A stretch of 36,665 nt of DNA from Alkalihalobacillus bogoriensis ATCC BAA-922 (lineage in GTDB: Bacteria; Bacillota; Bacilli; Bacillales; Bacillaceae_F): NCBI RefSeq assembly GCF_000621445.1, contig NZ_JHYI01000041.1, positions 1 to 36,665 on the forward strand, written 5' to 3'. How positions within the stretch are numbered: position 1 is the first letter of the stretch; each line of letters begins with the position of its first letter. Shown in pieces: positions 1-36,665 of the stretch. The translations under genes were made by a program, and so were the position numbers. The notes beneath the pieces were generated by a model. That model saw nothing but the letters and a program-made list of their open reading frames with translations, did not search any database and was not told the DNA's origin.

Positions 1-450
1 GATTGTTTATCAAAATATACAGAGCCTAAAATTTATTTACTTCCCGAAACAAAGCGTGAAGAATTAAGGGCTTTTGACAACAAAGTTAAAGAGTTGTTTG
101 TACAAATAGCTACCAACATAATGGGCGACAATGAATGCTCAATAGATGATGAAAATCCAGAAATAAAGGTTTCGGTGAACGGTAGTTTGACTGAACGACA
201 GTATGAAGAAATGGAACAGGAATTTGGTAAGTTGAGAGAAGAATACTATTCGATTCGTGATCAACTTGTAAGTGAATATGACAGCTTCAAAGAAAAAATT
301 TTATCGTTCATAAAAAATAATTATTCAAATCATCCATGGTTTTATAAGAATATATTAAGAAGTATTCCATCAAAAGAAGAATTTGCTTATAGTTTTGACT
401 TGTATTTTCTAAAAATTGGCTACGTAGAAAGCATTCAGGAGGTATATTAA
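1..450 (+). CDS. hypothetical protein, 5' end outside the window
   Basis: The frame is open from the first base, so the gene begins upstream of the window and only its C-terminal 149 residues are visible. The visible part is charged and mostly helical: a Glu-rich stretch around EMEQEFGKLREEYYSIRD looks like a short coiled coil, followed by an aromatic-rich tail. I recognise no family. Its stop codon directly abuts the next start, and that gene's ribosome binding site (AGGAGG at 437-442) lies inside this gene, so the two are probably co-transcribed and translationally coupled. An internal TTG at 94 could be taken as a start, but the upstream codons are equally gene-like, so a partial gene is the better reading. 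Confidence 0.6.
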   Translation, partial: DCLSKYTEPKIYLLPETKREELRAFDNKVKELFVQIATNIMGDNECSIDDENPEIKVSVNGSLTERQYEEMEQEFGKLREEYYSIRDQLVSEYDSFKEKILSFIKNNYSNHPWFYKNILRSIPSKEEFAYSFDLYFLKIGYVESIQEVY

Positions 451-1077
451 ATGTCAAAATTGCAATTGAATATAGTTAAACCAATTATTGCTGTACAAGA
501 CCTTGCAATAGAAATAAATCCTGAGCACTTTGATATAAAAAGCTATCATTTTTCTGTACCTTTTATTCAATTTGATTTTCTTCCTGAATTCAAGGCTGAT
601 CCATTACGTGAGTTTAAAAAGAAGGTATACGATGATATCAATGATACTGCGGTATCAAAAACATGGGCTGATCATTTACAAATAGAAATTTATGGAGCAG
701 AAGATGATTTTGATAGTGATTTCGTTAGTTACAAAGATAAAGACATTCGCTTCGATGAACATGTATTCTTTATGACAAATGAAACGCTTGAAAGCTTTAA
801 AGAAAGATATGAATGGTATAAAGAAGAATTCGAAGCACTGCTTGAATATATAACAAATGATAGTGAGGCTATGGTCGATTCAGCTCTCAATAGATTAGTA
901 GGGGAATTTCCACAGTTAACAGAACTTAAAGAAAACATCCGTAAGAGACTTACTGAAAAAGTAGATTATTTAGAATGTAGTCACATGAGGTTAGAAGTAA
1001 TCGAAGTAAACTTAGACAAATCAGACCGAATTATAGAACAAATTATGAAAAAGCAAGATCTCTGGCAAATGGTTTAA
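451..1077 (+). CDS. hypothetical protein (208 aa), possibly continued by frameshift
   Basis: ATG 451 follows AGGAGG with 8-nt spacing and starts immediately after the previous stop. The protein is acidic, with a beta-rich N-terminal half and a helical C-terminal half. No domain is recognised. The ending is odd: the gene stops shortly after a tandem lysine AAA AAG at 1048-1053, while the -1 frame stays open to 1304 and reads on plausibly (ARSLANGLIDEIKRRNK, then the 59-residue ORF below). This could be a recent frameshift, a programmed -1 frameshift at G-AAA-AAG, or simply two adjacent genes. Confidence 0.65.
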   Translation: MSKLQLNIVKPIIAVQDLAIEINPEHFDIKSYHFSVPFIQFDFLPEFKADPLREFKKKVYDDINDTAVSKTWADHLQIEIYGAEDDFDSDFVSYKDKDIRFDEHVFFMTNETLESFKERYEWYKEEFEALLEYITNDSEAMVDSALNRLVGEFPQLTELKENIRKRLTEKVDYLECSHMRLEVIEVNLDKSDRIIEQIMKKQDLWQMV

Positions 1078-1124
1078 TAGATGAGATTAAAAGAAGGAAT
1101 AAAAATAAATATACAAATGTAGTA

Positions 1125-1304
1125 ATGGCGAAGAAGATAGATAAGGCTATTACTGAAATAAAGCAATATAACGTAACAAATGACAGTAATATAAACGAGG
1201 CAATAGGGTATCTAACTGAATTAAAGGCTTTATTTGAAAAGGGAGAAGAAGTAGACGAAATGTTAGCTGAAATTTGGAATGCAATATATAAGCAGAAGGC
1301 TTAA
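1125..1304 (+). CDS. small hypothetical protein (59 aa) or C-terminal part of the preceding gene
   Basis: This ATG-started ORF encodes a 59-residue helical, charged protein beginning MAKKIDKAITEIKQYN. No good ribosome binding site sits at the right distance; the nearest purine run (AAGAAGGAA, 1091-1099) is too far away. The same frame is open upstream to 981 and overlaps the end of the preceding gene, so the segment may be reached by a -1 shift from that gene rather than by its own start. A clear intrinsic terminator follows at 1330. Confidence 0.45.
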   Translation: MAKKIDKAITEIKQYNVTNDSNINEAIGYLTELKALFEKGEEVDEMLAEIWNAIYKQKA

Positions 1305-1329
1305 ACGAGTTAACAAGATAGATTTAGAG

Positions 1330-1370
1330 AAAGGAGAAATGTAGTCAGCATCTCTCCTTTTTCTTATTTT
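1330..1370 (+). terminator. intrinsic terminator after the first gene cluster
   Basis: Arms AAAGGAGA (1330-1337) and TCTCCTTT (1353-1360) pair perfectly and are followed by a T-rich tract on the plus strand. It ends the leftmost transcript and overlaps the 3' end of the minus-strand ORF at 1364. Confidence 0.8.
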
Positions 1371-1534
1371 TGCTCCTGTTTTAATCGTTCCAGCTCTTTT
1401 TCAGCAATTTCTTGTAAGCCTTTTTGAAAATTCTCTGAGTTCCAAATTGCCATAGGTTCTTTTCCGCTCAAACGTGCAACTTCAGTGGCAATTTGAAAAG
1501 CATGATCTCTTAAGTCTTTCGGTACTGTAGTCAT
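1364..1534 (-). CDS. small hypothetical protein (56 aa)
   Basis: The minus-strand ORF starts at ATG 1534 behind an AAGGAG ribosome binding site, and the protein begins MTTVPKDLRDHAFQIATEVA. It is a short helical protein of unknown function ending in a Lys/Glu/Gln-rich tail. The putative promoter TTGCCT-16 nt-TAAAAT lies just upstream, and a LexA-like operator (1547-1566) sits between it and the ribosome binding site, so expression is probably repressed at that site and induced by DNA damage. Confidence 0.6.
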   Translation of the reverse strand: MTTVPKDLRDHAFQIATEVARLSGKEPMAIWNSENFQKGLQEIAEKELERLKQEQK

Positions 1535-1546
1535 GTAACGGCTCCT

Positions 1547-1566
1547 TTAAGAACGTATATTCTTAT
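1547..1566. promoter_or_regulatory. LexA-like operator, copy 1
   Basis: This 20-bp block is identical to 3389-3408. Its core AGAACGTATATTCT is a near-palindrome of the GAAC-N4-(G/A)TTC type known for Gram-positive LexA boxes, and the minus-strand reading GAATATACGTTC resembles the Bacillus recA box form. It lies immediately upstream of the ribosome binding site of the 56-residue minus-strand gene. SOS control is inferred; a plasmid-encoded repressor is the alternative. Confidence 0.6.
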
Positions 1567-1660
1567 TTTATTCGAGTTAGAAAAAAAGGCAAGGATTTAT
1601 AGAATATTAAGTATGGTAAAATAGGAAAGTTTGTATTATTAGATAGATTATTTTCATCTT

Positions 1661-2410
1661 TTATTTTTTTAGGTGAAACTGAATATTGCCACCAAATAAT
1701 TTTTGTGCACTGTATTGGGTTGAAATATCTCCAATATTAACAATTATTGGATTGTTGATTTCTGTGTTAGTAATGACTATTCTATATTCACTTTGATTGT
1801 CGAAATATTTATCTTTCCAGAAGAAAATTTCATTATTATTTTTTAAATAAGATTCTATCCTCTTAGAATTATTCGTTCTGTAGTCATCATAATTTACTTT
1901 AGCTGAAACAAAACCATAACCATTTTTTGAGAATGCTCTTTCAACCCTTTCAATAAAGCTGTTAGGATCAATAATTAACAACTAATTTCCAAACTCACTG
2001 ATCATTTTTTCTTGAGCTTCTTCCGAATAATCAAATTCAGCAATATAGAATTCTTTATTTTCGCCAACTACAACTAAATTGTCACTAATAAGTGCAAAAA
2101 GGCAGAAAACAGGTCTTTTTTCATTTTCTTTTACTCTAAGGTTGCTCCTTGCTCCTGTTCCCTCTAATGCAAGATTACCTGTTTCATTATCATACATCCG
2201 AAATTTTATATTAGCCATTACTTGCGAAGCTTCTAATTTATCTCCTACCCCTCTATCTCCCGTTTCAATTTCTCTGTCAATATAATATCTAAAGTTGTTC
2301 ATGTACAAATTGCCACGCATTAAGTCCGCAATAAAAGGGGTGAATTTAAAAAAAGCAATTATAGAATCTTTGTATTTTGGTATTTCAGATAATTTTATTC
2401 TTGTTTTCAT
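1661..2410 (-). pseudogene. DUF2971-like protein interrupted by an in-frame TAG
   Basis: Two minus-strand ORFs, 2410-1982 (142 codons) and 1981-1661, lie in the same frame and are separated only by one amber codon at 1984-1982. Read through, they give a protein of about 249 residues with features I associate with DUF2971-like proteins: an N-terminal part around residues 20-60, VFCLFAL in the middle, IIDPNSFIERVERAF after the stop, and C-terminal EYRIVI and IGDIS motifs. The simplest reading is a nonsense mutation in an accessory gene. TAG is used as an ordinary stop elsewhere in the window (for example tnsB's neighbour at 25370), so general amber recoding is unlikely. The family name is recalled from motif style and is moderately sure. 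Confidence 0.6.
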
Positions 2411-2861
2411 TTACTTTCCCTCCGCTTCTTATATTTATAATTCGTCATCCTAAAAAATCCACCTTTTCAGCTATGATAATTCAATAAAAATCTACTTATT
2501 CGTAATATCTTTAAGGACGGTTATATACTCTTTTAAGTATGTTAAATGAAACTAATATGCAAGACTTTCATATAAACTATGGAAGCTGTATCCTAACTTC
2601 CTACCAACCAAGCTTTTTATATGAATATCGTTCATATGTTTTACAGAAAATGCACATAACGTATATGAAAAATATGCATATAACTTATGTAACTTGTTCA
2701 TAAAATTACACATCCACATAACTGTAATGCCGAATTTGAGAAGCCGTTACTATCAAATTTTCTGTTTTTAAGTTATAAAATCACTCTACTAATCTATAAT
2801 ATAAAGATTTTTAATCAAAAAGGATTTCCATAATGGAAAAAGTAGAACAGGAGTGATTGAA
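2411..2861. other. 450-bp intergenic region with inverted repeats
   Basis: No gene is visible. The region is very AT-rich and holds repeated CATATAA/TTATATG words. Two inverted repeats stand out: 2619-2637 (ATATGAA, 5-nt spacer, TTCATAT) and 2654-2690 (two 14-nt arms with 12 matches around ACATAAC and CATATAACTTATGT). They lie between the divergently transcribed broken gene and the XRE regulator, and may be operators for that regulator. Confidence 0.5.
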
Positions 2862-3302
2862 ATGAGTAAAGGTAGAAAACAAATGCCACAGGAATTCGGT
2901 AAACTGATTCGTAGGTTAAGAGAAGAAAAGGGCTATAGCTTAGAGCAACTATCTAAAAAAGTAGATGTAAGTGCAAGTTATGTTCATAGGATCGAAACGG
3001 GCGAAAAGAAGCGACCGAGCTTCGTCATTATTGAGGAAATTGCAGAAGCATTAGATGTGGATGTGTTTGATTTGTTGCAGATATCTAACACAGCACAGGA
3101 TCATAAAATCAAGACATTAGCTGAATTATTATACTGTCATTCATCTGTTACAGCAGATGGTGTTACCCTTCACGCTGATGCAAAAGAGGCTTTATTAAAT
3201 GTAATTGACGAAATTATCAAGGCAAAGTGGAGTCACTCATCAATGATTGATGATATTAACAAAATTAGTACAGCCATTAGTAAATTTAAAGAAGTGTTTT
3301 AA
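2862..3302 (+). CDS. XRE-family helix-turn-helix regulator
   Basis: ATG 2862 is chosen because AGGAG at 2849-2853 lies 8 nt upstream; the earlier GTG at 2853 overlaps that site. The N-terminal 70 residues form a Cro/CI-type HTH: FGKLIRRLREEKGYSLEQL, then a recognition segment VSASYVHRIETGEKKRPSF. The C-terminal half is a short helical domain, probably for dimerisation or ligand sensing. It shares its recognition-helix style (SYxxRxETG....PxF) with the second XRE protein at 16075. It probably represses a local promoter, with the inverted repeats upstream as candidate operators. Confidence 0.85.
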   Translation: MSKGRKQMPQEFGKLIRRLREEKGYSLEQLSKKVDVSASYVHRIETGEKKRPSFVIIEEIAEALDVDVFDLLQISNTAQDHKIKTLAELLYCHSSVTADGVTLHADAKEALLNVIDEIIKAKWSHSSMIDDINKISTAISKFKEVF

Positions 3303-3345
3303 TTGCTGAAAAGGGAACAGATTAGTTCTGTTCTCGTCATACATA

Positions 3346-3369
3346 GAGTAGAGTTAAGGGAAAAGGGGA
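3346..3369 (+). repeat. 24-bp dispersed repeat, copy 1
   Basis: This 24-bp stretch (core AGTTAAGGGAAAAGGGGA) recurs exactly at 36614-36637, and in imperfect inverted form at 8726-8746 between hsdS and hsdR. All copies are intergenic. Confidence 0.6.
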
Positions 3370-3382
3370 AGGTATAAATCTA

Positions 3383-3411
3383 TTGACATTAAGAACGTAT
3401 ATTCTTATAAT
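3383..3411 (+). promoter_or_regulatory. consensus promoter with a LexA-like operator in its spacer
   Basis: TTGACA (3383-3388) and TATAAT (3406-3411) are both perfect and separated by 17 nt. The spacer is filled by the 20-bp operator at 3389-3408, identical to the one at 1547. This is a strong sigma-A promoter positioned for tight repression, with SOS-type induction inferred from the operator's similarity to LexA boxes. Confidence 0.8.
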
Positions 3412-3442
3412 GACGTAAATGATAGATAAGGAGGCAAGGAGT

Positions 3443-3496
3443 ATGGTTTTACGGACTATAAAAAAGATTCAAGGGAAAATAGAAGAGCAAAGTTAA
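3443..3496 (+). CDS. 17-residue peptide behind a repressible strong promoter
   Basis: ATG 3443 lies 7 nt behind a perfect AAGGAGG (3429-3435), downstream of the operator-controlled promoter, and the ORF is closed by an intrinsic terminator three bases later. The peptide MVLRTIKKIQGKIEEQS is basic at the start and acidic at the end, without an obvious membrane segment. It may be a functional SOS-induced micropeptide, a leader of a regulatory RNA, or the remnant 5' end of a lost gene. The complete promoter-RBS-ORF-terminator cassette argues it is transcribed and translated. Confidence 0.5.
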   Translation: MVLRTIKKIQGKIEEQS

Positions 3497-3498
3497 AA

Positions 3499-3543
3499 GG
3501 AGCATTGTGTAGCCTAACGGTTATATAATGCTTCTATTTTTTT
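3499..3543 (+). terminator. intrinsic terminator of the micropeptide cassette
   Basis: AGCATT (3501-3506) pairs with AATGCT (3527-3532), with an inner TAGCC/GGTTA helix, followed by a long T run. Confidence 0.8.
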
Positions 3544-3587
3544 GTCAAAAATAATTTACAAAATATTGATAAGGAGGAAGCGTGAGG

Positions 3588-4688
3588 ATGAGTATTAACG
3601 GTTCAAACAAAGAGGCTGTTTTCTGTTGGGCTTTGCTAAAGTATCCAAACATATTAAAAAGGGCATTACATTTGCCATTAGCAAAAATAGAATTAGAGAA
3701 AAAGGTAAATGGAAAAGACATTGATATTTATGCCATGGACAAGAATCGTAATCTCAATGTTTTAGTCGAAGTTCAATTAACGAAAGCACATTCTACTTAT
3801 GTAAAGCGTATGAAAGAAATGATAGCGTTAAATCCAGATTCCGTACTTGTGTGGATTGCCAGCGAGTTTGACGAGAGTCATATTCGAGAAATGGAAGATT
3901 ACATAAATGAAAATGCCAGAAATGTTGACTTTTATGCGATAGAAATTGATCCGAATGTGTTACCGATTTTACAAGAATTGAATGAGTTGTACAAGTTAGA
4001 AATCTATGATGAATTATACAGGATAAGAGAAATGGGGAATGTAATCAACGTTCGTTATATAAAAAAGCAAATCCCTGCAAATTTCATAGGACAAGCTTCT
4101 TTTGCTAAGGTAGGGTTTGACTTTACGAAAATAGAAGATGTGAAAAGGGCGTTATTACAAGAATTACGAGAAAGGATGCCATATCTTTTAAACTTATATT
4201 ACAACAAGAAGGCATCTAATAGTAATCCAGCTCTAAGTGTAGGAGCAGGTCTTTACGGTCTTTCCTTTAAGTGTGGCACAAGGGATAAAAACGGCTTATC
4301 TTTTGTTGAACTCTATTTTGATATTTCGAAAATTGATATGTATGAAAAGTTCAAATCTCTAAAAAATCAAATGACAGAAAGGATTAGCCGAGACATAAAA
4401 ATTATTGATCGTAAAATTGGAGTTTATTTTGAACCTTCTGACACATATGAAGAAACATTTGCAATTATCGCTAAACTGTTTGAACGATTTTTACTCTTTT
4501 TTAGTCCGTACATTTTTAGTGTTAAAGAAATTAAGGATGAAGGAATAGATGTGAGAAAGTCATTTACCGATGGTGATAGAGGTTATGGATGTCGCATAAT
4601 GCTGAATACTATGGAAAATCATATTGAAACAGAAGATAGTATTCGTATAGCGGTAGAAAATGAGGCAGATTATTTTTTGTACAAGTGA
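3588..4688 (+). CDS. PD-(D/E)XK-like protein with a DUF4268-type C-terminus
   Basis: The start is placed at ATG 3588, 10 nt after AAGGAGG; GTG 3582 is only 4 nt away. Residues 1-120 look like a restriction-endonuclease fold: KDIDIYA followed by LNVLVEVQ resembles the D...ExQ variant of the PD-(D/E)XK motif, then helices. The C-terminal part (about residues 220-335) has the SFVELYFD strand and repeated helices I associate with DUF4268. Proteins of this build are common in defence or mobile islands. The gene has its own terminator and stands directly upstream of the type I restriction operon. Function in DNA cleavage is inferred from the fold only. Confidence 0.65.
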   Translation: MSINGSNKEAVFCWALLKYPNILKRALHLPLAKIELEKKVNGKDIDIYAMDKNRNLNVLVEVQLTKAHSTYVKRMKEMIALNPDSVLVWIASEFDESHIREMEDYINENARNVDFYAIEIDPNVLPILQELNELYKLEIYDELYRIREMGNVINVRYIKKQIPANFIGQASFAKVGFDFTKIEDVKRALLQELRERMPYLLNLYYNKKASNSNPALSVGAGLYGLSFKCGTRDKNGLSFVELYFDISKIDMYEKFKSLKNQMTERISRDIKIIDRKIGVYFEPSDTYEETFAIIAKLFERFLLFFSPYIFSVKEIKDEGIDVRKSFTDGDRGYGCRIMLNTMENHIETEDSIRIAVENEADYFLYK

Positions 4689-4709
4689 ATACAACCACTT
4701 CTATATATG

Positions 4710-4745
4710 CAGGTTAGTAGGTCTACTAATCTGTTTTCTTTTTTT
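4710..4745 (+). terminator. intrinsic terminator
   Basis: CAGGTTAGTA (4710-4719) pairs with TACTAATCTG (4724-4733) across a 4-nt loop and is followed by a T-rich run. Confidence 0.85.
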
Positions 4746-4755
4746 CTAAAAAAGA

Positions 4756-4783
4756 TTGATTATATTACCCAAATCGTTATATA
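4756..4783 (+). promoter_or_regulatory. candidate promoter of the type I restriction operon
   Basis: TTGATT (4756-4761), a 16-nt spacer and TATATA (4778-4783) lie between the preceding terminator and the first operon gene. Confidence 0.45.
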
Positions 4784-4837
4784 CTGCATTTAACATCAAG
4801 TCAAATTAAGTATTTGACAAAATGGAGGTGAGTTAGG

Positions 4838-5434
4838 GTGCAACTTGAGCAGATTGCAGAAATCAAAACAGGTATAGTTTTAACGAGGAAAAAGGCTGAT
4901 GTTGATATGAACGTTAAAGCAAAGTATCGTTTGCTTACGTTAAAAAATATCAATGATGACGGTACGCTTAATAATGAGGAGTTTGAATTGTTTGAAAGCA
5001 ACGATATTTTAAGTCCTCATTATTTTACAGAAGAAGGCGATGTCATTATCCGATTAAGTCATCCCAATACAGCTATTTATATTGATAAATCACATTCAGG
5101 ACTGTTAGTACCATCATACTTTGCTATTATAAAAGTAGACAAAATAAGATGTTTGCCAGCATATTTAGCTTGGTACTTAAATACAGAAGCTGTAAAGAAA
5201 GAATTGGAGCGTTCACAAGCGGGTTCACGAATACCGACAACAAACAAAAATACGCTAAAGGCAATAACAATTCATGACATTCCAACTCAGAGACAAGAGG
5301 CACTAATTCAATTACTATTGTTGCATCAGAAAGAAAAGCAACTTTATCAAAAGTTAATAGAAGAAAAGGATAAGTGGTTTAAATCAATTACAGATAAAAT
5401 CATTCAAGGAGAAATCAAGGAGGAAATAAAATGA
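4838..5434 (+). CDS. half-size type I specificity-like subunit
   Basis: GTG 4838 sits 7 nt behind GGAGGTG. The 198-residue protein is about half a normal HsdS and has one target-recognition domain (EIKTGIVLTRKK at the start, then GDVIIRLSHPNTAIYI, the YLAWYLN segment and a SRIPTTNKNTLKAITIHDIP region) followed by one long conserved helix (residues 150-198). It overlaps hsdM by 4 nt (ATGA), so the two are translationally coupled. Half-size S proteins can work as homodimers or modulate HsdM; here a full HsdS exists downstream, so this one may be an accessory or alternative specificity subunit. Confidence 0.8.
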   Translation: MQLEQIAEIKTGIVLTRKKADVDMNVKAKYRLLTLKNINDDGTLNNEEFELFESNDILSPHYFTEEGDVIIRLSHPNTAIYIDKSHSGLLVPSYFAIIKVDKIRCLPAYLAWYLNTEAVKKELERSQAGSRIPTTNKNTLKAITIHDIPTQRQEALIQLLLLHQKEKQLYQKLIEEKDKWFKSITDKIIQGEIKEEIK

Positions 5435-6960
5435 GTGAAAAAGTAACGCAAGAACAAATTAACTCAATACTATGGCAGGCGGCCGACACATTTAGAGGAA
5501 AAATAGATTCAAGTACATATAAGGATTATATCCTAACGATGCTGTTCGTGAAGTACCTTAGTGACGCTTACAAAGAAAGCGTAGAAGAGTATACGAAACG
5601 ATATGACGGTGATGAGCAACGAATACAACGTGCAATATCAAGGGAACGTTTTGTATTAGATGAACAATCCACATTTGAATACCTTTATAGCAAGCGAAAT
5701 GATCCTGAAATCGGTGAAATTATCAACAAAGCATTGGAACGTTTAGAGAACGAAAATACAGGTAAGTTACGTGGGGTATTCCGCAATATAGATTTTAACT
5801 CAGAGGCAACATTAGGAAAGGCGAAAGAACGAAATGCGATTTTACGTTCATTGTTAGAGGACTTCAATAAGTTAACCCTAAAGCCTTCTGTGGTCGGAAA
5901 TGAGGATGTCATTGGCGATGCGTATCAGTTTATGATTGAACGTTTTGCTGGAGACGCAGGCAAGAAGGGTGGGGAGTTCTATACTCCGACAATGGCTTCT
6001 GAATTGTTGGCTCGTCTTGTAAAACCACAGGAGAATGATAGAATATACGATCCCACTTGTGGCTCTGGCTCTCTATTGATTAAAGTAGCCAATCAAGTAC
6101 CGAATAAAAAAGTAGCGGTTTATGGACAAGAACGTAATGGGGCAACACACTCATTAGCACTAATGAATATGTACTTGCATGGTATTGACGATGCAAAATT
6201 GGAGTGGGGAGATACATTAGCTAATCCACTTCATTTAGAAGATGGAAAGCTTATGAAATTCCAGGCAATTGTAGCTAACCCCCCATTCTCATTGGATAAA
6301 TGGGCGATGGGATTTGCGGGAGAAGGGACAAATGATAAGAAGTTTAAAATGGAAGCAAGCCTTGATCCACATAGACGATTCGAGTGGGGAGTAGCACCAT
6401 CATCTAAGGGAGATTATGCATTTGTTCAGCATATGCTTTATTCGTTAGCCGAGAACGGTAGAATGGCAACAATCCTTCCCCATGGAGTTTTGTTCAGAGG
6501 AGCAAGTGAAGGGAAGATTCGTAAGCAAATCATTGATATAAACCTGTTAGAAGCAGTGATTGGATTACCAGAAGGCTTATTTTATGGAACAGGAATTCCA
6601 GCTTGTATTATGGTATTTAAGAAAGATCGTAAACGAAAAGATGTACTATTCATTGATGCTTCTGGAGAAGGGAACTACGAAAAAGGAAAGAACCAAAACA
6701 GGCTAAGAGAACAAGACATTGCAAAAATTGTAGAGACGTATGACACATGGGAAACGATTGATAAATACTCCTATGTAGCAACATTAGATGAGATTAAAGA
6801 GAATGACTACAACTTAAACATTCCACGCTATGTAGATACATTTGAAGAGGAAGAGCCTGTTGATATGGAACAAGTTAAAGAGAATATTGCGAATATTAAG
6901 CTGGAACTTAAAGAGGTTGAGGCAGAGATGGAGAAGTATTTGAAAGAACTTGGGCTATAG
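5431..6960 (+). CDS. hsdM: type I restriction-modification DNA methyltransferase subunit M
   Basis: This 509-residue N6-adenine methyltransferase methylates DNA within the S-M-R complex to protect host DNA. The N-terminal helical HsdM_N domain spans about residues 1-150. The S-adenosylmethionine motif DPTCGSGSLL begins at residue 207 and the catalytic NPPF is at 283-286. A C-terminal coiled coil (about 470-509) should contact HsdS. The length is normal for the family and the key motifs are intact. It follows the half-size S gene with a 4-nt overlap and precedes the DinD remnant. Confidence 0.97.
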   Translation: MSEKVTQEQINSILWQAADTFRGKIDSSTYKDYILTMLFVKYLSDAYKESVEEYTKRYDGDEQRIQRAISRERFVLDEQSTFEYLYSKRNDPEIGEIINKALERLENENTGKLRGVFRNIDFNSEATLGKAKERNAILRSLLEDFNKLTLKPSVVGNEDVIGDAYQFMIERFAGDAGKKGGEFYTPTMASELLARLVKPQENDRIYDPTCGSGSLLIKVANQVPNKKVAVYGQERNGATHSLALMNMYLHGIDDAKLEWGDTLANPLHLEDGKLMKFQAIVANPPFSLDKWAMGFAGEGTNDKKFKMEASLDPHRRFEWGVAPSSKGDYAFVQHMLYSLAENGRMATILPHGVLFRGASEGKIRKQIIDINLLEAVIGLPEGLFYGTGIPACIMVFKKDRKRKDVLFIDASGEGNYEKGKNQNRLREQDIAKIVETYDTWETIDKYSYVATLDEIKENDYNLNIPRYVDTFEEEEPVDMEQVKENIANIKLELKEVEAEMEKYLKELGL

Positions 6961-6981
6961 AAATTATGAGAGGGAAATCAA

Positions 6982-7444
6982 ATGTCCGATATTGAAAAGT
7001 ACAGTGACCGAACATTTGAAGAACACAAGCAAGTAAATGAATATGGAGAGGATTTCTGGTATGCGAGGGATTTAGCTCAAATATTACAAACGGTTTGTGT
7101 AAATAGTGGATATAATCCAGAAGACCATTTTTCCTACATGGGAAAAATGGTTCAACTCGGATCAGGTGCAACAAGAGAAATAGAAGAGTGGGAACTTTTA
7201 CGTTATGCATGCTATTTTATTGTCCAAACTCGTAAACAAGAATTGCAAGAGCAATTTGAAACTCATACAAGGAAAATACAATGCTAACCGTACTCATTAT
7301 GAAGTCGGTAAAAAGGTACGACAAACGGTTGAAGAACTTGGGAGAACGATGCCAGAAGATTTGTCAACACCTGAGAAAAGTATTAAACAAATTGAGAAGA
7401 TGGAAGAAAAGAAGAGGTTGGGAAATGGTGACGTAGATGTATAG
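6982..7444 (+). pseudogene. dinD: decayed DinD (DNA-damage-inducible protein D) gene
   Basis: The first part (6982-7287) carries the DinD-like N-terminus: FEEHKQVNEYGEDFWYARDL, then EDHFSYMGKMVQLGSGA and LLRYACYFI. It jumps to VQTRKQELQEQFE with an internal deletion, and the C-terminal DinD block (THYEVGKKVRQTVEELG, MPEDLSTPEKSIKQIEKME) appears in another frame at about 7265-7444. The fragment total is far below an intact DinD of about 280 residues. DinD-type genes are often found inside Bacillus type I restriction operons, so this is a decayed passenger. The N-terminal piece still has a fair ribosome binding site and may be translated. Confidence 0.85.
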
Positions 7445-8714
7445 TGAAAATATTATTGTAACGAAAAAATATAACATAGAGTTAATGGTAGGTGATGATA
7501 TGGTTAGTGAGGAAAAAAATAATAATTTGATGAAATATAAAGGTATGTTAATTCCAAATGATTGGATAGTAAAAAAGTTTAAAGATGCTGTTGTAATTAA
7601 AACAGGACAGGTTAATCCTACAAAACAACCTTATTCCGAAATGTATCATGTTGGGCTTGTAAATATTGAAAAATATACAGGTAGGTTACTTAATGTTAAG
7701 AAAGCTAAAGAAGAAAAAGTTTCGAGTGGAAAGTATCTTTTTCAGAAAGGCGATGTTTTGTTTGGGAAAATAAGGCCTGAATTAGCAAAGGTTTGCTATA
7801 CAGAAATTGATGGTATATGTAGTGCAGATATATATCCACTAAAAGAAACTGAGTTTGTTGATTCAATGTTCCTTAAATATGTACTTTTAGATATGAGGTT
7901 TTATCAATACTCTGTATCTTCTTCTATGAGGACAGGTCTCCCGAAAGTAAATAGAGAGGATTTAGGTGGATTTGATTTAATTTTACCTCCGAAAGCTGAA
8001 CAAAAAGTAATAGCTACTATACTCTCTACTTGGGATAAGGCTATTGATCTAAAAGAAAATCTCATTGAACAGAAAAAAGAGAAGAAAAAAGGTTTAATGC
8101 AGAAATTGTTGACAGGTGAAGTAAGATTGCCAGGGTTTAATCGAGAATGGAAAAAGGTTAGGTTAGGAGAGGTACTAAAGGAACGCAAGGAAATAGGTTT
8201 TGCGGATTTGGAGCTTTTAGCTATAACATCCAAAAATGGTGTTGTTCGAAGAACAGAAGTTGATATTAAAGATAATTCAAGTGAAGATAAAAGTAAGTAT
8301 AAAAGGATTCTTCCAAATGACATTGGATATAACACTATGAGGATGTGGCAAGGTGTTTCTGGTGTATCAAAATATGAAGGGATTGTTAGTCCAGCCTATA
8401 CTATTTTAAAACCAACTGAAAAGGTTAATTCGGATTATATGGGGTATTTATTTAAGTTGCCAAGTGTAGTGAATCAGTTTAAAAGGCATTCTCAAGGATT
8501 AGTAAATGATACATTAAATTTGAAATATGAGAACCTAAAAGTAATTAAAATAGTCTTACCGATGGATATAAGTGAGCAAGTAGCAATAGCAAATGTTTTG
8601 AAATGTATTGATAGAGAAATTGGTGTTTTGCAAAAACAATTGAATTCTATAAAACAACAAAAAAAAGGTCTCATGCAACAACTTCTAACAGGAAGAATTC
8701 GAGTAAAGGTTTAA
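7437..8714 (+). CDS. hsdS: type I restriction-modification specificity subunit S
   Basis: This full-length HsdS recognises the bipartite DNA target of the complex. It contains two target-recognition domains (about residues 35-190 and 235-390), each followed by a conserved helical spacer. The spacers end in near-identical repeats, KKGLMQKLLTGEVRL near residue 220 and KKGLMQQLLTGRIRV at the C-terminus, the typical internal symmetry of the family. The listed ATG overlaps the DinD remnant; a start at ATG 7501, preceded by GGTAGGTGAT, would give the more usual N-terminus and is equally likely. A 46-nt gap separates it from hsdR. Confidence 0.95.
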   Translation: MYSENIIVTKKYNIELMVGDDMVSEEKNNNLMKYKGMLIPNDWIVKKFKDAVVIKTGQVNPTKQPYSEMYHVGLVNIEKYTGRLLNVKKAKEEKVSSGKYLFQKGDVLFGKIRPELAKVCYTEIDGICSADIYPLKETEFVDSMFLKYVLLDMRFYQYSVSSSMRTGLPKVNREDLGGFDLILPPKAEQKVIATILSTWDKAIDLKENLIEQKKEKKKGLMQKLLTGEVRLPGFNREWKKVRLGEVLKERKEIGFADLELLAITSKNGVVRRTEVDIKDNSSEDKSKYKRILPNDIGYNTMRMWQGVSGVSKYEGIVSPAYTILKPTEKVNSDYMGYLFKLPSVVNQFKRHSQGLVNDTLNLKYENLKVIKIVLPMDISEQVAIANVLKCIDREIGVLQKQLNSIKQQKKGLMQQLLTGRIRVKV

Positions 8715-8725
8715 CTCCCTTTACT

Positions 8726-8746
8726 CCTTTTCCCTTATTCTCTACT
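8726..8746 (-). repeat. dispersed repeat, inverted imperfect copy
   Basis: On the minus strand this reads AGTAGAG followed by TAAGGGAAAAGG, matching the repeats at 3346 and 36614 apart from a small difference in the middle. It lies in the hsdS-hsdR gap. Confidence 0.45.
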
Positions 8747-8760
8747 ATGGGGGTGTAATC

Positions 8761-11700
8761 GTGTCAAACAGGCAAAGTTATGATGAACAAACGATAAGTC
8801 AACAGCCTGCCATTGAAGTTCTAACAGGTTTAGGCTATAACTACATAACGGCAGAACAAGCAGAGCAAATGCGTGGTAATCTCTATAATGTTCTCTTGAA
8901 AACTGTATTGGAAAAGAAATTGAAAGAGTTAAACTCTTTTGAGTATCAAGGAGTCGCTTACTCTTTTAGCGATAATAATATCAATCAAGCGATTCGGGAT
9001 TTAGATGAACCTTTGACTGATGGACTCGTAAAAACAAACGAGAAAATCTATGAAACATTGATGCTGGGTCGAAGTTATACTGAGTTTTTACCAGATGGCT
9101 CAAAGAAATCATTTACCATTCAATTTATAGATTGGGAGAACATAGAGAATAATGTTTTCCATGTTGTCGAGGAGTTTTCCGTTGAACGTGAAGATGGTCG
9201 TGGGAACGCTCGCCCTGACATTGTCCTCTTTGTGAATGGTATTCCTTTTGCTGTTATTGAATGTAAAAGATCATCCATTAACGTTGGGCAAGGCATTGAA
9301 CAAATGATTCGTAACCAAGGAAAAGATTATATTCCTCAGATTTTCAAGTATGTTCAAATTGTCATGGCAACTAACAAAAATGAAACTCAATATGCTACGT
9401 GTAATACTCCTAAGAAATTCTGGTCGATTTGGAAAGAAGAGAAGGAAGAATGGTTGCAAGAGCAGTTAAATAAAACAGTAGTTAACCGACTGCCCACCAC
9501 TCAAGATAAAAACATCATTTCTTTATTTCATCCAGAGCGTCTCCTTGAATTAACTCATTTTTTCACTTTATTTGATAAAGATATTAAGAAAATAACTCGA
9601 TATCAACAATATTTTGCGATTAAAGAAATAATTAAAACAATTGAAGAAAGTGATGAGTTTGGAAATCGTCAGTCGGGCGTGATCTGGCACACCCAGGGTT
9701 CTGGGAAATCACTTACAATGGTAATGCTTGCAAAGTTTATTTTAGCAGAACTCATGAAACATGATCCAAAGGTTGTTGTCGTTACTGACCGAGTGGAGTT
9801 AGATAAGCAAATTCATAAGACTTTTAACCATACAAGATTAAAGGCAAGCAGAGCAACGACAGGAGCACATTTGATTGAACTAATTAACGATAATAATGCG
9901 GATGTAGTTACAACGTTAGTCCATAAATTTGATACAGCTTCTACTAAGCAAGAGCCAATACAGTCAAAGGATATCTTTGTACTTGTTGATGAGAGTCACA
10001 GAACGCAATATGGTGAACTCCATATTAAAATGAAAAAGGTATTTCCAAATGCTTGTTATTTAGGTTTTACGGGAACGCCACTAATGAAAAAAGAAAAGAG
10101 TACGATGATTAAGTTCGGTAAGCTCATTCACACGTACACAATTGCTGATGGTGTTAAAGATAAAGCAATTTTGCCTCTACTTTATGAAGGTAAAATGGTT
10201 GACCAAACTGTAAACCAAAAAGCGATTGATAACCGATTAGAAATGATCACTCGCAACTTGAATGATAAGCAAAAAGATGAAGTTATGAAAAAATGGAGTA
10301 AGTTTGAACGAATTGCTTCTTCTAATCAACGTATTAGTATGATTGCTTTTGATATTAACCAACATTTTTTTGATAACTATAAAACGCAGGGTTCACAGTT
10401 TAAAGCGATGCTGGCAACGAATAGTAAGATTGAAGCGATTCGTTATTTTGAGGCATTTGAGGAATTGGGCGACTTAAATTGTGCGGTTGTTATTTCACCT
10501 CCTGACCAAAGAGAAGGGCATGAAGCGGTTGATGAGGAATCAAGGGATAAAGTATTAAACTTCTGGAAAAAGATGATGAACCGTTATGGTAATGAAGAAG
10601 CATATGAAGATGCGATTAAAGAAGAGTTCATTCATGGTGATGAAATTGATTTACTTGTTGTTGTCGATAAGCTTTTGACAGGATTTGATGCACCGAGAGC
10701 AACCGTTTTATATATTGATAAACCGATGAAAGAGCATACTTTGCTACAAGCTATAGCCAGGGTTAATCGTTTGTACGAAGGAAAAGACTTTGGGTACATT
10801 ATCGATTATAGAGGATTGTTAGATAAGCTGGATCAAGCATTGGAAATGTACTCTGGAGCAGGATTAGAAAATTTTGATCCTACTGACTTACAAGGTTCAT
10901 TATACGATGTTATTAGCATTATTGGCTCCTTGCGACAATATCATTCTGATTTACTTCAAATCTTTAAGCCGATTAAAAACAAGCAAGACAATGAAGAGTA
11001 TGAAGTGTTGTTAGAAGACGAGGAGTTAAGGGAAGAGTTTTATGGTGTGTTGAGTAAGTTTGGGCGTAATCTTGGTATTGCCTTAGAATCGGAAAAGGTT
11101 TACAATGCATTGCCCCATGAGGAATTACAAACGTATAAAAAAGATTTCAAGTTCTTCCAAGAACTACGTAAAAGTGTAAAGTTGCGTTACTCCGATACTA
11201 TTGATCACAAAGAGTATGAAGCAAAAATGCAAAAGTTGATGGACAACTATATTTCAGCAGAAGACATAATTCGTATTACGAATCCCGTTGATATTTTAAA
11301 TGAAAAAGCATTTGAGGAAGAGCTGGAACGGTTGGAATCCAAAAGAGCTAAAGCCGATGCAATTCGCACTCGTTTAACAAAAAGTGTAAATACGAAGTGG
11401 GATGAAAACCCTGCTTACTACAAAAAATTCTCTGAACGCATTCGTGAAGCGATTGAAGCGTATAAAGAGAAGCGAATTTCTGAGGCTGAATATCTAAATA
11501 CAATGAAAGATATCATGAACGAATATAGAAAAGGTGAGCCTGTGGATGATTTTCCATCTGTTATTAAAGAGAATCGAGCGGCCCAAGCGTTTTATGGCGT
11601 TACAAAAGAGATTATGAATGAAGTAAAAGAGAACGCTGTACCTTATGAAACGTTAGGAAGCTTAGCGTTGAAAATGGATGAAATTATTAGAGAATATACA

Positions 11701-11862
11701 AAAGTGGATTGGCATGATAACATCCAAGTTCACAATAAAATAGCACAAGAATTAGATGATCTTCTATACGATTTCTCAAAAGACAATCAGATTGATTTAA
11801 ACTTGGATCAAGCAGATAAAATCATTGAGCAAATTAAAACGGTAGCATTAAGACGTTATTAG
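8761..11862 (+). CDS. hsdR: type I restriction endonuclease subunit R
   Basis: This is the 1033-residue motor and nuclease of the restriction complex; it translocates and cuts unmodified DNA. GTG 8761 is chosen because GGGGGTG lies 5-11 nt upstream. The nuclease domain has Asp153 in PDIVLFVNG and IECK with Glu167 and Lys169, a complete PD-(D/E)XK set. SF2 helicase motifs follow: Walker A GSGKS (Lys316), DESH at 410-413, GFTGTP, and a late motif around LLTGFDAPRATVLYIDKP. The C-terminal helical region should bind HsdM. No lesion is seen, so the system is probably active. Confidence 0.97.
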   Translation: MSNRQSYDEQTISQQPAIEVLTGLGYNYITAEQAEQMRGNLYNVLLKTVLEKKLKELNSFEYQGVAYSFSDNNINQAIRDLDEPLTDGLVKTNEKIYETLMLGRSYTEFLPDGSKKSFTIQFIDWENIENNVFHVVEEFSVEREDGRGNARPDIVLFVNGIPFAVIECKRSSINVGQGIEQMIRNQGKDYIPQIFKYVQIVMATNKNETQYATCNTPKKFWSIWKEEKEEWLQEQLNKTVVNRLPTTQDKNIISLFHPERLLELTHFFTLFDKDIKKITRYQQYFAIKEIIKTIEESDEFGNRQSGVIWHTQGSGKSLTMVMLAKFILAELMKHDPKVVVVTDRVELDKQIHKTFNHTRLKASRATTGAHLIELINDNNADVVTTLVHKFDTASTKQEPIQSKDIFVLVDESHRTQYGELHIKMKKVFPNACYLGFTGTPLMKKEKSTMIKFGKLIHTYTIADGVKDKAILPLLYEGKMVDQTVNQKAIDNRLEMITRNLNDKQKDEVMKKWSKFERIASSNQRISMIAFDINQHFFDNYKTQGSQFKAMLATNSKIEAIRYFEAFEELGDLNCAVVISPPDQREGHEAVDEESRDKVLNFWKKMMNRYGNEEAYEDAIKEEFIHGDEIDLLVVVDKLLTGFDAPRATVLYIDKPMKEHTLLQAIARVNRLYEGKDFGYIIDYRGLLDKLDQALEMYSGAGLENFDPTDLQGSLYDVISIIGSLRQYHSDLLQIFKPIKNKQDNEEYEVLLEDEELREEFYGVLSKFGRNLGIALESEKVYNALPHEELQTYKKDFKFFQELRKSVKLRYSDTIDHKEYEAKMQKLMDNYISAEDIIRITNPVDILNEKAFEEELERLESKRAKADAIRTRLTKSVNTKWDENPAYYKKFSERIREAIEAYKEKRISEAEYLNTMKDIMNEYRKGEPVDDFPSVIKENRAAQAFYGVTKEIMNEVKENAVPYETLGSLALKMDEIIREYTKVDWHDNIQVHNKIAQELDDLLYDFSKDNQIDLNLDQADKIIEQIKTVALRRY

Positions 11863-11880
11863 AGTTAGGTTGTGAACACC

Positions 11881-12606
11881 ATGGAAAAACATCAAATCAA
11901 ATACGGAGATAAGCTAATTTCATTTGAGTTAGAAAGAAAAAATGTAAAAAATGTGAATTTAAATATCAAACCAGATAGGACTATAACCGTATCAGCAAGT
12001 GAAAAAGTACCGCTCGACTTTATATACAGCTTTGTTAAGGGAAAGGGATCCTGGATTACGAAGCAAGTCAAAAGTTTTGAAAATGTTCAGCCTTATAAGC
12101 AAAGTGAACGAGAATATGTAAGTGGGGAGTCGTATAAATATCTTGGAAAACAATATCGTCTTCGAGTGAGAACCGTAGAGCAGAAGGAAGAGGTAAAATA
12201 CTTTCGAGGATTTCTTTATTTATATGTGAAAGACCAAGATAATTATAGTCGCAAAGCAAAATTGATGGAAGAATGGTATCGAACAAAAGCCAAAAATACC
12301 TTTGAAAAGTCGTTATTAAAAGTGTATCCACTTGTAGAGAAATACGGGGTAGCAAAACCTGGTGTAGAATTACGAACGATGAAAGCACGCTGGGGATCAG
12401 CCTTAGTTGATACAAATACCATTCTTCTTAATACAGAACTAATTAAAGCACCAAAGCATTGCATTGATTATGTCGTACTTCACGAACTTATTCACTTTAA
12501 ATATAACGACCATAGCGATAGCTTTTATAAAATGCTGTACTCGCTAATGCCAGATTGGGAGAAACGGAAAGCAATATTGGATGAGGAGATTGTGAGAGAG
12601 TTGTAA
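11881..12606 (+). CDS. YgjP-type (M48-like) metalloprotease of the restriction operon
   Basis: The protein matches the YgjP/DUF45 family: an N-terminal beta-rich region with the TITVSAS strand, the GYRWGS-equivalent KARWGSAL segment, and the zinc site HELIH in VVLHELIHFKYNDHSDSFY, with a downstream HSDSF histidine. ATG 11881 is preferred over GTG 11872 because TTAGG lies too close to the GTG. It starts only 18 nt after hsdR and is followed 9 nt later by the SH3 gene. Such proteases commonly accompany type I restriction operons; a role in turnover of HsdR is inferred, not shown. Confidence 0.88.
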   Translation: MEKHQIKYGDKLISFELERKNVKNVNLNIKPDRTITVSASEKVPLDFIYSFVKGKGSWITKQVKSFENVQPYKQSEREYVSGESYKYLGKQYRLRVRTVEQKEEVKYFRGFLYLYVKDQDNYSRKAKLMEEWYRTKAKNTFEKSLLKVYPLVEKYGVAKPGVELRTMKARWGSALVDTNTILLNTELIKAPKHCIDYVVLHELIHFKYNDHSDSFYKMLYSLMPDWEKRKAILDEEIVREL

Positions 12607-12615
12607 AGGCAGGTG

Positions 12616-13605
12616 ATGATAGTGAATGTTGATATAGAAGGTATTACCAGATTAAATAATTCAATACAAAATATAAGTCAGCAGTATAATAAAATGCTAA
12701 AGCCCATCATAGAACATCAAGAGATGATTTCAAGAGTTGCAAACAGTGGTATTCAAGGCATTCTTGGTAGCATAAACAGTATTAGTGATATTTCAATACC
12801 GAAATTTAATTTACCTTTGTTTGAAATTCAAAATCAATATGTAGATATGATAAGCAAAATTCAAATGGATTTACCAAGACCTATTATTGATTTTAGCCAC
12901 TATTCAAATCTGTATACACAATTTTCAAGTTTAGCACAAGTAGGTAATGAATTCGCAAATATGGCTAAAACTATGAATATAGGTATTGCTAACATTGCCG
13001 ATGAGTTCCATCATATTGATTGGTCTTCAATATTGAGCCAGATTCCTTATCGGGATTTAGTAGATGTGAGACAAGAAGACCATGAAGAAATACAAGCCAC
13101 TGTAACAGAGGTTTTAGAAGAGTATGACCTTGTGAATCCAAATAAAGGTCTCGAAGAAAAAATAGAGCAACTTACAAATGAAATAAATAGTTTAAAAAAG
13201 TCACTTACGACTAAAGATGCAATTAAATTATCTATTATAGCAAATATTATTTTCTCTTTGTTCATGTTCCTTATCGGTCCCTTTTTGCAACCTATAAAAG
13301 AGGAATATTCTTCTTTTGTTCATCAAAATGGGAAAGCTGTCATAAAGGAAATCAAAGCCAAAGTTCATAGCGTAATTGAAACAAACGTTGCTTTAAATAA
13401 TTATAAGATTGTTTCCTCTGAAAGATTAACAGTACGCATAACCAATAAAACAAACTCAAACGCAGTTGGGCAACTGTATTTCGGACAGGTTGTGCAAGTG
13501 GTTGAAAGAAAGAGAAAATGGACAAAGGTTAGTTATGTAAATTCTGAAGGTGAAATTATAGAAGGATGGGTTTATTCCCGTTATCTTCATAACCTTATAA
13601 AATAA
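12616..13605 (+). CDS. coiled-coil, transmembrane, SH3-domain protein appended to the restriction operon
   Basis: Domains in order: a helical N-terminal half rich in Ile/Asn/Gln (about residues 1-165), a coiled coil (EEKIEQLTNEINSLKKSL, about 183-200), one membrane segment (about 206-226, IIANIIFSLFMFLIGPFL) and a C-terminal bacterial SH3-like domain (about 260-329) with VGQLYFGQVVQVVER and EGWVYSRYL. ATG 12616 is chosen, but GTG 12622 also has a suitable ribosome binding site. It begins 9 nt after the protease gene and shares the operon terminator. One helix plus SH3 suggests a membrane-attached sensor or effector. No family name is known to me; coupling to restriction is inferred from position. 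Confidence 0.8.
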   Translation: MIVNVDIEGITRLNNSIQNISQQYNKMLKPIIEHQEMISRVANSGIQGILGSINSISDISIPKFNLPLFEIQNQYVDMISKIQMDLPRPIIDFSHYSNLYTQFSSLAQVGNEFANMAKTMNIGIANIADEFHHIDWSSILSQIPYRDLVDVRQEDHEEIQATVTEVLEEYDLVNPNKGLEEKIEQLTNEINSLKKSLTTKDAIKLSIIANIIFSLFMFLIGPFLQPIKEEYSSFVHQNGKAVIKEIKAKVHSVIETNVALNNYKIVSSERLTVRITNKTNSNAVGQLYFGQVVQVVERKRKWTKVSYVNSEGEIIEGWVYSRYLHNLIK

Positions 13606-13609
13606 TAAT

Positions 13610-13660
13610 AACAAGACAGGATCAGATTATTCTTGTATCCTGTCTTGTTAGCTTCTAAAC
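13610..13660. terminator. strong bidirectional terminator between the restriction operon and parMR
   Basis: A perfect 13-bp stem, 13610-13622 with 13637-13649, surrounds a 14-nt loop. It lies between convergent genes. The run on the minus side is A/T-rich, so it probably serves both. Confidence 0.8.
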
Positions 13661-13664
13661 TCTA

Positions 13665-13949
13665 TTAAAATAACTCATTTATAAGCTCAATCTCTTCTTC
13701 ATCTAAACGGTCACTCATCAACTTAGTGGTATCATTATTTATAATCAGCTTCTCCCCTTTAGAAAGAAAAGCCAGCAATTCCTCAATTTTTTCTTCTAAT
13801 GATTTTTCACTTTGTTTTCTCTCGTAATCTTTTTGCAGAACACGACAGATATAATCACTCGAATTTGCTTGTTTAATTACGTGGTCGTAAAGGTGACGAT
13901 ACTCAGTTCGAAATGAAATTGAAATTCTAAGCTTTCGTTCTTCTTTCAT
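13665..13949 (-). CDS. parR: ParR-like centromere-binding adaptor
   Basis: A 94-residue basic-then-acidic protein encoded directly downstream of the ParM-like gene and overlapping it by 23 nt, the usual parM-parR order. The N-terminal part (RKLRISISFRTEYRHLYDHV) has the strand-helix-helix build of ribbon-helix-helix proteins, followed by a segment with SSDYICRVLQKDYE. The acidic tail ending EEEIELINELF resembles the ParR tail that binds the filament tip. ATG 13949 follows TGGAGG with 9-nt spacing. Its DNA site (parC) was not securely located; the region just upstream of parM is the usual place. Confidence 0.75.
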   Translation of the reverse strand: MKEERKLRISISFRTEYRHLYDHVIKQANSSDYICRVLQKDYERKQSEKSLEEKIEELLAFLSKGEKLIINNDTTKLMSDRLDEEEIELINELF

Positions 13950-14922
13950 GTTGTTTCGCCTCCAGGATGCTCAGGAATGACAATACGTTTGCGAATTGTG
14001 AATCGTTTAGAATTATGGCATTAGGAAAATGAGATATCAGATATTTTTTTAAGAGAATGCTACCGCCACCTACCAAGATAATTTCCTTATTAGAAAACGA
14101 GATCTTACGGCTTTTAGCGTAATTGATTATTTTCTTAATGTGTTCTTCGATTAACTGCTCAATTAAAGCATTGCTACCTTCCTGCTTTTTACCGTCAATC
14201 ACTACATATTTGTCCTTCAATATTTGCTCAATATCATCGTCATTAAAGGCAATACCGTAATTAGTAGTAAGGGATTCGGATATTTTTGAACGGAGGATAT
14301 TTATACCCAATGTGCTTGTGGTCAGGTTGTCATAGACAGGGATAAGGTTGTTAATTTCGAGGAAACTGACATTTAGTGAACCGAAATCACAAACGAGGAT
14401 TCGTCTGCCTTTAAAGTCTTTTGGATTTGAATAAGTGGGCCCGATTGCCTCTGGAAGCACATAAATTGAAGCGATTCGAAAAGAATAAGGTCGATTATTA
14501 ACTTCAATTCCTATTACATTTCCTTTTTGTTGAATAAATTGACTGTATTCTTGCTTTAACTTTTCATTTTTAAAAAGGGATAGCGGTGTATTTATTGCTA
14601 AATGGATATTTGCTAAAGCAGTTGGACTTTTTACTTTTTGAAGAACTTTAGTAATTGCAAGGTAAATAGAAAGTCGATGCTCCTCGGTTTGTTTAGTCAA
14701 ATCATAGTTCGTGTTTTCTTCGGATAATAGGTCTCCAACAGCGAACTTTTTTTGATTATAAACTACAATATCAGTCTTTGCCGTTAAATCAGCAATGGAA
14801 CCATCTATTTCCGCCACTTTGGTTCGAAATCTTCCTTTTTCAATTACATTCACCTCGTTTCTAAAGGCATATTTTGTGTAGCTTTTGCCAGAGTCAACAG
14901 CAATAAGAAAGTCGTTATACAT
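13927..14922 (-). CDS. parM: ParM-like actin ATPase for plasmid segregation
   Basis: This is an actin-family protein that forms dynamic filaments to push plasmid copies apart. Signatures are phosphate-1 AVDSGKSYTKYAF at the N-terminus, phosphate-2 VCDFGSLNVSFLEI in the middle, and adenosine motif ILVGGGSILLKKYL near the C-terminus. The start is set at ATG 14922, 11 nt behind AAGGAG (14934-14939), giving 331 residues; the longer frame to 14967 lacks a ribosome binding site. The phosphate-2 loop has Asn-Val in place of the usual Gly-Thr-type residues, within the variation of plasmid actins. It indicates that the window belongs to a low-copy plasmid. Confidence 0.88.
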   Translation of the reverse strand: MYNDFLIAVDSGKSYTKYAFRNEVNVIEKGRFRTKVAEIDGSIADLTAKTDIVVYNQKKFAVGDLLSEENTNYDLTKQTEEHRLSIYLAITKVLQKVKSPTALANIHLAINTPLSLFKNEKLKQEYSQFIQQKGNVIGIEVNNRPYSFRIASIYVLPEAIGPTYSNPKDFKGRRILVCDFGSLNVSFLEINNLIPVYDNLTTSTLGINILRSKISESLTTNYGIAFNDDDIEQILKDKYVVIDGKKQEGSNALIEQLIEEHIKKIINYAKSRKISFSNKEIILVGGGSILLKKYLISHFPNAIILNDSQFANVLSFLSILEAKQHERRTKA

Positions 14923-15040
14923 TGAATCATCACTCCTTATTATTTTTTTCTTTCTTATATGCGACAAAGTCCTATTTATAACTGAATTTAGTAGAAGAAT
15001 TGTCGAATGAGGGTTTGAGGGTATGATTTTGTCATAACAA

Positions 15041-15072
15041 CAAAAAACTCTCCATAGTAAAAAGGAGAGTTT
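15041..15072 (-). terminator. intrinsic terminator of the zinc-ribbon gene
   Basis: On the minus strand AACTCTCC and GGAGAGTT arms (15064-15071 with 15046-15053) are followed by a T6 run (15042-15047 region). Confidence 0.85.
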
Positions 15073-15082
15073 GCTCTGTAAT

Positions 15083-15934
15083 TTAATCGCCCCAATATTC
15101 TTCTTTCTCTTTCAATCGTTCCCATGCCTCTTCGGGGGAGAGTGGGGTACGAATAGATGTATGAATCTGTCCAGCTTCATCTAAAAATAACTCTCTTACT
15201 TCTTCATGACTCATAGGAACCCGCTTATCTTTGAGCAGAACAATTCGTTTAATAATTCCAGGAGCAATGAAAGCATTCGGTTCTGTTGGATCAAAATCTA
15301 CTCCATCTTCATATGGTTTGCCGTCAATTGTCATCACATTGTTAGGCCCATTCAAGTCTATATACAATACCCCTAAGTAATGACGAAGGGATAGGTCATA
15401 TTTCGGTATTTTATATAAGTTCTCCGCCATTTTTAACGTAGCGTTGCGGTATAAACCCCATTTGCGTTCGTTTGCTAACTCGATTCGTTCTTCCATCAGT
15501 AAGTGCCACTCAATATCACTTTCACTTGGTTCTTTGCCCCATTGTTTATGTAATTTTTCTTTCATGTTCTCATAGCGTTGCTTACTTTTTACATATTCCT
15601 CATATGTGCCATTAAGTTTTGCCCAGGCGATCTCAATTTTCTCCACTTGTTCTTCAGTTACAGCTACACGAACACTATCTTTTTCATCGGTATAAGGCAG
15701 AGTGCGTACATATACGTCTCGCTTACATTCAGGACAAGCTTTTTTTCGTGTAAGGGGCTTATCGAAATTGGCATGACAATAGGGGCATTCGGCATCTTCT
15801 AAGCGTGTCATTCCTTCTTCTATGGTCATTACGGGTTTCGTTGGTGTGGTCTTAGATGGGGGAGTAGACGGTGGTGTTTGTTGCTTGGGTGTGTCTTGGG
15901 TGAGCATTTTCTTTAGGGATTGAAATAAGCCCAT
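15083..15934 (-). CDS. zinc-ribbon protein of unknown function
   Basis: This 283-residue protein starts at ATG 15934 behind AGGAGTG. The N-terminus is a Pro/Thr-rich linker (residues 15-35), followed by a four-cysteine zinc ribbon, CPYC and CPEC, at about residues 50-71. The rest is helical, with a Trp-rich stretch and an aspartate-rich segment near residue 220 (DGVDFDPTEPNAFIAPG). No enzyme motif is visible. It lies between parM and a divergently transcribed XRE regulator, so it may belong to plasmid maintenance, but that is inferred from position only. Confidence 0.7.
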   Translation of the reverse strand: MGLFQSLKKMLTQDTPKQQTPPSTPPSKTTPTKPVMTIEEGMTRLEDAECPYCHANFDKPLTRKKACPECKRDVYVRTLPYTDEKDSVRVAVTEEQVEKIEIAWAKLNGTYEEYVKSKQRYENMKEKLHKQWGKEPSESDIEWHLLMEERIELANERKWGLYRNATLKMAENLYKIPKYDLSLRHYLGVLYIDLNGPNNVMTIDGKPYEDGVDFDPTEPNAFIAPGIIKRIVLLKDKRVPMSHEEVRELFLDEAGQIHTSIRTPLSPEEAWERLKEKEEYWGD

Positions 15935-16023
15935 GTGATCACTCCTATTTGAATTATTTGTAAATAGTATACCATTTTTCTTATATTTTTATTAGGTTGT
16001 TATATGTTAGGAAATATGTTTGC

Positions 16024-16029
16024 TATAAT
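16024..16029 (+). promoter_or_regulatory. -10 element upstream of the second XRE regulator
   Basis: A perfect TATAAT lies 46 nt before the start codon in the divergent intergenic region. The -35 box is not clear. Confidence 0.4.
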
Positions 16030-16074
16030 AAAGGAAATGTTGCATACAAGCAATGAAATGGGGAGGTAAGTAAA

Positions 16075-16779
16075 GTGGAAAACACATTTGGTCAAATCCT
16101 GAAGCGAGAACGAAATAAACAAGGTCTATCACTTGTGAAATTGTCTTCTAAAATCAACAATGCAATTAACGCTTCCTATATCAACCGATTAGAAACAGGT
16201 GATCAGCAGAATCCAGGATTTACTGTTGTGTGTATGCTATGTTCAGCTCTCAATATAGATATGCGTGAAGTATTTCGAGCGTTTAACTATGAAAGCTTAA
16301 TTACTAACTATAATAAAGAAGCGGAATTTTCAATTGAGGAATTGATACGACTACACAAAGTAAAAGTACCTATGGAGAATGAGATATTAAGCAAAGAAGA
16401 GCAGGAAATGATCATTAACATAATTCAAACGGCATTTCGTATTGCTAAAAGCGATGTCCGTCTTGAAGATTTGTCCCCACTTTTACATGAAATTCAACAG
16501 CTTCACGATATCCAAAAGCGTTACGTGGATACTGTTGAAGTAGCCTTTCAATCAAAAACTTTCATTTTTAATATAACAGCTATATTAGAACAAAGTGATC
16601 TTAGTAGAGAAGAAGTGATAGAAGCACTTAAAGAGCAAATGGAATACAAGGGAAGTAAACTACTTGATGTTCGTGATGAACTTATCGTTTTACAAATTAA
16701 GGAAGAGGTTTGGTTAGCTAAAAAGGTAGATTGCGAAATTACTTTTATATCGAACTATGTTGATCCCGTTTCGTTATAA
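16075..16779 (+). CDS. XRE-family regulator with a long C-terminal domain
   Basis: GTG 16075 follows GGGGAGG with 8-nt spacing. Residues 1-70 are a Cro/CI HTH (FGQILKRERNKQGLSLVKLS, then NASYINRLETGDQQNPGF). Residues 80-234 form an acidic helical domain without a recognised family, possibly for ligand or peptide sensing. Its neighbour downstream is the large ATPase protein, which it may regulate. The GTG start and the divergent arrangement with the zinc-ribbon gene suggest autoregulation from the shared intergenic region. Confidence 0.85.
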   Translation: MENTFGQILKRERNKQGLSLVKLSSKINNAINASYINRLETGDQQNPGFTVVCMLCSALNIDMREVFRAFNYESLITNYNKEAEFSIEELIRLHKVKVPMENEILSKEEQEMIINIIQTAFRIAKSDVRLEDLSPLLHEIQQLHDIQKRYVDTVEVAFQSKTFIFNITAILEQSDLSREEVIEALKEQMEYKGSKLLDVRDELIVLQIKEEVWLAKKVDCEITFISNYVDPVSL

Positions 16780-16933
16780 CAGGATGAACTTTAATAGAGT
16801 TAGTTTGTAAACTCACTTCGTTTCTTTTAGTAAATAAAAATAAAATTATTGCATATATGTATTGACAATAAGCAATGCACCTTTTAAGATGTTGTTATAA
16901 AAATTTGTAACTTTAAAAAAGGAGCTGATTTTT

Positions 16934-19291
16934 ATGATAACAACTCAACTCAATCTAAACATCCCTACTATCTTAGTAGAGCAAAAACAATGGAACTGCT
17001 TTCGCTATATGGAAGGTAGTCAAGAAGTAAAAGTCCAGCCATATGATAGAAGGCATGGATTGGGACTAAACATTGTTAATAAAAACAATTGGCTTAGCTA
17101 TGAGGAGGCTACTGCCAAGCTAAGTGATCAGAAGTTGGATGGAGTAGGTTTCATCCTATCAGAAGAAGATGATTATGTATCCTTAGTCGTCAACAATTGC
17201 AAAAATGATACTAAAGAGTGGAGCAAAACAGCTACTTTCACGATGGACAAGTTGAGAGGAAAGGCTTTTGCGGTTTATCTACAGCAATTAAATCAGTTGC
17301 AATTCTTGTGCAAAGTGGGACAAGACCTGGAAACATCCTTAATTACGCTTTCTGATCTTGAAATCCACTCAAAATCTTACTTCTTTGCTGTAACCGATGA
17401 AACAATAGAGGATTTTGACGTAGTAAGTGATTGTACTGCTGAAATTGAGAGTATTGTTAAGGAATTCAGGGATAAGAGGCAAGGTAATGAAGGAGTAGAA
17501 GGTGTAGTTGAAGAAGGTGAACCGTCAGAGCAAAATTGTTCTTCAAATGATAAATTTGTTGACCGTCACTACTTCAATGATTTAGAACAGCAATTAAAAG
17601 ATGTAAGTCAATGGGATGGAAGTATAATATCTGCTTTTAATAATGAAGCGGGATCGGGCAAAAGTCATTTTTCCTTCGACACTTTTGCAGATATTGCTGT
17701 AAATACGGAGCATAAAATACTTTACGTTCAGAGATTTAAAAGGAATGAAGCTCTGGTTCAGACTGTTAACGAAATCAATAAACATGCAGGTGAAAAAGTA
17801 GCTGATTTCATTGATGGTGACATTAACAAAGTTACAAGAAACAAAAGGAAAAAGAGCAAGAGAGAAAAGAAGCTAAAGGCAAAAGTATTAGTAATTACTC
17901 ATAAGATGTATTCGAAAATCTGTAAAGGAGAGTACAGCGATATTATAGAAGGTCGTGAAATCTTGGTTATTGATGAATTTTTTGATCCTGTCGAACGAGT
18001 AACAGTTACAGAACAAGATATAAAAGAATTGTGGTATGAAGCAGGTCGTTTTACGAATCAAGCGTTGATTGAAACTCTTGCTAAAGAATTACGAGACTTG
18101 TTAGAACTTCACATAGAAAATCCCCGTAACAATAAAAAAATCCCCTTTATTGATTTCCCAAAAGATAAGTACGACTCATATAAAGAAATTCTTCAAGAAT
18201 TCCTTATTTTAAAAGATACAAAAGCTAAAGAAGAAATAGTGTTTGCAGAAAAAATTCTTAAAATACTTGAAAACGGTTGTCGCTATTACAACAAAGCTTT
18301 TCACACATTTGATAACCATTTGAAATTTAAACTACTGAATAATAATATCGTTCTTGATGCAAATGCAGGCTTTGATTACCGCTACCAACTCTCCAAGTTC
18401 TTCCATGTACGCCCACAAGATAAATTCTTCTCTTACGAAAATTCTATTTTTACTCATTACAAAGTGAATACGAGCAAGTTAGCACTTTCAAAAAATAGCA
18501 ACCTTTTTGAATTAGCTTTAAAAGTGCTCCCACTTGATTTTAAAGACAAAACGCTGTATGTGGTGGATAAAGAGAGTGTAGACAAATTAAAAAATGAACT
18601 CCACAATTTTCTAAAGTGTCTTCAAAAAAGTGAAGATGAGATTGAGACTATAATGAACGAAATGATAGAAATAGATTACTTTGGCAACTTAATTGGCGAA
18701 AACAACTATCGTGATTTTAGCAAAGTGGTTACGCTGAAAACTCCAAATTATGACTATCTAAGCTATGTTCTTCAATATGATTACTTTAAAGGTAGTGAGG
18801 AAAAACAGGAAGATATTGAGATTTTTAAACATGAAGGTGTAGAGAGAATCCGAACTACCAATATATTGGGTGAAATCTATCAGGCGTTAAAACGGATCAA
18901 TCGGGATAATAGTAGACCAGCTGAGTATATAGTTTTCACGTCAAATGATCTCGTTGTAGACCAGCTTATCCATGAGTTTCCTAATATCCAGGTAGAACGT
19001 AAAGAAATTGAAATAGCTGACGAAACAGATATTGAAATCAAAAAAGAAAATAAGCAAACCGAAATGAATATACGAAGAAACAAGATTAAGGAATATCTTT
19101 TGCAGTGCAAAGAAGCTGGTAAGAGTGAAGTGAGTAAACAGGAAATCAAAGATGCGATTGATTACCATGATGCTAAGAACTTTAGTAAGTTGTTAAATCC
19201 GTTAAAAGTATTTTTCGATCAGCATGGTATGATAAACAAAAAATATGCTATCGTAATTGAAGATAATATAAACGAAAAACAGGCATCGTAA
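16934..19291 (+). CDS. primase-like/helicase protein, candidate plasmid replication factor
   Basis: The 785-residue protein starts at ATG 16934 behind AAGGAG. Residues 12-90 resemble the N-terminus of primase-polymerase proteins (QWNCFRYMEGSQEVKVQPYD, NNWLSYEEA, LDGVGFILSEEDDYVSLVVNNC), but where active enzymes carry the acidic IDLDDC motif this one has LVVNNC, so the primase centre looks dead. A helicase-type ATPase follows: Walker A AGSGKSH at 239-245, VLVITHKMY near 320, and Walker B ILVIDEFF at 343-350. The C-terminus (about 727-780) looks like a winged helix. It lies between a regulator and the structured region at 19.35 kb, typical for a replication initiator or helicase loader. I did not match it to a named family. 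Confidence 0.6.
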   Translation: MITTQLNLNIPTILVEQKQWNCFRYMEGSQEVKVQPYDRRHGLGLNIVNKNNWLSYEEATAKLSDQKLDGVGFILSEEDDYVSLVVNNCKNDTKEWSKTATFTMDKLRGKAFAVYLQQLNQLQFLCKVGQDLETSLITLSDLEIHSKSYFFAVTDETIEDFDVVSDCTAEIESIVKEFRDKRQGNEGVEGVVEEGEPSEQNCSSNDKFVDRHYFNDLEQQLKDVSQWDGSIISAFNNEAGSGKSHFSFDTFADIAVNTEHKILYVQRFKRNEALVQTVNEINKHAGEKVADFIDGDINKVTRNKRKKSKREKKLKAKVLVITHKMYSKICKGEYSDIIEGREILVIDEFFDPVERVTVTEQDIKELWYEAGRFTNQALIETLAKELRDLLELHIENPRNNKKIPFIDFPKDKYDSYKEILQEFLILKDTKAKEEIVFAEKILKILENGCRYYNKAFHTFDNHLKFKLLNNNIVLDANAGFDYRYQLSKFFHVRPQDKFFSYENSIFTHYKVNTSKLALSKNSNLFELALKVLPLDFKDKTLYVVDKESVDKLKNELHNFLKCLQKSEDEIETIMNEMIEIDYFGNLIGENNYRDFSKVVTLKTPNYDYLSYVLQYDYFKGSEEKQEDIEIFKHEGVERIRTTNILGEIYQALKRINRDNSRPAEYIVFTSNDLVVDQLIHEFPNIQVERKEIEIADETDIEIKKENKQTEMNIRRNKIKEYLLQCKEAGKSEVSKQEIKDAIDYHDAKNFSKLLNPLKVFFDQHGMINKKYAIVIEDNINEKQAS

Positions 19292-19300
19292 ATAGGTAAG

Positions 19301-19340
19301 GTCAGCAGTTATCATGATCAAACTGCTGGCTTTTTTATTT
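19301..19340 (+). terminator. intrinsic terminator of the primase-like gene
   Basis: GTCAGCAGTT pairs with AACTGCTGGC around ATCATGATCA and is followed by T6. The reverse strand lacks a T run, so it works only on plus-strand transcripts. Confidence 0.9.
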
Positions 19341-19344
19341 ATTG

Positions 19345-20435
19345 CTGAAACGTAATGCCCCGTTAGCTAATGAACAAATAAAAGAATAAGCAATGGGAAA
19401 ATAGATTTATAAGAAATCCATATTATGTATAGGAGATATCACAATCAATAGCTTTATAGCAAATAGCATTAGAGCAGTGGTGTAGCAAATCAACATATAC
19501 AAGGAACTAACAGCAATAGAATGAACTAATGAACAAAGCAATCGGTTTGCTATAAAGCGTTAATTCTTTTGTTGTAGTAATTTTATTTCTTTGAAGCAAA
19601 CCTTTATTGATAAGTAATTTGCTGTGAAATCTCCTATTTGATGTGCTTTGTTCAATTGCATTCAATGGCAAATAGAAGTAGTAGAAATCTCCACTGTATT
19701 ATTGGATATGAATGGAAAGACTACTTCTATTTGTGTATCAAAGCAACAATGAAATATGGTTATGGCTATATATCATATTTGCTATGTGCGTTGCTTTGAA
19801 TAAATGCAATAGAAGCAGTACTAATCATTAGTAGTAATGCTATCATTCATGATTGTGTAGCTTCTATATGTTAGTTTGCATTCATTGCAATGTATATGTA
19901 GTAGTTGCAGTGAATTCTCCTATGTTGAATGTTGCTTTCATATTATATGCAATGCAATAGAAGCCATAAAATTTATAACTGAATTCAAGAAATGTTGTTA
20001 TGCTTCTATGGCATTTTGTTTTCATTACATTGTAGTGATATCTTCTATTTTGCTATTTTCATTGAATTCCATACAATAGAAGAGTATTTCCATATAAAAA
20101 TAGCAGATTATACGTTTTCTTCACCTTCTATTTGCGTATCTCCAATTTTTGTATATGTATTATCTGATGCGGAGAAAACTCAATTAGGTAATTGCAACTA
20201 TTGTTAAGAAGTATTCATCTGTTTTTTCCATTATTTCGTATGGTATATACATTACCCGTATGTTCGTTTTCTCCTTTATATATATATAAGAATCATACGA
20301 CTAAAATTAAAGGTTTTATGCATCAGATAAAAAATCAGATATTTATCAAATAGAACAGATGGGGCATTACGAATAATCGAAAATAACGAGCCGTATGTTA
20401 GAAGCAGAAGGTAGTAACATTAAGTTATACGGCTA
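19345..20435 (+). ncRNA. candidate large structured non-coding RNA (about 1.1 kb)
   Basis: No plausible gene exists here; the small ORFs are short, lack ribosome binding sites and overlap the repeats. Long complementary arms are: 19351-19361 with 20361-20371 (CGTAATGCCCC, perfect, enclosing almost everything); 19429-19442 with 20035-20048 (14 pairs, one internal G-U); 19451-19463 with 19546-19558 (13, perfect); 19530-19540 with 19644-19654 (11); 19669-19682 with 19720-19733 (14, perfect); 19738-19747 with 19790-19799 (10) around 19752-19760/19772-19780; 19809-19816/19860-19867; 19884-19897/19945-19958; 19951-19964/20002-20015; 20041-20049/20075-20083; 20160-20170/20320-20330 (11, perfect); 20390-20396/20427-20433. 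Non-Watson-Crick positions are mostly G-U on the plus strand, which favours a plus-strand RNA. Some arms compete or cross, implying pseudoknots or switching. A replication origin is the main alternative. No clear promoter was found. Confidence 0.55.
19624..20048 (+). repeat. repeated GTGAWWTCTCCTAT-type and AATAGAAG/CTTCTAT words
   Basis: Near-identical 14-mers occur at 19624-19637 (GTGAAATCTCCTAT), 19910-19923 (GTGAATTCTCCTAT) and 20035-20048 (GTGATATCTTCTAT), with an inverted copy at 19429-19442. AATAGAAG recurs at about 19672, 19808, 19956 and 20075, and CTTCTAT at about 19724, 19861, 20003, 20042 and 20126, giving a degenerate period of roughly 120-150 nt. The unit looks like a repeated stem-loop module. 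Confidence 0.65.
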
Positions 20436-20465
20436 ATATTGATATAATGTTAAACCGTGTGTTAT

Positions 20466-20477
20466 CTGCGGCCGCAG
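20466..20477. repeat. GC-rich 12-bp perfect palindrome
   Basis: CTGCGGCCGCAG is a perfect palindrome standing out in strongly AT-rich sequence just after the structured region. Its role is unknown. Confidence 0.5.
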
Positions 20478-20520
20478 TTTTGCAGAAGTAGGCGTAGTAG
20501 ACATAATGCGTATTGGAGCC

Positions 20521-20572
20521 AAAAAAGGTAAGGACATTTGAAGTCAAAATCTCAAGTCCCTACCTTTTATTT
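20521..20572. terminator. bidirectional terminator hairpin
   Basis: Arms AAAAAAGGTAAGGAC and GTCCCTACCTTTT pair with one G-U position. The minus strand has the better T run, so it ends the 20603 gene; on the plus strand it could end a transcript coming from the structured region. Confidence 0.75.
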
Positions 20573-20602
20573 GGAATTACTATAAGAAATGATTCTCTTA
20601 TA

Positions 20603-20932
20603 TTAAGAATAGATCTCTTTTGCTTTCTCTTTTCCGATATCAATAACATGCTTAACCGCTTTTTTTATCCAAGGTTTACTGAGGTCGTCATGACCAGCTT
20701 TCGAATGAAAGTCTTCAATTAGCTCTTTGCTAATTACGCATAGGATTTTCACGCTTGTGCCATCCTCACGCCTAATATCATCAATTTGCTGTTCTACAGG
20801 ATACGATAGATAACGATAAACATTACGATCATCAATTAAGATGTGAATCTTGGAAAGATCCCTCTTTAAAACAGACTGCACAACAGCCTCAATAAATTTC
20901 TTTTCACCATTTTGGATAAATTTTTTTCTCAT
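20603..20932 (-). CDS. hypothetical protein (109 aa)
   Basis: ATG 20932 follows GGAGG at good spacing. The protein begins MRKKFIQNGEKKFIEAVVQS, has a beta segment DLSKIHILIDDRNVYRYLSY and another TSVKILCVISKEL, and ends in a helix. The mixture of helix and strands in 109 residues suggests a compact alpha/beta domain, but no family is recognised. It is a monocistronic minus-strand gene with its own terminator, next to the structured region. Confidence 0.65.
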   Translation of the reverse strand: MRKKFIQNGEKKFIEAVVQSVLKRDLSKIHILIDDRNVYRYLSYPVEQQIDDIRREDGTSVKILCVISKELIEDFHSKAGHDDLSKPWIKKAVKHVIDIGKEKAKEIYS

Positions 20933-21210
20933 AGTTACCTCCGTAATAATTTAATTTTAAAAAAGAATTGCTAATGTATAGGGATTTCATGTAGAACAAT
21001 AAAACATACGTGTATTTATAATGGAATTGAGTAAATGGAAGATTATAGATGGGATAAAATTTAATTATTAAAACGTAGAAAAATTTAGGTGATATTGCTT
21101 AATAAGAGTGGCAGAACGCATTACCTATAGCAGTTAATGGGTTTTGCGTTCTACTTATGTATAAGGAAAGTTTACAATATGGCAAGGTAAGTATGCAGGA
21201 AAAAGGAGTT
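20933..21210. other. intergenic region with a hairpin
   Basis: AGAACGCA (21113-21120) and TGCGTTCT (21145-21152) pair perfectly, with flanking partial pairing that extends the stem. No T run follows on either strand, so this is not a typical terminator. It may be a structured leader or a small RNA. Nothing else is seen here. Confidence 0.35.
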
Positions 21211-21393
21211 TTAATTTACAACGGGAACTTTAGTAAATGACTTTTTGCTGTAATTGTTTAATAGGGTGTCAAGGTGTTGACTAAGTTTAATGGTAGACGG
21301 ATGAAGTAACCCTTTCCTCATGCCTGTTTCAATCATTTGTGCTCGTATAAATTCTATTTTTTCTGCTGATGAGATATCTACTTCTATATTCAT
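21211..21393 (-). CDS. Spo0E-family aspartyl-phosphate phosphatase
   Basis: This 60-residue protein starts at ATG 21393 behind AAGGAG. It has the complete Spo0E-type signature: IEFIRAQMIETGMRKGLLHP, then TIKLSQHLDTLLNNY, where the S-Q-x-L-D motif holds the key aspartate. Members dephosphorylate Spo0A-P or related response regulators and delay sporulation. A plasmid copy could tune the host's decision to sporulate. The length and motif spacing are normal. It is transcribed opposite to the ATPase/four-helix operon. Confidence 0.9.
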   Translation of the reverse strand: MNIEVDISSAEKIEFIRAQMIETGMRKGLLHPSTIKLSQHLDTLLNNYSKKSFTKVPVVN

Positions 21394-21615
21394 AGCAATG
21401 CTCCTTCGTTTAAAAAGATAGAGTATACCATTTATACAAATACTATATCAAATAATTGTAAAATATTGTAGATAATTTAACATTTTTTTAATTTATTGTT
21501 GTATATTTGTTCGGTGGTATTAAGGTGTCGAACATGGTAGAACCGATTTTGTATTTGCAGAAAGTTGACTTTGTTGTTTAATAGTCTTGTAACAAAAGAA
21601 AGGAGAGTGTTATCA

Positions 21616-22458
21616 GTGAATGCATTAGCAACTGAAGAAAAAAATGAGAAAGTTTTTACAGAACTAACCCCTTATTTGAAAGGCATATTTTTGGATGAAA
21701 TATACCCAAAAAATCTTATTCGAACCAATCTGAACAACGTAAATGAATTGTTGTCTGGGGGATTAAATACAGGAGTATATTCGTTAGTAGGAAAGTTTCA
21801 TGAAGCTTTATTTGGACTATCGACACACTTGATTGAAGATTTTGCTTCACAAAAGATGGCAGTAATTTATATCACTGAAAATGTAAAAAGAAAGCAATTC
21901 ATTCAACAGTTAATGGTTAGACATTATTACAAACAAATGAGAGATCAAGCCCCATCACTATCTTCTATTATCCATGAAATCAATACCACCCCCTTTACAA
22001 AAGAGAGTCTGCTCAAATCGATGCGATCCATTACAAATTATATTTCTGTTGTCGAGCGTACCATTGAATTCGAGGAATTGAAGCAAAAACTCACTATACA
22101 AAAAAGGAAGAATAGCAAGTTGATAGTTTTCGTAGACGGTTATTATCAGTATAGAGATGACGTAGACAGTGCATTATTAAGCAGTCTTTCGATAGATTTG
22201 TCTATTCCTATCTTTGTTTCAAAACACCTTTGTTTGGAAGATTATCAGCAACTACAATCTGGTTTTCCACCATCTTATTTGCTCTCCCAAAATGATTACC
22301 TCTTATTTTTAGAAGAAGTAAATCCTCAAACTAATGCAAAAACTTCTCCAGAATTTTCACTTTTCAATATAGCTATTTATAGTGAACTACTTCCCTACCA
22401 GACAAAACAAACCCATCTAACTTATCACAATGACTATTTTTATTTCCAAGACGCTTAG
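21616..22458 (+). CDS. DnaB/RecA-like ATPase homologue lacking Walker A
   Basis: GTG 21616 follows AAGGAGAG; upstream codons in the frame lack a ribosome binding site. The layout recalls the DnaB C-terminal (RecA-like) core: NVNELLSGGLNTGVYSLVG aligns with the segment entering the P-loop, MAVIYITENVKRKQFIQQLM with the strand and helix after it, and KLIVFVDGYYQY with Walker B. At the P-loop itself the sequence is GKFHEALFGL, with no GxxGxGK(S/T), so ATP hydrolysis is unlikely. It is the first of four closely spaced genes and may be a scaffold or inhibitor that mimics a replicative helicase. The family assignment rests on pattern, not on a search. Confidence 0.55.
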   Translation: MNALATEEKNEKVFTELTPYLKGIFLDEIYPKNLIRTNLNNVNELLSGGLNTGVYSLVGKFHEALFGLSTHLIEDFASQKMAVIYITENVKRKQFIQQLMVRHYYKQMRDQAPSLSSIIHEINTTPFTKESLLKSMRSITNYISVVERTIEFEELKQKLTIQKRKNSKLIVFVDGYYQYRDDVDSALLSSLSIDLSIPIFVSKHLCLEDYQQLQSGFPPSYLLSQNDYLLFLEEVNPQTNAKTSPEFSLFNIAIYSELLPYQTKQTHLTYHNDYFYFQDA

Positions 22459-22479
22459 AAAGAGAGAGGAGATTAGAAA

Positions 22480-22881
22480 ATGGCACAAAGAAAACCACGA
22501 GTATTAAATTTTAGAGATCTTACTGTTTACCAAAAAGCAATATGTTATCAGAAGGAAATATATGAAGCTATCAAAGCTTTCCCTCATTTTGAAGACGATG
22601 TATTGATCACTGCCCTACGTAAGAATGTTGTTTCAATTACTTTGAATATCGCAGAGGGTAATGCAAACTTTTATTACAACAAAGAACATGATCGTTACAA
22701 TACTGCCGTTGAGAAATTGTCATCAACAAGGGCTATCCTTGATTTAGCTCTCTCATTGAACTATATCTCGGCACAACAGTATAAGGAGCTTGATAATTTG
22801 GCTGAAGAGGTGTTAAGAATGTTGATTAAGTTAATGGATAAAATTCATATTAAAAATAAAAGAAGTGAATCTGCATGTTAA
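22480..22881 (+). CDS. four-helix-bundle protein, S23/Avd-like, copy 1
   Basis: ATG 22480 sits behind GAGGAG, 21 nt after the ATPase gene. The 133-residue protein fits the S23-type four-helix-bundle family: LNFRDLTVYQKAICYQKEIY (helix 1), LITALRKNVVSITLNIAEGN with the conserved IAEG, YNTAVEKLSSTRAILDLAL (helix 3) and QYKELDNLAEEVLRMLIKLM (helix 4). Relatives include proteins encoded in 23S rRNA intervening sequences and the Avd subunit of diversity-generating retroelements, which bind nucleic acid. No reverse transcriptase or template repeat is nearby. This copy is closest to the family consensus. Confidence 0.9.
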   Translation: MAQRKPRVLNFRDLTVYQKAICYQKEIYEAIKAFPHFEDDVLITALRKNVVSITLNIAEGNANFYYNKEHDRYNTAVEKLSSTRAILDLALSLNYISAQQYKELDNLAEEVLRMLIKLMDKIHIKNKRSESAC

Positions 22882-23267
22882 AAGAGCTGAGTGCATTAAA
22901 AATGACAACTTTAAATATTGTAGAGTTTGCACAGCATTTTAAAGTTGAAATGGAAAAAATTGTAGCAAAACTTCCTCAGTATGAAAAGTATAATTTAATT
23001 GATCAAGCTATTAGAGCAAGTGAGTCTATTTATAGTAATAAGAAAGACTATGAAAAGTTGACGACTTTGCAAGCCTTTGATCATTTGAATATTTCGCTGG
23101 GAAGTTGTGCAGAGTGCATGGCTATTATCGACTCATGCTATTCGTTAAGTTATATTACAATAGAAGAGTTCGATACACTTAATGGTATAGCAGAAAGTAT
23201 CTACAAGGAATTAGTCCATGTGCTAAATAGGATGAAAAGGGAGGAGACGGATTATGCATGTTGCTAA
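22875..23267 (+). CDS. four-helix-bundle protein, divergent copy 2
   Basis: ATG 22875 overlaps the previous gene's end by 7 nt; ATG 22902 is a possible alternative start. The 130-residue protein has the same helix lengths and spacing as copy 1: TLNIVEFAQHFKVEMEKIV, NLIDQAIRASESIYSN in the IAEG position, FDHLNISLGSCAECMAIID, and FDTLNGIAESIYKELVHVL. The N-terminal FRDL motif is lost and the centre has diverged, so it is a diverged paralogue probably forming mixed oligomers with its neighbours. It ends in a Cys-Cys dipeptide. Confidence 0.8.
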   Translation: MLKELSALKMTTLNIVEFAQHFKVEMEKIVAKLPQYEKYNLIDQAIRASESIYSNKKDYEKLTTLQAFDHLNISLGSCAECMAIIDSCYSLSYITIEEFDTLNGIAESIYKELVHVLNRMKREETDYACC

Positions 23268-23619
23268 CTTTCGCAAGAGTTCGTTATACCAGAATTCCTT
23301 AGAATTATTTCATGAGGTGTATCTAACAACAGAAGAGAATGGTGATAAATTAACAGAAATTGAAATAAAACAATTACGTGAAAGAGTAATTAAAAATACG
23401 ACAAAGATAACAACAGGTATCATACAGCAAAATATAAAGATGAAGTTTCGTTATTTTAACCATGCAAAAAAAGAAATAGAGAAACTAATGGAAGAAGCTT
23501 TTACACTGTATCAACAGGGAAAAATTTCTGATTCGGATGGGCAAATTATTGAGTATTATTCAATACAGATTTTGAAGTTACTAAATTATTATTTTGGAAA
23601 AAATAAAAGAGATGGCTAA
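23254..23619 (+). CDS. four-helix-bundle protein, divergent copy 3
   Basis: ATG 23254 follows GGAGGAG and overlaps copy 2 by 14 nt. The 121-residue protein begins NFRKSSLYQNSLELFHEVY, the counterpart of the FRDLxVYQKA helix of copy 1, then IKQLRERVIKNTTKITTGII replaces the IAEG helix, YFNHAKKEIEKLMEEAFTLY is helix 3 and a final helix ends in GKNKRDG. It is clearly a third member of the same fold, more basic than copy 2. Overlapping starts throughout indicate fixed stoichiometry. Confidence 0.75.
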   Translation: MHVANFRKSSLYQNSLELFHEVYLTTEENGDKLTEIEIKQLRERVIKNTTKITTGIIQQNIKMKFRYFNHAKKEIEKLMEEAFTLYQQGKISDSDGQIIEYYSIQILKLLNYYFGKNKRDG

Positions 23620-23628
23620 TCATATAAA

Positions 23629-23668
23629 ATGTGCTCGAACTTGCATGAGGCAAGTCAAGCACATTACA
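23629..23668. terminator. hairpin terminator between convergent genes
   Basis: ATGTGCT and AGCACAT form the outer stem, with ACTTGC/GCAAGT inside. It separates the four-helix-bundle operon from the minus-strand gene at 23673. Confidence 0.6.
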
Positions 23669-23672
23669 TATT

Positions 23673-24098
23673 TTACAGTATATTGCTGTCTACAATTTTT
23701 TGAAGTAGCTCTTTGAATTTAGTGCTCTGAAAGTCATAGTTTGCCAATTTATCCGAATACAAAATAATTCGCAACGTATCATACTTGTCTCCGTCAATCG
23801 TTGGGTTAATGTGGGATTGATTTTTACTTTGAGCCAATTCTCTTTTTAATGGAAGTAAAGTAAGGTCTTTTAGTTCTTCTTCATTAAATAAACCAACAGG
23901 GTAATCTAAATCAATTCTCAGCCTGTCCGTACCCAAATGAATTTTTCCCCATTTATCAGACCGTTCTTTCCATGTGAGCCCCGATGTGCTAACAACATTA
24001 TAGATTTGTTTTTCCTGATGACTAATATTTACCCTGCAACTACGGTACGATTCAATAACATTGCTAATTTCTTTTCTTTTTTCTTGAATACGGTCCAT
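23673..24098 (-). CDS. hypothetical protein (141 aa)
   Basis: ATG 24098 lies 7 nt after AAAGGGGAC. An N-terminal helix (MDRIQEKRKEISNVIESYRS) precedes a strand-rich middle with KERSDKWGKIHLGTDRLRID and DLDYPVGLF, and a C-terminal helical end. I recognise no family. It is convergent with the four-helix-bundle operon and divergent from the PD-(D/E)XK gene. Confidence 0.65.
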   Translation of the reverse strand: MDRIQEKRKEISNVIESYRSCRVNISHQEKQIYNVVSTSGLTWKERSDKWGKIHLGTDRLRIDLDYPVGLFNEEELKDLTLLPLKRELAQSKNQSHINPTIDGDKYDTLRIILYSDKLANYDFQSTKFKELLQKIVDSNIL

Positions 24099-24148
24099 GA
24101 CAGTCCCCTTTCAAATTGATAAGGTAGTTTAATACCAAAAGCTAAACA

Positions 24149-24169
24149 GGTTAGGAAAATAACTGTATC
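24149..24169 (+). repeat. 21-bp repeat, copy upstream of the nuclease gene
   Basis: GGTTAGGAAAATAACTGTAT followed by C is identical to 25413-25433; a degenerate copy is at 25472-25492. Together they bracket the nuclease gene. The core GTTAGGAAAATAAC is an imperfect dyad. Confidence 0.7.
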
Positions 24170-24250
24170 GCTTTTGTCTTAATAATAGGTTTAATTCAGT
24201 TAAGAAGTAAACATGATTGGTTAAGGCTTGTTTTTTAATAATTTGCCGTA

Positions 24251-24281
24251 AACCCAAAAGATAAAATCAAGCTTTTGGGTT
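24251..24281 (+). promoter_or_regulatory. leader hairpin upstream of the nuclease gene
   Basis: AACCCAAAAG (24251-24260) pairs perfectly with CTTTTGGGTT (24272-24281). There is no T run, so it is more likely a transcript leader structure or protein site than a terminator. Confidence 0.45.
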
Positions 24282-24329
24282 AAGAGAAATGGATTTTTCC
24301 ATATATGTGTTGAGAGGAGTTGTATTAGA

Positions 24330-25370
24330 ATGCATGAATATGAACAACTATTAACGGAGTTTAGCAAAATTAAAGATTTGAATAAACAGGAGAAGGAAAC
24401 GTATTTTGATATTTGTGGATATCCGCACTATGAAAATGTCGTTTCTAATGTATTGGCTTTTTTCTTTGATCCAGCTAAGCCACATGAATTAAGGAACATT
24501 TGCATTGAAGCACTACTCAATATAAGTAACCCTGAGATTGAAAGTATTGATGAGGTTTGGGAAGTTGATAGAGAAGTACGAACGGATAAAGGTACATTTA
24601 TTGATATTCTGTTAAAAAATGAAGAGTACGTGATACTGATTGAAAACAAAATGTATGCCGATTTGTACAACGATTTAGAGGGCTACTTAAGTTATGTTAA
24701 AAAGCAATTTCAAGAACAGCAAATCGTACCGATAGTCCTTTGTCTACATACGCCAGCATTTAATAATATTAGTGGATTTCATGTAATCACATATGAAGAA
24801 TATTTTGCTAAACTTAGATTTTATTTAGCGAATAAAATTGAAACAGCCGACTTTCGATATATGCAGATCTTAACTGACCTAATCGTAAATATGAAAAAGT
24901 TGAAAGAGGGAACGAAGATGGATGATAAGTTTATAGAGTTTGTTTCTAAACATGATGAAGAGCTAATTGAACTTGTGAAAAAGATTAAAAGTTATCGTGA
25001 TACTCTACGTAAAAAAGTAAAAGAAGTTAATAGACTATTACCTGATGAGGTTAATGGAGTGAAATTAAAGAAATGGGAGTGTCGAGATTTAAACCAATTG
25101 TTCGATATTGCTGTCATTGATATTGTTTTACCTGAAAAAGATGTAAAGGTCGCAATTGATTCGGTTCTTGATCATAAGGGGTGGCGTTTTGAAATTTTTA
25201 CAAGAGGCAATCCATCTGATTTTGATGTAATTGAGTATTGTATTCTTAAGGGTATTCCTGGTGAAGCAAAAAGTGGAAGACTTCATCCAACTGAAAAGTT
25301 CGAATTTAATAGCAAGCCCGAACAAATTAAGGAATACGTTGAAAGCTTGCTGGAGCTGTTAACAAAATAG
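24330..25370 (+). CDS. PD-(D/E)XK-family nuclease
   Basis: ATG 24330 follows GAGAGGAG. This 346-residue protein fits the PDDEXK_4-type family. The active-site motif is visible as Asp92 in FIDILLKN and Glu105-x-Lys107 in ILIENKMYAD, followed by a helix with YNDLEGYLSYVKKQF. The C-terminal half (about 200-346) is charged and may recognise DNA or a partner. Proteins like this are common in defence regions and may degrade invading DNA, though the target is unknown. It is bracketed by 21-bp repeats, and its end lies about 10 nt from the probable left end of the Tn7-like element, which may have inserted just behind it. Confidence 0.85.
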   Translation: MHEYEQLLTEFSKIKDLNKQEKETYFDICGYPHYENVVSNVLAFFFDPAKPHELRNICIEALLNISNPEIESIDEVWEVDREVRTDKGTFIDILLKNEEYVILIENKMYADLYNDLEGYLSYVKKQFQEQQIVPIVLCLHTPAFNNISGFHVITYEEYFAKLRFYLANKIETADFRYMQILTDLIVNMKKLKEGTKMDDKFIEFVSKHDEELIELVKKIKSYRDTLRKKVKEVNRLLPDEVNGVKLKKWECRDLNQLFDIAVIDIVLPEKDVKVAIDSVLDHKGWRFEIFTRGNPSDFDVIEYCILKGIPGEAKSGRLHPTEKFEFNSKPEQIKEYVESLLELLTK

Positions 25371-25379
25371 TTTTACACA

Positions 25380-25404
25380 AAATAGAACGAAGGAAATGTA
25401 AAAA
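25380..25404 (-). repeat. TnsB-type binding site, left end
   Basis: On the minus strand it reads TTTTTACATTTCCTTCGTTC then TATTT, matching the outermost right-end site at 36392-36416 in 21 of 25 positions, in opposite orientation. Confidence 0.6.
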
Positions 25405-25412
25405 AGTTATAA

Positions 25413-25492
25413 GGTTAGGAAAATAACTGTATCAGTATTTAAAAAACATGTAATATACGAAGTTTTTATCGAGTTAGGAAAATAACAGAATC
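25413..25492 (+). repeat. 21-bp repeats downstream of the nuclease gene
   Basis: Copy 2 (25413-25433) is identical to 24149-24169. Copy 3 (25472-25492) keeps GTTAGGAAAATAAC and a final ATC. They are 59 bp apart and lie just inside the probable left transposon end. Confidence 0.65.
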
Positions 25493-25603
25493 AAACTGAC
25501 AATGGGATAGGAAATTGGAAATGAAAGGGGAAGCAGAAAGAGTTTTTTATCATTCCGCTTCCCTTTGGGTTGTTGAACTAACGCTTACCGTTAGTGAAGA
25601 AAA

Positions 25604-26050
25604 CTACTTATCAGAGTGTGTCCACAAATAATATCTATACACCAAATAATAAGGTATCAAATACGAGATATAGGTCTTTAAAATATTCCAACCGTTTTTA
25701 TACGTTACTTTTTTCAGAAGCACCATTCCATATTCCGCAATCGTAGTAAAAAGAGTAAATATAAAAACAAGCAAAAGCCCTTGCTTTGTTTTGTTAATCC
25801 GATTAACCATAACTACGCTTAATATTGGATATAGTCCTAAGTTATAAGGCATTGTTGTAAGGTATTGTTTCCTTTTTATTTTAGGTTTGACTATCCAAAA
25901 TTTATAATAATCACCCCATATACACACAAGAGTTGATATAACGCACACAAAGGGGACAATCCTTAGTAATTTTTTCTGCTTTTTAAATAAAATAATTCCA
26001 AAAAACCAAGGCATTACAAACCCCATCAAAATATTAAACCGCATTTTCAT
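25604..26050 (-). CDS. small membrane protein, CBO0543-like
   Basis: The 148-residue protein has four predicted membrane segments (about residues 5-22, 30-48, 72-110 as two, and 125-142), with basic loops such as KPKIKRKQY. This resembles the CBO0543-type membrane family common in Bacillaceae. ATG 26050 is preferred over the GTG one codon upstream. It is the first cargo gene inside the left end of the Tn7-like element, on the opposite strand to the transposition genes. Function is unknown; proximity to a DUF3231 gene suggests a spore-related role, which is inference. Confidence 0.65.
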   Translation of the reverse strand: MKMRFNILMGFVMPWFFGIILFKKQKKLLRIVPFVCVISTLVCIWGDYYKFWIVKPKIKRKQYLTTMPYNLGLYPILSVVMVNRINKTKQGLLLVFIFTLFTTIAEYGMVLLKKVTYKNGWNILKTYISYLIPYYLVYRYYLWTHSDK

Positions 26051-26180
26051 CACCCATTAGGTATCTTTTGTAGGTGATTCAAAAATATACTTTTGTTGTA
26101 TAAACCTGCTCGTTAGCACGATAAGCGGTAGCCTAAGTCCAACTATCGAGCGTTAATTTAAGTACATTTGAAACCAACAG

Positions 26181-26411
26181 TTATCCAAAGTGATTATGAA
26201 AGGACCAAACAATAAGAATGATACTTACTATTCCCCAAGCTGTGGCACTCACTATCCACCCAATTACTGATTTAGCTTTTGTTGAACTTTCCTCGTTTGC
26301 TATATTTGCTTTTATAAAAGCCACCTTACTTTCCATACTTTTTTTCAAAGAGACGAGAACAACAAATCCAATTATGATGAAACCAATAGTTATCAAAAGT
26401 AATAAGTCCAC
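26181..26411 (-). CDS. small two-helix membrane protein (76 aa)
   Basis: GTG 26411 lies 7 nt after AGGAGG. The protein has two hydrophobic segments, residues 3-22 (LLLITIGFIIIGFVVLVSL) and about 51-70 (WIVSATAWGIVSIILIVW), joined by a charged loop of about 25 residues. It has no recognised family. It lies between the CBO0543-like gene and the DUF3231 gene and may be part of the same cargo unit. Confidence 0.6.
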   Translation of the reverse strand: MDLLLLITIGFIIIGFVVLVSLKKSMESKVAFIKANIANEESSTKAKSVIGWIVSATAWGIVSIILIVWSFHNHFG

Positions 26412-26521
26412 TTTCCATACCTCCTATGAACATTTCCTTCCTTACAATCTTCCACTATCCTGCTCCGTTTGTGGAACAAGAGCAGTGACAGCCTCTTGTG
26501 CTATTGCTCCCGTAAGTTACA

Positions 26522-26555
26522 CAAAAAAAGAGTTGAACGTCATTCAAGTTCAACC
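26522..26555 (-). terminator. intrinsic terminator of the DUF3231 gene
   Basis: GTTGAAC and GTTCAAC arms (26548-26554 with 26532-26538) are followed on the minus strand by a T7 run. It separates the DUF3231 gene from the 76-residue gene. Confidence 0.8.
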
Positions 26556-26573
26556 CCCCATTACTATCTATTA

Positions 26574-27572
26574 TTAAGGAATTATTCTGTCTTGTTGCGG
26601 TGGCTGTTCAAGCCAATGATTTTTTATCATTATAGTTTCAGCTTTTTTAGCGATTTTCGTAGTATCGTTTATTAAGTCCATATAATGTCTCTTCAAATCA
26701 TTTCTTGAACTTGTAGCTAACGAAGTCGCATAATCAGAAAGTCCCGCACTTGATAGAACTGTCATTTCGTACATCATCATTCTATCTGAAAATGGTGGTT
26801 GTGATGAACTAAGTACTTGTGTTTCAGATGCCATTGGTGCTGGTAATTGACTCCCCGTTAAGAATTGTGTTAGAGAATTGACGATTTTTTCAGATAACTG
26901 ACCTGCATTTTCCATGAATTCTCTAACTTCTTTTATGTCTGCTGTTTGTGCAAATGCTTTTGTTAATGTACTACCAATTACATTTGCTTCAATGTTAGCG
27001 AATACATGAGATATTTCTATAGTATTTAAAAATCGTTGGTCACTAAACAAATCAATGCCATTTAGATAATCCTTATCTTCAATGAAATCAGATTTTTTGG
27101 GTGGTTCAATAAATGGCGGTCTTGTATAAATTCCCTTTTCTAATAAAGTGTCACTAATTTCATTAAATAAATTAGTTGCCTTAGATAAACCACCTTTAAA
27201 AAGCTCTCTAACATCTTTTCGAGTAGACATTGTAAACATTAAACCATTAGAAGCTACCATCATTCTTAATAAGTTTTTTACATACATCAACGAAAAAGAA
27301 TCTGAAAAAAGTCGAGGTGCATTTACATCTACATCTTGGGTACCAAAGGCTGTTGGGATTGGCACTTGTTCATCCTGTAATAACTGTTTACAAGCGTTTT
27401 TCATACTTTCTATGTCCTGATATGTACTTTTGAGTGTTTCTTTTACATCATCATCTTCTACTTTCGCCAAAAAATATTCTAAGGTACAAATGCTATGGGT
27501 TTGATTGATGTAGGCAGACCACAGTGAAGCCATTTCAGATGAAGTAATTTTTACATCTTCGTGGGTACTCAT
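26574..27572 (-). CDS. DUF3231 family protein
   Basis: ATG 27572 is chosen because TTGGAG lies 9 nt upstream. The 332-residue protein is built of two similar helical halves, as in this ferritin-like family: residues 10-150 with SEMASLWSAYINQTHSICTL and residues 175-315 with a second four-helix unit. Family members are found in spore-forming Firmicutes, often several per genome, and are of unknown function. Here it is transposon cargo, close to two membrane protein genes and with its own terminator. A spore coat, germination or stress role is suggested by the family's distribution and is unproven. Confidence 0.85.
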   Translation of the reverse strand: MSTHEDVKITSSEMASLWSAYINQTHSICTLEYFLAKVEDDDVKETLKSTYQDIESMKNACKQLLQDEQVPIPTAFGTQDVDVNAPRLFSDSFSLMYVKNLLRMMVASNGLMFTMSTRKDVRELFKGGLSKATNLFNEISDTLLEKGIYTRPPFIEPPKKSDFIEDKDYLNGIDLFSDQRFLNTIEISHVFANIEANVIGSTLTKAFAQTADIKEVREFMENAGQLSEKIVNSLTQFLTGSQLPAPMASETQVLSSSQPPFSDRMMMYEMTVLSSAGLSDYATSLATSSRNDLKRHYMDLINDTTKIAKKAETIMIKNHWLEQPPQQDRIIP

Positions 27573-27860
27573 AAGACAAAACTCCAATCTTATATGCTTG
27601 TTTTGTCTTAACTTTCCCTATTTATGTATAGATATACTTTTCTTAAACTCTTCTGCTTCGTTAGTTGAAGATCGGTTGTCATTTTAATTCTAACATAATA
27701 TACCATTTTAGTTTGTTGAAAAATATAAGTGATGATATTTGCTACCATATTAAAAACGATCTGTGGCTCAAAAACTGTACGAATTGAAACACTCAATTTG
27801 ATCTGATTTTTATGTAAATAAAGTTCCATTTTCTATTGATACATGTAATTGAATTATATA

Positions 27861-27890
27861 TTGACTTTTTGCTACAAATGAAGATAATAT
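27861..27890 (+). promoter_or_regulatory. promoter of the resolvase gene
   Basis: TTGACT (27861-27866) is followed after 17-18 nt by ATAATA/TAATAT. Resolvase res sites should lie between here and the start codon. Confidence 0.6.
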
Positions 27891-27922
27891 ATGCTATAAA
27901 TATCCAAATGGGAGGGATGGGT

Positions 27923-28489
27923 ATGAAGATCGGGTATTCTCGATGTTCGTCAGAATCTCAGAATTTGGATAGACAATTAGTTGCTTTAAAAGAAATTGGT
28001 GTTGAAAAAATCTTTGCAGAAAAAGTCAGCGGGAAGAACATGGAAAGACCTCAACTAAAAGAAATGCTTAGTTTCGTTCGTGAAGGTGATGTCGTATATA
28101 TCGAGTCAATTTCACGATTAGCGAGAAATACCTTAGATTTTTTAACCATTGTGAAGGATCTTAATGAGAAGAAAGTAGAAATTGTCAGCCTGAAAGAAAG
28201 TTTAGATACTGCAACACCAGCAGGGAAGTTCATGCTTACAGTCTTCGGAGCCTTATATGAGCTTGAACGTGAAAATATAAGAATGCGACAAGCAGAGGGC
28301 ATTCAAATTGCTAAAGAAAAAGGGGTTGCTTTTGGGCGGCCTAAGTATCAGGTTGATGAACAATTTCTCAAACGATATAGACAATGGAAAAGAGGTCAAA
28401 TAACTGTAACAGCAATAGCAAAAGAACTAAGTATTTCAAGAGCAACATTTTACCGCAAAGTGAAAGAAGTAGAAAAGTCTAAAAGCTAA
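27923..28489 (+). CDS. serine resolvase (TnpR/TniR type)
   Basis: ATG 27923 follows GGGAGGG; the longer frame upstream is ignored because it lacks a ribosome binding site. The 188-residue protein is a small serine recombinase. MKIGYSRCSSESQNLDRQL places the nucleophile at Ser9, with Cys8 instead of the usual Val. ISRLARN carries the active-site arginines, ELERENIRMRQAEGI is the long E helix, and a C-terminal HTH (TVTAIAKELSISRATFYRKV) binds the res site. It lies just before tnsA in the same orientation but has its own promoter and terminator. Such enzymes resolve cointegrates of Tn3- or Tn5053-like elements. Confidence 0.93.
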   Translation: MKIGYSRCSSESQNLDRQLVALKEIGVEKIFAEKVSGKNMERPQLKEMLSFVREGDVVYIESISRLARNTLDFLTIVKDLNEKKVEIVSLKESLDTATPAGKFMLTVFGALYELERENIRMRQAEGIQIAKEKGVAFGRPKYQVDEQFLKRYRQWKRGQITVTAIAKELSISRATFYRKVKEVEKSKS

Positions 28490-28492
28490 TGA

Positions 28493-28566
28493 GTCATTCT
28501 TTAATAGTCTGTCACGATTAAAAAAAATCGTAGAAATTGACTATAGAGAATGGCTTTTTTATTTTT
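28493..28566 (+). terminator. intrinsic terminator of the resolvase gene
   Basis: A three-part stem (GTCATTCT/AGAATGGC, AATAGTC/GACTAT and CGATT/AATCG) is followed by T6. It isolates the resolvase transcript from tnsA. Confidence 0.8.
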
Positions 28567-28630
28567 GCCAATTTACAAGCAACCAAAATTGTCTATCTGT
28601 ACTAAAAAATAATAGAGGGAAGTGGTTTAT

Positions 28631-29497
28631 TTGCCAATTTCAAAACATAATCAAACCTATGAAAGTCTCAAAAGGCTAATAAAAGAAGGCTATGGTCAAG
28701 GTGAGGGGGTGAACTATAAACCTTTTATTGATGTGTTTAGAGTTTCAACAAAAGGTAGAGCAACACGAGTGAAAGGCTGGAAGAGTCAGCGTGTTCATCA
28801 CTTTTTGTCAGACTCAGAAACCCGTTATTTTTACTTATTGGAATTTGATGATGAGGTCATAGATATAAGAGAGCACTATCCTCTCATTCAAGATATGGAT
28901 AAAGTTATGCCTAATCTCGATGAACAATTAAAGAAGCGGTTATTCAACCAAAGAACAGGAGAGCCTCTCATATTAACAACTACATTTCTTGTAACTAAAA
29001 AAGATCATACAGATTCAGTTTCTCATTTTGCAAGGTCTATTAAGGATTATCGGCAGTTAGAAAATGCTCAGGTTATTGAACGTTTTGAAATTCAGAGGCG
29101 GTATTGGTCAGAAAAAGGAATTGATTATGGGATCGTCACGAATAAAGAAATACCAAAAGTGTTTGCTAAAAATATTGAGTACATACATTCATCTTATTCG
29201 CTACATGAATATGGTATTGATATTGAACAGCAACAACTGTACTCGGATGTTTTACTTCATTTACTAATTCAAGCAGGAAAAACACAAGTTAATGAAATTT
29301 TGACTCATTTTGATCGGGAAGTAAATGTCGAAAAAGGCACAGGTCTATTGTTGTTTAAACATTTAATAGCAACTAAAAGGTTAATGGTTGATATGACAAA
29401 TGCAATATCACTAACAATGCCTTCTAATCAAGTCTTGATTGTTGGACAAGGGGGTGATGAGATTGGTCATCTCGATAAACATGTTAATTCAATATAA
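28631..29497 (+). CDS. tnsA: TnsA-like transposase subunit with altered catalytic site
   Basis: TTG 28631 is preferred (GAGGG 10 nt upstream); GTG 28622 is too close. In Tn7, TnsA cuts the 5' ends so that the element moves by cut-and-paste. Here alignment with E. coli TnsA is clear over IKEGYGQG, RVHHFLSDSE, VIDIREHYPL, TTTFLVTKKD, FEIQRRYWSEKGI and VTNKEIP. The catalytic Glu63 is kept (SDSE) and Lys132 too (SIKDY). However, STDFLV of the reference is TTTFLV here, so Asp114 is Thr (codon ACA, supported by direct translation), and Gln130 is Ser. The nuclease is probably inactive while the fold and TnsB/TnsC contacts are kept. It overlaps tnsB. Confidence 0.9.
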   Translation: MPISKHNQTYESLKRLIKEGYGQGEGVNYKPFIDVFRVSTKGRATRVKGWKSQRVHHFLSDSETRYFYLLEFDDEVIDIREHYPLIQDMDKVMPNLDEQLKKRLFNQRTGEPLILTTTFLVTKKDHTDSVSHFARSIKDYRQLENAQVIERFEIQRRYWSEKGIDYGIVTNKEIPKVFAKNIEYIHSSYSLHEYGIDIEQQQLYSDVLLHLLIQAGKTQVNEILTHFDREVNVEKGTGLLLFKHLIATKRLMVDMTNAISLTMPSNQVLIVGQGGDEIGHLDKHVNSI

Positions 29498-31556
29498 ATA
29501 TGACTCTAACCGTATAGAAAGAGTGATTTGGATTAACGAACAATATCAATCCTGTTTTCTTGTAAACATTTTTGATAACTCATTACCTTTTGAAAGGGAA
29601 ATTGTTGAGATTAAAAGTTTGTTTAAAAATAAAGAAATTATGCTTGTTGAAAAAGATCCGTTTGCAGTTATGCACAGTGATTCGGGAGTAAGTGAAAAAG
29701 CGTTGAAGTTGCAAGAACAATCATGGAAAGTTATTAACAATTTGTTAGTAAATGGTGTGGGCAATCTGTTGATAAGCAAAGAGAGAAATAAACTTATCAA
29801 CAAAGTTGCAAAAGATATGAAAATATCAAAGAAAAGTGTTTTGAAATATTTAAAACGATATTGGAAAAGAGGAATGAATAAGAATGCATTACTGCCTGAT
29901 TTTGCAAACTGCGGTGGGAAAGGAAAAGACAAAACAAGTGGAAATGCAAAAAGAGGAAGACCAGGAGTTGCAAATGAAGGCATCAATGTTGATGAGGAAA
30001 CAAAAAAAATCATTAGATTAGCAAAGAGAAAGTTTTATGAAAAGAAAACTAATGTTAGCTTACGTTTTGCATACGAACAGATGCTAAAAGAGTTTTATTA
30101 TAACGAATTAGATGAAAGTCCTTATTCAATCCCAACCTACAAGCAATTTGTCTATTGGATAAAAAAAGAGCAAAATGATGGATTAGCAGTGATAAGAAGG
30201 AAGGGGAAACGTCATTTTGACTTGAATTATCGCCCTTTATTAAGCAGTGCTACTTCAGAAGTTCGTTCTCCATTAGAACGTGTACAAATAGATTCGACTG
30301 TGGCAGATGTCTATTTAGTTAGTGAGTTTAATCGGAATTGGATCATAGGAAGACCTATCTTATATTTTTGTAAAGATGTGTGGTCAAGAATGATTGCAGG
30401 AATACATGTGGCTTTAGAAGGTCCGAATTTTGAACAAGCCAGAATAGCTTTAATGAACATGGTGGAAAACAAGAAAGATTTCTGTAAACGGTACGACATT
30501 TCAATAGAAGAGGAAGAGTGGCCGACTGCTCATATGCCTTCATGTCTTGTAGCAGACCGAGCTGAGCTATTATCAAATGCTTCTAATGTATTAACGGAAG
30601 AACTGAATATTACAATAGAAAATTCTGCTCCGTTTCGAGGGGATTTCAAAGCAATTGTCGAGCAACATTTTCGTTTAATTAACATTCAAGTCAAGCCGTT
30701 GTTACCAGGATCAGTTGGTACAGATTTTCGGAAAAGAGGCGTGAAGGATTATCGATTAGAAGGGAAATTAACACTAAAGGAGTTTACCAAAATCATAATA
30801 AAGTGTGTTCTTTATTACAACAATCATCAAGTAATTGACCAATATATTCGTGATGAAGAAATGATACAAGCTGAAATAGAGCCGATACCTATTCGTTTAT
30901 GGAATTGGGGAATCCAAAATCGTGCGGGTAAGCTCCGAACAATTTCTACAGAACTTATGATGCTTTATTTACTTCCTAAAGAAAGAGCAACAGTAACGGG
31001 AAAAGGAATTAAATTTAAAAATATTTATTACAGCTCAAATTTGGCTTTAAAGGAACAATGGTTTGTGAAAGCAAGACTAAACGGAAGTTGGAAAGTAGAT
31101 GTAACTTATGATCCAAGAAATATGAATTACATTTATTTGCGAGGAATTCACAGAGACTCTTTTGAAAAGTGTTTTCTATTAGATTATCAAGCTCGCTATA
31201 AATTTAAAACATTTGAGGATGTGGCTTATCTCCAACAACATGAAAAGGTGGATAAACAAAGTCACAAGCAAGACGAATTAAAAGAAAGAATTCGGCTAAT
31301 CGAAGATGTTGAAAGCATTGTTAAACAAGCAGAAAAGCTGGCAAAGAATGAAATAGTTGAGATGAGTAAAAGCAGTCGAGTGAAAGGAATAAAGAAAAAT
31401 CGGCAATTAGAAATAGAGCGAATGTCCAAAGGGGAGATGTTAGTATCTGTTCCCGAAAGTTACAATCATTCAAGTGAACATAGTCAACAGTGTGAGGATC
31501 CAGATTTAGTGTTGTTTAAGAAAATGCAAAAGAAAGGATTGCAACAAAATGAATAA
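29481..31556 (+). CDS. tnsB: TnsB-like DDE transposase
   Basis: ATG 29481 overlaps tnsA by 17 nt and is preferred by the N-terminal family pattern (YDSNRIERVIW); ATG 29457 behind GGGGG is possible. The 692-residue protein joins 3' ends to the target. The DDE triad is complete: Asp in QIDSTVADVYLV (codon 30291), Asp in VADRAEL (30555) and Glu in KAIVEQHF (30660). The N-terminal part has HTH DNA-binding modules that should recognise the end repeats. The C-terminal tail is lysine- and glutamate-rich and probably contacts TnsC. Strand transfer should still work, unlike the TnsA cut. Confidence 0.95.
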   Translation: MLIQYKYDSNRIERVIWINEQYQSCFLVNIFDNSLPFEREIVEIKSLFKNKEIMLVEKDPFAVMHSDSGVSEKALKLQEQSWKVINNLLVNGVGNLLISKERNKLINKVAKDMKISKKSVLKYLKRYWKRGMNKNALLPDFANCGGKGKDKTSGNAKRGRPGVANEGINVDEETKKIIRLAKRKFYEKKTNVSLRFAYEQMLKEFYYNELDESPYSIPTYKQFVYWIKKEQNDGLAVIRRKGKRHFDLNYRPLLSSATSEVRSPLERVQIDSTVADVYLVSEFNRNWIIGRPILYFCKDVWSRMIAGIHVALEGPNFEQARIALMNMVENKKDFCKRYDISIEEEEWPTAHMPSCLVADRAELLSNASNVLTEELNITIENSAPFRGDFKAIVEQHFRLINIQVKPLLPGSVGTDFRKRGVKDYRLEGKLTLKEFTKIIIKCVLYYNNHQVIDQYIRDEEMIQAEIEPIPIRLWNWGIQNRAGKLRTISTELMMLYLLPKERATVTGKGIKFKNIYYSSNLALKEQWFVKARLNGSWKVDVTYDPRNMNYIYLRGIHRDSFEKCFLLDYQARYKFKTFEDVAYLQQHEKVDKQSHKQDELKERIRLIEDVESIVKQAEKLAKNEIVEMSKSSRVKGIKKNRQLEIERMSKGEMLVSVPESYNHSSEHSQQCEDPDLVLFKKMQKKGLQQNE

Positions 31557-33132
31557 TGAGCACTTTTATCAAGCTATTTATCAAGAGCAGGTAATTAAAG
31601 AATATCAAAATCATCCACTTATTGAAGCATTACCTCAAATATTATCTAAGTCAGAAGTAGTGGAAATGCTAAGTCATTATCCTTATTTTAATGAAAAAGA
31701 ACGGGAATTAGATGCACAATATCGACTTCATTTGATTCAAAGGCTTTTTAATCTCTTTCAAGTTCTTCCCGTACACGTTGATATGGAGAGCCGAATATCA
31801 AAGTTGATAAGGCAAGGGTATATTGGAAGAAATCCAATGAATCCATTATATGCATCTACATTGCTACAAGGTCATGAAGCGATACAGAACAAAAGACAAG
31901 GTTGGTTTAATCAAACGATGCCACGTAGTTTTACCATCATTGGTCCATCTGGGGTAGGTAAGAGTACAGCAGTAGGAAAAATTTTAGAACAAATCCCTCA
32001 AGTGATTATCCATACAAAATATAAAGATAAGGATTTTAATTTTACGCAATTAGCATGGCTTCGATTGGAGTGCCCCCATGATGGATCAGTAAAAGGATTG
32101 GTCAATCAATTTTTCATTGCTGTAGATGGATTACTTGGTACACCTTATTTTAATAAGTTTGGTCGTTCCAATAAGTTGTCGGTTAATACCTTAATTCCCA
32201 TCATGACACAGGTATGTAGAAGTATAGGTCTTGGGATCTTGGTAATTGATGAAATTCAAAACATCAGTTTGCGGGGAGCAGGAGCCAACTTAATGCTTAA
32301 CTTCTTTGTGACGTTAAGTAATGTGATTGGCACTCCTTTAATTTTAATTGGCACGCCAAAAGCAATGAATGTACTACAACGAGAATTTCGACAGGCTCGT
32401 AGGGGAAGCGGCCAAGGTGATATGGTATATGAACGTTTAAAAAATGATCAGTATTGGCAACTATTTTTAGAGGCAATTTGGCAATACCAATGGGTACAAA
32501 AACCTGCAGAATTAACAAAAGAAATGATTGATGTAATGTATGAGGAGAGCCAAGGAATTATTGATATAGCAATAAAATTGTTCGCATTGACACAGACAAG
32601 AGCAATTTCAACAGGTAAGGAAACATTAACAGCCTCGTTAATCACAAAAGTAACAAGCGAAAACTTAAAGTTAGTAAAACCTATGCTAAATGCTATGAAG
32701 ACAGGGGATTCAAAATTGATTGCACAATATGAAGATATTCATATTCCATTTGATGAAGTCATGAATAACGAACGAATAATCTTAGAGAGAAATACAATTG
32801 TAAAAACTTCAACTAAAATAAACAATGAAAAACAACAATTCAAAGAAGAAGCTATTTTTAGGTTGAACTTGTTAGGCTTATCAAAAGAAAAAGCAAAAAG
32901 AGCAGTAAATCAAGTATTAGGTAATGAAGAACCTACAAATCTACAGGAGCTTGTGAAGAAAGCATATCAAGCTTCGTTAGAATTAGAACTGATAAATAAA
33001 GCAGAAATAAAACAAAGAAACATAGATGGGGATTTGAGAACAATAGTCAAAGTAGGCAAAGAACAAGGGATAACAAACTATCAATCTCTGAAAAATGCAG
33101 GAATTATAAAAGGAATTAAGGAGGTTGGGTAA
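31549..33132 (+). CDS. tnsC: TnsC-like AAA+ regulator
   Basis: ATG 31549 overlaps tnsB by 8 nt. The 527-residue AAA+ ATPase has Walker A GPSGVGKS at 132-139 and Walker B LVIDEIQN at 231-238, with an intact catalytic Glu235, followed by the usual sensor region (LILIGTPKAMNVL). It assembles on target DNA chosen by TnsD and activates the transposase. The C-terminal extension (about residues 390-527) is lysine- and glutamate-rich, matching the TnsA/TnsB-binding tails of Tn7-type TnsC. The length is close to that of Tn7 TnsC. Confidence 0.93.
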   Translation: MNNEHFYQAIYQEQVIKEYQNHPLIEALPQILSKSEVVEMLSHYPYFNEKERELDAQYRLHLIQRLFNLFQVLPVHVDMESRISKLIRQGYIGRNPMNPLYASTLLQGHEAIQNKRQGWFNQTMPRSFTIIGPSGVGKSTAVGKILEQIPQVIIHTKYKDKDFNFTQLAWLRLECPHDGSVKGLVNQFFIAVDGLLGTPYFNKFGRSNKLSVNTLIPIMTQVCRSIGLGILVIDEIQNISLRGAGANLMLNFFVTLSNVIGTPLILIGTPKAMNVLQREFRQARRGSGQGDMVYERLKNDQYWQLFLEAIWQYQWVQKPAELTKEMIDVMYEESQGIIDIAIKLFALTQTRAISTGKETLTASLITKVTSENLKLVKPMLNAMKTGDSKLIAQYEDIHIPFDEVMNNERIILERNTIVKTSTKINNEKQQFKEEAIFRLNLLGLSKEKAKRAVNQVLGNEEPTNLQELVKKAYQASLELELINKAEIKQRNIDGDLRTIVKVGKEQGITNYQSLKNAGIIKGIKEVG

Positions 33133-34989
33133 ATGCTAATATTCTTTCCAACACCTTATCCTGATGAATTGTTATATAGTATTTGTGCCAGATACCATGT
33201 AAGAAGTGGAAATATTAGCTACAAGCGAACGTTGGATGACATTTTTGAAAATCGGAGTCTCTCGGCTTCGATTTCTTTGCCATCTGGCATCTCTGCATTA
33301 GTAAAAAACCTCTCATCGTATTCAACAGTAACAGAGAAGCAACTAATTCTAAGACATACTCTTTATTTTTTTTATACAGCCTTTCTATCAAAAGAAAAAA
33401 GCGATCAAATATACAAATCTATGTGTAGTGAAGATGGGAAAGATATATATGTAAGAGCTGGGATAAATGCAAGTGGGGTTCCGCAAAATGAATTTTTACG
33501 TTTTTGTCCTCAATGTTCAAAAGAGGATAGAGAGAAATACGGTGAGCATTATTGGCATCGGAGTCACCAGCTTCCAGGTATACATTGCTGTCTAAGACAT
33601 TTTTCGCCTTTGTATAATAGTAGCGTTCGAGTCACAGGAGAAAATAAACATCGATTTGAAATACCCACTTCTGAAAACTGCATAATATCAAAACAATCGC
33701 ATGTGTTTAATGGAGTTAAAAAACAAACCGTATTAGAGTATAAAGAAGCTTTAAGAAAATTAGCTCCGAATATTAAAAAGATTTTAAATAAACCATTCGA
33801 AAAGAAAGAGTATCAATGGTTTGATCAAAAGTATCGAAGTGAGTTAGTGGATCTTAATATGGCGTATTATACAGGGAGAGTACAGCAAAAAGTGTGGCGA
33901 GATTATTTCCAATCGGTTTTTAGTAAAGACATACTTGTTCTATTCTTTTCTTCATTAAATGGACATAGTGATTGGCTTTCAATGATTGTGCAGAAAAATC
34001 GAAAGTCATTCCATCCAATCCGACATTTATTAGCAATGTCAGCTCTTGGTTTATCAGTTGAGCAATTATTTGATGAGGCAATCAATAAACCATTTGGTAA
34101 TCCTAAATGGCTTTGTTTAAATGCAGTTTGTGAGTATTATCATAAACCGATTATAGAAGAAGTGGAACTCTCCCTTTGTGAGAAAACAAAAGTACCAATT
34201 GGAACTTTTACATGTCCTAACTGTCAATTCAGTTATACACGCAGAGGGCCAGATACAAGTGAAGAAGACCGTTTTCGAAAGACAAGAGTGAAGCAATATG
34301 GATACCTTTGGGAGCAAAAACTTAGAGAATGGTCAAAATTAGATTTAGGAATAAGGGAATTATCACGAAGAGTTGGTGCAGATCCGAATACAGTAAATCG
34401 TTTTTTAGAAAGAGCAGAGGAGGAAGGCATCCCACGAAATCATATCATTTGTAAGAACCATGATCGTAAGGCATGGATTGATTTGCAAAAGCATTATCCT
34501 AAAAAATCGATTAAAGAGTTGAGAGAAATTGAGAAAGCCCTATATATGAGATTATATCGGAAGGATAGGGATTGGTTGAAAAATAATAGCCCTAAACCAA
34601 TAAAGCGAACTTCTGTTGAAAGAGTGGATTGGGGAAAGCGTGATGTAGAGATATTAGCCAAAGTAAAAGCGGTAGTTCATGAATTGCTAAATCCTGAAAT
34701 AAAACCTAAAAGAATTACGATTGGTAGAGTCGGTCAAATGATCGGGGAAAAGGCATTGTTGGAGAAAAAGTTGGCTCAGTTGCCCCAAGTGAAAAAGTAT
34801 TTGTATGAAAACATAGAAACAGTTGAGCAGTTTCAAGAACGAAGGATTAAATATGTAATAGAACAAATGCGAATAAATGGGGAAGAGATTGTGGAGTGGA
34901 AAGTGATTAGGAAAAGTGGATTAAAAAATTATAATAAAAAAACATGTGAAATAGTTGAACAAATCTTAAACGTGAGATTGAGGCGTTAA
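33133..34989 (+). CDS. tnsD: TnsD/TniQ-type target selector
   Basis: ATG 33133 directly abuts the tnsC stop and follows AAGGAGG. Residues 1-160 are the TniQ domain (FFPTPYPDELLYSICARYH) with the zinc site CPQC at 125-128 and HCCLRH at 151-156. A second CPNC at 361-364, together with CLNAVC, forms another zinc motif. The C-terminal part contains HTH-like segments (LGIRELSRRVGADPNTVNRF near 410). At 618 residues it is long, like sequence-specific TnsD, which suggests a fixed attachment site rather than random targeting. No second TniQ, TnsE or Cas gene is present. Confidence 0.92.
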   Translation: MLIFFPTPYPDELLYSICARYHVRSGNISYKRTLDDIFENRSLSASISLPSGISALVKNLSSYSTVTEKQLILRHTLYFFYTAFLSKEKSDQIYKSMCSEDGKDIYVRAGINASGVPQNEFLRFCPQCSKEDREKYGEHYWHRSHQLPGIHCCLRHFSPLYNSSVRVTGENKHRFEIPTSENCIISKQSHVFNGVKKQTVLEYKEALRKLAPNIKKILNKPFEKKEYQWFDQKYRSELVDLNMAYYTGRVQQKVWRDYFQSVFSKDILVLFFSSLNGHSDWLSMIVQKNRKSFHPIRHLLAMSALGLSVEQLFDEAINKPFGNPKWLCLNAVCEYYHKPIIEEVELSLCEKTKVPIGTFTCPNCQFSYTRRGPDTSEEDRFRKTRVKQYGYLWEQKLREWSKLDLGIRELSRRVGADPNTVNRFLERAEEEGIPRNHIICKNHDRKAWIDLQKHYPKKSIKELREIEKALYMRLYRKDRDWLKNNSPKPIKRTSVERVDWGKRDVEILAKVKAVVHELLNPEIKPKRITIGRVGQMIGEKALLEKKLAQLPQVKKYLYENIETVEQFQERRIKYVIEQMRINGEEIVEWKVIRKSGLKNYNKKTCEIVEQILNVRLRR

Positions 34990-35105
34990 AATTTGATTAA
35001 ATCCAGAAAAAACACTATGGATACTTTTGTTAACGAGGTTTTATGTTCAAGGTTATAATAATTAAAAGTATATTGATGGCGTGTAATACATATTAGAAGG
35101 GGGGA

Positions 35106-35253
35106 TTGACTTCAACAGAGTTCATAAAAAAATTGTTTATCGCCTTCTCCAATAAAGATGAAGAGTAGTTTTATAGGTTAGGTGAAGAGTTATTTGCTCT
35201 TTAAAATAGAGAAAAGCATAATGTGATGTCGAGGGGACTAAAGGAGCTTTATT
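35106..35253 (+). pseudogene. remnant of an AAA-family ATPase N-terminus
   Basis: Reading from TTG 35106 behind AAGGGGGG gives TSTEFIKKLFIAFSNKDEE, stop, FYRLGEELFAL, stop, NREKHNVMSRGLKELYL. This pattern (helix, GDEE-like, FYR..EEL, a charged KKHHVLAREL-type run) matches the N-terminal part of AAA+ ATPases found in Bacillaceae plasmids and islands. Two in-frame stops and the absence of the ATPase core show that it is dead. Nothing recognisable remains after it. Confidence 0.5.
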
Positions 35254-35293
35254 TGGTTATAGTGGCAGTTGTAATCAAAAAAATTATTAGTAG

Positions 35294-35342
35294 AAGACCG
35301 AAGTTTAGTCAGAATAGTTCTGAGGGCATTCGGTCTTTTTAA
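35294..35342 (+). terminator. intrinsic terminator downstream of tnsD
   Basis: AAGACCGAA and TTCGGTCTT flank an inner stem GTCAGAA/TTCTGAG, followed by a T run. Its outer-stem sequence (GACCGAA) recurs in the terminator at 36257-36305. Confidence 0.8.
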
Positions 35343-35401
35343 GAATAAGCATATAATTGGAGTGGGAAATACCTGCTGGTGAATATCTATTAACTTTAAC
35401 T

Positions 35402-36007
35402 TTAATCGTCCTCATTATCCCATGAATTTGGTGTACCTTCTATTTTCTTGAAGTATGGACTATCTCCTTTATCGTTAATATCCCACTTTAATCTATAAAC
35501 TTCTTCCTCGTAAGGATCTCGTTCACTATGTATTGAATCATAAAATAAATCCTTTTTTAATTCTTCGAATGAGTCTAACCTTAAATTATCAAGTGAAGCA
35601 GACTCGAATCTTGTAGTATCGATCCATTTTAAACCAGTCCAATTTTCAAGTGACTCTGAATAACGAACGCTATCAAAATCTTTACTGTAGACAAATTGGT
35701 CATAAAAGTAAATTGGGCTTATCCACTTAATATTCCTATGATTAAATTCAAAGAAAGCCTCAAATAAAGCTTTTTCATCAAAATAACGATAAAAATTCAC
35801 TTTTAGTAGAAGGTCTAAATTATCAGAGTAACCTTCCTTAAAAATATATTTATCCCATTGATTAAAACCGATATCCTGTTTATTGTGAATACTATCCCTT
35901 GTAAATGAGTGCGTTTTTCCGTTAATGGAAATTTCAATGGTTTTCGGAATAGTAACCTTTTTTTTGTAGTGGTTAACAAAATGATTTAAGGACTCGAACG
36001 GTTTCAT
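35402..36007 (-). CDS. hypothetical protein (201 aa), transposon cargo
   Basis: ATG 36007 is preceded by GGGAGG at a longish 12-nt spacing. The protein is acidic and rich in Phe, Tyr and Trp. A beta-rich start (ISINGKTHSFTRDSI) is followed by a helical middle with LLLKVNFYRYFDEKALFEAF and a tail containing NDKGDSPYF. No family is recognised and there is no signal or membrane segment. It is the only intact gene between tnsD and the right-end repeats and so is cargo by position, possibly a defence or immunity protein. Confidence 0.6.
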   Translation of the reverse strand: MKPFESLNHFVNHYKKKVTIPKTIEISINGKTHSFTRDSIHNKQDIGFNQWDKYIFKEGYSDNLDLLLKVNFYRYFDEKALFEAFFEFNHRNIKWISPIYFYDQFVYSKDFDSVRYSESLENWTGLKWIDTTRFESASLDNLRLDSFEELKKDLFYDSIHSERDPYEEEVYRLKWDINDKGDSPYFKKIEGTPNSWDNEDD

Positions 36008-36256
36008 TGTTTAATCAAGCCTCCCAAATTCTACTACTTAACTATACCTATAATTATTTTATATACAAATAAGATTGCTTTGCAATAGAGAAAGAATAAT
36101 TTCACATTTAATGATACCTAATCCTGGATGGGTTGAAGAGTTTATTTAACTCTCTCTATTGTTTTTCCTTAATCCTTATTTCTCCTATGTCTCCCCCCAA
36201 TAAACTCGTTCCTAACCAAAAAAAGTCGGTTCAGGACAAATAAACTTGGTTTAAGA

Positions 36257-36305
36257 TCGAAGGAAAACCAGAGCAAATTCTGGCTACCTTCGGTCTTTTT
36301 TTATT
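36257..36305. terminator. intrinsic terminator hairpin
   Basis: ATCGAAGG/CCTTCGGT with an inner ACCAGA/TCTGGC stem is followed by a long T run on the plus strand. Confidence 0.75.
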
Positions 36306-36316
36306 TAATCATTTTT

Positions 36317-36416
36317 ACTTTTTTACGTTTTTGTCGTTCTAACTTTGTAGTTTTTACATATTTGTCGTTCTAAATGTTGTAAAAAAGATGATTTTTACAT
36401 TATTGTCGTTCTATTT
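36317..36416 (+). repeat. three TnsB-type binding sites, right end
   Basis: Cores GTCGTTCTA lie at 36333-36341, 36364-36372 and 36405-36413, each preceded by TTTTTAC at constant distance. The spacing is 31 and 41 bp. The inverted partner is at 25380-25404. Iterons of a replication origin are a weaker alternative. Confidence 0.65.
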
Positions 36417-36430
36417 CTCCCTTTTTATTA

Positions 36431-36448
36431 GAAGACCATATGGTCTTC
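36431..36448. repeat. 18-bp perfect palindrome
   Basis: GAAGACCATATGGTCTTC is a perfect palindrome just outside the rightmost TnsB-type site. It is too short in loop and lacks a T run to be a good terminator, so it may be a protein-binding site. Confidence 0.5.
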
Positions 36449-36486
36449 CTCCTTCATCCTAAAACTTTATATGTACTTTATGTACC

Positions 36487-36658
36487 GACTTTTTTAGTCC
36501 GAAATAAGCTCATACTCTGTGCAATATTTGAAAAAAGCGGGAAAAATGAGGGAAAGACTTTTTTAGTCGGAGAATATTGGGAATAGACTTAAGGCTAATA
36601 GTAGCAAGGGTTTGAGTAGAGTTAAGGGAAAAGGGGAGGAGGAGCGAGTTTTTTAGTC
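36487..36658 (+). repeat. three GACTTTTTTAGTC repeats
   Basis: Exact copies lie at 36487-36499 and 36556-36568, and one with a single change (GAG) lies at 36646-36658; each is a GACT/AGTC dyad around a T tract, followed by CGGA-like sequence. A related half (AAAAAAAGTCGG) is at 36218. The spacing is 69 and 90 bp. They may be further transposase sites or centromere/iteron-like sites continuing beyond the window. Confidence 0.6.
36614..36637 (+). repeat. 24-bp dispersed repeat, copy 2
   Basis: This is identical over 24 bp to 3346-3369, which is 33 kb away in the same orientation. Confidence 0.6.
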
Positions 36659-36665
36659 GGATACA

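What the first reader, a model, noticed from the sequence alone, without database searches (positions are those of the whole stretch)
19345..20435. A 1.1-kb gene-free region folded into an unusually ornate set of long helices
Seen directly: at least twelve complementary arm pairs of 7-14 bp, several perfect, with an outermost 11-bp helix (19351-19361 with 20361-20371) enclosing nearly the whole region. The AATAGAAG/CTTCTAT and GTGAWWTCTCCTAT words recur as modular stem-loops. Non-Watson-Crick positions in the long helices (for example 19433 with 20044, 19893 with 19949, and 19362-19364 with 20358-20360) are G-U on the plus strand and would be C-A on the minus strand, which favours a plus-strand RNA. 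Known giant ornate RNAs (GOLLD, ROOL) occur on phages and plasmids, so a new class of this kind is plausible. Competing or crossing helices (19530-19540 with 19644-19654 crossing 19451/19546; 19544-19551 alternative with 19595-19602) suggest pseudoknots or switching. Alternative: an iteron-bearing origin next to the replication-like gene.
Basis: partly seen in the sequence, partly recalled or inferred. Interest (0 to 1): 0.85.

Follow-up and report, generated by a model that had tools for sequence, protein, structure and literature searches.

The report
Plasmid hairpin array beside helicase gene
Next to a presumed replication helicase gene, a bacterial plasmid carries about 1.1 kb of non-coding DNA whose strand can fold into many long hairpins, and a second contig of the same genome keeps a diverged copy, but whether it works as an RNA or as DNA is not yet known.

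Summary
Long complementary arms are far above shuffles, and no Rfam family matches at its gathering score. A second copy, 71% identical over about 600 nt, lies at the same place, 3' of a homologous gene, on another contig of the same genome. Four ATAGAAG...CTTCTAT hairpins alternate with GTGAAWTCTYCTAT segments; the module pattern occurs 6 times in this genome and in 0 of 396 other genomes of the order searched. The neighbouring gene encodes a DinG/XPD-fold SF2 helicase, probably the replication gene. Of 11 loci with this gene examined, 6 carry an inverted repeat of about 58 bp 3' of it; the window does not. Both-sided changes are few (3 of 105 pairs), and the outermost helix is not kept in the second copy. 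Best reading: a replication-linked cis region acting as a folded single strand, RNA and DNA about equally open. A new RNA class of the GOLLD/ROOL kind is possible, not shown.

The parts
16934..19291 (+). 785-aa replication-like protein: N-terminal primase/helicase-like domain plus DinG/XPD-fold SF2 helicase
19300..19337 (+). probable terminator of the helicase gene (CAGCAGTT/AACTGCTG then T run)
19351..19361 (+). 5' strand of the outermost 11-bp helix (partner 20361-20371)
   Evidence: 11 of 11 pairs; 5' strand has no counterpart in the second copy
19429..19442 (+). ATAGGAGATATCAC, complement of the motif at 20035-20048
   Evidence: 13 of 14 plus G-T
19451..19463 (+). 13-bp arm pairing with 19546-19558, crossing the A1 stem
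   Evidence: 13 of 13; not recognised in the second copy
19531..19655 (+). module A1: stem GAACAAAGCA/TGCTTTGTTC with motif GTGAAATCTCCTAT
   Evidence: stem kept and 12 bp long in second copy
19669..19733 (+). hairpin B1, 14-bp stem around ATAGAAG/CTTCTAT
   Evidence: kept in second copy with one both-sided change T-A to C-G
19737..19798 (+). module A2: CAAAGCAAC/GTTGCTTTG stem
   Evidence: kept in second copy with G-C to G-U; motif degenerate in the window
19809..19867 (+). hairpin B2
19869..19940 (+). module A3 with TTGCAGTGAATTCTCCTATG
19957..20009 (+). hairpin B3
20010..20059 (+). module A4 with TTGTAGTGATATCTTCTAT
20076..20131 (+). hairpin B4
20236..20300 (.). TCGTATG...CATACGA inverted repeat around TTTATATATATATAAG; possible degenerate counterpart of the 58-bp repeat of relatives
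   Evidence: by eye; weak, different arms and span
20357..20448 (+). 3' segment conserved in second copy: ACAGATGGGGCATTAYGA and hairpin AGCCGTAT/ATACGGCT (20389-20396/20427-20434)
   Evidence: second copy has one G-C to G-U in the hairpin
20468..20475 (.). GCGGCCGC, also 3' of the second copy and of the Bacillus sp. HNG locus
   Evidence: read by eye; L015 position 7616
20524..20568 (.). inverted repeat with T runs on both sides, probable terminator for the minus-strand gene 20603-20932 and perhaps for plus-strand transcripts
   Evidence: by eye; not listed

Best explanation
The region is a non-coding cis element of the plasmid's replication locus that works as a folded single strand: four constant-arm hairpins alternating with exposed GTGAAWTCTYCTAT segments. 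My preferred version is an untranslated RNA made from the stretch between the helicase gene's terminator and about 20570, which binds a plasmid or host factor (the DinG/XPD-fold helicase beside it is the first candidate) and sets replication or copy number. Shown: the structure, its conservation in a second copy in the same genome, and its place 3' of this helicase gene in both. Inferred: that the contigs are plasmids, that the neighbouring gene is the replication gene, that a single strand is the active form, that it is transcribed, and which factor it binds. RNA over DNA is only a slight preference.
For: Complementary arms far above chance and MFE z -5.3 to -7.2. Second copy at the same place on another contig, 413 of 578 aligned bases identical over eight elements, with consensus-fold z -9.1. 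Module pattern 6 times in this genome, 0 of 396 others. The array goes with the helicase type: contig C33 of the same genome has similar ParM and four-helix-bundle genes (by eye) and the RecA-like gene, but a DnaG/DnaB-type protein, and neither the similarity search nor the module pattern finds the array there. Hairpin flanks paired better with their own partner than with swapped ones in one test (inner flanks p 0.009 on +, 0.002 on -; outer 0.04 and 0.13). Precedent: deleting a plasmid lncRNA in L. salivarius lowered megaplasmid copy number (PMC5643018, passages read).
Against: No transcript data and no promoter signal above chance. No strand preference. Only 3 both-sided changes among 105 consensus pairs; folds of 40 shuffled alignments had a mean of 7.9. 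A Watson-Crick-only version of the own-partner test was weak (p 0.02 to 0.22, against 0.12 for control flanks further out; window alone rank 16 of 24 permutations, C26 alone rank 2 of 24). 87 of 105 consensus pairs are identical in both copies against 71% overall identity, which also fits sequence-specific binding to the arms. The array was not found in the other loci examined.
Confidence: 0.4

Rival explanations
1. The region is the plasmid's origin or strand-initiation site acting as DNA: hairpins form on the exposed strand and load replication proteins (as in single-strand origins or primosome assembly sites, recalled), or are extruded in the duplex. No transcript is needed.
For: Placement directly 3' of the presumed replication gene in both copies. 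In relatives an inverted repeat of about 58 bp, AAAAGTTGTAY-N(34-38)-RTACAACTTT, sits in the same intergenic region: matching the pattern in C26, L012, L014, L016 and L040, imperfect in L015, so 6 of 11 loci. By eye it lies in the best-conserved stretch between L012 and L040. No strand bias in the changes. The RNA and DNA readings predict the same hairpins.
Against: No exact DnaA box in the region, only two with one mismatch (19732, 19795) among 47 such sites in the window. Cumulative GC skew rises along the whole contig without a turn at the region. The 58-bp repeat was not found in this form in the window, L011, L013, L041 and L074, and one more copy lies about 18 kb from the helicase gene, upstream of HTH and BREX genes. 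1.1 kb is long for such a site.
Confidence: 0.35
2. A free-standing ornate RNA of the GOLLD/ROOL/OLE kind with a role unrelated to replication, carried by these plasmids.
For: Size, density of helices, crossing helices 19451/19546 and 19530/19644, conserved apparently unpaired motif.
Against: Place 3' of the helicase gene in both copies; no expression evidence; only two copies found; no conserved outer helix.
Confidence: 0.13
3. An array of inverted half-sites (ATAGRAG/CTYCTAT) for a DNA-binding protein, for example an incompatibility or partition site; the hairpins are a by-product of site orientation.
For: Arm words are the same in all eight B hairpins except one arm of C26 B2, with spans of 53-59; consensus pairs are more conserved than the alignment as a whole; the motif word TCTYCTAT resembles the 3' arm.
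Against: B stems reach 14 bp in both copies, longer than the shared half-site, and their module-specific extensions tend to pair (weak).
Confidence: 0.1
4. Degenerate tandem duplication without function.
For: Quasi-periodic modules of about 130 nt.
Against: Module order and spacing kept between two copies at 71% identity; no further copy of similar length in the host genome and no other module match.
Confidence: 0.02

Closest known systems
ROOL and GOLLD RNAs
   Same: Large, elaborate, carried by mobile elements; a plasmid lncRNA of L. salivarius is linked to megaplasmid copy number (PMC5643018, passages; PMC12286853, passages)
   Different: No Rfam match at gathering score; transcription unknown; sits 3' of a helicase gene; module architecture of its own
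Single-strand origins and primosome assembly sites of Gram-positive plasmids (recalled)
   Same: Gene-free, hairpin-rich, next to a replication gene
   Different: Longer (about 1.1 kb) and modular; no sequence link tested
Iteron-type plasmid origins (recalled)
   Same: Repeated words beside a replication gene
   Different: Motif repeats lie about 100-145 nt apart (or twice that) and the arm words are paired as hairpin arms, not close direct repeats
77-bp tandem repeats 3' of the related helicase gene in Paenibacillus sediminis (L013)
   Same: Repetitive array with complementary arms (by eye) at the same place, 3' of a homologous helicase gene
   Different: Regular tandem array of 6.8 copies; no similarity found to the window core by nhmmer

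Membership tests
GOLLD / ROOL / OLE (Rfam) | Match to the family's covariance model | tested here: not met
   cmscan of Rfam 15: 0 matches at gathering score in the window; at E up to 10 only 4 hits in 19200-20700, all far below gathering score and to other families
GOLLD / ROOL / OLE (Rfam) | Stable transcript | not testable with these tools
   no RNA data held
Large structured ncRNA (general) | Fold more stable than shuffles and conserved in a homologue | tested here: met
Large structured ncRNA (general) | Compensatory base changes above chance | tested here: inconclusive
   3 both-sided of 105 pairs, mean 7.9 in folds of 40 shuffled alignments; own-partner test p 0.002-0.13 but 0.02-0.22 in a second version whose control flanks gave 0.12
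Large structured ncRNA (general) | Strand-specific G-U tolerance | tested here: not met
   28 G-U vs 26 A-C changes, stricter settings 17 vs 13 and 9 vs 11; 24 vs 23
Plasmid origin region | Adjacent to the replication gene in several plasmids | tested here: inconclusive
   array adjacent in 2 of 2 copies; relatives have other repeats at that place (58-bp repeat in 6 of 11 loci, 77-bp tandem repeats in 1); that the helicase gene is the replication gene is itself inferred
Plasmid origin region | Supports autonomous replication | not testable with these tools
   needs a mini-replicon
DinG/XPD SF2 helicase (the neighbouring gene) | Fold of the helicase core | tested here: met

The most novel reading that the evidence does not exclude
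A new class of large modular RNA, about 0.6-1.1 kb, made by a family of Bacillales plasmids next to a DinG/XPD-type replication helicase, binding that helicase or host replication proteins through repeated GTGAAWTCTYCTAT junctions and controlling plasmid copy number: a replication-linked counterpart of GOLLD and ROOL.
Probability: 0.3. Interest if true: 0.8.

Novelty: new variant of a known kind. Interest (0 to 1): 0.5.

Why it matters
If transcribed, it would tie an ornate large RNA to a plasmid replication gene and give this poorly understood group a testable function. If it acts as DNA, it is an unusual, very hairpin-rich origin working with an uncharacterised DinG/XPD-type plasmid helicase. 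Either way, two diverged copies in one genome make genetic tests simple.

Tried and rejected
Known RNA families: none at gathering score; 4 weak hits to unrelated families at E up to 10. DNA-level relatives in 72,556 plasmid and 50,697 phage records: none. In 100 relatives besides the own genome one 30-bp match, judged chance (G098, no helicase gene found). Core profile (nhmmer) against 31 fetched loci: no hits. Viral contigs: the 58-bp repeat pattern hit 4 contigs, with no helicase gene in the fetched parts; the module pattern hit 16 contigs once each, judged chance since one search found no wider similarity; a conserved-segment pattern found nothing. Helicase relatives left out of the 11 loci: an IMG/VR contig with a weak N-terminal match only (L017), a Halomarina plasmid and 14 phage records with N-terminal primase-like matches only. 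A first scan of genome contigs with the single protein found none. Anti-Shine-Dalgarno pairing of CTCCT with the helicase mRNA: 5 bp by eye in the window, none better in C26; rejected. Mobile short repeat: besides C26 and C32 the own-genome search gave only nine short matches of about 20-43 bases at E 0.008-0.67. Four-helix-bundle genes as required RNA partners: C33 has such a gene without the array, so not required; still open. DnaA-box origin: no exact box in the region. The RecA-like gene's one other relative among 299 genomes, G177, led nowhere. Literature searches: no report of this locus among the titles and abstract starts listed; passages were read of PMC5643018 and PMC12286853 only.

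Full report
What is there. The window is one whole contig (C32) of a 5.0-Mb assembly with 51 contigs. It carries plasmid-type genes: a ParM-like actin at 13927-14967 (-), an HTH gene at 16075-16779, and a 785-aa replication-like protein at 16934-19291. The structured region starts after that gene's probable terminator (by eye) and ends before a minus-strand ORF at 20603-20932. Inverted repeats exceed shuffles strongly: 24 pairs of 9 bp or more against 6.2 expected, 6 of 11 bp or more against 0.54 (each 0 of 300 shuffles). MFE z-scores are -5.3 (+) and -7.2 (-) with 30 shuffles each.

Second copy. A search of 101 genomes with the region found, besides itself, two pieces on contig C26 of the same genome (75% over about 530 bases, E 3e-78, and 75% over 84 bases, E 3e-7) and one 30-bp match in G098 judged chance. 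The C26 copy lies 3' of a homologous 813-aa gene. Searching the own genome with the C26 region found only C32 and nine short weak matches. Aligned element by element (eight pieces), identity is 62/104, 56/80, 41/59, 55/69, 55/68, 50/69, 33/50 and 61/79, together 413 of 578 (71%). The 5' 190 nt do not align well; the 3' segment with ACAGATGGGGCATTA and AGCCGTAT...ATACGG does.

Anatomy. Both copies hold four hairpins with constant arms ATAGAAG/CTTCTAT (one arm ATAGAAC in C26), spans 59, 59, 53 and 56 in the window and 58, 58, 54 and 59 in C26. They alternate with segments carrying the motif GTGAAWTCTYCTAT: 3 clear copies plus one degenerate in the window, 5 (at 70% or more to the reference) in C26 at spacings 129, 133, 141 and 101. 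The A1 stem GAACAAAGCA/TGCTTTGTTC is kept and is 12 bp in C26. B1 keeps a long stem with one T-A to C-G change. The combined pattern (motif, then hairpin) occurs 3 times in C32 and 3 times in C26, and in none of 396 other genomes of the order.

RNA or DNA. Consensus folding of the two copies is far below column shuffles on both strands (z -9.1 and -7.8; 60 shuffles), so folding is conserved. But only 3 of 105 consensus pairs changed on both sides (87 are identical, 15 changed on one side), and folds of 40 shuffled alignments had a mean of 7.9, so covariation is not shown. In one test the inner flanks of the B hairpins paired better with their own partner than with swapped partners (p 0.009 and 0.002; outer flanks 0.04 and 0.13). 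A second version gave p 0.02 to 0.22 against 0.12 for control flanks further out; the window alone ranked 16 of 24 and C26 alone 2 of 24. Promoter scans were not above chance. The data favour a structured single strand but do not tell which kind.

Relatives of the neighbouring gene. With the window and C26 that makes 11 loci. An inverted repeat of about 58 bp, AAAAGTTGTAY-N(34-38)-RTACAACTTT, lies 3' of the gene: the pattern matches in C26, L012, L014, L016 and L040, and L015 has an imperfect one, so 6 of 11. It was not found in this form in the window, L011, L013, L041 and L074. By eye it lies in the best-conserved stretch between L012 and L040. Across 398 genomes of the class the pattern occurs in 3, all with the helicase gene. 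Against a simple reading, one further copy in G433 lies about 18 kb from the helicase gene, upstream of HTH and BREX genes. L013 has 6.8 copies of a 77-bp tandem repeat instead. Fold z-scores 3' of the gene (24 shuffles): L016 first 0.9 kb -4.9 (+) and -3.1 (-), its next overlapping stretch -0.5 and -2.9; L013 -2.6 and -3.1; L012 -1.9 and -2.1; L014 and L015 show none. No array modules were recognised in these loci.

Verdict. The region is a real, rare and conserved structured element. It matches no Rfam family at gathering score. I read it as a replication-linked cis element acting as a folded strand, with RNA (0.40) slightly ahead of DNA (0.35). The literature searches listed no description of it, within an open-access library only.

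Noticed in passing
window 28622-34989 and 36311-36410: Tn7-like genes TnsA, TnsB, a TniB/AAA protein and TniQ/TnsD, with three TTTTTAC-N-TTGTCGTTCTA-like repeats near the right edge of the contig (two, the third by eye) that look like transposon-end binding sites. TnsA/B relatives also lie near the helicase gene in L013, L014 and L040.
   Followed up: partly
window 21565-23619: RecA/KaiC/DnaB-like ATPase followed by three four-helix-bundle genes (two match 23S_rRNA_IVP clearly, the third weakly). The ATPase and two such genes follow in C26; C33 has the ATPase and one such gene (by eye). Four-helix-bundle relatives also occur near the helicase gene in L012, L015, L016 and L040.
   Followed up: partly
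L013 7955-8475: 6.8 copies of a 77-bp tandem repeat with complementary arms AGTTCTGA/TCAGAAC (by eye) and the word GATAGAAGCAG, 3' of the related helicase gene in Paenibacillus sediminis.
   Followed up: partly
L039 7735-7793: A second 58-bp inverted repeat in G433, upstream of an HTH gene and BREX genes, about 18 kb from the helicase gene; the repeat may have a role beyond the replication locus.
   Followed up: partly
window 4838-12606: Type I restriction-modification genes (HsdR at 8761-11862; others by eye); a type I specificity-domain gene follows the related helicase gene in Alkalibacillus salilacus (L011).
   Followed up: no
window 2405-2777: Gene-free stretch with five local inverted repeats of 9-10 bp upstream of an HTH gene, unrelated in sequence words to the array (by eye).
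   Followed up: no
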